In this document: one piece after another, positions 1 through 52,288 of the stretch
Layout: every line of letters begins with the position of its first letter
Numbering within the stretch: position 1 is the stretch's first letter
Assembly (NCBI RefSeq): GCF_010500835.1
Contig: NZ_JAAAMJ010000022.1
Coordinates: 1-52,288 of the forward strand
Length of the DNA stretch: 52,288 nt
Direction of reading: 5' to 3'
From: Aurantimonas aggregata
GTDB taxonomy: Bacteria; Pseudomonadota; Alphaproteobacteria; Rhizobiales; Rhizobiaceae
The notes under the pieces: generated by a model
The model's database searches: none
What the model was told of the DNA's origin: nothing
Seen by the model: the letters and a program-made list of their open reading frames with translations, nothing else
Position numbers and translations under genes: made by a program

Positions 1-6
1 ACGGAA

Positions 7-279
7 GTGATTACTTCAACCCGAGAAAACGGGCCATCAGGAGCTTTCGACATAGTCGTACTCATAGGCGGATGCCTATGCCTTATCGGCTATGCCACCT
101 GTTCGGTCAAAACGGGGTGCGCTCCACCTGCTGCCCGGCAGTTCATCGACCGCATCGGGGCGCTCTCCGCGCAGACGACCGCCATCGCCGCGGCCGAGCG
201 GGCGATGAACGAAGCGCTGTTCGAACTCTACGATCTCTCGGCGGATGAACGGCTTCTTGTGGAAAGGTCGAACGCATAG
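7..279 (+). pseudogene. C-terminal fragment resembling a restriction-modification DNA methylase
   Basis: The reading frame is open from the window edge and codes for about 90 residues. Only the last 45 or so look like a known pattern: a short amphipathic stretch followed by NEALFELYDLSADERLLVE, which resembles the extreme C-terminus of large type I/II restriction-modification methylases (usual form: small hydrophobic-Y-x-L-T-x-x-E). The first 45 residues, with a Cys-rich hydrophobic patch, do not look like the same family, so the frame may be a junction of unrelated DNA. No catalytic methylase motif is present. The gene cannot be judged fully because the window begins here. Called a remnant by inference. 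Confidence 0.35.
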
Positions 280-335
280 GCAAGGAGGCCGATGCGGGAC
301 TCGATCCCACCGGGTGCAAATGGCTAGTGTGCGGG

Positions 336-587
336 ATGAGCCAATTGCCCCTCTTCGCCAAGCCCGTCGTTGCCCCGCGCCCGGTTGATCCGGTCTTTAT
401 TCGCAAGCACTTGACTGCGCTCGTCCGGCTCGTTCGGAACGCCGAACGCATGCCCTTCGATGCCGGGGAGGCGGAGAGCTGGGAGACCCGGTTCCCCGAT
501 CTCGCGAGACTATTGCCCGGGGATGAAGGCGAGCAACTCCACGCGGCGTTCGCCGCGGAGCTTGCCAGGCTGCGTCGAGAAGACTGA
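336..587 (+). CDS. small conserved hypothetical protein
   Basis: Codes for about 83 residues starting MSQLPLFAKP. A GTG nine bases upstream (327) is in frame, but the ATG at 336 gives the more natural N-terminus. The protein is soluble, with no signal peptide or membrane segment. It is rich in charged residues and ends in a helical stretch (HAAFAAELARLRRED). The pattern R-N-A-E-R-M-P followed by an acidic/Trp stretch and F-P-x-L-A-x-L-L-P resembles a small family of unknown function seen in alphaproteobacteria; that is recall, not a search. It converges on lepA with 82 bases between them. No function is proposed. Confidence 0.6.
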   Translation: MSQLPLFAKPVVAPRPVDPVFIRKHLTALVRLVRNAERMPFDAGEAESWETRFPDLARLLPGDEGEQLHAAFAAELARLRRED

Positions 588-669
588 CCGCGACCGCGGA
601 GGCGTCCGAGGCCCCAGTGCCGCATGGCAGCGCCGCGCTCCGGGCTTGGTACCGGCAAGCCTGGAGCCG

Positions 670-2490
<1,821 letters not shown>

Positions 2491-2608
2491 GGCCGCGATA
2501 TAACGATTTTTAGCGGTGTTGAAAGCAGGGTTTCTTGCGCGGGGCGCCCGGCATCACGAGAAAAGCGGGTGGCGGGCGACCGAAACACGGCCGCCCGCTC
2601 GGGTTTCG

Positions 2609-3043
2609 TCAGTCGCAGATGGTGACCGGGCCGATATTGACGCAGCTGCCGCGGCGGCCGCGTCCACCGATCACCCGGCGGCAGAGATCGCGGTTGTTGC
2701 GCCGGAAGCGCGGGTCGCGCTGGCAGCTGCGGACGAAGTCGCGGCGGTTGTAGCGCCGACGGCTTTCGCGCCGGCGGCGGTCGCGGCGGCGATAGTCCCG
2801 GCGGTAGCGGCGATCGTCCCAGCGCTGGGCGACCTCGTAGCTGTCCTCGGCATCGGCGAGCGGGCCCGGCGCGGGCAGGGGCTCGGCCGCCGCGGCCGGC
2901 GCTGCCCGCAGCAGCGACGGGGCGACGACGGCGAGGCCGCCGACGACGCCAAGGCCGACGAGAAACCGGCGGCGCGACAGTTCCGCTGCCGGTGCCGGTG
3001 TCGCCCGGCCCGTAGCGAACAGCGTTCTGAGTTTATTCCACAT
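2609..3043 (-). CDS. Tat-exported, arginine-rich small protein
   Basis: Codes for 144 residues. A twin-arginine signal is clear: SRRRFLVGLGVVGG near residues 23-36, followed by a hydrophobic core and an Ala-rich cleavage region (PAAAAEP), so export by the Tat pathway is expected. The mature part is very unusual: about 40 residues made mostly of Arg, Asp and Tyr (RRYRRDYRRRDRRRRESRRR), then a compact C-terminus with three cysteines (SCQRDPRF, LCRRV, SCVNIGPVTIC) that could form disulfides. The function is unknown. A periplasmic nucleic-acid- or anion-binding role is conceivable but only inferred. It lies divergent to sitA across a 243-base intergenic region. Confidence 0.72.
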   Translation of the reverse strand: MWNKLRTLFATGRATPAPAAELSRRRFLVGLGVVGGLAVVAPSLLRAAPAAAAEPLPAPGPLADAEDSYEVAQRWDDRRYRRDYRRRDRRRRESRRRYNRRDFVRSCQRDPRFRRNNRDLCRRVIGGRGRRGSCVNIGPVTICD

Positions 3044-3200
3044 GCTTCATTCTCCCGTCCCGCCGCAGCGGGTCTGATCGGCCAACCCTTTGGACGACCG
3101 ATCGATTTTCGTCCCTTGCCGCAAGATAGAGGCGCGATGCCCCCGGTCTACGGCGCGTTTCAAATGCAGCCCATCACGGCAGGGAGATGACGCCGATTTG

Positions 3201-3217
3201 TTGCGAATGATTTGCAA
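3201..3217. promoter_or_regulatory. Fur/Mur-type palindrome upstream of sitA
   Basis: TTGCGAATGATTTGCAA is an 8-1-8 inverted repeat with one mismatch, followed at once by a second short palindrome (TGCAATTGCA, 3213-3222). Alphaproteobacterial Mur (manganese-responsive Fur family) sites upstream of sit operons have the same TGC-AAT/ATT-GCA character. The site sits about 70 bases before the sitA start and just upstream of a possible -35. Repression by manganese through Mur is inferred from site and neighbour. Confidence 0.55.
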
Positions 3218-3222
3218 TTGCA

Positions 3223-3251
3223 TTGACGCGGTGCGGCGGCGGGTCTATCTG
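3223..3251 (+). promoter_or_regulatory. candidate sitA promoter
   Basis: TTGACG at 3223-3228 matches five of six -35 bases. After a 17-base spacer comes TATCTG (3246-3251), a moderate -10. The -35 abuts the palindromes at 3201-3222, the usual geometry for a repressed metal-uptake promoter. Confidence 0.4.
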
Positions 3252-3286
3252 GTAGACTGTAATCCTTCCAATGAGGCGAACGACCC

Positions 3287-4177
3287 ATGCGCACCGTCCG
3301 GTGGACCATCGCCCTTCTCGTGGCAGCGGGCCTCCTCGCCAGCCCCGTGGCGGCACAGGAAAAGCTCAAGGTGGTGACCACCTTCACGGTGATCGCCGAC
3401 ATGGCGCGGAACGTCGCCGGCGACGCGGCGGAGGTGGAATCGATCACGCGGCCCGGCGCCGAGATCCACAATTACCAGCCGACGCCGCGCGACATATTGA
3501 AGGCGCAGGGCGCTGAGCTTATCCTGTGGAACGGACTCAATCTCGAACTCTGGTTCGAGCGGTTCTTCCAGAACCTCTCCGAGGTGCCGAGCATCGTCGT
3601 GTCGGACGGCGTCGTGCCGATGGGCATCGCCGCCGGCCCCTACGAGGGCAAGCCCAACCCGCATGCCTGGATGTCGGGCGAGGCGGCGAACATCTATATC
3701 GACAACATCGCCGAAGCCTTCGGCGCGGCCGACCCGGACAATGCCGACACCTATACGGCCAACGCCGAGGCCTACAAGGCGGAGATCGCTTCGGCGCTGG
3801 AGCCGATCCGGGTGGAACTCGCGACGATCCCCGAGGAAAAGCGCTGGCTGGTCACGAGCGAGGGGGCGTTCAGCTATCTCGCCCGCGACTTCGGGCTGAA
3901 GGAGCTGTTCCTCTGGCCGATCAATGCCGATGCGCAGGGCACGCCGCAGCAGGTGCGCCAGGTCATCGACACGATGCGCGCCAACGATATCGGCTGCATC
4001 TTCTCCGAAAGCACGATCTCGCCCGATCCCGCCGAGCAGGTGGCGCGCGAGACCGGCGCGACCTATGGCGGCGTCCTCTATGTCGACTCGCTGAGCGAGG
4101 CGGACGGGCCGGTGCCGACCTATCTCGATCTCCTGCGCGTGACCTCAGAGACCATCACCGCGTGCCTTTCCCGATGA
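3287..4177 (+). CDS. sitA: Mn/Fe ABC transporter, periplasmic metal-binding protein SitA
   Basis: Cluster A-I solute-binding protein that captures Mn2+ (and possibly Fe2+ or Zn2+) for the SitBCD permease. It has 296 residues with a Sec signal of about 23 residues ending ASPVAA. The four metal ligands expected for the SitA/MntC family are visible: H61 (EIHNYQPTP), H126 (NPHAWMS), E192 (TSEGAF) and D267 (YVDSLS). There is no His-rich loop of the type found in ZnuA, which favours manganese over zinc. It is first in a four-gene operon and its stop overlaps a duplicated sitB leader sequence. Regulation by a Fur/Mur protein is likely from the upstream palindrome. Confidence 0.9.
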
Positions 4178-4203
4178 ACGAGATGGCACGATGAACGAGA
4201 TGG
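4172..4203 (+). repeat. 15-bp direct repeat duplicating the sitB start
   Basis: CGATGAACGAGATGG occurs at 4172-4186 and again at 4189-4203 (period 17). The first copy creates a six-codon frame, MNEMAR, whose ATG overlaps the sitA stop and whose TGA overlaps the sitB ATG. It appears to be a local tandem duplication that left a minicistron and a chain of stop/start overlaps between sitA and sitB. Confidence 0.75.
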
Positions 4204-5099
4204 GGCCCGATCTTCATGAAGCCGCCCGGGCGGAAGCCGGCGGCGGCATCCGCGTGACCGACGCGACGGTGACCTACCGCAACGGCCAGACGGCCCTGCG
4301 GGATGCGAGCTTCGCGATCCCGACGGGCACGATCGCCGCGCTGGTCGGCGTCAACGGCAGCGGCAAGTCGACCCTGTTCAAGGCGATCATGGGCTTCGTT
4401 CGCGTCGCCAAGGGCGAGATCCGCGTGCTCGGCCTGCCGGTGCGCGAGGCGCTGAAAAAGGGCCTGATCGCCTATGTGCCGCAGGCCGAGGAGGTCGACT
4501 GGAGCTTTCCGGTGCTGGTCGAGGACGTGGTGATGATGGGCCGCTACGGCCACATGAATTTCCTGCGCATTCCCTCGGCCAAGGACAAGGCGGCCGTCGA
4601 CACGGCACTCGCCCGCGTCGGCATGGCGGATTATCGCAAGCGCCAGATCGGCGAGCTTTCGGGCGGCCAGCGCAAGCGGGTGTTCCTGGCGCGGGCCCTG
4701 GCGCAGGACGGCCGGGTGATCCTTCTGGACGAGCCGTTCACCGGCGTCGACGTCAAGACCGAGGACGCGATCGTCCAGCTGCTGCGGGACCTCAGGGAAG
4801 AGGGCCGGGTGATGCTGGTCTCGACGCATAATCTCGGCAGCGTACCGGAATTCTGCGACCGCACGATCCTGCTCAAGGGCACGGTGCTCGCCTACGGGCC
4901 GACGCCGGAGATCTTCACCCAGGCCAATCTGGAACGCGCCTTCGGCGGGGTGCTGCGCCATTTCGCCTTCGAGGCGCCGGAGGGGGGCGGCCGCGGCCCC
5001 GTGGGCGTCCTGTCCGACGACGAGCGGCCCTTCGTGCTCTACGGCGCCGGCGAGATGGCACCTGATCCGGCGGCGGCGCCCGCAAAGGTCCTGCCGTGA
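4191..5099 (+). CDS. sitB: Mn/Fe ABC transporter, ATP-binding protein SitB
   Basis: ATPase of the manganese/iron importer, acting on the cytoplasmic face of SitC/SitD. Codes for 302 residues. Walker A is GVNGSGKST (about 53-61), the ABC signature is LSGGQRKR (about 156-163) and Walker B is VILLDEP (about 176-182), followed by the switch His in STHNLGS. The C-terminal 40 residues after FGGVLRHF are an extension typical of SitB, rich in Gly/Asp. The start lies in the second copy of a duplicated leader (4189-4203). Its end overlaps sitC by four bases (GTGA), implying translational coupling. Confidence 0.95.
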
Positions 5100-5956
5100 T
5101 CGAGACGCTGCTCCAGCCCTTCGCCTATGGCTACATGGTCAATGCGATGTGGGTGTCGGCGCTGGTCGGCGCGGTCTGCGCGTTCCTCTCGGCCTATCTG
5201 ATGCTGAAGGGCTGGTCGCTGATCGGCGATGCGCTGAGCCACGCCATCGTGCCCGGCGTCGCCGGCGCCTACATGCTGGGCCTGCCCTTCGCGCTCGGCG
5301 CCTTCCTGTCCGGCGGGCTCGCGGCCGGCGCCATGCTGTTCCTCAACCAGCGCACGCGGCTGAAGGAGGACACGATCATCGGCCTGATCTTCACCTCGTT
5401 CTTCGGCCTCGGCCTGTTCATGGTCTCGCTGTCGCCGGCCTCGGTGAACATCCAGACCATCGTGCTCGGCAACATCCTCGCCATCACGCCTTCGGATACG
5501 CTGCAGCTGGCGATCATCGGCTTCGTATCGCTGGCGGTGCTCGGGCTGAAATGGAAGGACCTGATGGTCACCTTCTTCGACGAGAACCATGCCCGCTCGA
5601 TCGGCCTGAACCCGACGCTGCTGAAGATCGTGTTCTTCACCCTGCTCAGTGCCTCGACCGTGGCGGCGCTGCAGACGGTCGGGGCTTTCCTGGTCATCGC
5701 CATGGTGGTGACGCCCGGCGCCACGGCGTATCTCCTGACCGACCGCTTCCCGCGGCTGATCCTGATCAGCGTCGCCATCGGCGCCATCACCAGCTTCGTC
5801 GGCGCCTATGCCAGCTTCTTCCTCGACGGGGCGACCGGCGGCATCATCGTCGTCCTGATGACGTCGATCTTCCTCGTCACCTTCGTCTTCGCGCCGAAGC
5901 ACGGCATGCTGGCGGCCCGTCGGCGACGGGCCGAGGCGCTGGAGCCGTCGCCATGA
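5096..5956 (+). CDS. sitC: Mn/Fe ABC transporter, permease SitC
   Basis: Integral membrane permease of the ABC-3 family with 286 residues and about eight hydrophobic segments. The GTG start at 5096 is fixed by the GTGA overlap with sitB and by the conserved N-terminus that continues [20 protein letters not shown]. The hallmark [18 protein letters not shown] (about 40-57) and the late [17 protein letters not shown] segment are intact. It pairs with SitD to form the channel. It overlaps sitD by four bases (ATGA). Confidence 0.93.
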
Positions 5957-6807
5957 GCTTTTTCGAGACGGCGCTGCTGCCGCTGCAATTTCCCTTCATG
6001 CAGAACGCTCTGATCATTTCCGTGCTGGTCGCGGTGCCGGCGGCGCTGCTCTCCTGCTTCCTGGTGCTGAAGGGCTGGTCGCTGATGGGCGACGCGATCA
6101 GCCATGCGGTGCTGCCGGGCGTGGTGATCGCCTATATCGTCGGCATCCCTCTCGCCATCGGCGCCTTCGTCGCCGGCGTGACCTGCGCGCTCGCCACCGG
6201 CTTCCTGCAGGAGAACAGCCGGATCAAGCAGGACACGGTGATGGGCGTCGTGTTCTCGGGCATGTTCGCGCTGGGCCTCGTGCTCTACACGCAGATCCAG
6301 ACCGATGTGCATCTCGACCACATATTGTTCGGCGACATGCTGGGCATCGGCTGGGGCGACATCATCGAGAGCGGCATCATCGCGCTCGTGGTCGCAGGGA
6401 TCATCCTCGCCAAATGGCGCGATGTCCTGCTGCATGCCTTCGACCCGGCGCAGGCGAAGGCGGTCGGCCTGCCGGTGCGGGTCATCCATTACGGGCTGCT
6501 CTGCCTGTTGTCGCTGACCATCGTCGGGGCGCTGAAGGCGGTCGGCATCATCCTCGCCATCGCGCTGCTGATCGCGCCGGGCGCCATTGCCTTCCTGCTC
6601 ACCCGCTCGTTCGGCATGATGCTGTTGACGGCGACGCTGGTCGCCGCCGGTGCATCGCTCGCGGGGGTCTATCTGAGTTTCTTCATCGACAGCGCCCCGG
6701 CGCCGACCATCGTCCTCCTGATGACCATCGTCTTCATCGGCGCGTTCATCGCGACGACCTTGCGAACCCGGGCGGGCGAGAAACGGCTTTCGTCCGAAAG
6801 GGCATAG
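5953..6807 (+). CDS. sitD: Mn/Fe ABC transporter, permease SitD
   Basis: Second ABC-3 family permease, 284 residues, a clear paralogue of SitC: LKGWSLMGDAISHAVLPG and IAPGAIAFLLTRSF correspond position for position. The frame is open far upstream, but ATG 5953 is the true start because it sits in the ATGA overlap with sitC and precedes the conserved PLQFPFMQNALIISVL block. It is the last gene of the operon; 34 bases separate it from the CYTH gene, so read-through is possible. Confidence 0.93.
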   Translation: MSFFETALLPLQFPFMQNALIISVLVAVPAALLSCFLVLKGWSLMGDAISHAVLPGVVIAYIVGIPLAIGAFVAGVTCALATGFLQENSRIKQDTVMGVVFSGMFALGLVLYTQIQTDVHLDHILFGDMLGIGWGDIIESGIIALVVAGIILAKWRDVLLHAFDPAQAKAVGLPVRVIHYGLLCLLSLTIVGALKAVGIILAIALLIAPGAIAFLLTRSFGMMLLTATLVAAGASLAGVYLSFFIDSAPAPTIVLLMTIVFIGAFIATTLRTRAGEKRLSSERA

Positions 6808-6841
6808 GGGAACAAGCGCGCTGCTTTGCGCGTCTTCGGAC

Positions 6842-7309
6842 ATGGCACGCGAGATCGAACGAAAATTCCTGGTGGCGAACGACGACTGGCGGAGCAAGGT
6901 CACCGAGACCGCGCGCCTGGCGCAGTTCTATCTGTTCACGCGTCCCGACGCCTCGGTACGGGTACGCATCCGGGACGAGACGAGCGCCCGGCTCACCATC
7001 AAGACCGGCAGCGGCGCCGATCGCGGCGAGTTCGAATACGACATTCCCCTGGACGATGCCGAGACGCTGCGCGAGAGCCGCATCGGCAATCTGGTCGAGA
7101 AGACCCGCCACATCGTACCGCTTGGCGCCTGGCGGGTCGAGGTCGACGTGTTCGAAGGGGTACTGGCCGGGCTGGTGCTCGCCGAGATCGAGCTGACGGA
7201 CATCACCGACGAACCGCCGCTGCCGGCATTTCTCGGCCGCGAGGTGACCGGCGATCCGCGTTTCCTCAATGCGCGGCTGGCGCTCTACGGGCTGCCCGTA
7301 GCGGACTGA
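6842..7309 (+). CDS. CYTH domain protein (triphosphate tunnel metalloenzyme)
   Basis: Codes for 155 residues forming a single CYTH domain. The signature ExExK is at the N-terminus (EIERKFLV, residues 4-11). Paired basic strands (VRVRIRDETSARLTIKTG), an ERK-type acidic strand (GEFEYDIP) and the closing acidic motif EIELTD complete the tunnel. Family members hydrolyse inorganic triphosphate or related phosphoanhydrides with Mg2+ or Mn2+. It lies 34 bases after sitD and 75 before a CHAD gene; in many bacteria CYTH and CHAD are fused, here they are split. Substrate is not decidable from sequence; inorganic triphosphate is the best guess. Confidence 0.9.
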   Translation: MAREIERKFLVANDDWRSKVTETARLAQFYLFTRPDASVRVRIRDETSARLTIKTGSGADRGEFEYDIPLDDAETLRESRIGNLVEKTRHIVPLGAWRVEVDVFEGVLAGLVLAEIELTDITDEPPLPAFLGREVTGDPRFLNARLALYGLPVAD

Positions 7310-7383
7310 CGTCGCGGCGAAGTAACCCTTGCCGCCGCCAACGTCGGCCCATAGGTCATCAGCCAACAGAAGGACGATGGTGG

Positions 7384-8349
7384 ATGGCCTACAGATTCGA
7401 CCCCGCAGCACCGCTCGACGCGGAATTTCGGCGCATCGCCGGCGAACAGATCCACAAGGCGGAGCACGAGCTCGCCGACGAGGCGGGCGACCGGCACGAG
7501 GCGGTGCACGATGTGCGCAAGCGGCTGAAGAAGCTGCGTGGCCTGATCCGGCTGGTGCGCGACGCGCGGCCGAAATTCTACGTCGAAGAGAATGCCCGCT
7601 TCCGCGACATGGCCCGGGCGCTGTCCGGCGTGCGCGATCGCGCGGCCCTGGTCGAGTCGCTCGACGCGCTGGAGGCCCACTACAAGGACGAAGGTGCGGC
7701 CAAGGCGTTCGAGCCGATCCGGCAGCATCTGGTGGCGCAGCGCGAGGCGGCTGCCGGCGGCGATCTCGCCCCCGCCATCGAGGCGACGCTGCGCAGCCTT
7801 GCCGAGGCGCGCAGCCGGCTCGACGCTTTCGCCGTCGGCAAGAAGAACAAGGCCGGCGACGCCGCCGCCATCGTCGCCAGCGGCTTTGCCCGCATCGTCG
7901 GCCAGGCGCGGGACGAGATTCGCGACGCCGTGAAGCGCGGGGAGGCGACAACCTTCCATGATCTGCGCAAGCGCGCGAAATATCATTCGATGCATCTGAA
8001 GCTGCTGGGGCCGCTCTGGCCGGAAGCGATGGCGCCGCTGGAGAACACGGCAAAGACGCTCGGCGACGATCTCGGGCTCGACCATGACTACGCTGTGCTG
8101 CGGGCGGAGATGGAAGCCGCGCCGGACGATTTCGGCCCGCAGGACGGGCAGGCGGTGGTGCTGGCGCTGATGCAGCGGCGCCAGGCGGAACTGCGCCAGG
8201 TCAGCCTCGACGCGGCGCAGCGTCTCTTCGCCGACGATGCGTCGGCGGCCGAACAGCGCATCAGCCGGCTCTGGCACGTCGCGGAAGAGCGCGCCAAGCG
8301 TGACGAGGCGGCTGCGGCGACGGACGGAGCGGCCGCCAACGCGGCCTGA
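7384..8349 (+). CDS. CHAD domain protein (polyphosphate-binding)
   Basis: Codes for 321 residues of all-helical CHAD domain. The frame is open well upstream, but ATG 7384 has a purine-rich site (AGAAGGA) at the right distance and gives the family N-terminus (MAYRFDPAAPLDAEFRRI). CHAD hallmarks are the repeated basic helices: HEAVHDVRKRLKKLRGLIRL (about 41-60) and FHDLRKRAKYHSMHLKLL in the second half, whose conserved His, Arg and Lys line the phosphate-binding groove. CHAD proteins bind polyphosphate. Here it follows a CYTH gene, its usual partner. The last 30 residues are low-complexity Ala-rich. Confidence 0.9.
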   Translation: MAYRFDPAAPLDAEFRRIAGEQIHKAEHELADEAGDRHEAVHDVRKRLKKLRGLIRLVRDARPKFYVEENARFRDMARALSGVRDRAALVESLDALEAHYKDEGAAKAFEPIRQHLVAQREAAAGGDLAPAIEATLRSLAEARSRLDAFAVGKKNKAGDAAAIVASGFARIVGQARDEIRDAVKRGEATTFHDLRKRAKYHSMHLKLLGPLWPEAMAPLENTAKTLGDDLGLDHDYAVLRAEMEAAPDDFGPQDGQAVVLALMQRRQAELRQVSLDAAQRLFADDASAAEQRISRLWHVAEERAKRDEAAAATDGAAANAA

Positions 8350-8421
8350 CGCTGTCGGCGGGTCCCGCTTACTACCTGTGGCAAGCGGCGGCATGAGCAG
8401 GGTCATTCGAGGGGAGACAGC

Positions 8422-9630
<1,209 letters not shown>

Positions 9631-9633
9631 GCC

Positions 9634-10794
9634 TCACCAGGCGGCGCGGTAGATCGCCAGCGCATCGGCCTCGCCGACGGTCCGCGGATTGTTGACCAGG
9701 AGCCGCTGCTGCAGCATCGCGTCCGCCGCCATGGCCGGCAGGTCCGCCTCGCCGACGCCGACATCGCGCAGGCGCTGGGGCAGGCCGAGCCGCTGCGACA
9801 GGTCGGAGAGCGCCGCGATGAAGGCGGCGCAGCGGCCTTGGGTGCCCGGCTCTTCGGCAAGCACCGGGAAGGCGTCGGCGGCGATCTCGGCATAGAGGTG
9901 GGCAGCCTCGGGCGCGTTGAAGCGCAGCACATGCGGCAGGACGAGGGCGTTGGAGAGGCCGTGCGGCACGTGGAAGCGGCCGCCGATCGGGTAGGCCAGC
10001 GCATGGACGGCGGCGACCGGCGAATTGGCGAAGGCCTGGCCGGCGAGCATCGAGCCGAGCAGCATCGCCTGCCGGGCGCCCAGATCAGCGGGGTCGGTCA
10101 CCACCGTCTCGATATGCGCGCCGAGCAGTTGCAGGGCCTGGCGGGCCAGCATGCGCGACAGCGGATTGTTGTTGGGGCTCTTCGAGGCATAGGCCTCGAT
10201 GGCGTGGACCATCGCGTCGATGCCGGTGGCGGCGGTGATCGCGGCGGGCAGGCCGAGCGTCAGCTCGGCGTCGAGGATGGCGATGTCCGGCAGGATCAGC
10301 GGCGAGGAGACGCCGCGCTTCTCGTTGTCGCCAACGGTGATGATCGAGACGGGCGTCACCTCCGAGCCGGTGCCGGCCGTGGTCGGGATCAGCACCAGCG
10401 GCAGGCGCGGGCCGGCGGCGTTGTCGACGCCCCAGGCGTCGTCGAGGTCCTCGTTCGAGCCGAGCAGCAAAGCGGCGAGCTTGGCGACGTCCAGCGACGA
10501 GCCACCGCCGAAGCCGACGACGCCCGTCACGCCGGCGGTGCGGCCAGCTTCGACGGCGCGCTCCAGCGTCGCGCGCTTCGGGTCTGCCTCGACGGCGTCG
10601 AAGAGAGTGACCGACACGCCTTCGGTTTCAAGCGCGGCGATGGCCGGGGCGCCGAGGCCGAGGGCGGAGAGGCCGGGATCGGTGACGAAGAGCACCCGGT
10701 CGCCGAGCCGGCCGGCGGCGATGGCGCCGAGGCGCCTGGCCGCGCCGGGCTCGCAGACGATCGACGCCGTGGTGTTGAAGATGAACGGTGTCAT
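9634..10794 (-). CDS. iron-containing alcohol dehydrogenase
   Basis: Group III metal-dependent alcohol dehydrogenase of 386 residues. It has the dinucleotide motif GGGSSLDVAK and the family signature TTAGTGSEVT. Metal ligands are the Asp/His of TGIDAMVHAIEAY and the two His of FHVPHG and AVHALAYPIG. ATG 10794 is preferred over the in-frame GTG-region start five codons upstream because a strong GGGGGAG site precedes it by seven bases. Such enzymes reduce short aldehydes such as lactaldehyde, glycolaldehyde or succinate semialdehyde, or act on maleylacetate. An aldehyde-handling role in sugar-acid breakdown would fit the neighbourhood. It follows an SDR gene on the same strand (60-base gap). 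Confidence 0.88.
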   Translation of the reverse strand: MTPFIFNTTASIVCEPGAARRLGAIAAGRLGDRVLFVTDPGLSALGLGAPAIAALETEGVSVTLFDAVEADPKRATLERAVEAGRTAGVTGVVGFGGGSSLDVAKLAALLLGSNEDLDDAWGVDNAAGPRLPLVLIPTTAGTGSEVTPVSIITVGDNEKRGVSSPLILPDIAILDAELTLGLPAAITAATGIDAMVHAIEAYASKSPNNNPLSRMLARQALQLLGAHIETVVTDPADLGARQAMLLGSMLAGQAFANSPVAAVHALAYPIGGRFHVPHGLSNALVLPHVLRFNAPEAAHLYAEIAADAFPVLAEEPGTQGRCAAFIAALSDLSQRLGLPQRLRDVGVGEADLPAMAADAMLQQRLLVNNPRTVGEADALAIYRAAW

Positions 10795-10854
10795 GCCTGT
10801 CTCCCCCATGCTCGCCCTCTTTCTGCGGCGAGCACGGGGTCCGAGGCAAGGGCG

Positions 10855-11727
10855 TCAGAGCATCGGGCGACCGCCGGTGACCGGGATCACCGCGCCGGTG
10901 ATGTAGCTCGCCTCGTCGGAGGCCAGCATCACGTAGGCGCCGGCAAGTTCCGCCGGCTGGCCGGCGCGGCCGATCGGGGTGTTCTCGCCGAAGCTCTCGA
11001 CCTTGTCTTCCGGCATGGTGGAAGGGATCAGCGGCGTCCAGATCGGGCCGGGGGCGACGGCGTTCACCCGGATGCCGCGGTCGGCGACATAGCCGGCGAG
11101 ACCGGCGGTGAAGTTGGAGATGGCGCCCTTGGTCGTCGCGTAGGCGAGGAGCATCGGGGTCGGGTTCTTGGCGTTGATCGAGGAGGTGTTGATGATCGAG
11201 GAACCCGGCTTCATCTGCGGCACGGCGGCCTTCGACAGGTAGAACTGGCTGTAGATGTTGGTGCGGAAGGTGACGTCCCATTCCTCGGCGGTGATGTCCT
11301 CGATGCGCTCGAAGGCTGCCTGGTGGGCGGCGTTGTTGACGAGGATGTCGATGCGGCCGAACTCGGCGACGGTCTTCTCGACGAGGCCGATGCAGAAGGC
11401 CTCGTCCTTGATATCGCCTGGGCAGAGGACGGCCTTGCGGCCGGCCTTCTCGACCCAGCGGGCGGTTTCCTTGGCATCGTCGTGCTCGTCGTAATAGGAA
11501 ATCAGCACGTCGCAGCCCTCGCGGGCATAGGCGATGGCGACGGCGCGGCCAATGCCGGAATCGGCGCCGGTGATCAACGCGGCGCGGCCATCGAGCCGGC
11601 CCGAGCCGCGATAGCTCTCCTCGCCGTGGTCGGGCCTCGGGGTCATGGCCGAGGTCTCGCCCGGCATGTCCTGCTTCTGGGACGGCTGCGGCGGCTGCGG
11701 ATGGCCGGTGTTGGGGTTGGTGGTCAT
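10855..11727 (-). CDS. SDR family oxidoreductase, YghA/glucose-1-dehydrogenase-like
   Basis: Classical short-chain dehydrogenase with 290 residues. An N-terminal extension rich in Pro, Gln and Asn (about 40 residues, to GEESYRGSGRLDG) precedes the Rossmann motif TGADSGIGRAVA. The rest of the classical set is intact: NNAAHQ, the catalytic Ser in NTSSINA and YATTK. This extended form is typical of the YghA/YhdF group, whose members act on aldehydes or sugars with NADP. It probably forms a two-gene unit with the iron alcohol dehydrogenase downstream. ATG 11727 is the first Met of the extension. Confidence 0.87.
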   Translation of the reverse strand: MTTNPNTGHPQPPQPSQKQDMPGETSAMTPRPDHGEESYRGSGRLDGRAALITGADSGIGRAVAIAYAREGCDVLISYYDEHDDAKETARWVEKAGRKAVLCPGDIKDEAFCIGLVEKTVAEFGRIDILVNNAAHQAAFERIEDITAEEWDVTFRTNIYSQFYLSKAAVPQMKPGSSIINTSSINAKNPTPMLLAYATTKGAISNFTAGLAGYVADRGIRVNAVAPGPIWTPLIPSTMPEDKVESFGENTPIGRAGQPAELAGAYVMLASDEASYITGAVIPVTGGRPML

Positions 11728-11855
11728 GGAAAAGCTCCGTGGAAAAGCGTGAGCCCGGCGCAGGTCCGCCGGCTCGGTCCCCCGGTCAATCCCGGTCTTC
11801 GCCATGTGTTCCCGGCCGCTTGCGTAGCTGCCACTTGGCCTGCGCCATGATGGCG

Positions 11856-12641
11856 TTACGGGCGGCGCGGCAACCAGCCGAGCCCGTCGGCGGTGGCACC
11901 GGCGGGGACGTATTCGCAGCCGATGAAGCCGGCATAGCCGATGTCGGCGAGGGCCGAGCGGACGGTAGCGAAGTCGATGGTGCCGCTGCCCGGCTCGTGG
12001 CGGCCGGGATGATCGGCAATGTGGACATGGGCGATCGTGTCGCGGCTCGCGTGGATCGCCGTGATCGGATCGTCGCCGGCCGCGACGGTGTGGAAGATGT
12101 CGAGCAGCAGGCCGAGATTGGCGTGGCCGGCTTCTGCGATCGCCTCGCGCGCCGCGGCGGCGGTGGGCAGGAAGTAATCCGGCACGGCGCCGGGGCTCAT
12201 CGCCTCGACGATGATGCGGATGCCGCGCCTCTCGGCTTCCTCTGCGGCGAGGGCGAGGTTCTCGAGATAGCAGGCGCGGTGTTCGGGCCGCCGTTCCGCC
12301 TCGGGCAGGACGCCGGCCATGGCGTGGAGCATGCGGACGCCGATCGCCTCGGCGTAGTCGAACGCCTCGGCAAGGTTGGCGCGGAACTCGTCGCGGCGAT
12401 CGGGAAAGATCGCGATGCCCTTCTCGCCGCGGGCGGCATCGCCCGAGCGCAGGCCGAACTGCACGTAGGGCAGGCCCGCCTCGCGCAGCAGCGCGGCCAT
12501 CGTCTCGGCCGGCACCGAATAGGGCGCGGGATGCTCGATGGCGGAAAACCCTGCGGCGCGGGCGGCCTCGATGCGGGCCTCGAGCGGCCATTCGTTGAAC
12601 AGATAGCCGATATGGGCGCTGTAGCGGGACGTGTCGGTCAT
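11856..12641 (-). CDS. otnI: 2-oxo-tetronate isomerase (hydroxypyruvate isomerase family)
   Basis: Sugar-phosphate-isomerase-like TIM barrel of 261 residues, hydroxypyruvate isomerase family. The metal-site motifs are readable: the catalytic Glu in IIVEAMSPG, LLLDIFHT (Asp/His), HVHIADHPGRHEPGSGTIDF (His and Asp) and the second Glu in IGCEYVP. The order OtnK-OtnC-OtnI, all on one strand, is the canonical gene set in which OtnI converts 2-oxo-tetronate to 3-oxo-tetronate. It is the last gene of the operon; 23 bases separate it from otnC. Hydroxypyruvate isomerase (Hyi) is the alternative name by sequence alone; the neighbours decide for OtnI. Confidence 0.87.
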   Translation of the reverse strand: MTDTSRYSAHIGYLFNEWPLEARIEAARAAGFSAIEHPAPYSVPAETMAALLREAGLPYVQFGLRSGDAARGEKGIAIFPDRRDEFRANLAEAFDYAEAIGVRMLHAMAGVLPEAERRPEHRACYLENLALAAEEAERRGIRIIVEAMSPGAVPDYFLPTAAAAREAIAEAGHANLGLLLDIFHTVAAGDDPITAIHASRDTIAHVHIADHPGRHEPGSGTIDFATVRSALADIGYAGFIGCEYVPAGATADGLGWLPRRP

Positions 12642-12664
12642 CGCGGCTTTCGTTCGGGTCTGGC

Positions 12665-13312
12665 TCAGCTCGGGAAGGCGCGATTGATCTCGGCGATCTG
12701 GGCGGCGTCGAGCGGGCTGGTCTTGCGGTCGCCGAGCAGGAAGAACAGCTTCGCCGTCTCCTCCAGCTCCTCGTAGGTCCAGGCGGCGTCGCGCAGCGAC
12801 TTGCCGGCGACGATCGGGCCATGGTTGGCGAGCAGCATCGCGTGGTGGTCCTTCGCGACCTTGCGCACGGCACCGGCCAGCGCCTGGTCACCCGGCCGGA
12901 AATACGGGACGAGCGGCAGCCGGCCGACGCGCATCACGTGGTAGGCGGTGAGCGGCGGCAGCACGTCGTCGGTCGTCTCGTGGCAGAGACACGAGACCGC
13001 GACGCAGTGCGTCGAGTGCAGATGGACCACGGCCTGCGCCGTCGGCCGCTCATCATAAACCGCGAGGTGGAAGAAGGCTTCCTTGGACGGCGGGTCGCCG
13101 TCGAGCAGGCGTCCGTCGGAGGCGAGATGCGACAGGCGGGCGGGGTCGAGATAGCCGAGCGAGGAATTGGTCGGCGTCAGCAGTAGCGTTCCGTCGTCGA
13201 GGCGAATCGACAGATTGCCGGCGCTGCCGTGCGCCAGCTGCCGGTTATAGAGCGTCTCGCCGGTCCGGGCGATCAGCTCGCGCGCCGCATTGATCTCGTG
13301 CGGCGCGGTCAT
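12665..13312 (-). CDS. otnC: 3-oxo-tetronate 4-phosphate decarboxylase (class II aldolase family)
   Basis: Class II aldolase/adducin fold, 215 residues. Zinc ligands are visible as HLHSTH (about 96-101) with a further His later in the domain (LANHGPIV). The acid/base region is SKEAFFHLAVY and the substrate-phosphate loop is GSAGNLSIRL. OtnC decarboxylates 3-oxo-tetronate 4-phosphate to dihydroxyacetone phosphate. Its ATG at 13312 overlaps the otnK stop by four bases, so the kinase and decarboxylase are translationally coupled. The start is set by that overlap and by the conserved helix that follows. Confidence 0.9.
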   Translation of the reverse strand: MTAPHEINAARELIARTGETLYNRQLAHGSAGNLSIRLDDGTLLLTPTNSSLGYLDPARLSHLASDGRLLDGDPPSKEAFFHLAVYDERPTAQAVVHLHSTHCVAVSCLCHETTDDVLPPLTAYHVMRVGRLPLVPYFRPGDQALAGAVRKVAKDHHAMLLANHGPIVAGKSLRDAAWTYEELEETAKLFFLLGDRKTSPLDAAQIAEINRAFPS

Positions 13313-14586
13313 CGCGGCGCGTCGCCGGCGAGGGCCGAAAGGGCGCGGGCGAAGAAATCGGGGCCGCCGAAATTGCCGGATTTCAGCGCCAGCGCGACGC
13401 GGTGGCGTTCGCCGGTGAGGATCGGCACGCCCGGATCTATCTCCGGCCCGACGGTCAGCGCACCGAGGTCGAGCGCCTGCGCCACGGCGCCGGAGGTCTC
13501 GCCGCCGGCGACGACGAGGCGGGTGACGCCTTTGGCGACGAGCGCCCGGGCGGTTTCGGCGAAGAGGGCGTCGAGCTTTTCCGCCACTGCCTCGCGGCCG
13601 AACTGCGCCTGCGCGGCCGCGACGTCTTCCGGCTTGCCGGAGGAGTAGACCAGCGGCGCCGGATCGGCGGAGCCCTGCAGGAATTCGCAGAGGGTCGCGA
13701 CGGTGACGGCGCCGGACATCACGTCGCCGACGGCGATCGCCAGCGTCGGGTGATCCTTGGCATGGTGTTCGATTTGGCCAAGCGTCGCGCGCGAGCAGCT
13801 GCCGGCAAGGATCGCGCCCGGGCCGGCAATGGCGACGGGGCTCGGGTTGCGGCCCTGGGCGTGGCCCTTCGCGATGAAGTTGGCGGGCAGGCCGATGGCG
13901 ATGCCGGAGCCGCCGGTCAGGAACGGCGCGTCGGCGAGCGCCTCTCCCAGCGCGACCAGATCGTCGTCGGTCGCGGCATCGGCGATGACGAGGATCTCGC
14001 CGCGATCGCCGGCCTCTCGCAGCGCGTCGCGGATGGCCTCTGGCCCGCGCCGGACGACCGGGGCGGCGACGAGCCCGACCGGCGCCTGGCACTGGCGGGC
14101 GAGCCAGCGCCGCAGGTCCGGGTCGGTCATCGGCGTCAGCGGATGGTTCTCCATGCCGCTTTCGCTGAGCAGCCGGTCATGCACGAAGAGATGGCCCTGA
14201 TGCACGGTGCGGCCGACCGTCGGGAAGGCCGGGCAGGCGACGACGCCGCTGACGCCGAGCGCATTCGCCAGCGCCTCGCCGACCGGGCCGATATTGCCCT
14301 CGGGGGTCGAATCGAAGGTCGAGCAGTATTTGAAGACGATCTGCCGGCAGCCCTGGGCCTGCAGCCAGGCGAGCGCCGCCAGCGACTGCGCGACGGCCTC
14401 GGCGGCGGGGATCGAGCGGCTCTTCAGCGAGACGACGCCGGCCTCGATGTCCTTGGGCGCGTCTTCGCCCGGCACGCCCATGAACTGCGAGACCTTGAGC
14501 CCGCCCTGGCCGGGAAGTCCCTTGGCCAGCGTGTTGGCGATGTCGCCGGCGCCGGTGAAGTCGTCGGCGATGACACCGATCAGCAT
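13309..14586 (-). CDS. otnK: 3-oxo-tetronate kinase (DUF1537 family)
   Basis: Four-carbon acid sugar kinase of 425 residues. The N-terminal substrate domain starts IGVIADDFTGAGDIAN, the family signature, and continues with KYCSTFDSTPEGNIGPV. The C-terminal nucleotide domain carries VVAGGETSGAVAQAL and the closing PGVPILTG segment. DUF1537 kinases include OtnK, DtnK/LtnK and OiaK. The adjacent otnC and otnI genes point to OtnK, phosphorylating 3-oxo-tetronate. The start overlaps the end of the racemase-like gene by seven bases. Confidence 0.9.
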   Translation of the reverse strand: MLIGVIADDFTGAGDIANTLAKGLPGQGGLKVSQFMGVPGEDAPKDIEAGVVSLKSRSIPAAEAVAQSLAALAWLQAQGCRQIVFKYCSTFDSTPEGNIGPVGEALANALGVSGVVACPAFPTVGRTVHQGHLFVHDRLLSESGMENHPLTPMTDPDLRRWLARQCQAPVGLVAAPVVRRGPEAIRDALREAGDRGEILVIADAATDDDLVALGEALADAPFLTGGSGIAIGLPANFIAKGHAQGRNPSPVAIAGPGAILAGSCSRATLGQIEHHAKDHPTLAIAVGDVMSGAVTVATLCEFLQGSADPAPLVYSSGKPEDVAAAQAQFGREAVAEKLDALFAETARALVAKGVTRLVVAGGETSGAVAQALDLGALTVGPEIDPGVPILTGERHRVALALKSGNFGGPDFFARALSALAGDAPR

Positions 14587-15257
14587 GGCCCTGTCTCCCC
14601 AATCATCTGCTTCATGCGCGTTACCGCCGCTTCCGGCGCCGTGAACACCGGCACGCTCACGGCGGCGCGTACGGCTTCGGCGGCGCGCGAGGTCGAGAAA
14701 TGCGCCAGCATGATTGCGTCGTGGCCGGAAAGTTCCGGCGCACGGTCGGCGACCAGACGGTTGTGCGTGGCGGCGTCCCCCTTGCGCAGCAGGTCGATCG
14801 CCTCCGCCACGACGATTGTCTCGAGCGTCGCGTCCGAACCGGTCTCGGCGGTGAAGCTATCGAACTCGGCTTCCATGGTCGAGACGGCCGGGCCGAAGGT
14901 CGCCAGCATGCCGATGCGGCTGCCGGCGGCGATCGCCGCGCGAAACATCGCCTCGTTGGGTCGCAGCACCGGGATCGGCAGGATTTCGCTCATCCGGTCG
15001 ATCGCCGGGCCGAAGGCCGAGCAGGTGACGAGGATGCCGTCGGCGCCGATGCGCAGCGCATAGCGGCCGAAATCGACGAAGCGCTCGATCAGCTCTTCGG
15101 AGATCGTCGCGCCTTCCTTGGCCCGGTCGAGCGTCAGCCCGTCGTCGAGGAGGTTGACCGCCTCCGCCTCCGGCCAGAGCGCCGCCATGGCGGAAGCGAC
15201 CGGCTCCATGGCGACCGGGGTCGCGTGGTAGAGGACGATACGGGGTCTGGCTGCCAT
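14580..15257 (-). CDS. Asp/Glu/hydantoin racemase family protein
   Basis: Codes for 225 residues. ATG 15257 is preferred to the in-frame TTG eight codons upstream, which abuts the stop of the preceding gene. The two half-site cysteines expected for this superfamily differ: the first is clear in GILVTCSAFGPAI (about residue 80), but the second position reads IMLAHFSTS, with His replacing the usual Cys. This argues against a two-base racemase and for a decarboxylase-, maleate-isomerase- or single-base-type activity. It sits inside the tetronate operon between the binding protein and otnK, so it may act on a hydroxyacid or oxoacid; the reaction is unknown. Confidence 0.75.
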   Translation of the reverse strand: MAARPRIVLYHATPVAMEPVASAMAALWPEAEAVNLLDDGLTLDRAKEGATISEELIERFVDFGRYALRIGADGILVTCSAFGPAIDRMSEILPIPVLRPNEAMFRAAIAAGSRIGMLATFGPAVSTMEAEFDSFTAETGSDATLETIVVAEAIDLLRKGDAATHNRLVADRAPELSGHDAIMLAHFSTSRAAEAVRAAVSVPVFTAPEAAVTRMKQMIGETGPC

Positions 15258-15277
15258 CGGTCGGTCTTTCGATACGG

Positions 15278-15976
15278 TCAAATGCGGGCGAGGCGCGAGG
15301 TCAGGCCGCCCGCCTCGTAGGCCGCGCCGGCCGCGGCCGAGGTGAAATGCGCGATCAGCCGGGTGGCATCATCCGGGTTCTCCGCGTCCGCGAAGGCGGC
15401 GACGGAGAAATCCGTGCCGGCCTGGACCGCCTCGGGCAGCGGGCCCGCGATCTGGATGCCGTCAACCGACATCAGCTCGCTGATCTGCTGGATGGCGAGG
15501 TCTGCCTTGCCGGCGACGATCTGGCCGGCGGTGAAGCCTTCCGGGATGATCGTCGCCCTGGCGTTGACCGCCTCGGCGATGCCGAGCTTCTCGATCAGCT
15601 TGGCGAAATAGATTCCGCTGGCGCCGCCGCGCGAATAGGCGACCGAGCGCGCCCCGAGGAGGGCGGCCTTGAGGTCCTCGACCGTCTCCAGCTTCGGCGC
15701 CGGCGCGTCGCCGGCGACCGCTACGCCGATCTTCGCCGTGGCGATGGGGGCGACGCTGGATGCGACGACAATGCCGCGCTCGACGAGCTCGGCCATCGAC
15801 TTGTCGATCAGGATGATCGCATCGGCGCGGGTGCCCGCCGCGATGCGCTGCATGATGACGGTGGTGGGGTTCCAGGTCACGTCCGGGGTGATCCCAGTCG
15901 TTTGCGTGAAGGCCGGCAGGAGGCGGCGCTTCAGGGCGACCTCGACGGCCAGCGTGCTCATCAGTTTCAGGGGCAT
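15278..15976 (-). CDS. ModA-like substrate-binding fold protein lacking a signal peptide
   Basis: Codes for 232 residues of type II periplasmic-binding-protein fold, closest in pattern to molybdate-binding ModA proteins (TWNPTTVIMQRIAAG, VAYSRGGASGIYFAKLIEKL, DLAIQQISELM, FTSAAAGAAYEAGGL). The strong ribosome-binding site (CCAAGGAAAA) fixes ATG 15976. The mature fold begins at residue 3 (LKLMSTLAVEVALKRRLLPAF), so no export signal is present. No ABC permease or ATPase gene accompanies it. It may therefore be cytoplasmic, binding a pathway intermediate, or be an orphan duplicate; this is inference. It is second in the operon after the FMN oxidase. Confidence 0.75.
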   Translation of the reverse strand: MPLKLMSTLAVEVALKRRLLPAFTQTTGITPDVTWNPTTVIMQRIAAGTRADAIILIDKSMAELVERGIVVASSVAPIATAKIGVAVAGDAPAPKLETVEDLKAALLGARSVAYSRGGASGIYFAKLIEKLGIAEAVNARATIIPEGFTAGQIVAGKADLAIQQISELMSVDGIQIAGPLPEAVQAGTDFSVAAFADAENPDDATRLIAHFTSAAAGAAYEAGGLTSRLARI

Positions 15977-15993
15977 GATGTTTTCCTTGGGTG

Positions 15994-16013
15994 GGCGACC
16001 ATTGCCGGTCGCC
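15994..16013 (-). other. intercistronic hairpin
   Basis: GGCGACC-ATTGCC-GGTCGCC is a perfect 7-bp stem with a six-base loop between the FMN oxidase gene and the binding-protein gene. No T-tract follows, so it is more likely an mRNA stability or processing element than a terminator. Confidence 0.4.
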
Positions 16014-16034
16014 TGCATGGCTCGGGCGTCCGGC

Positions 16035-17354
16035 TCAGTCGCGCGGGCGGACCGGGGCGAGGTAGCTGGAGTCGAGGTCCTGCGGCCGCTTGACGCCGAT
16101 GAGGGCGAGGTCGCGGTCGATTTCCGCGCGCAGGATGCCGATCGCATGCGACACGCCGTCGGCGCCGCCGATCGCCGCCGCATAGAGGAAGGGCCGGCCG
16201 AGGAAGACGAAGTCGGCGCCGAGCGCCACCGCCTTCAGGACGTCGGTGCCGCGGCGAAGGCCGCTGTCGATCATCACCTTCATCGCGCCCTTCTCGGACG
16301 CGACCTCGGCGAGGCAATCGAGCGGGGCGACGGCGTAGTCGAGCTGGCGGCCGCCATGGTTCGACAGGATCACTCCGTCGACACCGCATTCACGGGCGAT
16401 ACGGGCGTCGCTGGCGGTCATGATGCCCTTGACGACGAGATTGCCCTTCCAGTTGCGGCGGATCGCCTCGACATGGGACCAGGCGAGTTCGTCGCGCTTC
16501 TTGGTGTTGCGCACCAGCTTCGACATCATCGGCGGCCCGCGCTCGGCGTCGGTGTTCTCGAAATGCGGCGTGCCGTGCTTCCAGTAGGTGCGCAGCACCG
16601 TGCCGAGCAGCCAGGACGGGGCGAGCGCGCTCTGCAGCATGACGTTCGGCGTCATCTTGATCGGCATCGAGAAGCCGCTGCGGATATTGTGCTCGCGGTT
16701 GCCGAGCAGCGGCGTGTCGCCGGTGACGACGAGGGTCTCGTAGCCGGCCGCACCGACCCGATCCACCAGCCGGTCGATGCGCGGCTGGTCGCCGGCGAGA
16801 TAGGCCTGGAACCAGGCATCGGGATTGGCGGCGTGGACGTCCTCGAGGCTGATCAGCGAGGAGCCGCTGAGGATCATCGGGATCTTAGCGTCGCGGGCGG
16901 CCTCGGTGAGCTGCAGGTCGGCGCGGTAGGCGATGAAGGCGGCGCCGCCGAGCGGCGCGATGCCGAAGGGCGAGGAATAGTGTTTGCCGAACAGGGTGAC
17001 GCCCTGGTCGCGGCCGGACACGTCGACGAACATGCGCGGCAGGAAGCGGTGCTCGGCGAAGGCGTCGCGGGCGGCGCGCAGCGATGCGCCGGTCTCGACG
17101 GCGCCGGAGACGTAGCCGAAGACCATGCGCGGCAAATGGCGTTTCGCGTGGCGCTCGAAATCGTCGAGAGCGAGGAGGTCGCGGAACTTGCGCGGCGTCG
17201 GCTTCTGCGGCTGCGGCAGGCCGGCGCCCGGATCGGCGCGGGTTTCACTGGCCGGGGCGGTCGTTTCGGCAGGCGCTGCGGTCGGCGCGGCCGGGCTCGG
17301 CGAGGGGGCGGCCTTGGGCGCATCGCCCGCCCGTCTCATTGTATCAACTTCCAT
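16035..17354 (-). CDS. FMN-dependent 2-hydroxyacid oxidase/dehydrogenase (LldD family)
   Basis: Flavoprotein of 439 residues that oxidises a 2-hydroxyacid to a 2-oxoacid. The catalytic site SNHGGRQLD with H333 is intact, as are the FMN-phosphate region MIDSGLRRGTDVLKA and the Lys in LVVKGIM. An N-terminal extension of about 55 residues, low-complexity Ala/Pro/Thr, precedes the domain start (FRDLLALDDFERHAKR). It is the first gene of the tetronate operon. Since no LtnD- or DenD-like dehydrogenase is present, it is the best candidate for making 2-oxo-tetronate; that role is inferred. A GGGAGG site precedes ATG 17354. Its promoter carries a GntR-type palindrome. Confidence 0.9.
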   Translation of the reverse strand: MEVDTMRRAGDAPKAAPSPSPAAPTAAPAETTAPASETRADPGAGLPQPQKPTPRKFRDLLALDDFERHAKRHLPRMVFGYVSGAVETGASLRAARDAFAEHRFLPRMFVDVSGRDQGVTLFGKHYSSPFGIAPLGGAAFIAYRADLQLTEAARDAKIPMILSGSSLISLEDVHAANPDAWFQAYLAGDQPRIDRLVDRVGAAGYETLVVTGDTPLLGNREHNIRSGFSMPIKMTPNVMLQSALAPSWLLGTVLRTYWKHGTPHFENTDAERGPPMMSKLVRNTKKRDELAWSHVEAIRRNWKGNLVVKGIMTASDARIARECGVDGVILSNHGGRQLDYAVAPLDCLAEVASEKGAMKVMIDSGLRRGTDVLKAVALGADFVFLGRPFLYAAAIGGADGVSHAIGILRAEIDRDLALIGVKRPQDLDSSYLAPVRPRD

Positions 17355-17372
17355 ACCTGCCTCCCGACAACG

Positions 17373-17406
17373 CTATCGTCCTCACGCCTACACATTGTCA
17401 ACAATA
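17373..17406 (-). promoter_or_regulatory. promoter of the tetronate operon with GntR-type operator
   Basis: On the minus strand the palindrome ATTGTTGACAAT (17395-17406) contains a consensus -35, TTGACA (17397-17402). After 18 bases comes GATAGC (17373-17378), a weak -10. A second GTTGAC lies 14 bases upstream. The palindrome fits the TNGT-N-ACNA form recognised by FadR-type GntR regulators and is identical to sites at 21195 and 30342. Binding would block the -35. Confidence 0.6.
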
Positions 17407-17467
17407 TCGTCAACATCCTTCGGCGGCGCATTCAGGCCGTGGCGAGGTCGGACAGGCGACGGTGGGC

Positions 17468-17492
17468 GGGGCGGCCCTTCTCGGACCGCCCC
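17468..17492 (-). terminator. GC-rich hairpin after the DapA-like operon
   Basis: GGGGCGGCCC and GGACCGCCCC (one mismatch) enclose a five-base loop, 15 bases beyond the stop of the DapA-like gene. On the minus strand no clear U-tract follows; read on the plus strand a short GTTT does. It is probably a terminator for the minus operon. Confidence 0.4.
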
Positions 17493-17506
17493 GTCGTTTC
17501 AGATCG

Positions 17507-18442
17507 TCAGAATGCCGCCCGACGGTCGGTGCGGGCAAGCCTTGCGAGCAGGCGCTCGACATCGGCCTTGGTGGCGGCGCTGAGCTTCGGCCCCGGCGTG
17601 CGCAGCGTGTCGTTTGCGATCGCCCCGCGCCTGGCCAGGATGTACTTGCGGACCGACAGGCCGATCACCGGCTGCTGCTCGTAGCGCAGCAGCGGCAGAT
17701 GCGCGTCGAACAGGTCCTGCGCCGCGTCGATATCGCCGGCGAGGCTCATGTCGACGACATCGCGCAGCATCTCCGGGAAGGCGTAGCCGGTCATGGCGCC
17801 GTCGGCGCCGCGCTGCATCTCGAGTTCGAGGAACAGCGCGCCGTTGCCGCAGAGGATCGAGACGTGACGGAGCGAGCCGTCGCGCTCCCAGTCGCGCAGC
17901 GCCGAGATCTTGTCGAGGCCGGGCCAGTCCTCGTGCTTCAGCATCACGCAGGAGGGGCTGTCGTTGATGATCCGCTTGATGACGCCCGGCGTCATCTGGA
18001 CGAGGGTCGCCTGCGGATGGTCCTGCAGGACGAAGGGGATGTCCGTGCCGATCTGGGCGATCGCCTGGGCGTAGTAGCCGACGATCTGGTCGTCGGTGCG
18101 CATCGAAGAGGGCGGTGCGATCATCACGGCGGCGGCGCCGGCCGCCATCGCCTCGCCGGCGAGGCGCCGCATGGCGGCAAAGCCCGGCGCAGAGACCCCG
18201 ACGATGATCGGCCGGCTACCGGCGCGGGCGATCACCTGGCGGACGATCTGCAGCGATTCCTCGGGCTCGAGCTTCTGCGCCTCGCCCATGATGCCGAGGA
18301 TGGTCAGCCCGTCGGAGCCGGCCTCCCAGTAGAAGTCGGTCATCCGGTCGACCGAGGCGGCGTCGAGCGAGCCGTCGGGCAGGAAGGGCGTGGGCGCGAT
18401 GGCGAAGACGCCCCTGGTGTCGGAAGAAAGCATGTCTGTCAT
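17507..18442 (-). CDS. dihydrodipicolinate synthase family lyase (DapA-like)
   Basis: Class I aldolase-fold protein of 311 residues. The Schiff-base Lys is K169 in CVMLKHED. The region that normally holds the proton-relay Tyr (Y-N-x-P) reads LQDHPQ, with Asp-His instead of Tyr-Asn, so it is not a true lysine-pathway DapA. The N-terminus GVFAIAPTPFLPDGSLD and the GEAQKLEPEE motif (in place of G-T-T-G-E) also mark a catabolic subgroup. It is probably a 2-oxo-3-deoxy-sugar-acid aldolase or dehydratase, inferred from neighbours. It lies three bases after the RraA-like gene in an SDR-RraA-DapA operon. Confidence 0.85.
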   Translation of the reverse strand: MTDMLSSDTRGVFAIAPTPFLPDGSLDAASVDRMTDFYWEAGSDGLTILGIMGEAQKLEPEESLQIVRQVIARAGSRPIIVGVSAPGFAAMRRLAGEAMAAGAAAVMIAPPSSMRTDDQIVGYYAQAIAQIGTDIPFVLQDHPQATLVQMTPGVIKRIINDSPSCVMLKHEDWPGLDKISALRDWERDGSLRHVSILCGNGALFLELEMQRGADGAMTGYAFPEMLRDVVDMSLAGDIDAAQDLFDAHLPLLRYEQQPVIGLSVRKYILARRGAIANDTLRTPGPKLSAATKADVERLLARLARTDRRAAF

Positions 18443-18445
18443 ATC

Positions 18446-19141
18446 CTATTTCGAGGCGTCGTAACGCGCCTTGGTCTCGGCATTCATCGGGTAGAGGCCG
18501 GGCAGGCTGGCGCCGTTCTCCACTTCCTCGACGATCCAGGCTTCCATGCGCTCCTGCTCGGGGCCTTCGGCGAGGACGTCGTCGAGCAGCGCTTTCGGGA
18601 TGACCACGGCACCGTCGTCGTCGGCGACGATGACGTCGTCGGGGATCACCGCGACGCCGCCGCAGCCGATGGTCTCCTGCCAGCCGACGAAGGTGACGCC
18701 GGCGACCGAGGGCGGGGCGGCGAAGCCGCGGCTCCAGACCGGCAGGCCGGTGCGCGTGACGCCGGCGACGTCGCGCAGCACGCCGTCGGTGATCAGCCCG
18801 GCGACGTTACGCTTGGCCATGCGGGCGCAGAGAATGTCGCCGAAGATGCCGGCATCGGTGACGCCCATGGCGTCGGCGACGACGAGGCAGCCCTCCGGCA
18901 TCGCCTCGATGGCGGCCCTGGTCGAGATCGGCGAGCCCCAGGAGGCCGGCGTCGCCAGATCCTCGCGCGCCGGCACGAAGCGCAGCGTGAAGGCGGGGCC
19001 GACGAGGCGGGGCTGGCCCGGCCTGAGCGGTATGGCGCCGCGCAGCCAGATGTTGCGCAGGCCCTTCTTCAGAAGGATCGTGGTGATGGTGGCGGTCGAG
19101 ACATCCTTGAGGACGGCGATCGCTTCAGCGGTGAGTGTCAT
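18446..19141 (-). CDS. RraA-like protein (HMG/CHA aldolase family)
   Basis: Codes for 231 residues. The fold's metal/substrate motifs are present: DAMGVTDAGIFGDILCARMA followed by GLITDGVLRD, whose Arg-Asp pair is the signature of 4-hydroxy-4-methyl-2-oxoglutarate/4-carboxy-4-hydroxy-2-oxoadipate aldolases. RraA proper, the RNase E inhibitor, is shorter (about 160) and would not be expected in a catabolic operon. The C-terminal extension after VIVADDDGAVVIPK is typical of the catabolic subgroup. It probably cleaves a branched or 4-hydroxy-2-oxo acid to pyruvate or oxaloacetate; substrate unknown. It sits between the SDR and DapA-like genes. Confidence 0.83.
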   Translation of the reverse strand: MTLTAEAIAVLKDVSTATITTILLKKGLRNIWLRGAIPLRPGQPRLVGPAFTLRFVPAREDLATPASWGSPISTRAAIEAMPEGCLVVADAMGVTDAGIFGDILCARMAKRNVAGLITDGVLRDVAGVTRTGLPVWSRGFAAPPSVAGVTFVGWQETIGCGGVAVIPDDVIVADDDGAVVIPKALLDDVLAEGPEQERMEAWIVEEVENGASLPGLYPMNAETKARYDASK

Positions 19142-19156
19142 GTCGGTTCCCCTTGA

Positions 19157-19942
19157 TCAGATGCTCGGAACATAGCCGCCATCGACGCGGATGACGCTGC
19201 CGGTGACGTAGGACGACCGGGTCGAGGCGAGGAAGGCCACGACGTCGGCATATTCCTGCGGGTCGCCATAGCGGCCGAGCGGAATGGCGCCGGTGCTCTC
19301 GGCCACGACGCTCTCGAGGCTGCGGCCCTCGCGCTCGGCCTTCTTCTCGTCGAGGAAGCCGATGCGGCCCGTGGCGATGCGGCCGGGCAGGACGACATTG
19401 GCGGTCACGCCGTCGCGGCCGACTTCGCCGGCCAGCGTCTTCGACCAGCCGAGCAGCGTCGAGCGGAGCGCGTTGGAGAGGCCGAGATTGGGGATCGGCG
19501 CGACCACGCCGGACGAGGTGGAGGTGATGATCCGTCCCCAGCCGCGCTGGCGCATGCCGGGCAGCACGCAATCGGTGATGGCGAAGACGGAGAGCACCAT
19601 CGCCTCGAAATGCTTGCGCCAGAGATCGACGGGCTGGCCGGCGACGCCGCCGGGAGGCGGGCCGCCGGTGATCGACACGAGGATGTCGACGAGGCCGAGC
19701 TCGGCTTCGATGCGACGGACATTGGCGGAGACCACGTCGAGATCGGCGAGGTCCCAGGCAAGCGCCATGGCCTTGCCGCCAGCGGCCTCGATCTCGCCGA
19801 CGGTGCGCGCGGCGGCTGCTGCGTCGAGGTCGGCGACCGCGACCTTGACGCCTTCGCCGGCCAGCGTCGTGGCGATGCGGCTGCCGAGCCCGCCGCCGGC
19901 GCCGAGCACCAGGGCGGTCTTCTGTGCAATCCCGAGATCCAT
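19157..19942 (-). CDS. atypical SDR family protein lacking the Tyr-Lys pair
   Basis: Codes for 261 residues with Rossmann motif VLGAGGGLGSRIA and a normal SDR C-terminus (YVTGSVIRVDGGYVP). The catalytic YxxxK is absent: the corresponding stretch reads LGLSNALRSTLLGW, so Tyr is replaced by Leu and Lys by Arg. The NNAG-type loop reads SITGGPPPG. This LSNxxR subgroup is widespread and presumably uses other chemistry; that is recall. ATG 19942 is the only Met before the fold. It is first in the SDR-RraA-DapA operon and diverges from a LysR gene across 99 bases, so that regulator probably controls it. Confidence 0.83.
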   Translation of the reverse strand: MDLGIAQKTALVLGAGGGLGSRIATTLAGEGVKVAVADLDAAAAARTVGEIEAAGGKAMALAWDLADLDVVSANVRRIEAELGLVDILVSITGGPPPGGVAGQPVDLWRKHFEAMVLSVFAITDCVLPGMRQRGWGRIITSTSSGVVAPIPNLGLSNALRSTLLGWSKTLAGEVGRDGVTANVVLPGRIATGRIGFLDEKKAEREGRSLESVVAESTGAIPLGRYGDPQEYADVVAFLASTRSSYVTGSVIRVDGGYVPSI

Positions 19943-20041
19943 GCAAACACTCCTTCTGCGAATCGGGCGGAGGGTGCGTGTCTCGAACACAAAGATGAAG
20001 TACGGTCTCCTTCGTTCACCCTGAAGGAAATGTTGGTTCCC

Positions 20042-20950
20042 ATGGATAGCAGCCATCTGGCGACCCTCGTCCGCGTCGCGGAGAAAGGCTCGTTCGTCGC
20101 GGCGGCAAACGATCTGGGCATCACCGCGACGGCGGTGGCGCAGCGTATCCGAGCGCTGGAGTCGGAGATCGGCGTGGGGCTGGTCGCCCGCTCGGGACGG
20201 ACGGTGCGGCTGACCGAAGCGGGCCATGCGGTGATGGCGCGCAGCCGCGAGGTGCTGCGGCAGATCAGCGAGCTGCGGACCGCGGCGCTGGGCGGGGAGA
20301 TCGTCGGGGAGTTACGGGTGGGGGCGATCGCCACGGCGCTGACCGGGCTGTTCCCGCAGGTGCTGGAGCGCCTGACCGAGCGCCATTCGGGGCTCGACCT
20401 CTATCTCGAGCCGGGCACGTCCGCCGGGCTCTACGACCGGGTCGTGTCAGGGGCGCTGGATGTGGCGGCGCTGGTGCGCCCGTCCTTCGACATGCCGAAG
20501 GCGATGAGCTTCCATCTGTGGCGGCGCGAGAAACTGGTGCTGCTGGTGGCGGCCGACGACCGGCGCACCGACGTGGCGGCGATCCTGCGCACCTCGCCCT
20601 TCATCCGCTACGACCGGCGGCAATGGGGCGGACGTCTGGCGGCGTCGTTCCTCGACGCCATCGGCATCGCGCCGAAGGAGCGCTTCGAACTCGACGCGCT
20701 GGACGCCATCGCGATGATAGTGGCGCGCGGGCTCGGCGTGTCGCTGGTGCCGGACTGGGCGGGGCCCTGGCCGGACGGGGTGCGTCGCCTGACGCTGCCG
20801 GAGCCAGCGCCGGTGCGCGAGCTCGGGTTCCTGCAGCTCGGCAATTCCCCGCGGACGCATCTCGTCCGCGTGCTGATGGAAAGCGCCTGGGCCGTCGAGC
20901 CGCCGCCGCACCGCGCCGAAACCGGCGGCGGTGCTGCGTCTAGCGGCTGA
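20042..20950 (+). CDS. LysR family transcriptional regulator
   Basis: Codes for 302 residues. The N-terminal winged helix is canonical (LVRVAEKGSFVAAANDLGITATAVAQRIRALESEIGV, split here over about residues 7-43). An effector domain follows, with LRVGAIATALTGLFPQVL opening subdomain I and MIVARGLGVSLVPDWAG in the usual late position. ATG 20042 is chosen; ATG 20030 is in frame but lies too close to the AAGGA site. It is divergent to the SDR-RraA-DapA operon, the standard arrangement for a LysR regulator and its target. The gene converges on a 44-residue ORF with no gap. Confidence 0.92.
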   Translation: MDSSHLATLVRVAEKGSFVAAANDLGITATAVAQRIRALESEIGVGLVARSGRTVRLTEAGHAVMARSREVLRQISELRTAALGGEIVGELRVGAIATALTGLFPQVLERLTERHSGLDLYLEPGTSAGLYDRVVSGALDVAALVRPSFDMPKAMSFHLWRREKLVLLVAADDRRTDVAAILRTSPFIRYDRRQWGGRLAASFLDAIGIAPKERFELDALDAIAMIVARGLGVSLVPDWAGPWPDGVRRLTLPEPAPVRELGFLQLGNSPRTHLVRVLMESAWAVEPPPHRAETGGGAASSG

Positions 20951-21085
20951 TCAGTCGATCGAGCCGGGGAAGCGCATGCGGTATTCCATCTCGCGGCGGC
21001 GGGCTTCAACGATGCTCGAGCCGAAACCGGCGAGGGAAGCCTTCATGCGGGTGTAGAACGTCGTGGTGCGGGGGGTCTTGGACAT
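20951..21085 (-). CDS. 44-residue conserved-looking small protein
   Basis: Codes for MSKTPRTTTFYTRMKASLAG and a further 24 residues ending EYRMRFPGSID. The ATG is preceded by a good GGAG site (ACGGAGACG). The protein is basic and helical, with no membrane segment or signal. Its RREMEYRMRFPG tail is reminiscent of very small rhizobial proteins, but no family is claimed. About 110 bases upstream lies the third copy of the GntR-type palindrome (21195-21206), and a GTCTC/GAGAC inverted repeat sits just before the start (about 21091-21106), so it may be regulated. Confidence 0.5.
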   Translation of the reverse strand: MSKTPRTTTFYTRMKASLAGFGSSIVEARRREMEYRMRFPGSID

Positions 21086-21193
21086 TGTTCGTCTCCGTCT
21101 CTTGTACGAGACAGAACCTAGGCGCTTTCGCACCGCACAGTCAGATGCTGCACTGCATGGGACCCATGCGGTCAGTGGGCAGATGGTTGGCGG

Positions 21194-21207
21194 GATTGTT
21201 GACAATC
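21194..21207. promoter_or_regulatory. GntR-type operator, third copy
   Basis: GATTGTTGACAATC is a 14-bp palindrome (six-base arms around TG) identical over 14 bases to 30341-30354 and over 12 bases to the site at 17395-17406. It lies upstream of the 44-residue ORF and downstream of a broken phage gene. No good -10 is visible nearby on either strand, so its target is uncertain. Confidence 0.5.
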
Positions 21208-21242
21208 GCCGGGCACGAATGCGCTCGGCGACCCGATCGCGT

Positions 21243-21648
21243 TCAGCCTAGGCCGCCCGCCTCGCCTTCTCCGCCCGGATCAGCCTCATCATCGTCGCGG
21301 GATCCGGCAAACGGGCCGAAGAAGGCTTCGAGGCGGTCGAGGTCATCGGGGCTCATGTTGGTCAGGTCGACAGTTGGGATCGGGCCCCCGCCGGGTTCGG
21401 CATGCTGGTGGGACTGCGTCGGCTTACCCCAGCCTTAGTCGAGAACGTGGTTCGCCGCCGTGGCGCGGGCGGCTGCAGGCGCAGCCTTGTCGATCATGAT
21501 CGACGTCAGGACGCGGATAGCCATCTCCGTATGTCGTATGATCGCGGGCTATCTCGGTCAGCGTGCGCTTCTGCTGAGCGTTGATTTTCGTGGACGAGCC
21601 CGACCTGCGACCGGCGCTTGGTCGCTTTCCGCCGCGAGCCGTGTTTGA
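21243..21648 (-). pseudogene. broken phage terminase-small-subunit-like gene
   Basis: Reading the minus strand with two corrections gives a coherent protein: a basic RGGKRPSAGR start, INAQQKRTLTEIARDH, then a frame change into TEMAIRVLTSIMIDKAAPAA, RATAANHVLD, an in-frame TAA at 21435-21437, GWGKPTQSHQHAEPGGGPI and DLTNMSPDDLDRLEAFFGPF. The pattern (RGGxRxGAGRxxGS, then a helix ending AAANxxLDxGxGKP) is that of small-terminase-like phage proteins. The frameshift coincides with a 7-bp tandem repeat at 21527-21540. The expected start codon is replaced by TAA. The gene is clearly dead. Confidence 0.6.
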
Positions 21649-21705
21649 TTACTTTTGAAAATTTCGTTTCGCGCTTGAACCGGTTTCAGCGCTTCGTGAG
21701 GTGCG

Positions 21706-22548
21706 ATGTCAGAGCCTGTAGGGCAGCGTTTCAGCCAGTTGTACATGCGTCACTCCGAACTGCTTCCCGATAGTGGTCGTATGCGGAACCGACTCAGTTC
21801 CCTCTATTGCTCCGTCAGGGGTGATCTCGAAACATTCGGAAGCCTGATGAGTCGGGAGCTTGGCCTGCAGCTAGGACAATACAATTATCCGTCGTCCTGG
21901 CTGCGGATAATGAATGCAATAGAGCTCCGTGATGTTCTGGACTCAGTTACGATTCGCTATCAGTGCATTGACCATTATGATGAGCATCAGCAAAGACGAG
22001 AGCGAAAGAGCTTTTTGGCTGAAGCTCGCCGAATATTTCAGGAAGAGCAGGTCCGCTATCGGATTGACGATGAAGCTGGCGTTCACTTCGCTCAGGACAG
22101 CGAATTCGAGAGGATGCGCGTTTCCACGATCGCATCTCTGACCGATGCTCGCTTCGATGGAGTTCGGGCCGCGTTCGACGAGGCGTTCGTCTGTCTTGAT
22201 CGCCAGCCCGTAGACGGAAAGGGCGGGCTGCGGTCAGCATTCTTTGCGTCCGAGGCTCTTTTCCGACTGATGTTTCCGACAGCGCATCAACTAAGTGGGG
22301 GGGAGGTGCGGAAGCATCTGCAGCCGTTGGTGGACGCGGTATATGCCGCACAGAAGCCGGCGATCTATCTGGCTCAGAAGCAGGTGCAATCCTTCACGGA
22401 TTGGATCGATGGCGCTCACTTTTACCGACATGAGCCTGGGACAGAAGATCCGGCTCAGCCACCCCTCGAGCTAGCCATCTTCATGATCTCGCAGGCGGGC
22501 GGGTTCATCCGTTGGCTGGCGTTCCTCGATGCCAAGCGTCCGCGCTGA
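21706..22548 (+). CDS. hypothetical protein, possible HEPN/AbiJ-type C-terminal domain
   Basis: Codes for 280 residues. Base and codon use are noticeably less GC-rich than in flanking genes, suggesting recent acquisition. There is no signal or membrane segment. The C-terminal 90 residues have the layout of AbiJ/HEPN-like helical domains: a helix with ASEALFRLMFP, then DAVYAAQKPAIYLAQKQ, an FYRHEPG motif (R-H pair as in HEPN nucleases) and a final helix FMISQAGGFIRWLAFLD. The N-terminal half is not recognised. A defence (abortive infection) role is possible but weakly supported. It stands alone on the plus strand in an accessory patch. Confidence 0.6.
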   Translation: MSEPVGQRFSQLYMRHSELLPDSGRMRNRLSSLYCSVRGDLETFGSLMSRELGLQLGQYNYPSSWLRIMNAIELRDVLDSVTIRYQCIDHYDEHQQRRERKSFLAEARRIFQEEQVRYRIDDEAGVHFAQDSEFERMRVSTIASLTDARFDGVRAAFDEAFVCLDRQPVDGKGGLRSAFFASEALFRLMFPTAHQLSGGEVRKHLQPLVDAVYAAQKPAIYLAQKQVQSFTDWIDGAHFYRHEPGTEDPAQPPLELAIFMISQAGGFIRWLAFLDAKRPR

Positions 22549-22720
22549 CAACTGTCTGGGTGACATTGGGCTGAGCATGGCAGCCGAACTAGCCAAATGC
22601 CTCCCGACACTCGGGATCGCCCTCACCACGCCCTTGATGCCGCCTCGCGCCCTGGCCTCGGCGAGGATGCGGCGGCGCTCGGCACACGATCTGCAGGCAA
22701 TGTTGCCTCGCCCCTCAATT
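22549..22720 (-). pseudogene. possible phage-type small CxxCAERR protein remnant
   Basis: The minus strand here is open and reads ACRSCAERRRILAEARARGG, IKGVVRAIPSVGRHLASSAA. The C-x-x-C-A-E-R-R-x-x-L pattern recalls small zinc-ribbon-like phage proteins. No start codon is found near the expected N-terminus, so it is either a fragment or uses an unusual start. It overlaps no convincing plus-strand gene. Confidence 0.25.
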
Positions 22721-22792
22721 CGCTTTTCTCTTGTCTTGGGTAAAGGCCTATTGGAGCATCTGGCTGAAGATGAGGCGAGGAACAATCTCACA

Positions 22793-23143
22793 ATGGACCC
22801 GACTCTTGTTCCGCTGCTATCCGCCTTGGCAGGTGCCGTCATCGGCTCAACCACCACACTCATTACACTGCTCGTACAGACCCGGGCGGCGGAGAGACGA
22901 CCTCGCAGAGAGTTCTTGACAAAGCTCGCCGTCGAAGAAAGGAACAAGCAAGTCGAATTGCCCAACTCACCGGCAATGAATTTGCTGTTCCACCAGCGCT
23001 CGCCTATCTCGCGCATTTTCAGCGTGTCATGGATGTGCTTGAGCAAGGCCGCCTCACACCCTAAAGCTAGAGAGCTTGCGGCGCAGAATGCCGAGTTGAT
23101 GCAAGAATTGGTAGAAACCCACGAAAATCTGCCAGCAGGCTAG
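22793..23143 (+). pseudogene. small membrane-anchored protein with two compensating frameshifts
   Basis: ATG 22793 starts MDPTLVPLLSALAGAVIGST, one N-terminal membrane segment followed by a basic helical region. In the nominal frame residues from about 55 to 90 look random. In the -1 frame the same DNA reads QLTGNEFAVPPALAYLAHFQ and RVMDVLEQGRLTP, a sensible helical sequence, after which the original frame resumes as KARELAAQNAELMQELVE. Two small indels, near 22966 and 23064, must therefore have scrambled a central block. The family (short N-anchored helical proteins of unknown function) is recalled from pattern only. It could still be translated to the normal stop. Confidence 0.55.
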
Positions 23144-23280
23144 CAGGAAGAACGCCGCCTAGAGGCCCGCCGCTCACGACTTGTGCTACAGACTAGGCAC
23201 GTTTTCGGCATCCGGCCTTCCGTTCGGCTATCTGCCGGCGGCGCGGTGAACCTCTGGCCCTGCTGATTCTAGCGAGAATA

Positions 23281-23781
23281 ATGTCGATGCAGCCTCTGAA
23301 GCTTTCTGTTCTCTTCGTGTTGGGGACAACCTCTTGGACCAGCGCGAACGCCGTCGAGTGCGAAGCCGTGATCTCAGAGCTACGACGCGCTCCCCTACCT
23401 GATTTTATCGTAAAGCCTATGGAACATGCCCCTGTAGGATATTGGGACATCGAGGGTATTGATGATATCCAGGCTGGGATAGCGTGCTCACAAGACGGTA
23501 TGTTTTCAAACATCGGCGTCAGTGTTGTCGAAGGGCAGCAATTTTCATACGAGTACCTCGAAAACATGATGCGGGCAGTGATGGCTGCGGTTGTCCCTGG
23601 AATCAGCGATCCTGAAGCACTCTTCGCTAAGTTAAACAGAATTTCTGCGGAAGACGCTGCCAGAAGAGAAAAAGAAAGCGGCGCGTTCTATGGAGCTGCA
23701 TACGAGACGATTGGCGGCTACACCTTGGAAATAAACTACTCCAACATGGGCGGCAGACGCTTTGGCGTAGGACTGGACTGA
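23281..23781 (+). CDS. hypothetical secreted or periplasmic protein
   Basis: Codes for 166 residues. The N-terminus is a Sec signal (basic, hydrophobic VLFVLGTTSW, ending SANA|VEC), so the mature protein is probably periplasmic. It has two cysteines (VECEAV and IACSQDG) that could pair. The mature part mixes acidic strands with one helix rich in Ala and Met (YLENMMRAVMAAVVPG). No family is recognised. Codon use is less GC-biased than in neighbouring housekeeping genes. No companion gene is evident on either side. Confidence 0.62.
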   Translation: MSMQPLKLSVLFVLGTTSWTSANAVECEAVISELRRAPLPDFIVKPMEHAPVGYWDIEGIDDIQAGIACSQDGMFSNIGVSVVEGQQFSYEYLENMMRAVMAAVVPGISDPEALFAKLNRISAEDAARREKESGAFYGAAYETIGGYTLEINYSNMGGRRFGVGLD

Positions 23782-24410
23782 GCAGTACCGCCGTCAAAAT
23801 TGCCGGACAAAAGTAGCCGCTTCGAAATTTGCCGCCGAGGCCCGCTTGGATCTTCAAGCTCCTGCCGTCTCGTAGATCGCACGATCATGAGGCTGGGGCC
23901 CCAGGAGACCGCGTCACATTAGTTGTTCCTTAAGCGGGAGCGATCATGGCGACGTTTACCTCGCTACACCACCAACCCGCTCCATCGGCCGGCGGCGCTC
24001 CGCTTGGCGCTCTGCCCAGCTGAAGTCCTGATTGTCGGGGTCGTTTGCGGGGATGGCATCTGCGGCGCGCCATGATCCGATGCCGTCCTGCGGCTCGAAT
24101 GATGCGTTTGATGCACTCTCCCCGATCTTGCCAACAGCCATACCCGAAACAGCGGCCGAGCCGCTGGCGCAGTTCCATAACAGGCGCCGAGCGCCGGGAC
24201 TCCCTGCAACCCGGCCCTTCCCGAAGCAACGCGGAAGCATGACCATGGGTTATGCGGCGGCGCGCCCTAGATCCGGCTTCCCGACGCTGCGGCTGCGGAT
24301 CCTGCCGCGCAGCGGCGCCGGTGCGCGAGGCGCGCGCCGTCTTGAAATCGATGCCGGCGCGTTGCTACCCAGCATGCACGCCCGGCTCACGAACCGGCAA
24401 GGCGAGGCGC
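23782..24410. other. 629-base stretch with no supportable gene
   Basis: Both strands have only short, compositionally implausible frames. A minus-strand frame at 23956-24246 ends with a charged helix (DFSWAERQAERRRPMERVGG) that may be a coding relic, but no start or family could be assigned. Confidence 0.4.
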
Positions 24411-25448
24411 ATGTGGGGCGATCTTTCGACGACGGTTCTTATCGTAGCGTTTCTGGCGGCCGGCGGGGTCATCTTCTTCTCGGGGCTGCGGATGGCTGGC
24501 CTCGCGGACAAGATTGCGGACCGGACCGGGCTCGGAGAGGCGATCATCGGCGCCGTCCTGCTGGGCGCCGCGACCTCGCTCAGCGGCATCATCGTGTCGG
24601 TCACGGCGGCCCTCGACGGGCGCGCCTCGCTGGCCTTCGCCAACAGCGTCGGCGGCATCGCGGCCCAGACGGTGTTCCTGGCGGTGGCCGACATGTTCTA
24701 TCGCAAGGTCAATCTGGAACATGCCGCGGCGGATCTCGGCAACGTGTTCCAGGGCATCGTCCTGATGGTGTTGCTGACGTTGCCCTTCGTGGCGCTGACG
24801 ACGCCCGAATACACGATCTGGGCGGTGCATCCGGTGTCCTTCGCCATCCCGCTGGTCTATGCGGCCGGGCTGGTTGCCGGCCGGCGGGTGCACGAAGCGC
24901 CGATGTGGACGCCCGTCGAGACCAACGCCACAAAGACCGACCAGCCGGAGGAAGAGGACGCCGAGAGCAAGGCCGAGAGCACGCTTCGCCTCTTCCTGAC
25001 CTTCGGTCTCCTGATGCTGCTGATGGGTGTCGCGGGCTACGTCATCGCCAAGACGGCGTCGGAGCTCGCCGACCGGGTGCAGATCTCCGACACGCTGGTC
25101 GGCGCCCTCGGAACCGCCTACGTCACCTCGATGCCGGAACTGGTGACGACCGTCGCCGCCGTCAGGAAGGGCGCGCTGCAGTTGGCGGTCGGCGGCATCA
25201 TCGGCGGCAATACGTTCGACACGCTGTTCCTCACCGCTTCCGACGTCGCCTATCGCGATGGGTCGCTCTATCACGCGGTCGGCGACCAGGACTATTTCTG
25301 GATCGTCTCGGCCCTGCTGATGACGGGACTCCTGATCGGCGGCCTGATCCTGCGCCAGCGCCAAGGGCCCGGACGGATCGGGACCGAGAGCCTCCTCCTC
25401 CTGCTCATCTACGCCGGGGCCGTGGCGCTCCAGGTCGTCGTCGGGTGA
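24411..25448 (+). CDS. calcium/sodium:cation exchanger family membrane protein
   Basis: Codes for 345 residues with about ten membrane segments. Both alpha-repeats of the CaCA family are recognisable: GAVLLGAATSLSGIIVSVTA (about 44-63) and LVGALGTAYVTSMPELVTTV (about 225-244), each with the conserved small-residue/Ser/Glu pattern although the first repeat has Ser-Gly where Pro-Glu is usual. A charged cytoplasmic loop of about 30 residues (EEEDAESKAES) separates the halves. The frame is open upstream, but ATG 24411 follows a purine-rich site (GGCAAGGCGAGG) and begins the first membrane helix. The transported ion is not decidable; Ca2+/H+ or Na+ is likely. Confidence 0.8.
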   Translation: MWGDLSTTVLIVAFLAAGGVIFFSGLRMAGLADKIADRTGLGEAIIGAVLLGAATSLSGIIVSVTAALDGRASLAFANSVGGIAAQTVFLAVADMFYRKVNLEHAAADLGNVFQGIVLMVLLTLPFVALTTPEYTIWAVHPVSFAIPLVYAAGLVAGRRVHEAPMWTPVETNATKTDQPEEEDAESKAESTLRLFLTFGLLMLLMGVAGYVIAKTASELADRVQISDTLVGALGTAYVTSMPELVTTVAAVRKGALQLAVGGIIGGNTFDTLFLTASDVAYRDGSLYHAVGDQDYFWIVSALLMTGLLIGGLILRQRQGPGRIGTESLLLLLIYAGAVALQVVVG

Positions 25449-25668
25449 CGACGCTGGCCGACGGCTGGAGAACAAGCACCGGCGCCAGGCGACATCGCCG
25501 GTTCGCCTGCCGGACCCTGCCATCGGCACGGCTGTCATCACTATCCGATATCTGCGGCAGACACCGTCGTCTCGACCAATGCGCCTGACCGGTTTCGTTC
25601 CAGCGTGATGGTGCGCCGAAGCCGTGACCGAGAATTCTCCGCTTCGGCGGCCTAGAGAGAGTAAGTGA

Positions 25669-26316
25669 ATGAACCACTCGAACGGCGACCACGTCATCAC
25701 GGAGCGCCCCTATTTCCTGAAGACGCTCGCCGCGATCGGGCTCCTCGGATGTGCGGTGCTGGTCATCGGCATGTTCATCGCGCAGGCGATGGTCCCGGAT
25801 TATCACTGGGTCTCGGACACGATCAGCGACCTCGCCGCCGGCGAATGGGAGATCGTCATGGACGTTTCCCTCTACGGCTTCGCCGCCGGCCTCTTCGCGG
25901 TTTCCCTCGCGGCGGCGCATGCGCATCTGGGCGGGGCAGGCTGGTCCATCGGCGTCTTCTCGCTCGCCATTCTCGCGGCACTCGTCGTCATCATCGGATC
26001 ACGCAACGAATATGGCGACGGCGACGATGACGGCGTGGTGATCCACATCTACCTCGTCTATGGGATCGGCGCGCTCTTCACGCTGGCGCCGCTCTGCATG
26101 GCGAGCGCCATCGGCGAGCGGAGCGCCGTGACGCGACGCATCCTGATCGGGCTGATGGTGGCATGGGTGGTCCTCTGCCCGGTCTTCCTCTTGTCGCCGA
26201 CCAGCATCGACGGCCTGCTGGAGCGGGTGCTGGGCCTGATCGCCTGCGCGATCGTCGTCACGCTCTGCGTCTTCTTCTTCCAGCGAGGGCAGGATGCCCG
26301 CGATCTCGACGACTGA
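25669..26316 (+). CDS. DUF998 family integral membrane protein
   Basis: Codes for 215 residues with six hydrophobic segments. The family pattern HWVSDTISDLAAGEWEIVMD after the first helix and the spacing of later helices fit DUF998, whose function is unknown. A cytoplasmic acidic loop (YGDGDDDG) lies between helices three and four. A purine-rich site (AGAGAGAG) precedes ATG 25669. It is alone on the plus strand, 220 bases after the exchanger gene, and converges on the GntR regulator gene. Confidence 0.75.
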   Translation: MNHSNGDHVITERPYFLKTLAAIGLLGCAVLVIGMFIAQAMVPDYHWVSDTISDLAAGEWEIVMDVSLYGFAAGLFAVSLAAAHAHLGGAGWSIGVFSLAILAALVVIIGSRNEYGDGDDDGVVIHIYLVYGIGALFTLAPLCMASAIGERSAVTRRILIGLMVAWVVLCPVFLLSPTSIDGLLERVLGLIACAIVVTLCVFFFQRGQDARDLDD

Positions 26317-26376
26317 TACCTGGCGCCGTCGCCGCCGATGCGGCTAGCCTGCCGGGCCGGCAGGGACCCGACCGCC

Positions 26377-27102
26377 TCAACCCTCCTCGTCGCCGGCGAA
26401 GCGGGAACGGTAGGTCTTGACGTAGTAGTTCTTGGCCGGGGCGAGATGGTTGCGGCAGAGCTCGACGAGGGCGGCGCGGTCGCCGCCGCGGACGGCGGCG
26501 ACCATCTTGGCATGGTCCTCGGCCGCCCACAGGAGGTAGGGCTTGTCGTTCAGGAAGATGTGCCGGTAGGCATGCGACTTCTGGGCGAAATTGGCGATCG
26601 CCTCGATCAGCGCCTCGTTGCCGCAATGGGCGAAGAGCTTGCGGTGGAAGTCGATATTGTCGCGGAAGACCCGGCGCTGGTCGCCCGACAGGATCGCTTC
26701 GTGGTGGGACTTCTGGATCGCGTCGAGCTCGGCGATGGCGGCCTCGGGCAGCGGCAGCGGGATGAGCGAGGCGGCATGCGCCTCGATCAGTTCGCGCACG
26801 CTGTTGATGTCCTCGACTTCCTTGGCGTCGTAAAGCCGGACGACGGCGCCGCGGTTGCGGTAGCGCTCGACGAGGCCGAGCCGCTCGAGTTCGGCGATCG
26901 CATGGCGCACCAGATGGCGCTTGGCGCCGAAGCGGAGGGCAATTTCCTCCTCGACCAGCCGCTCGCGCGGGTGCAGGCGGCCGAAGACGATGTCCTCCTC
27001 CAGCCGGGTGACGATCTCGGCGGAGATGTCCTCGCCGCTGCGTCGCTTGCCGCCGGGCCGTGCCGGGTCGTCGCGGGTGTCCTTGGCCAGATGGGACATC
27101 AT
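26377..27102 (-). CDS. GntR family transcriptional regulator, FCD (FadR-type) domain
   Basis: Codes for 241 residues from ATG 27102, which has a strong AAGGAAG site; an in-frame GTG 13 codons upstream (27141) is an alternative. The winged helix runs over about residues 22-85 (ISAEIVTRLEEDIVFGRL, LRFGAKRHLVRHAIAELERL). The all-helical FCD effector domain shows the Asp/His metal ligands (NIDFHRKLFAH and the later RNHLAPAKNY). FadR-type regulators bind TNGT-N-ACNA palindromes; three copies of such a site occur in this window. It lies just downstream of tctCBA and probably senses the imported or derived acid. Binding is inferred. Confidence 0.9.
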   Translation of the reverse strand: MMSHLAKDTRDDPARPGGKRRSGEDISAEIVTRLEEDIVFGRLHPRERLVEEEIALRFGAKRHLVRHAIAELERLGLVERYRNRGAVVRLYDAKEVEDINSVRELIEAHAASLIPLPLPEAAIAELDAIQKSHHEAILSGDQRRVFRDNIDFHRKLFAHCGNEALIEAIANFAQKSHAYRHIFLNDKPYLLWAAEDHAKMVAAVRGGDRAALVELCRNHLAPAKNYYVKTYRSRFAGDEEG

Positions 27103-27198
27103 CAGGTCTTCCTTCGCACGCCGCTCCGAGATTTGCTCCACCCATAACCTCTTAGCGGGCCCAGCGGCTAGGGATCCATCCGCCGAGCTTTTCCAGAC

Positions 27199-28746
27199 TT
27201 ACTCGCGGCTTCCCGCGACGTCGCCGCCGGCGGGCTCGGCGCCCTTGACCGGCTTGGTACGGAACCGCCGGGCCAGCGAGCCGAAGAGCGGCGTCGCCTG
27301 CAGGATCGAAAGCAGCGCGAAGGCCAGCAGCGTCGCCGAGATCGGGTTCTCGATGAACACCGTCCACTGGCCGCCGCCGATCAGCAGCGACTGCTGCAGC
27401 GTCGTGTCGAGGATCGGGCCGAGGATGAGGCCGATGACCAGCGGCGGCGTCGGGATGCGGAAACTGTCGAAGGCAAGGCCCAGCATGCCGAAGGCGATCA
27501 TCAGCCCGATATCGAAGACCGCGTTGTTGATCGCATAGGCACCGATCACCGACAGCACCACGATGACCGGGCCAACGACGCGGTTCGGGATCTTGGTGAC
27601 GGCGACGCAGGCCCGGGTGAACAGCAGGCCGACGAGGAACAGCGCGACATTGGCAAACAGCACCGCCCAGAGCAGCGTGTAGGTGACGTCGCCATAATCC
27701 GTCATCAGCGACGGGCCCGGCAGGATGCCGTGCACCATCAGGCCGCCGAGCAGCACGGCCGTCGAGGCCGAGCCGGGAATACCGAGCGCGATGGTCGGGA
27801 TCAGGGCGCCGCCGACGACGGCGTTGTTCGCCGCTTCCGGCGCGACGATGCCGGCGGGGTAGCCGGTGCCGAACTCGGCCTTGTTGCGCGAGAACCGCTT
27901 GGCCTCGTTATAGGCGAACCAGGAGGCGGTATCGCCGCCGGTGCCGGGGATCAGGCCGACGAAGACGCCGATGACCGAGGAGCGCAGGCTGTTCGGCAGC
28001 ATCTTCAGGAACTCCGGTCCCGTCGGCAGCATCCGGTCGGTGACGTTGGAGACCCGGGCGTTCTTGTTGGTGTTGCCCTGCATGATCAGGCGCACCGCCT
28101 GCGGGATCGAGAACAGGCCGATCAGCGCGACCGTGAAGTCGATGCCGCCGAAGAGCTCGAGGAAGCCGAAGGAGAAGCGTGGCGTGCCGGTGGTGAGGTC
28201 CATGCCGACCATGCCGAGCAGCAGGCCGATGGCACCGGACATCAGGCCGAGAATGGTCGAGCCCTGCGACAGCGAGCCGATGATGGTGATGCCGAGGACG
28301 GCGATGGCGAAGATCTCCACCGGGCCGAAATTGAGGACGAGGCGCCCGAGCAGCGGCGCCACCGTCAGCAGCACGATCGCCGAGATGACGCCGCCGATCA
28401 GCGAGGCGGTGAGCGACAGGCCGAGCGCCTTGCCGGCCTGGCCCTTCTGCGCCATCGGATAGCCGTCGAGGACGGTGGCGGCAGCGGCCGGCGTGCCGGG
28501 CGTGCGCAAGAGGATGGCGGCGATCGAGCCGCCGTACATCGCCGCCAGATAGAGCGAGGCGAGCAGCGCCAGGCCGGTCTCCGGCCGGAAGGAATAGGTC
28601 AGCGGCAACAGCAGCGCGATCGCCATCGTCGCCGACAGGCCGGGCATCGCGCCGACGAACATGCCGACCGTGACGCCGATCAGGATGGCCGCGAGATTGG
28701 CCGGTTCGACGACGTTGGCGAGACCGATCCAGAAGAAGGATTCCAT
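27199..28746 (-). CDS. tctA: tripartite tricarboxylate transporter, large permease TctA
   Basis: Large membrane subunit of a TctCBA importer, 515 residues with about twelve hydrophobic segments. Family hallmarks are GVTVGMFVGAMPGLSATMAIALL near the N-terminus, LLRTPGTPAAAATVLDGYPM and the second-repeat GLIPGTGGDTASWFAYNEAKR. It works with TctB in the inner membrane, driven by an ion gradient, on a ligand presented by TctC. It is the last gene of the tct operon, 11 bases after tctB, and is followed by the GntR gene on the same strand. Substrate unknown; an aldonate or tetronate fits the neighbours better than citrate. Confidence 0.93.
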   Translation of the reverse strand: MESFFWIGLANVVEPANLAAILIGVTVGMFVGAMPGLSATMAIALLLPLTYSFRPETGLALLASLYLAAMYGGSIAAILLRTPGTPAAAATVLDGYPMAQKGQAGKALGLSLTASLIGGVISAIVLLTVAPLLGRLVLNFGPVEIFAIAVLGITIIGSLSQGSTILGLMSGAIGLLLGMVGMDLTTGTPRFSFGFLELFGGIDFTVALIGLFSIPQAVRLIMQGNTNKNARVSNVTDRMLPTGPEFLKMLPNSLRSSVIGVFVGLIPGTGGDTASWFAYNEAKRFSRNKAEFGTGYPAGIVAPEAANNAVVGGALIPTIALGIPGSASTAVLLGGLMVHGILPGPSLMTDYGDVTYTLLWAVLFANVALFLVGLLFTRACVAVTKIPNRVVGPVIVVLSVIGAYAINNAVFDIGLMIAFGMLGLAFDSFRIPTPPLVIGLILGPILDTTLQQSLLIGGGQWTVFIENPISATLLAFALLSILQATPLFGSLARRFRTKPVKGAEPAGGDVAGSRE

Positions 28747-28757
28747 CGCGAGGTTCC

Positions 28758-29213
28758 TCAGAAGGCCGGATAAAGGGGGATCGACAGGTTCAGGAACCAG
28801 ACGAAGATGCCGAAGATGACGGCGGTGACCGCCACGATGGTCGACACCGCCGTCACCAGTCCGATCGGACGCAGCACGGCCAGGGGAATCGCCAGGAAGA
28901 GCGGGGTCGCGATGAGATAGCCGATGCGGGTGATGCTGAAGGCGTACAGGATGATCAGCGCCAGGAAGCTCGCCCCGATGACCAGGCTGCGCCAGTCGGT
29001 CGGGGTGTCCGAGCCGGGCCCGGCTTCGGCCAGAGCGGTTTTCGGGCGCAGCCGCGACCAGACGACCTGGGCGATCGCGGCCGCGGCGAGCAGGATGATC
29101 ACGACGCTGAGGAGGTCGGGCAGCCGCGCGGCGGTGGCGGGATAGGCCGCGGCCTCGCTCCTGAAAAATAAGGCAAGCGCAATGGCGGCGAGGGCGACGA
29201 CGATCTGACCCAT
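28758..29213 (-). CDS. tctB: tripartite tricarboxylate transporter, small permease TctB
   Basis: Codes for 151 residues with four hydrophobic segments, the usual size and layout of TctB. The N-terminal helix (QIVVALAAIALALFF) is followed by a short periplasmic loop and helices ending TIVAVTAVIFGIFVWFLNLSIPLYP, the recurring C-terminal pattern of the family. Sequence is poorly conserved in general, so the call rests on size, topology and position between tctC and tctA. It is 69 bases from tctC. Confidence 0.85.
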   Translation of the reverse strand: MGQIVVALAAIALALFFRSEAAAYPATAARLPDLLSVVIILLAAAAIAQVVWSRLRPKTALAEAGPGSDTPTDWRSLVIGASFLALIILYAFSITRIGYLIATPLFLAIPLAVLRPIGLVTAVSTIVAVTAVIFGIFVWFLNLSIPLYPAF

Positions 29214-29282
29214 CTCGGGATTCCTGGATGCTGACGGAAGGAGGAAGCGGCGCGCCCGAAGACGCGCCGCCGGTGCGTCGCC

Positions 29283-30263
29283 TTACTGGGCGGCCTGCAC
29301 GTCGTCCTTGATCTCCGCCCAGAGAGCCTGGAACTCGCCCTCCTGCTTCTTCAGGAAGGCGGCATACTCGTCACCCGGGATGAAATCGACCATCAGCCCC
29401 TGCTTGTCGGCGGCGGCCTGGAAGTCGGGATTCTCCATCACCTTCGCGAGGGCGTCGATGATCTGCTGGCGGGATTCCTCGGGGAAATCGCCCGGGCCGC
29501 TGTAGCCGCGCGAGGAACCGGCGACGAGATCGTAGCCGAGTTCCGTGGCGGTCGGCACGTCCGGCAGGCTTTCGAGGCGCTCCGCCGAGAAGACCGCGAG
29601 GGGGCGCAAATTGCCTTCCTGGATCTGCGAGTAGGTGACGCCGACATTGGTGAAGCTGGCGTCGATCTTGCCGCCCATGGCGGCCGTCCAGGACGGGCCG
29701 TCACCCTGGAACGGGACCTTCTGGAGCTGGACGCCGGACTCCCGCTCGAACTGCAGCGAGGTGAAGTAGTCGTCGCCGCCGACACCGGAATTGCCGACGG
29801 TCACGGTGCTCGGGCTTTCCTTGGCCGCGTTGACGAAGTCCTCGAACGTCTGGAACGGCGAGTCGGCCGCGACGACGGCGATGCCCGGATCGGTGACGAT
29901 GTTGGCGATCGGGGTGATCTCGTCGATCGTGTAGGTGATCGACGGGTTCATGATGTAGTTGGTCTGCAGCATCGGCGTGTTGGTGATGCTGACCGTCGAG
30001 CCGTCCTTCGGGGACTGCTTGGCAAGGCGCGTCCAAGCGATCGCGCCGGTGGCGCCGGGAATGTACTGGTTGATGAAGTTGACGCCGAGCTCCTCGGCGA
30101 GGAACGGGTGGACGAGCTGGGCGAGGGCGTCCGAGCCACCGCCGGCCTTGAAGCCCTGCAGGACGTTGATGTCGCTGGCGGCGGTATATTTTCCGTCCTG
30201 CGCAAGGGCAGGGGAAACGAACGCCGTCGTGGCGGCAAGAGCCGCGGCGAGTACCAATTTCAT
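29283..30263 (-). CDS. tctC: tripartite tricarboxylate transporter, solute-binding protein TctC
   Basis: Bug/TctC family periplasmic receptor, 326 residues. ATG 30263 begins a clear Sec signal (LVLAAALAATTAFVSPALAQ); the frame is open upstream but no earlier Met gives a signal. The family core is intact: GFKAGGGSDALAQLVHPFLA, the ligand loop IPGATGAIAWTRLAKQ, VGNSGVGGDDYF and VPFQGDGPSWTAAMGG. It presents a small carboxylate to TctAB. The acids bound cannot be read directly. Co-occurrence with an aldonate dehydratase suggests sugar acids. Its promoter has a GntR-type palindrome upstream of the -35. Confidence 0.92.
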   Translation of the reverse strand: MKLVLAAALAATTAFVSPALAQDGKYTAASDINVLQGFKAGGGSDALAQLVHPFLAEELGVNFINQYIPGATGAIAWTRLAKQSPKDGSTVSITNTPMLQTNYIMNPSITYTIDEITPIANIVTDPGIAVVAADSPFQTFEDFVNAAKESPSTVTVGNSGVGGDDYFTSLQFERESGVQLQKVPFQGDGPSWTAAMGGKIDASFTNVGVTYSQIQEGNLRPLAVFSAERLESLPDVPTATELGYDLVAGSSRGYSGPGDFPEESRQQIIDALAKVMENPDFQAAADKQGLMVDFIPGDEYAAFLKKQEGEFQALWAEIKDDVQAAQ

Positions 30264-30307
30264 AGTGAACCTCCCAGTTCTGTCATGCGCTTCTCGGCGC
30301 GAGCGGC

Positions 30308-30354
30308 ACCATAGGCAGTCGGTTTCGTCGTTGTCAAACAGATTGTTGACAATC
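30308..30354. promoter_or_regulatory. tctC/dehydratase divergent promoter region with GntR-type operator
   Basis: For tctC (minus strand) TTGACA (30332-30337), an 18-base spacer and TATGGT (30308-30313) make a good promoter. The palindrome GATTGTTGACAATC (30341-30354) lies just upstream and itself contains TTGACA (30346-30351) on the plus strand, facing the dehydratase gene. One bound repressor could therefore govern both directions. The 12-bp core is identical to the site before the FMN oxidase gene at 17395. Confidence 0.65.
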
Positions 30355-30405
30355 TTGACGGCGGTATGGTTGGTGGCGCGCAAGGATAGTGCCGGGGAGA
30401 ATCGA

Positions 30406-32136
30406 ATGACGGACCGTGACGGACGCGGACTGAAGAAGGGGCTGACGAGCTATGGCGATGCCGGCTTCTCGCTGTTCCTGCGCAAGGCCTTCATCAAGGG
30501 CATGGGCTATTCCGACGACGCGCTGGAGCGGCCGATCGTCGGAATCGTCGACACGGCCAGCGGCTACAATGCCTGCCACGCCAATGTTCCCGACCTCATC
30601 GAGGCGGTGAAGCGCGGCGTCATGCTGGCCGGCGCGCTGCCGGTGCCGTTCCCGACCATCTCGATCCACGAATCATTCTCGCATCCGACCTCGATGTTCC
30701 TGCGCAACCTGATGGCGATGGACACCGAGGAGATGATCCGGGCGCAGCCGATGGACGCCGTCGTGCTGATCGGCGGCTGCGACAAGACCGTGCCCGCCCA
30801 GCTGATGGGCGCGGCGAGCGCCAACGTGCCGGCGATCCAGCTGGTCACGGGGCCGATGCTGACCGGCCGCCACCGCAGCGAGCGCGTCGGCGCCTGCACC
30901 GACTGCCGGCGCTTCTGGGCGCGGCACCGGGCCGGCGAGGTCGACGCCACCGAGATCGCCGAGGTCAACGACCGGCTGGTGCCGGGCGCCGGCACCTGCG
31001 GCGTCATGGGCACGGCCTCGACGATGGCACTGACCGTCGAGGCGCTCGGCATGATGGCGCCGGGCGGTGCCACTGCGCCCGCCGTCTCCGCCGACCGCCG
31101 CCGCATCGCCGAGACCACCGGCCAGATCGCCGCGCAGCTCGCCACGCAACCGCTGCTGCCTTCGGCGATCATGACCGAGAAGGCCTTCGAGAACGCCCTG
31201 ACCGTGCTGCTGGCCACCGGCGGGTCGACCAACGGCATCGTGCATCTGGCGGCGATCGCCGGACGGTGCGGCCTGTCGCTCGACCTCGACGCCTTCGACC
31301 GGATCGGCCGCAAGGTGCCGGTGCTGGTCGACCTGAAGCCCTCGGGGCAGAACTACATGGAGGATCTCCACGCGGCGGGCGGCCTCGTCTCGATCCTGCG
31401 CGAGCTGAAGCCGCATCTCCACCTCGACTGCCTGACCGTCACCGGCCGCACGCTGGGCGAGGAGATGGACGCCGCCCCCGCCGGCTGGCAGCAGGACATC
31501 GTCGCGCCCTTCGATGCACCGGTCTATCCGGAAGGCGGCATGGCGGTCGTGCGCGGCAATCTCGCGCCCGGCGGCGCCATCGTGAAGCAGTCGGCGGCGA
31601 CGCCCTCGCTGCTGACGCATCGCGGCCGCGCGGTGGTCTTCACCTCGATCGCCGACATGGCCGAGCGGGTGGACGCTCCGGATCTCGATGTCGGTCCGGA
31701 CGACGTGCTCGTGCTGCAGAATGCCGGGCCGATCGGCGCGCCGGGCATGCCGGAAGCCGGCTACATGCCGATCCCGCGCAAGATCGCCGCGACCGGCGTC
31801 AAGGACATGGTGCGGATCTCCGACGCCCGGATGAGCGGCACGGCCTCCGGAACGATCGTCCTGCACGTCACGCCGGAATCGGCGGCCGGCGGGCCGCTGG
31901 CGCTGGTGCGCACCGGCGACATGATCGAGCTCGACGTGCCGGGGCGGCGCCTGCATCTCGACGTTTCCGACGCCGAACTCGCCGAGCGCCGGCTCAGCTT
32001 CAAGGCGCCCGTGCACGAGGGCTCGGACCGCGGCTACAAGAAGCTGTTCCTCGACACGGTCCTTCAGGCCGACGAGGGATGCGACTTCGACTTCCTGGTC
32101 CCTGAAAAGACCGGCCGCGTCCCGAAGGACCGCTGA
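30406..32136 (+). CDS. IlvD/Edd family aldonate dehydratase (L-arabonate/D-xylonate type)
   Basis: Fe-S dehydratase of 576 residues that would convert a sugar acid to its 2-oxo-3-deoxy form. The cluster cysteines are seen in YNACHANV, GGCDKTVPAQ and GTCGVMGTAST. The GACTDCRRFWARHRAGEV segment marks the arabonate/xylonate/gluconate-type subgroup rather than dihydroxyacid dehydratase IlvD. The frame is open far upstream, but ATG 30406 follows GGGGAGA and begins the conserved GLKKGLTSYGDAGFSLFLR. It diverges from tctC over a shared operator and is followed by aldehyde dehydrogenase and cupin genes. Exact substrate unknown; a C4-C6 aldonate. Confidence 0.88.
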   Translation: MTDRDGRGLKKGLTSYGDAGFSLFLRKAFIKGMGYSDDALERPIVGIVDTASGYNACHANVPDLIEAVKRGVMLAGALPVPFPTISIHESFSHPTSMFLRNLMAMDTEEMIRAQPMDAVVLIGGCDKTVPAQLMGAASANVPAIQLVTGPMLTGRHRSERVGACTDCRRFWARHRAGEVDATEIAEVNDRLVPGAGTCGVMGTASTMALTVEALGMMAPGGATAPAVSADRRRIAETTGQIAAQLATQPLLPSAIMTEKAFENALTVLLATGGSTNGIVHLAAIAGRCGLSLDLDAFDRIGRKVPVLVDLKPSGQNYMEDLHAAGGLVSILRELKPHLHLDCLTVTGRTLGEEMDAAPAGWQQDIVAPFDAPVYPEGGMAVVRGNLAPGGAIVKQSAATPSLLTHRGRAVVFTSIADMAERVDAPDLDVGPDDVLVLQNAGPIGAPGMPEAGYMPIPRKIAATGVKDMVRISDARMSGTASGTIVLHVTPESAAGGPLALVRTGDMIELDVPGRRLHLDVSDAELAERRLSFKAPVHEGSDRGYKKLFLDTVLQADEGCDFDFLVPEKTGRVPKDR

Positions 32137-32162
32137 GCAGCGTCATCCGACATCCGACGAAC

Positions 32163-32182
32163 GTGGCGCCCGCGGGCGCCAC
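32163..32182. other. 20-bp perfect palindrome before the aldehyde dehydrogenase
   Basis: GTGGCGCCCGCGGGCGCCAC is self-complementary over all 20 bases. It lies 27 bases after the dehydratase stop and just before the start of the next gene. As RNA it would fold to a GC-only hairpin, possibly a partial terminator or translation damper. No T-tract follows. Confidence 0.6.
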
Positions 32183-32199
32183 CCATGCGAGGGCCGATC

Positions 32200-33612
32200 G
32201 TGATCCTGTCCGTTGATCCGACCACCGGCGCCGAACTGGCGCGCTACGACGAGCATTCGAGCCAGGCCGTCGAGGCGGCGCTGGCGGCCGCCGCCGATGC
32301 CCAGGCCAGATGGCGCGGCGTCCTCATTGCCGAGCGGGTGCAATTGCTGACGCGCATGGCGAAAGCCCTTCGTGCCGGCCGCGACCGCTACGCCGCGATG
32401 ATCACCGCCGAGATGGGCAAGCCGATCGCCGAGGCCGAGGCCGAGATCGAGAAATGCGCCACCACCTGCGAGTTCTATGTCGAGGCGGCGCCGCGCTTCC
32501 TGGCCGACGAGCGCGTTGAGACCAACGCCGCCGAGAGCCTGATCCTCTATGATCCGATCGGCGTCGTCCTGGCGATCATGCCGTGGAACTACCCGTTCTG
32601 GCAGGTCATCCGCTTCCTCGCGCCGGCCTTGGCGGCCGGCAACGGCGCCATCCTCAAGCACGCCAACAACGTTCCTCAATGCGCGCTGGCGATCGAGGCG
32701 CTGATGCGGGAGGCGGGCTGCCCGGAGGGCCTGTTCGCGACGCTGCTGGTCGGCTCCGACAAGGTCGCCGGCCTTATCGCGGACGACCGGATCGCCGCCG
32801 TCACCCTAACCGGCTCGACGGAAGTCGGCGCCATCGTCGCGGCGCAGGCCGGAACGGCGCTGAAGAAGCAGGTGCTGGAGCTCGGCGGCTCCGACCCGTT
32901 CATCGTGCTGGCCGATGCCGACATCGAGGAAGCCGCAAGGGTCGCCGTCAAGGCGCGCTACACCAATGCCGGGCAGTCCTGCGTCAACGCCAAGCGCTTC
33001 ATCGTCGAGGACAGCGTCGCCGACCGCTTCGTCGAGGCCTTCGTGGAACATGTGAAGGCGCTGAAGCTCGGCGATCCGATGCAGCGCGACACCGATATCG
33101 GGCCGATGGCGCGCGGCAATCTTCGCGACAGCCTGCATGCGCAGGTCGAGCGGACGCTTTCGGCCGGCGGGACGCTGAAGACCGGCGGCAGGAAGGTCGA
33201 GGGGCCGGGCTACTGGTACGAGCCGACCGTCATCGACAACGTGACGCCCGACCAGGCAGCGTTCTGCGAGGAGACCTTCGGCCCGGTCGCCGCCATCGTG
33301 CGGGTCAGGGACGCCGAGGCAGCGATCCGCCTCGCCAACCAGACGGAGTTCGGCCTCGGCGCCGCGCTCTGGACGGCAGACATCGGGGCGGCGCGGGGCT
33401 TCGCGCGCCGGATCGAGGCGGGGGCGGTGTTCGTCAACGGCATGACCGCGTCGGATCCGCGCCTGCCCTTCGGCGGCATCAAGCGCTCGGGCTACGGGCG
33501 CGAGCTTGGCGCCCACGGCATTCGCGAATTCACCAATATCAAGACGCTCTGGATTGGCCCCGCCAAGGCGGCGCAGGCGCCGCTCACCGAAACCGAGAGA
33601 AAGGCCTCCTGA
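32200..33612 (+). CDS. NAD(P)-dependent aldehyde dehydrogenase (succinate-semialdehyde type)
   Basis: Codes for about 470 residues. GTG 32200 is preferred over ATG 32185: it has a GCGAGGG site outside the palindrome and gives the family N-terminus (ILSVDPTTGAELARY). The catalytic Cys is in NAGQSCVNAKR and the Glu in LELGGSDPF; MPWNYPFWQVIRFLAPAL and FGGIKRSGYGRELG are typical of succinate-semialdehyde dehydrogenases. In a pentonate route the same family oxidises 2-oxoglutarate semialdehyde, which would link the upstream dehydratase to the TCA cycle; this role is inferred. The stop shares one base with the cupin start (TGATG). Confidence 0.92.
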   Translation: MILSVDPTTGAELARYDEHSSQAVEAALAAAADAQARWRGVLIAERVQLLTRMAKALRAGRDRYAAMITAEMGKPIAEAEAEIEKCATTCEFYVEAAPRFLADERVETNAAESLILYDPIGVVLAIMPWNYPFWQVIRFLAPALAAGNGAILKHANNVPQCALAIEALMREAGCPEGLFATLLVGSDKVAGLIADDRIAAVTLTGSTEVGAIVAAQAGTALKKQVLELGGSDPFIVLADADIEEAARVAVKARYTNAGQSCVNAKRFIVEDSVADRFVEAFVEHVKALKLGDPMQRDTDIGPMARGNLRDSLHAQVERTLSAGGTLKTGGRKVEGPGYWYEPTVIDNVTPDQAAFCEETFGPVAAIVRVRDAEAAIRLANQTEFGLGAALWTADIGAARGFARRIEAGAVFVNGMTASDPRLPFGGIKRSGYGRELGAHGIREFTNIKTLWIGPAKAAQAPLTETERKAS

Positions 33613-34031
33613 TGACCAGCTCGAAACCCGGCATCTTCCGCCCCGACCAGATCACCCCCCGCGAGCGCGGCGGCGGCGCGAAAACGACCCCGCTGGTCAA
33701 CCGCGCCAGCGGCACGACCAGCTTCATCAACGGCATCACCGAGTTCGCGCCCGGCGCGGCGATCCCCGTGCACAGCCACAATTGCGAGGAGAGCGTCATG
33801 CTCCTCGAGGGCAACGCCATCGCCGAGATCGACGGCGAGCGGCATGTGCTGAAGCCGCTCGACACGACCTTCATCCCGGTCAACCTGCCGCACCGCTTCA
33901 TCAACGCCTCCGACACCGAGCCGATGAAGATCCTGTGGATCTACGCCAATGTCGACGCGACCCGGACGATCGTCGCGACGGGCGACACGCGCAGCATCGA
34001 CGACGAGCACGCCGCGCCGCCGGCCGGCTGA
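33612..34031 (+). CDS. cupin domain protein
   Basis: Codes for 139 residues, a single cupin barrel. Motif 1 (VHSHNCEESVMLLEGNA) provides His, His and Glu; motif 2 (FIPVNLPHRFIN) provides the third His, so a metal site is likely. The first base overlaps the aldehyde dehydrogenase stop, so translation is coupled. Small cupins in sugar-acid operons often act as mutarotases, isomerases or sensors; no specific activity can be claimed. It is the last gene of the operon, with a GC hairpin beyond it. Confidence 0.87.
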   Translation: MTSSKPGIFRPDQITPRERGGGAKTTPLVNRASGTTSFINGITEFAPGAAIPVHSHNCEESVMLLEGNAIAEIDGERHVLKPLDTTFIPVNLPHRFINASDTEPMKILWIYANVDATRTIVATGDTRSIDDEHAAPPAG

Positions 34032-34060
34032 GACGCGCCAGGCGCGAACCCCGCGTTTAT

Positions 34061-34083
34061 GCGCCGCCAGCGGCTGACGGCGC
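34061..34083 (+). terminator. GC-rich hairpin after the cupin gene
   Basis: GCGCCG and CGGCGC close a 23-base imperfect hairpin with an inner CAG/CTG stem, 30 bases after the cupin stop. No T-tract follows, so it may be a Rho-assisted end. Confidence 0.35.
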
Positions 34084-34701
34084 GACACGCGCTCTGACGT
34101 CCCGGGTTCCGCTCTGCCCGGTTATCGACCTGCGCCTATTCTGCGGGCCGGCGAAGGGGCGATGTCGGCCGCGACCGGATCGGGTGCGGGCATCGGCGCG
34201 TCCAGCCGGAGGGGCGCGACGGGAGCACCGTGAGCGTCGGGCAGGGGAGCCGGACCAGCCCGAGATACGTCCGGCAACTCTTTGTGGCCAGATCGGTGAT
34301 CCACTGCCGCGATGGCGTCCGGCGGTTGGCTCAGTCAACGATTTTCCGGTGACTGCACGGCGGAATCACCTCGGTGCGGATCGCGACCGGTAGATCTCAC
34401 GGCGACCGCGGAGCCGGCGGCCCGGAACGGTCGTTCGAGCCTTCCCGGCAACGCAACGATCGCCGATCCGCCGCGGGGCCAGCCTGTCGCCTAGGCACCG
34501 GCGCAGCAACTTGCGCCGACGTCAGCATTCCGGACTGTGCGATAGGTCGAATGGTGCCCAGGGACGGAGTCCTTAGTAACCGCTATCCGATTGAAAACAA
34601 AAAGTAATATCTTCCATCATCAATTCGATACGTCACCGTTACGTCTCCTGGCAGCGTGCTTAGGGCAAAGCTCACTCTTTCTCACCCTGTCTCATGCGGT
34701 C
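34084..34701. other. 618-base intergenic stretch
   Basis: No frame here resembles a protein on either strand. The last 120 bases are markedly AT-richer than the flanks (around 34585-34660), as expected of a region beyond two convergent transcription units. Nothing further can be supported. Confidence 0.5.
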
Positions 34702-35646
34702 TCAATCTACCGCGTTGAGCAGCCTCGGGGCGACCATCCCCGGAATGTAGGCATCGGAGATGTGGGCCTGGCAGTGGGAGCTGAACGCGGCGACGAGCTT
34801 CGTCTTGCGGAGCGACCTCAACGTTGCCACTCCGATCGTCATCGGTCGGTGGTCTCCCTCGAGGCGCACCCGCACGAGCCGCCGCCCGTCCAACGCGAAA
34901 TCGGAGCGCGGCGTGACGTTGAATATCGAGAAGCCGTACCCGTTTGCCACCATCGTGCGGACCACCTCCTGGTGGGCGGAGCGCGCTGCGATAGCCGGCT
35001 CGAGCCCCTGCTTCAGGAAAAGCGCAAGGAAGTATTCCCGGCTGATGGGCAGATCGAGCAGGATCATCGGGTTTTCCGCCAGTTCCGTCAGCGTCACGGA
35101 TGACAGGCACGCCAAGGGGTGGCTCTCGCTTACCAGCACATGCGGCGGCAGCTCGACCAGCGGCGTGAACTCAATGTCGTCCGGGACGTGAAGGTCGTAG
35201 CAGAGGGCAAGATCCAGCTCGGAGTGCCGGATGCCGCGGAAGAGTTCCTCGTGGTCGCCCTCCATATGCCGCATCGTGACCGCCGGAAACGCCGAGGTGA
35301 AGGAGTAGGTCAGCTCCGGCACGAGCATCGGCGCGAGCGTCAGCATGCAGCCTAGCGACAGCGAACCGCGGACTTGGTCGGTAGTCTCGGATGCCAGCAG
35401 GTAGAGACCTTCGGCTTGAGCGATCAAGCTTTTGGCCTCCCGCAGAAGCTCGCGTCCCACCGGCGTAAGCGACAGCCCCTGGGCGTGATGCCGGACGAAA
35501 AGCTGGACGCTGAGTTCCTGCTCCAGATGGGAGATGGCCGTCGAGATGGATGGCTGGGAAATGTGGATCCGCTCGGAGGCGAGCGTGATGCTGCCGGCTT
35601 CGCCGGCAGCGATGAAATATTCAAGTTGGCGCAGCGTATAGCGCAT
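34702..35646 (-). CDS. LysR family transcriptional regulator
   Basis: Codes for 314 residues from ATG 35646, preferred to an in-frame GTG five codons earlier. The winged helix is canonical (LRQLEYFIAAGEAGSITLAS, ISQPSISTAISHLEQELSVQ). The effector domain begins GSLSLGCMLTLAPMLVPEL and includes VVRTMVANGYGFSIFNV. The pattern, with P-R-S-D-F after the core strand, resembles NAC/CynR-like regulators. It is last in the long liv-deacetylase-RidA-DUF1028 operon, 45 bases after DUF1028, so it is probably co-transcribed and senses the imported substrate. A site in the livH/binding-protein intergenic region is the likely target. Confidence 0.92.
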   Translation of the reverse strand: MRYTLRQLEYFIAAGEAGSITLASERIHISQPSISTAISHLEQELSVQLFVRHHAQGLSLTPVGRELLREAKSLIAQAEGLYLLASETTDQVRGSLSLGCMLTLAPMLVPELTYSFTSAFPAVTMRHMEGDHEELFRGIRHSELDLALCYDLHVPDDIEFTPLVELPPHVLVSESHPLACLSSVTLTELAENPMILLDLPISREYFLALFLKQGLEPAIAARSAHQEVVRTMVANGYGFSIFNVTPRSDFALDGRRLVRVRLEGDHRPMTIGVATLRSLRKTKLVAAFSSHCQAHISDAYIPGMVAPRLLNAVD

Positions 35647-35691
35647 CGAGACCTCGGGCACGGGATGCTTCCCAGGCCCTATAGCACCGAA

Positions 35692-36366
35692 TCACTCGTC
35701 GCCGGGAACGCCGTAGCTCGGGGCAGCAGAGGGATCGAGCGCCCGCGTCACGTAATCGGCAAGCTGCGGCTTGTAGATAGTCCATAGCGAGGACAGGTCC
35801 TCGATCGGGCAATTCTCGCTCCAGTCGACCCTCAGATCGGCGACCGGCCAAGACACCTGGTCGACCAGCTTCATGCCGGCAGAACGAACGGGACCAGCTT
35901 CGCCGCCGGCAGCGAGTGCCGCCTTCATGACGGCTACCAGACGGTCGCCCAGATGGCCGGAGGACGCCGCGAAGGCCTCGACCATGCGAGCCGGTACATC
36001 CGGGTTTGCCAGAAGATTTCCGCCGCAGGCGACATCCTGCCCCTTGGCCTCAGCCCAGGTGCCCAGCGCGCGCGGACCGGAATGGATGGCAGAGTTACCC
36101 TTGCAGTCCACCGAAAGGACCTGCCGGTACTCCATGTGACCCGACGATGCGCGCAGGACATCGATGGTCTGGGGGGCGCTGGCGCCCAGGGCCATGAGAT
36201 CGAGCGCCCGGATCCCCAGCGCGGGGTCGGTCACGTTCTGGCTTGCGACCACACCGACGCCGGCCCTCGCATGAGCACAGCGGGCAGCGACTGCCGGGGA
36301 TGAGGACGATACGGCCACACCGAACATGCCCGTGTCGGCGCAGCGTGCGACGATGGAAAATGTCAT
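35692..36366 (-). CDS. DUF1028 family protein (Ntn-hydrolase-like)
   Basis: Codes for 224 residues. The N-terminus TFSIVARCADTGMFGVAVSSSSPAVAARC is the DUF1028 signature; the Thr or Ser after the initiator Met would be the N-terminal nucleophile if the family is an Ntn hydrolase. Downstream, VVASQNVTDPALGIRALDLM and GNLLANPDVPARMVEAF are also typical. Members are often found with RidA and peptidases, suggesting amide-bond hydrolysis of small metabolites; the reaction is not established. Its ATG overlaps the RidA stop by four bases, so the two are coupled. Confidence 0.85.
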   Translation of the reverse strand: MTFSIVARCADTGMFGVAVSSSSPAVAARCAHARAGVGVVASQNVTDPALGIRALDLMALGASAPQTIDVLRASSGHMEYRQVLSVDCKGNSAIHSGPRALGTWAEAKGQDVACGGNLLANPDVPARMVEAFAASSGHLGDRLVAVMKAALAAGGEAGPVRSAGMKLVDQVSWPVADLRVDWSENCPIEDLSSLWTIYKPQLADYVTRALDPSAAPSYGVPGDE

Positions 36367-36785
36367 TGCGCATCCTCCGGGATGACCGCGATCGAATCCA
36401 CCTCGACCAGCCACTCGGGTCGGGCAAGCGCCGAGACGACGATGCCGGTGGAGACGGGGTAGACGCCCTTCAGCCACTTGCCGACGACGCGGTAGACGTC
36501 TTCGCGGTAGCGGGGATCGACGATGTAGATCGTGATCTTGCAGACATGCTCGAGCTTGGCGCCGGCCTCGCCGAGCAGCATCGCGATGTTCGCCATCGCC
36601 TGTTCGGTCTGCCCTTCGACGTCGCCGACCGCCACGCTCTTGGACGTCTCGAGGTCCTGACCGATCTGGCCCCGCACGAAGACCATGCTGCCTTTGGCGA
36701 CCACTGTTTGGCAGAGATCGTTGTCGAGGTTCTGCTCGGGATAGGTGTCCTTGGTATTGAATTTGCGGATGCGCGTGTGCGCCAT
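36363..36785 (-). CDS. RidA family enamine/imine deaminase
   Basis: Codes for 140 residues from ATG 36785, which has a strong GGAGGAT site; a Met four codons upstream is in frame but poorly placed. RidA features are visible: FVRGQIGQDLETSKSVAVGD, QAMANIAMLLGEAGA, HVCKITIYIVDPR, and the Arg of ALARPEWLVEVDSIAVIPE in the position of the catalytic Arg. RidA proteins hydrolyse reactive 2-imino acids made by amino-acid oxidation. Here a monooxygenase gene lies directly upstream (46-base gap) and DUF1028 downstream, which fits an imine arising in the pathway. Confidence 0.88.
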   Translation of the reverse strand: MAHTRIRKFNTKDTYPEQNLDNDLCQTVVAKGSMVFVRGQIGQDLETSKSVAVGDVEGQTEQAMANIAMLLGEAGAKLEHVCKITIYIVDPRYREDVYRVVGKWLKGVYPVSTGIVVSALARPEWLVEVDSIAVIPEDAQ

Positions 36786-36831
36786 GGTATCCTCCATCAG
36801 GCGGGGCAGGTCGTCGGGATCTTCAGCCGGT

Positions 36832-38142
36832 TCAGGTTCCAGACAGGGCCACGCGCCCGGCCGGTGCCGGACTCGTTTCGCTGTCGTGCTCGGCAGACGG
36901 CCGGTAGCTCATGTAGCCGCGCCGGGTCACGATGTGGTCGGCAATGTATTTCGCGTCATGCCAGACGCCCCAGATGAAGCTCGAACCCCGACCGGATAGC
37001 CAGGGCAGGCCGAGGAAGTAGATTCCCGGCTCGCTAGCGACGCCGCGCTGGTGGTCAGGCCTGCCGCTCCCGTCGAAAGCATCCACCTTGAGCCAGCTGT
37101 AATCGGACGAGAAGCCCGTGGCCCAGATGATCGCCGTCACGCCCGCCCGCTTCAGATCGATGTTCAGCACCGGATCGGTCACGCAGGCGGGATCCGCCGC
37201 GAAGTGGCGCGCTTCGGGTTCTTCCGGCAGGTCGAGGCCGTTTCGGGCAATGAAGGCGTCTGCCTCCTCTAGAAGGGCGAGGTAGTTCTCGTCGCCGCGC
37301 CGTATGTTTTCGGCCAGATCCGGCGCGAAGGTCAGGACGCCGGCGTCGAACGACTCCGTCCGGCCGACCAGCGTGATCCCGTTCGCGGCCAGGCGGCGGA
37401 AGTCGATCGTCTCGCCACCGTGAGCGCCGCTCACGGCGATGGTCACGTGTTCGGTGCCCGGGGCCTGCGCCTGGACGTCCCACTTTCCCAGAACACCAAG
37501 CCACCAGACGAAGTCCCTGCCGCGGTAGAAGCGTGGGGGGCGGTCGTGCGGCCCGACGGAAAGGTAGACCTGCCGGCCTGCCCGGGCGAGTTCGTCCGCA
37601 ATCTGCACGCCGGATGATCCCGAACCGACCACAAGCGCCGCGCCGCTCGGCAATTGCTCGGGATTGCGGTAGGCGCTCGAATGAAGCTGGGTAACTCCGG
37701 AGTCCTCGGGCACGATCGGCGGGATCACCGGGTTCTGGAATGCGCCCGTGGCGGCCACTACGTTCTGGGCTTCGATCGTGCCTCCGGACGTCGTGACGCG
37801 AAAGCCGGGGCGGCCGGCAAGCTTCTCGACATTGTTCACCGTCACGCCGCAGCGGACGGGGCCGCCGAACCTGGCGACGTACGTCTCGAAATACTCGGCG
37901 ACTTTGTCCTTGGGGACGAACGCATCGCCGTCGATGCCGGCGAACTCCATGCTAGGGAAGCGATCGTGCCATGCCGGCCCGTTGGCGACGAGGGAGTCCC
38001 ACCGTCCGGTCCGCCAGCGCTCCGCAATCCGTGCGCGCTCCAGCACGAGATGCTGCAGGCCCCGCCGGGTGAGATGCTCGCTCATCGCGACACCCGCCTG
38101 CCCGCCACCAACGACGAGGGTGTCGACCGTCTCGACTGACAT
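36832..38142 (-). CDS. flavin-containing monooxygenase (CzcO/FMO-like)
   Basis: Flavoprotein of 436 residues. The FAD-binding motif GGGQAG lies at about residues 12-17 and the NADPH motif GSGSSG about residue 170; the ATGF stretch in IIWATGFSSDYSWLK is the C-terminal FMO/YUCCA-type signature. The FMO fingerprint F-x-G-x-x-x-H is altered (VTQLHSSAYRNP) but keeps the His. Likely reaction is N- or S-oxygenation, or hydroxylation, of a small amine or amino-acid derivative. It lies between the M20 deacetylase and RidA genes on one strand; the 155-base gap before it may hold an internal promoter. Confidence 0.87.
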   Translation of the reverse strand: MSVETVDTLVVGGGQAGVAMSEHLTRRGLQHLVLERARIAERWRTGRWDSLVANGPAWHDRFPSMEFAGIDGDAFVPKDKVAEYFETYVARFGGPVRCGVTVNNVEKLAGRPGFRVTTSGGTIEAQNVVAATGAFQNPVIPPIVPEDSGVTQLHSSAYRNPEQLPSGAALVVGSGSSGVQIADELARAGRQVYLSVGPHDRPPRFYRGRDFVWWLGVLGKWDVQAQAPGTEHVTIAVSGAHGGETIDFRRLAANGITLVGRTESFDAGVLTFAPDLAENIRRGDENYLALLEEADAFIARNGLDLPEEPEARHFAADPACVTDPVLNIDLKRAGVTAIIWATGFSSDYSWLKVDAFDGSGRPDHQRGVASEPGIYFLGLPWLSGRGSSFIWGVWHDAKYIADHIVTRRGYMSYRPSAEHDSETSPAPAGRVALSGT

Positions 38143-38297
38143 TTCCGTGTCCTTCTCCGGCGCCGAACGCGCACCTGATGGAAGTCTGCGTAAGGGCCTA
38201 ACGGAGTGCCCGTCCTTCAGAAATTACGATTTGGTTCAGCCCTGCTTCGGCGTTTCGGAAGGCTGGTGTGGCGGCCTCCGGCATCGGTTCGAAAGCC

Positions 38298-39452
38298 TCA
38301 GACGAGAAGCTTCGCCAGCAGCCGGTCCATCATCCGATCGGCGCCGACAAGCTGGTCGAGGGCGACAAACTCGTCCGGCCGGTGCCCCTGATCCATCGAG
38401 CCCGGCCCGCACACGACCGTCGGAATGGCGAGGTTCGCCTGGAACAGTCCGCCCTCCGTCCCGTAGGCGACCTTGAAGGTGCGCTCGTCCTCGACGAGTG
38501 CCTTCGCGAACGCCACAACCTCCGAATCCGGGGACGTATCTAGCGCCGGGTACGCGTTCACCGTCTCTATATCGATCGCGGCGCATTCGAACCGGGTGGT
38601 CTCGCGCGCGACGATGGCGTCGGCGTCGCGCCGCAGGCGTTCCAGAATATCCGCGGCGTCGTCCGCGGCGACATTGCGGATCTCGAAGTCGAGCGTGCAC
38701 TGCTCCGGCACGATGTTCAGCGCCGTGCCGCCGCCGATCCTGCCAACATGGATGGTCGTGTAGGGCACGTCGTAATCGGCATCCTTACGGCCGCCGGTGG
38801 CGAGTTCGGCCTGCCGGAAGCGCAGCCTATCGACGAAGTCGCAGGCTAGATGGATCGCATTCAGGCCATGCGGAGCGAGCGCCGAATGGGCGGCGACGCC
38901 GCGTGCACATGCCCTGGCGGCCAGCTTTCCCTTGTGCCCGAGCGCGACACGCATTGAGGTGGGTTCGCCGACGATGCAGAAACGTGGCTGCCAGGTTCGG
39001 CCCGACATCTCCTCGATCATCGAGCGGACGCCGACGCAGCCGATCTCCTCGTCGTAGCTGAGCGCGAGTTGGAGCGGCGTTCTCAGCTTCGCGCCGACTG
39101 CCCTGTCAACGAGTGCGAGGGCGGCCGCGACGAAGCCCTTCATATCGGCGGTCCCGCGGCCATAGGCGCGACCGTCCCTGACGCCCATGCGGAACGGCTC
39201 GGACGACCAGGCCTGGCCGTCGACCGGCACGACGTCCGTGTGGCCGGACAGCATGATGCCCGGCCTGTCCTTCGGACCGAGCGTCGCTAGGAGATTGGCC
39301 TTCCTGCCGTCCGGCGTGGCGATCAGTTGGCTTTCGATGCCCCGCTCGGCCAGGAAGCTCGCGACGAAGTCGATCAGGTCGCGGTTCGGATCGCGGCTTA
39401 CCGTCGGGAAGGCAACGAGGCGGTCGAGAAGGTCGAGTGTCAGGGTCGACAC
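38298..39452 (-). CDS. M20 family metallohydrolase, acetylornithine deacetylase-like
   Basis: Zinc-dependent amidohydrolase of 384 residues, ArgE type. Metal-site motifs in order: SGHTDVVPVDG (His and Asp), RGTADMKGFVAA (bridging Asp), SYDEEIGCVG (catalytic Glu-Glu) and VGEPTSMRVALGHKGK; the last His is in GPGSMDQGHRPDEF. The lid domain lies between about residues 185 and 290. It is named argE in many annotations, but its place in a liv transporter operon suggests it removes an acyl group from an imported N-acyl amino acid rather than making ornithine. It starts 12 bases after livF. Confidence 0.9.
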   Translation of the reverse strand: MSTLTLDLLDRLVAFPTVSRDPNRDLIDFVASFLAERGIESQLIATPDGRKANLLATLGPKDRPGIMLSGHTDVVPVDGQAWSSEPFRMGVRDGRAYGRGTADMKGFVAAALALVDRAVGAKLRTPLQLALSYDEEIGCVGVRSMIEEMSGRTWQPRFCIVGEPTSMRVALGHKGKLAARACARGVAAHSALAPHGLNAIHLACDFVDRLRFRQAELATGGRKDADYDVPYTTIHVGRIGGGTALNIVPEQCTLDFEIRNVAADDAADILERLRRDADAIVARETTRFECAAIDIETVNAYPALDTSPDSEVVAFAKALVEDERTFKVAYGTEGGLFQANLAIPTVVCGPGSMDQGHRPDEFVALDQLVGADRMMDRLLAKLLV

Positions 39453-39464
39453 GGGGGCTTGCCC

Positions 39465-40163
39465 TCACAGATAGAGATGACGGAGTTCATCGCTTGCCAG
39501 GAGGTCCGATGCTTGGCCGGAGACGACGACGCGACCCTTCACCAGCATAATGCCGCGATGGGCGATCGACAGCGCCGTCTCGGCATTCTGCTCGATCAGC
39601 AGCACGGTGGTGCCGTTCCGGTTGATCTCGGCCACCGTGTCGAAATATTCGTCGATCAGCTTCGGCGAGAGACCTAGAGAGGGCTCGTCCATCACGATCA
39701 GCTTCGGCGATCCGACGAGCGCCCGGGCAAGCGCCACCATGGCCTGCTCGCCACCCGACAAGGTGCCGGCACGCTGTGCGATGCGTTCCCCGATGCGGGG
39801 AAAGATCGCCAGCATCTCATCCAGCCGGTCCTCGAAACGGTCCGGCGCCTTCTGCGCCTCGAACCCGAGACGGATATTGTCGCGCACCGAAATTTCCGCG
39901 AAGAGCCGCCGACCCTCCGGCACGAAGCCGACGCCGAGCCCGCTCAAGGCCTCCGTACGCACCTTCGAAACGTCGTGTCCCAGGATCTCGATACGACCGC
40001 CCGTAAGCGGCAGCAGCCCCGCGATCGCGCGGAAGGTCGTGGTCTTGCCCGCTCCGTTCGGCCCGAGGATGCATACGAGCTCACCCGGCCTCACCTCGAG
40101 CGTCACGTCGCGCAACATCGCCACGACACCGTAATCGGTGTCGACCTTCTCCAGCTTAAGCAT
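39465..40163 (-). CDS. livF: branched-chain amino-acid type ABC transporter, ATPase LivF
   Basis: ATPase of 232 residues. Walker A is GPNGAGKTT (about 36-44), the signature is LSGGEQAMVALARAL and Walker B LIVMDEPSLG. The C-terminus VVSGQASDLLASDELRHLYL is the LivF hallmark. It starts inside the end of livG (8-base overlap), implying coupled translation. With LivG it powers LivHM. The substrate is not necessarily a branched-chain amino acid, given the catabolic genes that follow. Confidence 0.95.
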   Translation of the reverse strand: MLKLEKVDTDYGVVAMLRDVTLEVRPGELVCILGPNGAGKTTTFRAIAGLLPLTGGRIEILGHDVSKVRTEALSGLGVGFVPEGRRLFAEISVRDNIRLGFEAQKAPDRFEDRLDEMLAIFPRIGERIAQRAGTLSGGEQAMVALARALVGSPKLIVMDEPSLGLSPKLIDEYFDTVAEINRNGTTVLLIEQNAETALSIAHRGIMLVKGRVVVSGQASDLLASDELRHLYL

Positions 40164-40950
40164 TCTGCGCCGCCTTCCTGCCGAGATAGGCTTCCTGCAC
40201 CCGCGGAATCAGCCGGACCTCCTCGAACGGCCCATCGGCGAGCTTCTGGCCGTAGTCGAGCACCATGACGCGGTGTGGCAGGGCCGCGACGAGGCGCATG
40301 TCGTGCTCGATGATCATCAAAGACAGGTCGGGACGGGCTGCGCACAGCGCCCGGATATCGTCCATCAACGCGTCGGTGTCGGCATCATCCATGCCGGAAG
40401 ACGGCTCGTCGAGGAGCAGGACCTTCGGTTCGCTGGCAAGAGCGCGCGCGATCTCCAGCCGGCGTCGGTCCGCCTGCGGCAGTTCTCCCGCCAGCCGGTG
40501 GCGCTGCTCGAAGAGATCGCGCGAGACGGCCTTCAGGAGTTCCTCGGCGATCGATACGGAGGCGGCCATCTCGCGGTCGGCGCGGCTGCGCCGGAAGATC
40601 GCGTCGATGACGCCGGACCGGGTCTTCGAGTGCCGACCGATGACGACGTTGTCGATGACGCTCAGGTCGGAAAACAGCCGGCTCGACTGGAAGGTGCGCG
40701 CGATGCCGCGTCCGACGATCCTGTGCGGCGGCACGCCGTTCAATCGTTCGCCCTCCAGCCTCACCTCGCCCGACGACGGGACGTAAAGCCCGGTAATGAT
40801 GTTCAGGAGCGTCGACTTTCCCGCGCCGTTCGGGCCGATGATGCCGAGGATCTCGCCGCGTCTCAGGTCGAAATCCACTTCGGCCATCGCGACGAGGCCG
40901 CCGAAGCGCATGGTCAGGCTCCTGCCCGAAAGGATGACGGGTGCCACCAT
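40156..40950 (-). CDS. livG: branched-chain amino-acid type ABC transporter, ATPase LivG
   Basis: ATPase of 264 residues. Walker A GPNGAGKST (about 40-48) and Walker B VLLLDEPSSGMD are normal. The signature region reads ELPQADRRRLEIARALA instead of the usual L-S/A-x-G-Q, a deviation at the residues that contact ATP in trans; similar variants may occur in rhizobial LivG proteins. The C-terminal helix with VQEAYLGRKAAQ is typical. It lies ten bases after livM. Confidence 0.94.
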   Translation of the reverse strand: MVAPVILSGRSLTMRFGGLVAMAEVDFDLRRGEILGIIGPNGAGKSTLLNIITGLYVPSSGEVRLEGERLNGVPPHRIVGRGIARTFQSSRLFSDLSVIDNVVIGRHSKTRSGVIDAIFRRSRADREMAASVSIAEELLKAVSRDLFEQRHRLAGELPQADRRRLEIARALASEPKVLLLDEPSSGMDDADTDALMDDIRALCAARPDLSLMIIEHDMRLVAALPHRVMVLDYGQKLADGPFEEVRLIPRVQEAYLGRKAAQNA

Positions 40951-40960
40951 CTCAGCGCCC

Positions 40961-42130
40961 TCAGTAGCGGCGCAGGCGCTGCGGGAAGATTCCCTGCGGC
41001 CGGATCATCAGGAACGCGATCACCGTCACGCCGAAGAAGAGAATACGGTAGTCGGAGAAGGCGCGCAGTTTCTCGGGCAGGAGCGTGAGCAGGAAGGCCC
41101 CGACGATCACGCCGAGGATGTTGTCCATCCCGCCGGCGATGACCATCGTCATGATCGTGACGGAGACGAGGAACGTGAAGTTGTCCGGCGAGATGTAGCC
41201 GACGTAGAAGGCGTAGATGGTGCCGGCGAAGCCGGCCAGAAAGGCATCCACGGCAAACGCCAGCACCTTGTACCAGGTCGTGTTGATGCCCTGGCACCGG
41301 GCCGCCAGATCGTCGGCGCGCAGCGCGTTCCAGGCGAGGCCGACGCGCGAATTGTGGAGCCGGGAGGCAAAGAGTATCGCGACGGCGACGAGTAGCGCCG
41401 ACAGGTAATAGAAGTTCGCCTGCGACGGGAGCTGCACCCCAAAGATGGTGAGCGGAGAGGCGAAGGAGTGGCCGAAGAGCTCCGGCACCGGGATGCCGAC
41501 GAGGCCGTTCGGACCACCCGTGAATTCCAGGTTGTTGAGCAACTGGTGTACCACCACGCCGAAGGCGATGGTGACGAGCGCCAGGTAGCTTTCGCGGGTG
41601 CGCATGGAGGGCAAGCCGAGGAGAAAGCCGAAGATGGTCGCCACGATTGCCGCGGCCGGCAAAGCGAGCCAGAAGCTGACGTCGAAGTTCAGGGCGAGAA
41701 GAGCCGACGCATAGGCGCCGATGCCATAGGATGCGCCGGTGGCGAAATTCGGAATGTTGGCGCTTCCGAGCTGGAAGTTCAGCGCGAGGGCGAGGACAGC
41801 GTAGAGCTGCGCGATGACGCAAAGGTGGAAGGCATAGGTGTTGCCGTCGAGGACGAACGGGAACGCCAGGACCAGCATCAGGCCGAGCACGATGGCTGCG
41901 CCCTTCTGCCTGTCGAAAGCGTCCTCGATCCGGCGCTCGAGAGCCGGAACCTGCTGCATAAGGACGAGAGCAAGCGCGAAGATCGCGAGCAGCCCGACGA
42001 CGTAGCGCCAGTCCTCGGCCAGGAGGAACTCACGCAGGAAGGCGGCGCCGAGGATTTCCGTGACGATCACGATCAGGAGCCCGGAGACGGGGAAGGCGGT
42101 GGCCCTGGCGGTGACGCGGTTCGTGCTCAT
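40961..42130 (-). CDS. livM: branched-chain amino-acid type ABC transporter, permease LivM
   Basis: Permease of 389 residues with about ten membrane helices. The N-terminal 75 residues are a family-typical extra helix pair (LLIVIVTEILGAAFL, YVVGLLAIFALALVLMQQ). The core motifs ALALNFQLGSANIPNFATGA, LPSMRTRESYLALVTIAFG and MVIAGGMDNILGVIVGAFLL match LivM. It ends IRPQGIFPQRLRRY, as expected. It starts two bases from the livH stop. Confidence 0.94.
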   Translation of the reverse strand: MSTNRVTARATAFPVSGLLIVIVTEILGAAFLREFLLAEDWRYVVGLLAIFALALVLMQQVPALERRIEDAFDRQKGAAIVLGLMLVLAFPFVLDGNTYAFHLCVIAQLYAVLALALNFQLGSANIPNFATGASYGIGAYASALLALNFDVSFWLALPAAAIVATIFGFLLGLPSMRTRESYLALVTIAFGVVVHQLLNNLEFTGGPNGLVGIPVPELFGHSFASPLTIFGVQLPSQANFYYLSALLVAVAILFASRLHNSRVGLAWNALRADDLAARCQGINTTWYKVLAFAVDAFLAGFAGTIYAFYVGYISPDNFTFLVSVTIMTMVIAGGMDNILGVIVGAFLLTLLPEKLRAFSDYRILFFGVTVIAFLMIRPQGIFPQRLRRY

Positions 42131-42132
42131 CG

Positions 42133-43053
42133 TCAGACCTTTTCAACGACGGTCCGGCCGAAGATGCCGGAGGGCTTGAAGACGAGGACGGCGATCACGA
42201 GCAAGAACACGAAGACCAGCCTGTAGGAGGCGCCATTCGGTACGACCGCCTGGACGAAGGTGTCGAGCCCGGCGATGAGCAGGCTGCCGACAATGGCACC
42301 GGCCATCGAACCGAGACCACCGACGACGGCCGCCGAGAAGCCGATGAGCCCGACCTCCACGCTGAAATCGAAGCGCACGAGATTGGCATAGCCGGCAAAG
42401 AAGAGGGCGCCGACCGCGCCGACCGCTGAAGCGATGAAGAAGGTGAACCGGAATATCCGGGTGGGGCTGATCGACATGAGGCGCGCTGCGTCGCGATCCT
42501 GCGACACGGCACGGATGTGCAGGCCCAGCCTGGTCTTGTTGAGGAGCGCGAACAAGGCCGCGACCGCCACGATGGCGCACACGACCGCGACCATGCTGAA
42601 CCAGGAGACTGTGACGCCGCCGACCATGAACTCTCCGCTGACGAAACGCGGGAAGGAGTGCGGATTGCTGCCGTTCGGAAACAGGTGGCGGATCAGTTCG
42701 CGAAGAACGATGCCGAGGGCGACCGTGGCGACCAGCGCCATCATCACGGGCGCGTCCCGGAAACGGCGGATTACCAGGATCTCCAGAACGACGCCGAGCA
42801 GGCCCGTAAGCACCAGCGCGAGAAGCAGGCAAAGAAGCAGGAGCACCGGCGAGCCCGCGACGACGGGGAAGCTCGCGATCACCGCCTGCACGGCCCCGAG
42901 TGCCACGAACGGCGCCACAAAGGAGACGTCACCGTGCGAGAAATGGATGATGTTGAGGACACCGAAAAGAAGGCTGAAGCCGACGGCGATCAGGGAGTAG
43001 ATGCTGCCCAGAACAATCCAGTTCAAAAGCTGCTGGAGCAGCAGATCAGTCAT
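42133..43053 (-). CDS. livH: branched-chain amino-acid type ABC transporter, permease LivH
   Basis: Permease of 306 residues with about eight membrane helices. ATG 43053 is chosen because GGAAGGA precedes it and it starts the first helix (LLLQQLLNWIVLGSIYSLIA). Motifs GVLNIIHFSHGDVSFVAPF, IRAVSQDRDAARLMSI and VVGGLGSMAGAIVGSLLIAG are characteristic. It is the first gene of a nine-gene minus-strand run (liv, deacetylase, monooxygenase, RidA, DUF1028, LysR) and diverges from the binding-protein gene across 312 bases. Confidence 0.94.
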   Translation of the reverse strand: MTDLLLQQLLNWIVLGSIYSLIAVGFSLLFGVLNIIHFSHGDVSFVAPFVALGAVQAVIASFPVVAGSPVLLLLCLLLALVLTGLLGVVLEILVIRRFRDAPVMMALVATVALGIVLRELIRHLFPNGSNPHSFPRFVSGEFMVGGVTVSWFSMVAVVCAIVAVAALFALLNKTRLGLHIRAVSQDRDAARLMSISPTRIFRFTFFIASAVGAVGALFFAGYANLVRFDFSVEVGLIGFSAAVVGGLGSMAGAIVGSLLIAGLDTFVQAVVPNGASYRLVFVFLLVIAVLVFKPSGIFGRTVVEKV

Positions 43054-43365
43054 TGCAATCCTTCCCGGCCCATCGTCGGCGCCATGACGCGGGTCATCCA
43101 ACCTACCCCGGCGAACTTGCGGCTACGCTAAGCACGGGGTTCGCGTTCGGGCTAAATCGTTTTTTCCGAAGTGACGGATCGATTATCCTGAGCCCTGCCT
43201 TCTTTTGCGGCATCGGCAAAGTTTATGAACACGCTTCAGAAAAACCAAAGCGTGACATCCGCATATGCGATTTCCAATTCCGGGGATGGCGGCAGTAGAC
43301 TTCTCTACTGCCTTTCATGATGAACCGCCGCCGGACATCGGCGGCAAAGGGATGGAGCAAGTCGA
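43054..43365. promoter_or_regulatory. divergent liv regulatory region
   Basis: This 312-base gap separates livH (minus) from the binding-protein gene (plus). It is AT-richer than the genes. GCATATGC (43261-43268) is a perfect palindrome within a larger imperfect repeat (ATCC-GCATATGC-GAT), a plausible LysR site of T-N11-A type. No promoter could be fixed with confidence. Confidence 0.35.
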
Positions 43366-44490
43366 GTGCGAAACAGAACAAGCATCTTGCGCGGAACGAC
43401 AGCCGCAATGGCCGTTGTGGCCGCTATCGCGACGGCAGGCGTGGCTCAGGCGCAGGAAACGGTCAAGATCGGTTTTCTCGGGCCCCTGAGCGGCGGTAAC
43501 GCCCAGCAGGGCCTCACCGCCCGCAACGGTTTCCAGCTTGCCGTTGACCAGGCGAATGCCCGCGATCTGCCCTTCGACATCGAGCCGGTCATCCTTGACG
43601 ACGGTGCCAATCCCCAGACCGGTGTATCGGCCGCGTTGAAGCTGACCAACGATCCGGACGTGGTGGCCGCGACGGGCCACTGGAACAGCGGCGTCGCCCT
43701 CGCCACAGCCCCGGTGATCACGCGCGCCGCGATTCCCTTCGTAATCTGGGGAGCGATCAGTCCCAAGATTACCGAGACCAACAATCCACTCCTGTCGCGT
43801 GTCGTCACGACGCTCGTCAACACGAACGAGCCGTTGGCGAAGTGGGCGGTCGAGAACGTCGGCAAGAACATAGCCATCGTTTCCGATACCAGCGACTACG
43901 GGGCCGCAAACGTGACGGCCTTCTCCGAGCCCTTCGAGGCCGCCGGCGGCACGATCGTCACGGCGGAAACCGCACCCGTCGGCACCACCGATTTCCGAGC
44001 GACGCTCACGAAGATCAAGAGCGGCAATCCCGACGCGATCTATTTCGGCGGTGTCGTGACGGAAGCGGGCCTCGTGCGCCAGCAAATGAAGGAAGTCGGC
44101 CTCGACGTCCCGATGATCGGCGTCGACGGCTTCTACGATCCCGAGTTCATCAAGATCGCCGGCGACGCGGCGGAAGGCACGATGGTCGGCATCGTCAAGG
44201 AGCAGGAGAACGACAAGCTGGCCGAAATGAACGCGGCTTACGAAGCGGCGGGCTTTGCCGAGCCGGCCGGCACCTACACCAAGAATGCCTACGACGCGGC
44301 GAACATCATCATCGCCGCCATCGAGAAGGCCGGGACGGACCGCGCCGCCGTAGCCGAAGCCATCCGCGCGACCGAATATGATGGTGCAATGGGCCGTACG
44401 AGCTTCGACGAGAACGGGCAGACCAAGCTGCCTGTCGACCTGGAAATCCGGGTCGTGCGGGACGGCAACTGGGAGACGCTCGAGCAGTAA
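43366..44490 (+). CDS. branched-chain amino-acid type ABC transporter, solute-binding protein
   Basis: LivJ-type periplasmic receptor of 374 residues, starting at GTG 43366 behind a GGAG site. The Sec/Tat-like N-terminus (RNRTSILRGTTAAMAVVAAI, ending GVAQAQE) is followed by the class I binding fold: VKIGFLGPLSGGNAQQGL, VILDDGANPQTGVSAA, VVAATGHWNSGVALATAP and AIVSDTSDYGAAN. It supplies LivHMGF across the divergent region. The A-T-G-H-W-N-S-G ligand loop lacks the usual Ser-Ser-Thr pattern for branched amino acids, so another amino-acid derivative is likely. A strong inverted repeat follows the stop. Confidence 0.93.
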   Translation: MRNRTSILRGTTAAMAVVAAIATAGVAQAQETVKIGFLGPLSGGNAQQGLTARNGFQLAVDQANARDLPFDIEPVILDDGANPQTGVSAALKLTNDPDVVAATGHWNSGVALATAPVITRAAIPFVIWGAISPKITETNNPLLSRVVTTLVNTNEPLAKWAVENVGKNIAIVSDTSDYGAANVTAFSEPFEAAGGTIVTAETAPVGTTDFRATLTKIKSGNPDAIYFGGVVTEAGLVRQQMKEVGLDVPMIGVDGFYDPEFIKIAGDAAEGTMVGIVKEQENDKLAEMNAAYEAAGFAEPAGTYTKNAYDAANIIIAAIEKAGTDRAAVAEAIRATEYDGAMGRTSFDENGQTKLPVDLEIRVVRDGNWETLEQ

Positions 44491-44515
44491 GGCTGTCCGC
44501 ACCGGACAAAGTATC

Positions 44516-44559
44516 CGCAACCCTAGGCCCCAGCGCGTAGCCTGGGGCCTAGGGTTGCG
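44516..44559 (+). terminator. long inverted repeat after the liv binding-protein gene
   Basis: CGCAACCCTAGGCCCCAG and CTGGGGCCTAGGGTTGCG are perfect 18-base arms around an eight-base loop. Located 26 bases after the stop, it would be a very strong RNA hairpin; no T-tract follows. The truncated SDR begins right after it, so it could also be a rearrangement boundary. Confidence 0.6.
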
Positions 44560-44569
44560 AGGGGACGGG

Positions 44570-45025
44570 CCAAAGGCGGGAGCGAATGTCGCCTGCCTCG
44601 ATCGCCCCGGCAGCGGCGGGTTCGCCGCGACCTTGCAAGGCATCGAGCAGCATGGCCGCCGCTGTCTCGTGCTGGAGGCCGATGTCCGTGAGGCGAGCGC
44701 GCTCGCCGACGCGGTGGCGCGTATCGAGGCCGAGTTGGGGCCGCTGTCGGTGGCGGTGAACGCAGCCGGCATCGCCAACGCGACTGCCGCCGAAGACATG
44801 TCCGAAGAGCAGTGGCGAAACATGCTCGACATCAACCTGACGGGCCTATTCCTCACGGCGCAAGCGGAAGCCCGGGTGATGCTGCCGCGCCGGCGCGGCT
44901 CCATCGTCAACATCGCCTCCATGTCCGGCTCGATCGTCAATCGCGGGTTATTGCAGGCGCACTACAACACGTCGAAGGCGGGGGTGATCCACCTCACGCG
45001 AAGCCTCGCCATGGAATGGGCGGAG
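44570..45025 (+). pseudogene. SDR dehydrogenase fragment, both ends missing
   Basis: The frame opens at AGANVACLDRPGSGG and reads through DVREASALADAVARIEAELG, NAAGIANATAAEDM, the catalytic Ser of IASMSG and YNTSKAGVIHLTRSLAMEWA, then turns to nonsense at about 45023. The N-terminal TGxxxGIG Rossmann motif (about 30 residues) and the whole C-terminal third (from the expected RVNAxxPG) are absent. The 3' break coincides with the end of the phage gp15-like gene on the other strand. No start codon is plausible. It was probably co-transcribed with the liv binding protein before the rearrangement. Confidence 0.85.
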
Positions 45026-47331
45026 CTCCGAGCCGACCGGTCAGCCAGTGACCGAGCCGCCAGTTCGCGCCATCGGTCCAGACGTCGGTCAGCGCCGGGA
45101 AGAACGGATAGGGCCGCGCGTCCCAGGTCCAGGCGGCGCATTCCGGCACATGCACCATTCCGCCGCCGTAGACACTGGAGACAGAATTGTTCGCCGGGGT
45201 GCCCCACCAAAGATGCATCGCCTCGAGATAGGCCCGCTGGATGGCATCGTCGCGCCAGCCCCGCGAGAAATACGGTGTGAAGCTCTCGGACGACTTCGGG
45301 TCGAAGAAGACGTTCGGCTGGTTCGTGCCGCGGTCGATGGCCGGACAGCCGAGTTCGGTGAACCAGATTGGCTTCGACTCCGGCACCCATGCAGTGGGCG
45401 TCCCGCTCTCCACCCCGCCCGGACGGTCGTAGTGCGGGTTCGACCACCAAGCGCGCAGGTCCTTGTAACGAAAGACCCACGGCTTGCTGGCGGCGCCATC
45501 GCTGATAGGCGTCCGGACCTGCGCGGCGCGATCCAGATCGGAAGCGTAAAACCAGTCGAAGCCTTCGCCGCCTGCGATGTTCGCCTGCAGGTAGGCGCGG
45601 TCGTAGATCGCCGGCCAGCCGTCCTGCGCATCAAGATGCTCGAACCCGTCGCGCCAGTCGGAGAGCGGCATGTAATTGTCGATGCCGACGAAATCGATAT
45701 CAGGATCGGCCCAGAGCGGATCGAGGTGGAAGAACACGTCGCCACTGCCGTCGCCCGGCTGGTGGCCGAAATACTCCGGCCAGTCGGCGGCGTAGCCGAT
45801 CTTCGTCCCAGCGCCGAGGATCGAGCGCACATCGCCAAGAAGATCCCGGTACGCCTGCACGGCCGGATAGGTGGACGCGCCCGAGCGGATTGTCGTCAGC
45901 CCGGGCATCTCGGTGCCGATCAGGAAGGCGTCGACCCCGCCCGCCGCTGCGCAGAGATGGGCGTAGTGCAGCACCATGCGCCGCAGACCCCAGTCGCCAG
46001 CCGCGCCGGTCCAGCTGACGCTCTCGCCCGAGACGTTGAAACTGGCAGGTGTCGCCGCGCCGAACAGCGCTGCGACCTGCGTGGCCGCCGTGGAGGTCTT
46101 GTCCACGGCCCCGGCGTAGCCTGCCGCCGGAGAGCAGGTGATCCGCCCCCGCCAGGGGAAGGCGGGCTGGCCCGTCTCGGCGGCATTGTCGGAGTACGGG
46201 TTGGGGAGGCTGTTGCCGGGCGGCACGTCCATCAGGATGAAGGGATAGAAGGTGACGCGTAGCCCGCGGGCGTTCATCTCCTGGATGGCCTGTACGACGG
46301 CGAAGTCGGACGGCGTGCCGCCATAGACAGGGCGATCCTCTGCGTCGCGACTGACAAGAAAGGCATTGGCACGGCTGACGCCGTTGACCGTCCAGGAGGC
46401 GGGCGTGGTCGACTTTGCCGACACCTCGACACCCGGCCGCACCTTGCAGGAGCCCGCGCGCAGGTCGTCGCCGAACTAGGCCACGACGAGGCTGACGCTC
46501 TCGACGGCGGGCGCCATCGCCTGCAGCCGGTCGAGCGCCACCACCATGTCGGTCGCGTCCGGCAGCGCATTCAGGTTCTCGGCCTGCGTCGCCCCGCCGT
46601 CGGATTTGCGGATGGCCTGCGTCGCGTAGGTGAACTCACCTGAGGCCGGGATCATGGTGACGGCGCGGATCAGCCCCTCGGCGGTGTCGGGATCCGCAAG
46701 CGGACGGAAGACCTCAAAGGAGAGCTGCGGCAGGCGGTTGCCATAAGTGGAAAGCGCCAGCTCCTCGAAGACGACATACGCGGTGCCGAGATAGGCGGGC
46801 GTGCTGGCCGCGCCGGTTTTCGCGGCGATGAACGGATCGGGACCTTGTGCCTCGCCGCCGGGATACCAACGCCACGTGACCCCGGAGAGGTCCATCGGCT
46901 TTGCCGTCGGCCCAGATGCGGCCGATGCCGGTGATCGGGCCCTCGCACAAGGCGACGGCAAAGGACGCATAGTAGAGATACTCGGTGGTTTTGACCTTGC
47001 CGCCCCCGCCGCCCTTGCCGCCGCCCTGAGTGGTGGTCTTCGTCTCCTCGCGGAAATCTGTCGCCCAGATGATGTTGCCACCCATCCGCATCCGGCCATA
47101 AAGGCGCGTAATGACGGCTCCTTCCGTGGACGAGGTGATCCGCAGCGTGTCGAGCCGCGCGCCCTCGATCCGCTGCGTGGGCGCCAGCGACGAGACGATC
47201 CAGCTTTCGACGACTGAGCCGATGGCGGAGCCGATGAAACCGCCAATGGTGGCGGCACTGACGCCGAGGATGGCACCGCCGATGCTGCCGCCGATGGCAG
47301 CGCCAACGGCACCGAGAACGAGGGTGGCCAT
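45026..47331 (-). pseudogene. phage/GTA gp15-like host-specificity (TIM-barrel) tail protein, broken
   Basis: From ATG 47331 the protein starts with a Gly/Ala-rich N-terminus (ATLVLGAVGAAIGGSIGG) and runs to IWADGKA. One extra base in a T3 run (46900-46902, plus strand) shifts the frame; correcting it gives DGKPMDLSGVTWRWYPG. A TAG (46476-46478) then interrupts VVA-stop-FGDDLRAGSC where Trp is expected. After that, the glycoside-hydrolase-like barrel (WTVNGVSRANAFLVSRDAED, WFTELGCPAIDRGTNQPNVF) is open until ANWRLGHWLTGRLG, where the DNA switches to the SDR fragment. At least 750 residues of coding sequence survive, but the C-terminal half of the usual protein is gone. Confidence 0.85.
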
Positions 47332-47340
47332 GTCAGGGTC

Positions 47341-47790
47341 TCAGCGTTGCGGGAACAGGAAGGCGAACGCGATGCGCCGCCGCCAGGCGTGCGCCAGCGG
47401 TTCCTCGACCACGCCGAGCCGCTCATAGGCGTGGAGGAAGGTGTCGTTGCCGGTCAGTATCCCGACATGCTTGGTGATGGCGCGTGGCTTCATGCGGAAC
47501 AGGACGAGCGCGCCGGGGCCGGCCTCCGAGGCAGTAATCTCCGGCATCATCCGCCGCACCCCCTCGGCCAGAACCTCGCGCGGGCCGGTCTCGCCCCAGT
47601 CGCGGCTGTAAGGCGGGATCGGAAACGGCTCAGGGCCCACCACCTCGCGCCAGATGCCGCGCGCCAACCCGAGGCAGTCGCAGCCAACGCCCTTCAGGCT
47701 GGCATGATCGTGATAAGGCGTGCCGCGCCAGCTGCGGGCTGTGGCGACAACGCGGTCCGGATCGGCCCCAACAATGACGGCGGCGTTCAC
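47341..47790 (-). CDS. NlpC/P60 family phage tail peptidase (gp14-like)
   Basis: Codes for 149 residues. The cysteine-peptidase triad is present: Cys in GVGCDCLGLARG (about residue 38), His in ITKHVGILTG and a second His in TFLHAYERL. This small peptidase is the GTA gp14/prophage tail-assembly type, thought to act on peptidoglycan at the tail tip. Its start overlaps the DUF2163 stop (ATGA). Intact in itself, but flanked by broken tail genes, so it is probably no longer selected. Confidence 0.88.
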   Translation of the reverse strand: MNAAVIVGADPDRVVATARSWRGTPYHDHASLKGVGCDCLGLARGIWREVVGPEPFPIPPYSRDWGETGPREVLAEGVRRMMPEITASEAGPGALVLFRMKPRAITKHVGILTGNDTFLHAYERLGVVEEPLAHAWRRRIAFAFLFPQR

Positions 47791-48671
47791 AGTACCGCCC
47801 CGTCGTGCCCACCGTCCTTGGTGGCATAGCGGAGTACCGCGTCCTGGCCGGGGATATGCGGGAAGCCGCGGAAGTTGGCGACGTTGGCGAACTTCGCGCC
47901 GCAGGTCTCCATACGCTTGTCGCAGCCCGCGCGGACGATGAAGTCGTCGCCCTCGGCGATGGACCGCACCGGTGCTTCGAGCAGCGTTAGCACCGCGATG
48001 CCGTCGGTCACGTCATGCGCGATGATCTCTGCCCGCCGCCCTGCATTGACGCCGCTCGTCCACTCAACCGTGCCGAAGGTGAACCAGCCTGAGGAGAGGC
48101 CGCCGAGACCCGAGGCGGTAAAGGCGCGGTCGCACAGGATGTCGATGGCGGCGCCGGTGCCAGTGAAAACGGGATCGTCGAGATCGACTCCGCAGCGTGC
48201 ATCTCCGAGCGCCGCGTCGCAGGTCGCCTGGAATGTCCGCCCGACCGTCTGCCCCAGCACATGGGCGAGCGAGCGCACTTCGGCAACGAAGAACAGCCGC
48301 CCGCGCCGGATCTGGCCGATGGCGCCCCGGCGCATCAACAGACGTTGTGTCGGGTCCGACCAGTTCACCCGCCAGACCTCGACCTCCGCGTTATCCCAGC
48401 GGCCGTCGAGGATGTCCGTCTCGGTGATTCGGTCCGAGGTCAGCACGCCTTCGGCATCCTGCGCATCGACCGAGAGGTCCGAGCCCGAGCGCACCTCGGA
48501 CGCCGTCAGCCCGCTTTCGGGCTCGAAGTCGGTGCCGTCGAAACTCAGCGTCCGGTCGTGGTCTGTGAACCCGAAGGTCACGCCGTCCGCGCGCAGGATG
48601 CGCCAGCACCAGGCGAGTGTCGTCGTTCCATCGTCGAGATGGGCCTGCAAGTCGTTGTCGAAGGTCTTCAT
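47787..48671 (-). CDS. DUF2163 family phage tail-tip protein (gp13-like)
   Basis: Codes for 294 residues from ATG 48671, fixed by the ATGA overlap with the DUF2460 stop. The DUF2163 layout is clear: N-terminal FGFTDHDRTLSFDGTDFEPESG, a central barrel and a C-terminal Cys cluster (ATCDAALGDARCGVD, AGCDKRMETCGAKFANVANF) that binds iron-sulfur or zinc in related tail hubs. The ending NFRGFPHIPGQDAVLRY is conserved. Intact. Second last of the intact genes in the module. Confidence 0.9.
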   Translation of the reverse strand: MKTFDNDLQAHLDDGTTTLAWCWRILRADGVTFGFTDHDRTLSFDGTDFEPESGLTASEVRSGSDLSVDAQDAEGVLTSDRITETDILDGRWDNAEVEVWRVNWSDPTQRLLMRRGAIGQIRRGRLFFVAEVRSLAHVLGQTVGRTFQATCDAALGDARCGVDLDDPVFTGTGAAIDILCDRAFTASGLGGLSSGWFTFGTVEWTSGVNAGRRAEIIAHDVTDGIAVLTLLEAPVRSIAEGDDFIVRAGCDKRMETCGAKFANVANFRGFPHIPGQDAVLRYATKDGGHDGAVL

Positions 48672-49294
48672 CGGCGCAATTCCAGAAGCGGGATGGACGT
48701 GATCGAGCCGAGCCGCTCGAGGTCGAGGGTGACGTCGAGCACGTCGGTGTCGAAGCGGACGGGCACGTCGAATTCGAAGCCGGCGGTGACTGCGACGCCA
48801 GCGCCCGGCGCGGCACTGAAAGTGACGAGGTCGGTTGTGGTGTCGGCCGACCAGCCGGACGGCTGCTCGACACCGCCCAGCGCGATGCGCACGGTGCCCG
48901 CGACCGGCTTGGCGATGGTCCGCGTCCAGGCCTGCGCACCGGAGGCGTAGCGCTTGACCAGCTGGAAGGCGGTAGTCGTGCCGTCCCCGGTGCCGATCGA
49001 CTGATCGGGGGACGATGGTGTGCCGGATGGCAGGCAGGACTTGTGGTCGCCCCAATCCTTGAAACGGAAGCCATGCAGGCGACCATTGCGGGCTTCGAAG
49101 AAGGCGACGACCGCCGCCAGATCGTCGGCGCGGCGGATGCCGTAGGCGACATCGTAGCGGCGCCGCGAGTTGGCCCAGCTGGCATTGCGCTCCTCGTCGC
49201 CCGAGGCCAGTTCGACGATCTGCGTGCGTCGTTCCGGCCCGCCGCGCGCGCCCCGGCTGATGGTGTCGGGAAACCGAACCTCGTGAAACGCCAT
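48668..49294 (-). CDS. DUF2460 family phage tail protein (gp12-like)
   Basis: Codes for 208 residues. The N-terminus FHEVRFPDTISRGARGGPER and the block RYDVAYGIRRADDLAAVVAF and FEARNGRLHGFRFKDW are the DUF2460 signature, corresponding to the GTA gp12 distal-tail protein. The rest is a beta-rich domain. ATG 49294 overlaps the tape-measure stop (ATGA). No inactivating change is visible. Confidence 0.9.
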   Translation of the reverse strand: MAFHEVRFPDTISRGARGGPERRTQIVELASGDEERNASWANSRRRYDVAYGIRRADDLAAVVAFFEARNGRLHGFRFKDWGDHKSCLPSGTPSSPDQSIGTGDGTTTAFQLVKRYASGAQAWTRTIAKPVAGTVRIALGGVEQPSGWSADTTTDLVTFSAAPGAGVAVTAGFEFDVPVRFDTDVLDVTLDLERLGSITSIPLLELRR

Positions 49295-51123
49295 CACATG
49301 CCCCTCCGGCCGAGCGAGACCGCGCGGGCAATGTCTGCCGCGACCTGCGTGCGCGATTGCCGGAAGCTTTCGACATCGCGGGCCATGATGGTGACGTTGA
49401 CCCCGCCGCCTGCGCCGTAGGACTGAGCCTCGCGGCGTGACAGCACCCGCTCGCCCCGCTGCAGGATCGCGGGCACCTCGTCGTGGCGCAGCCCGGCCAT
49501 GCCGCCCGAATGCATCCGGGGTGCCGCCGCCAAAGCCATCGCCGGGACCATCCGCGACGGTGCGGCCGCTCCAACCATACCGCCCGCATGAAGAATGTTC
49601 GCGAAGATCCCGCCCGCACCGCCGAGGGCCCCAGAGAGCGCATTGGCGATCGGCCCGAGGATGAACCGGCGCGCAGCCAGCTTGGCGAGATCGGCCAGCA
49701 GCGACGTCACCAGGTCGCCGAAGTTTAACTTGCCCGTCTTCACGAACTCGCCGACGGCGTTTTCGGCACTGGTGAAGGCGCTGACGAGGCTCTGGCCGAT
49801 ATCGCCACCGATCTCGCGCGCCTTCGTGGCGTAGCCGGACAGTGCCTTGGTGACCGCCTGCCATCCGGTGACGGCCGCCTCGGCGTCAGGCTTCGCGGCG
49901 GCGGCGGCGGCCCCGGCGGCAGCACCTGCACCCGTGGCGGCGCGTCCTGTGTCGTCCAATGCGGTGCCCAGCTCGGTCGCCGCAATCGCCGCATCCTGAA
50001 GCGCTGCTTCGGACTCCGCCCCGCTGCCTGCAACGGCCGTCTTCAGCGCATCCCAAGCCGCCAGCGGCCGGGTGGCGGCATCGCTCAACATGCCCGCGGC
50101 TTCGCGGTATCCCTCGGCCCGGACCCGAGCATCCTCGGCCGCCGCCCCAAGCCCCAGATCAGGCGCGTCGACGTAGCTGCGCTCAAGTGCTGCCGAAAAA
50201 GCATCGACCGCCGCAGCTCCTGCCGTCTCGGCCGCGCCCGCGAAGGGGTTGTCAATCCGGCCGAGCGCCACCGGATCGAGCGTGCCGATGCGCACCCCAC
50301 CTTCGCCGGTGGCCCATTCGGGGAGCAGGTCCAGCGCGCCGTTCAGCGCCGAAATGAAGCCGTTGATCCGAGTGACAACGCCATTCAGCATCGCCTCGAC
50401 CCCACCGATCAATCCGTTTGCCGCCTGGAACGCGAAATCGCCAATGGCGCTGGGGAGACGTCCCCAGATCGCCTTCATCGCATCGAACGCACCTTGAAAG
50501 ATTGCCACGGAGCGGTCGCCGAAGCTGACAACCCCGGTGATGGCGCCGTCGAGCGCAGTCAGCGCCGTGGCCTTCAGCTCTTCCCAACCCGCCGCCATCC
50601 GGGCCAGCACCGCGTCGAGCGCGAGGCCTACACGACCCCACACTTCGGAGGCCAGATCGGACAGCAGTCGAAACGCCTCGCCGACGCCCCCCACGCGTTC
50701 GACAAGCCGGGTGAACTGGTAGACAAGTTCGCCCGCACCGACGATCAGCGCGCCGATACCGGTGCGGATCAACGCGCCGCGCAGAACCACCAGAGCGGTA
50801 GCGAGCCCGCGCACCGACAGTGCCGCTGCGGCCATGCCCGCCACCCAGCGGCCCGCAAGGAAGGCGGCGAAGGTCGCGGCGTAGGTGGTCAGTCGGCCGA
50901 TGTTATCGAAGAGGCGCGGATGGCGATGCCGAGCGGGCCGGTGCGACTGGCCACAGCCGCCATCGCATCCGCGACGGCTTCCAGCGCGGGCGCGGCGGCG
51001 ACGGCGAGCTGGTTCGACAGCCCACGCCAGATCAGCCCGAGCCGCGAGATGGCATCGTTCGTCCGCTCGATCTGGTCGGCGTCCTGCTCTGAGACCACGA
51101 CCCCAAAAGCGAGAACGTCCTCG
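49294..51123 (-). pseudogene. phage tail tape-measure protein, 5'-deleted and frameshifted
   Basis: The surviving gene reads, in one frame, EDVLAFGVVVSEQDADQIER and on to VASRTGPLGIAIR (minus strand, to about 50915). The frame then changes, and FDNIGRLTTYAATFAAFLAG continues with hydrophobic and Ala-rich helical segments to the C-terminus RDVESFRQSRTQVAADIARA. Both frames are typical of tape-measure proteins of alphaproteobacterial prophages. The N-terminal part expected before DVxAFG is missing: at about 51121-51126 the sequence joins directly to a tail chaperone fragment. A deletion plus a frameshift make it non-functional. Confidence 0.82.
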
Positions 51124-51297
51124 GTTGGCGAAAGCGACGGCGCGTTCCTCGTCGGAGGCGGCTTCCGGCAGGTTTTCCACCACGGGATCGCTGCGCGTCG
51201 CCACCATCAGCGCCGTGGTCAGCGGGCGCAACTGCACCCGCACGCCGGGCGCGAGATCGTGCCAGCGCGGCGCGTTCGTCAGATCGAGCGTCAGCAT
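51124..51297 (-). pseudogene. tail assembly chaperone remnant
   Basis: Begins LTLDLTNAPRWHDLAPGVRV and reads QLRPLTTALMVATRSDPVVE to SDEERAVAFA, about 57 codons, then is cut by the deletion that joins it to the tape-measure gene. The pattern matches the short protein found between tail-tube and tape-measure genes in this prophage type. ATG 51297 overlaps the tail-tube stop. The usual downstream half is absent. Confidence 0.7.
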
Positions 51298-52225
51298 CAA
51301 TACGTCTCCACATCGTTTACGAGGGTTGCGGTGCACATCCGGCCGATGGTGCTGTCGCGCGCTGCCTGCCAGTCGAAACTGGCCTGCACGCCCTGAGGCC
51401 CGGAGATCTCGATGCGCGGGCGCGGCAGATAGACGGCGTGCACGGTGAAGGTGAAGCTCTCGCCCGAGGGCAGGACGTAGGCGAATTCCATCTCGCAGGC
51501 CTCGCCGTTGATGGCTTGTGTTACCAACGTCTGATCGGCGAAGCGGACCTCGATGCGGCCGGTCAGCGCGGCGATGGACGGGTCCGCCCCGTCGATGCGG
51601 CCGTCACTGCGGATGGTCTCGATGCGGTCGAGGTTGTTGGCATAGGTGATCTCGGCGGAGACCACGTTGCCGAGGGCCGAGCCGTTGCGGGTGATCGCCC
51701 CGTTGAAATGCCCGAAGCGCTTCAGTTCCAGCGCGGCGGGCGTTCCAGCGCCAGTGATCGTGCCGACCGTCTCGCCCTGCGCCACCAGCCGCGCCGTTGC
51801 AGTCAGCAGACCCGAGTGCTGCATCTGCCAAGTGATCTGGTCGAGCACGCAGCCGGAATACATCGCATAGCGCGGCACCTCGGGCATGACGGTCTCGATC
51901 GACATGCTTGGCAGCGTCCACGATCCCGACTGGAACTCGTGACTGTACGGGGCTTCTGCGCCAGTCGTGGTAGGATCACCAAAAGCCGCCTTTAGCCAGA
52001 AGCCGAAGGCCTCTGCGTCAAGCGGCACGACGACATCGCCATCGGCCGTGACCGCGTCCTTGATCGGCGCAAGCGGATCGCGGCCGTAACCGAGAAGCTC
52101 CGAGTTCAGCAGCGGCTGCTCGGCGCCGAGCGAGGTGCTCGCGAAGGGCATGCGGGTGAAACGTAACCCTACGCCGTGGGCCGCCTAGTTTCGAGGCGTA
52201 GGACCTGCTGTTTTCCGTCGGCCAT
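51297..52225 (-). pseudogene. phage tail-tube protein with N-terminal frameshift
   Basis: The main frame from 52151 gives 284 residues: MPFASTSLGAEQPLLNSELL, GYGRDPLAPIKDAVTADGDV and a beta-rich tail-tube domain, ending in ATLVNDVETY. Upstream in the same frame FTR precedes MPFAST, as the family expects, but a TAG lies 12 codons before ATG 52151. In the +1 frame ATG 52225 starts MADGKQQVLRLET, a plausible true N-terminus. The two parts are joined if one small indel near 52184-52188 is corrected. ATG 52151 alone would give a protein lacking about 25 residues. No good ribosome-binding site precedes 52225. Confidence 0.72.
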
Positions 52226-52288
52226 GGGCTAGCCACGGTGCAAGCAGCGAGGATAACCACGTGCCCATTCACCGAATGGAGATTGTGA

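Follow-up and report, generated by a model that had tools for sequence, protein, structure and literature searches.

A 12-mer unique to one stretch of the genome

Does one GntR-type regulator co-control, through copies of a short operator, sugar-acid uptake and breakdown genes that lie apart in Aurantimonas aggregata, as a sequence-only reading of this locus had claimed? In the whole stretch of DNA analysed (52,288 nucleotides, hereafter the window), the 12-mer ATTGTTGACAAT was present in three exact copies (Table 1). The second and third had been placed correctly, while the first, given as 17395-17406, lies at 17394-17405; the 14-base identity claimed for copies 2 and 3 was borne out (gATTGTTGACAATc). 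Dinucleotide-shuffled windows contained a mean of 0.00 copies, and none of 100 shuffles reached three. Scanning the own genome (4,861,770 bases, 95 contigs) gave three exact matches, every one inside the window, rather than many random ones, and none for the reversed pattern; this uniqueness ruled out a chance origin of the three copies. Searching the literature for the 12-mer and for three variants of the word returned two papers, which by title concern LacI promoters in a cyanobacterium and a virus.

Table 1. Features of the window discussed in the text.
Feature	Position	Strand	Remarks
otnI-like isomerase	11856..12641	-	TIGR03234 255 bits, NF043033 240 bits, both below cut-offs
otnC, 3-oxo-tetronate 4-phosphate decarboxylase	12665..13309	-	NF043034 311.5 bits, cut-off 250
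otnK, 3-oxo-tetronate kinase	13309..14586	-	NF043035 533 bits, cut-off 350
Asp/Glu racemase-family protein	14580..15281	-	PF01177
ModA-like solute-binding protein	15278..16183	-	PF13531; ORF overlaps FMN dehydrogenase gene, true start probably later
FMN-dependent 2-hydroxyacid dehydrogenase/oxidase	16035..17354	-	PF01070; first gene of otn operon
Operator copy 1, main unit	17394..17405	-	~40 bp upstream of FMN dehydrogenase ORF start
Copy 1, abutting second unit	17406..17417	-	direct, GATGTTGACGAT, 9/12
LysR regulator	~20042-20950		
44-aa ORF after operator copy 2	20954..21085	-	predicted ORF
Copy 2, weak second unit	21183..21194	+	7/12
Operator copy 2	21195..21206	+	~110 bp before 44-aa ORF on - strand
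GntR/FCD regulator, proposed operator binder	26377..27102	-	PF00392, PF07729; ATG at 27102, alternative GTG start 27141
tctA, tripartite transporter large membrane protein	27199..28746	-	PF01970
tctB, small membrane protein	28758..29213	-	PF07331
tctC, periplasmic binding protein	29283..30263	-	PF03401; likely start ATG at 30263
Predicted tctC promoter TTGACA-N18-TATGGT	30308..30337	-	promoter scan
Copy 3, abutting second unit	30330..30341	-	inverted, 8/12; contains tctC -35 TTGACA (30332-30337)
Operator copy 3, main 12-bp unit	30342..30353	+	between divergent tctC (-) and ilvD (+)
IlvD/EDD-family sugar-acid dehydratase	30406..32136	+	PF00920/PF24877
Aldehyde dehydrogenase (ALDH)	32185..33612	+	PF00171; directly after ilvD
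LysR regulator	~34702-35661		

The regulator and the genes beside the copies

The GntR/FCD gene named as candidate regulator was indeed present, its product carrying an N-terminal winged helix (PF00392, 1.6e-12) and a C-terminal FCD domain (PF07729, 4e-20), both above cut-off. A PhnR-type identity (TIGR03338) was rejected at 90.9 bits against a curated cut-off of 271.5. Among 80 homologues, four FCD columns, which we take to be the metal-site residues, held histidine in 80/80, 76/80, 80/80 and 80/80 cases. The nearest solved relative by profile was 6z74 (2.4e-18), presumably Atu1419 of Agrobacterium fabrum. All three copies of the 12-mer read A-TTGT-TG-ACAA-T, an A/T-rich palindrome with the TKGT/ACMA boxes of the GntR/FCD subfamily. 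The form had been called FadR-type; the GntR/FCD palindrome stands, but the label is too loose, because the gap between GT and AC is 2 nt and not the 3 nt of FadR sites (excerpt of PMC4494728), and because the nearest solved protein is the VanR-type Atu1419.

The ilvD product scored above the cut-off of NF004784 and below that of the L-arabinonate dehydratase model NF009559, and matched the solved L-arabinonate dehydratase 9evv at 1.2e-158. Family models and solved relatives point to sugar acids as the substrate class, and to no single acid. Operator copy 2 showed no visible tie to uptake or catabolism genes. The 44-aa ORF near it had no hit in Pfam at E 0.1; of 8 genomes of the genus, the own one included, 3 contained it.

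Conservation beside gntR in relatives

Rather than being absent from relatives, the site was kept beside the orthologous gntR. All exact 12-mers of genomes G137, G041, G124 and G110 (3/3, 2/2, 2/2 and 1/1) lay within about 7 kb of a homologous gntR, the encoded proteins being 92, 66, 69 and 39% identical to the local one. Copy 1 was kept in G137 and G124 and copy 2 in G137 and L057; across relatives, operator footprints were retained amid drifting flanks. Across 80 gntR homologue loci, in 32 distinct ones of which the neighbouring genes were mapped, we counted 29 exact matches; the reversed word gave none within one mismatch, and ten shuffled words jointly gave two exact ones. All of the 16 closest loci carried the word, 14 of them exactly and the others with one mismatch, and 14 of the 16 had such a copy between tctC and ilvD, which diverge there. 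Seven less closely related loci (five Bosea, one Rhizobiales, one Rhodoplanes) had the site directly between gntR and ilvD. Extra exact or one-mismatch copies preceded enolase-family dehydratase genes in L060, L062, L064 and L105 and a DctP transporter gene in L071. The genome scan and the locus scan are not fully independent, as L058, L062 and L057 are identical to genomes G124, G041 and G153.

Conservation did not extend to all homologues: the 12-mer, within one mismatch, was absent from 36 of the 80 loci. Five genomes with GntRs of the 37-47% identity class (G067, G073, G074, G089, G148) contained no exact 12-mer anywhere, and G010, of the same class, had two, both far from gntR. Among the variants listed for six genomes of this class, ATTATTGACAAT adjoined gntR in G067 only. 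A search for an alternative site in 14 loci picked as wordless, about one per genus (three of which, L094, L104 and L121, do carry a one-mismatch word), found no convincing shared word; TGGTCGACGA, shared by 6 of the 14, was dropped since it looked like GC-rich background. The residue equivalent to FadR Arg35, a position tied to the K of TKGT (excerpt of PMC4494728), was Glu in 38 of 44 loci with the site and Asp in 34 of 36 without, where the site may lie anywhere in the locus and the split tracks phylogeny.

A second unit abutting the 12-mer

Most operators are longer than the 12-mer, a weaker unit abutting it at exactly 12 bp, which the sequence-only reading had missed. Over 33 sites, this unit matched at a mean of 8.15 of 12 positions, compared with 3.54 in shuffled flanks, and none of 5000 shuffles scored as high; fewer than eight positions matched in 8 of the 33. 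These sites were kept from 44 across the homologue loci after 11 near-duplicate or weak ones had been dropped (three of L057, two of L061, the second of L063, and one each of L066, L073, L079, L081 and L086). One-mismatch scanning of the own genome gave five extra matches outside the window copies: four lay inside open frames of 1161-3000 bases, with just 2-4/12 matches in the abutting 12 bp, and the fifth (C87:152161) lay outside any open frame longer than 516 bases, with 8/12.

Other regulators and promoter elements

The best-surviving alternative, which we nevertheless consider improbable, is that the 12-mers serve as operators for a different FCD regulator encoded elsewhere, with the local GntR a bystander or co-user. 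The genome encodes 21 FCD genes, and among 72 exact copies in other genomes of the family, 26 have a GntR/FCD-type gene within 5 kb; for 17 of these 26, its open frame is no more than about 250 bp away. As FCD-type regulators with recognition helices different from that of the local GntR adjoin the same word elsewhere, the 12-mer alone does not name its regulator. However, all exact copies in the own genome lie on the contig of the local GntR, where it is the only FCD gene, the other 20 being on other contigs, and its closest homologues travel with the site in Aurantimonadaceae, Acuticoccus, Rhodobacterales and others.

That the 12-mer is mainly a conserved promoter element appears very unlikely. 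Two copies had been said to overlap a TTGACA -35 element, a poorly supported claim: TTGACA is part of the 12-mer and therefore occurs in all three copies, and promoter scans failed to pair it with a -10 element in any of them, on which ground the -35-only reading was rejected. The likely -35 of tctC does adjoin the 12-mer, but this sole promoter-like pair begins within the second unit and not in the main 12-mer, which weakens the -35 claim further; TTGACA-N16-18-TA was seen in 10 of 14 tctC sites examined. The scans detected no pairs directed toward the FMN dehydrogenase or ilvD, and nothing around copies 1 and 2. Moreover, conservation covers all 12 bases, including arms of 5 bp, the genome has no exact copy outside the window, copy 2 is oriented away from the nearest ORF, and Bosea-type loci hold the 12-mer between gntR and ilvD in different flanks.

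Use of the sites by one of the two LysR regulators in the window is just as implausible: one LysR gene is kept beside catabolic genes in G137, G124, L060 and L066, but LysR sites usually contain T-N11-A, which counted against LysR use of the 12-mer, and LysR control was rejected because the site persists in loci without a match to either gene at E 1e-15 (e.g., L061, L062, L065, L067). The constant presence of gntR is no argument here, as gntR defined the locus set.

The proposed regulon

Judged by these comparisons, the three 12-mer copies are very probably binding sites of the local GntR, which would co-control sugar-acid uptake and breakdown. A regulon comprising uptake, dehydratase and tetronate genes is well supported, because the 12-mer is unique in the genome, its contig has a lone FCD gene and the word is kept beside gntR in relatives. 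Of the single regulon claimed earlier, the predicted operator common to tctCBA, ilvD-ALDH and FMN dehydrogenase-otn and its link to GntR are supported; copy 2 has no visible link to uptake or catabolism.

The sites, their uniqueness in the genome, their retention beside gntR and the second unit are computed results; from them we infer the operon structure, that GntR binds, that it represses instead of activating, and the ligand, as follows. The 12-mer would be the strong portion of the GntR operator, one dimer occupying the pseudo-palindrome ATTGT-TG-ACAAT; at the majority of promoters a second dimer would probably occupy the weaker unit. Positioned over or next to the tctCBA-gntR, ilvD-ALDH and FMN dehydrogenase-otn promoters, GntR would keep them repressed. 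Binding of a sugar acid, or else of an early product, in the FCD domain may release GntR and jointly induce uptake and two breakdown routes. We regard this reading as likely.

More tentatively, and with somewhat less than even confidence, the orthologue group (Alphaproteobacteria and some halomonads) might read a 24-bp operator of one strong and one weak 12-bp unit that abut in either orientation, with two dimers side by side about one helical turn apart; Glu/Asp at the FadR Arg35 position would mark the use of TTGT-N2-ACAA, and, the strong unit being shared by other FCD paralogues, the binder would be decided by the weak unit together with the flanks. A double unit at a fixed 12 bp, along with the Glu/Asp column, could help to account for the way in which FCD paralogues that share a core word avoid cross-talk. 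The result provides a ready-made predicted operator for a sugar-acid regulator group of which we found no description in the open-licence literature, and the tie that it makes between the tripartite transporter, a dehydratase of the IlvD family and the tetronate pathway would leave fewer possible substrates. The mode of gene control is well known in bacteria, and the present instance is new but ordinary.

Comparison with known systems

The following comparisons draw on excerpts of the cited papers. VdtR of Brucella governs D-erythronate and L-threonate catabolism, likewise a four-carbon sugar-acid system of an alphaproteobacterium, but belongs to the DeoR and not the GntR family (PMC10580937). 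NanR of E. coli, an FCD/GntR protein responding to an acidic sugar, also places several dimers on adjoining repeats; its word differs, however, and it binds three GGTATA direct repeats, whereas the present operator pairs a strong with a weak unit, in either orientation (PMC8012715). The repressor Atu1419 of A. fabrum (VanR-type FCD/GntR, 6z74) shares the FCD domain and a short palindrome that recurs in several promoters of a single catabolic cluster; it differs in its site (ATGTATACAT), in its hydroxycinnamate targets and in having copies 190 bp apart in one promoter instead of abutting at 12 bp (PMC7797058). The regulators of PMC4494728 resemble the present system in having TKGT/ACMA boxes whose GT and AC are separated by 2 nt, in additional weaker half-sites 7-12 nt from the centre and in single sites in divergons. 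The local orthologue group is not among the groups named in the excerpt of that paper, and the extra unit here is, in contrast, a near-complete 12 bp, fixed at 12 bp in most sites.

The repeated word in the window and the genome

A search of the whole window found the 12-bp word ATTGTTGACAAT, the main unit of a candidate operator, in three exact copies (see table), a number reached in 0 of 100 window shuffles. The sequence-only reading had reported three copies, and all are present, with copy 1 lying one base away from where that reading had placed it. Many random hits in the genome, which would have spoken against its proposal, did not turn up: the three exact copies in this genome (4.86 Mb, 95 contigs) are all in the window, no further one was found outside it, and the reversed word had no exact match. 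Its argument from a -35 element overlapping two copies fell away, as this TTGACA is part of the word itself and promoter scans gave it no -10 partner.

When one mismatch was allowed, five additional places appeared in the genome. Four are inside open frames of 1161-3000 bases, and the 12 bp abutting them match the word at 2-4 of 12 positions. The fifth, GTTGTTGACAAT (contig C87, 152161-152172, equal to 1501-1512 of locus L008), lies outside any open frame over 516 bases, flanked by an amidohydrolase gene and a SMP-30/gluconolactonase-like gene; with an abutting match of 8/12 it may belong to the regulon as a distant member.

Features of the window around the three operator copies
Feature	Position	Strand	Remark
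ModA-like solute-binding protein gene	15278-16183	-	
Operator copy 1	17394-17405	-	exact ATTGTTGACAAT
Copy 2 through 44-aa ORF	20954-21205	-	
Operator copy 2	21195-21206	+	exact ATTGTTGACAAT
gntR to copy 2 interval	21300-26320		lower GC
Na/Ca exchanger-family ORF	24252-25448		
DUF998 ORF	25669-26316		
gntR (GntR/FCD regulator)	26377-27102	-	
Operator copy 3	30342-30353	+	exact ATTGTTGACAAT

Genes around the copies

Copy 3 lies between the divergent genes tctC (- strand), which is followed by tctB, tctA and gntR, and an IlvD/EDD-family dehydratase gene, next after which comes an aldehyde dehydrogenase (ALDH) gene. Copy 1 lies about 40 bp ahead of an FMN dehydrogenase ORF at the head of a - strand run that continues with the ModA-like binding protein, an Asp/Glu racemase-like protein and then otn-type genes. 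Among the latter, 3-oxo-tetronate kinase and 3-oxo-tetronate 4-phosphate decarboxylase scored over the model cut-offs and the OtnI-like isomerase under it. The ModA-like gene, between the FMN dehydrogenase and racemase-like genes of this tetronate run, is kept at the same place in two family genomes (G137 and G124) and in locus L071.

Copy 2 lies about 110 bp ahead of a 44-aa ORF that matched no Pfam family, was found in three of eight genus genomes and has the palindrome GCATGGGTCCCATGC in its leader. From copy 2 through this ORF the window is near-identical to G137, and the DNA past the operator differs. The roughly 5 kb between gntR and copy 2 have a lower GC content (0.57 at 22-24 kb) and contain, besides the Na/Ca exchanger-family and DUF998 ORFs, others that had no Pfam match. 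This interval looks like an insertion hot spot, because it measures only about 0.7 kb in G137 and about 2.7 kb in L057.

Conservation in relatives

Of 151 family genomes, 11 (our own among them) gave a GntR match at E <= 1e-40; among named relatives the closest is Aurantimonas endophytica, whose GntR is 94% identical. Whole-genome searches found every exact copy within about 7 kb of gntR in G137 (3/3; GntR 92% identical), G041 (2/2; 66%), G124 (2/2; 69%) and G110 (1/1; 39%). Copies 1, 2 and 3 have orthologous positions in G137, copies 1 and 3 in G124, and copy 3 in G041; in alignments with relatives the words are unchanged while the flanks drift. The genome of G067 (GntR 47%) has no exact copy; of its two ATTATTGACAAT variants, the first is beside gntR and the second immediately ahead of the ilvD homologue. 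No exact copy was found genome-wide in G073, G074, G089 and G148 (37-42%), and both exact copies in G010 (41%) are far from gntR. G124 retains the genes for the FMN dehydrogenase, the binding protein, the racemase-like protein and the isomerase (L052 6418-8069, L058 19871-20479). The 20 kb searched there gave no otnK match, and an otnC-like match is close by on the opposite strand; the kinase may have been replaced.

A GntR alignment scan of named genomes gave 254 relatives, of which the best 80 loci were kept (three of which come from the genomes G124, G041 and G153). These 80 loci contained 29 exact and 30 one-mismatch matches of the word, palindromic one-mismatch words being tallied on both strands. 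The reversed word gave no match even when one mismatch was allowed, and ten shuffled words pooled gave 2 exact and 17 one-mismatch matches. A copy within one mismatch occurred anywhere in 44 of the 80 loci and was absent from 36. All 16 closest loci (L057-L072) carry such a copy, exact in 14 and ATTATTGACAAT in L063 and L067. Its position is between tctC and ilvD in 14 of the 16; L064 has it ahead of tctC, near a contig end, and L071 about 1.4 kb from gntR, ahead of a DctP gene. Seven loci (L078, L083, L086, L103, L113, L115 and L117) have the copy directly between divergent gntR and ilvD, a position that gives the tightest tie of the regulator to the word. L060, L062, L064 and L105 have additional copies, either exact or one mismatch away, ahead of enolase-family dehydratase genes. 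Sugar acids are the common thread of the genes beside the copies.

A second unit beside the word

After removal of near-duplicates, 33 of the 44 sites were examined for a second unit. In the 12 bp that directly precede the word, a mean of 8.15/12 positions agree with it when either orientation is allowed. The mean is 3.25 at offsets 20-45 (z 13.7), and shuffled flanks average 3.54, with 4.45 as the highest of 5000; at least 8/12 was reached at 25 of the 33 sites. Offsets +3, -3, -9, +9 and -15 were raised too (z 10.8, 4.6, 5.8, 5.7 and 6.5), which we attribute to the self-similarity of the word. A mean of 8.18 was obtained for the 22 sites without a tctC/ilvD label (three of them ahead of tctC), and a unit on the opposite side of the word was weaker (5.18, z 5.4). 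Poor second units were seen in L078, L117 and L115 (4-6/12) and at window copy 2 (7/12). The FMN dehydrogenase site has a direct second unit, GATGTTGACGAT; that of the tctC/ilvD site is inverted and contains the TTGACA of the likely tctC promoter. This TTGACA follows 4 bp after the word in 12 of 14 tctC sites, with TA 16-18 bp beyond it in 10 of 14. Judged from these matches, the candidate operator is longer than the 12-mer. A halomonad locus (L084 7930-7985) has three near-copies of the 12-bp unit abutting in a row.

Does the word name its regulator?

Across the 151 family genomes the word occurred exactly 83 times, in 55 genomes, and the reversed word 15 times. Outside G000 (our own genome), G041, G137, G124 and G110 there are 72 exact copies; 26 are at most 5 kb from a GntR/FCD-type gene and 46 are not. 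Only roughly 5% would be expected to lie that close to one, by an estimate that assumes about 21 FCD genes per genome, as in our own. Seventeen of the 72 lie within about 250 bp of a GntR/FCD-type open frame. The recognition helices of these regulators differ from that of the local GntR; the word is therefore a generic FCD site with a 2-nt gap, and its assignment to the local GntR is based on synteny. The other 20 FCD genes of our own genome are on contigs other than that of the three copies.

The regulator and a putative mechanism

The local regulator has GntR and FCD domains, and its score fell short of the cut-off for each of the nine listed NCBIfam models. Four FCD columns hold histidine in 80, 76, 80 and 80 of the 80 best homologues, which would be in keeping with a metal-dependent carboxylate pocket. 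Among solved structures the regulator is matched best by 6z74, taken here to be Atu1419. PMC7797058 describes Atu1419 as a VanR-type repressor.

The local GntR would most likely be a repressor jointly controlling the predicted operons tctCBA-gntR, ilvD-ALDH and otn, and a sugar acid or an early product might release it. The second unit over the tctC -35 would offer a simple way to block the polymerase, perhaps with cooperative binding. On sequence grounds we consider the putative local regulon real and well conserved; no description of it was found in open-licence PubMed Central papers.

Of the 44 loci with a site, 38 have Glu at the position aligned with FadR Arg35; of the 36 without one, 34 have Asp. 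This split follows phylogeny, so its Fisher value cannot be read as a true probability. PMC4494728 associates the K of the TKGT box with this residue position, Asp favouring G/C. The same paper describes, for FadR-subfamily groups, additional weaker half-sites at 7-12 nt from the centre, so the second unit is a strict form of a known feature.
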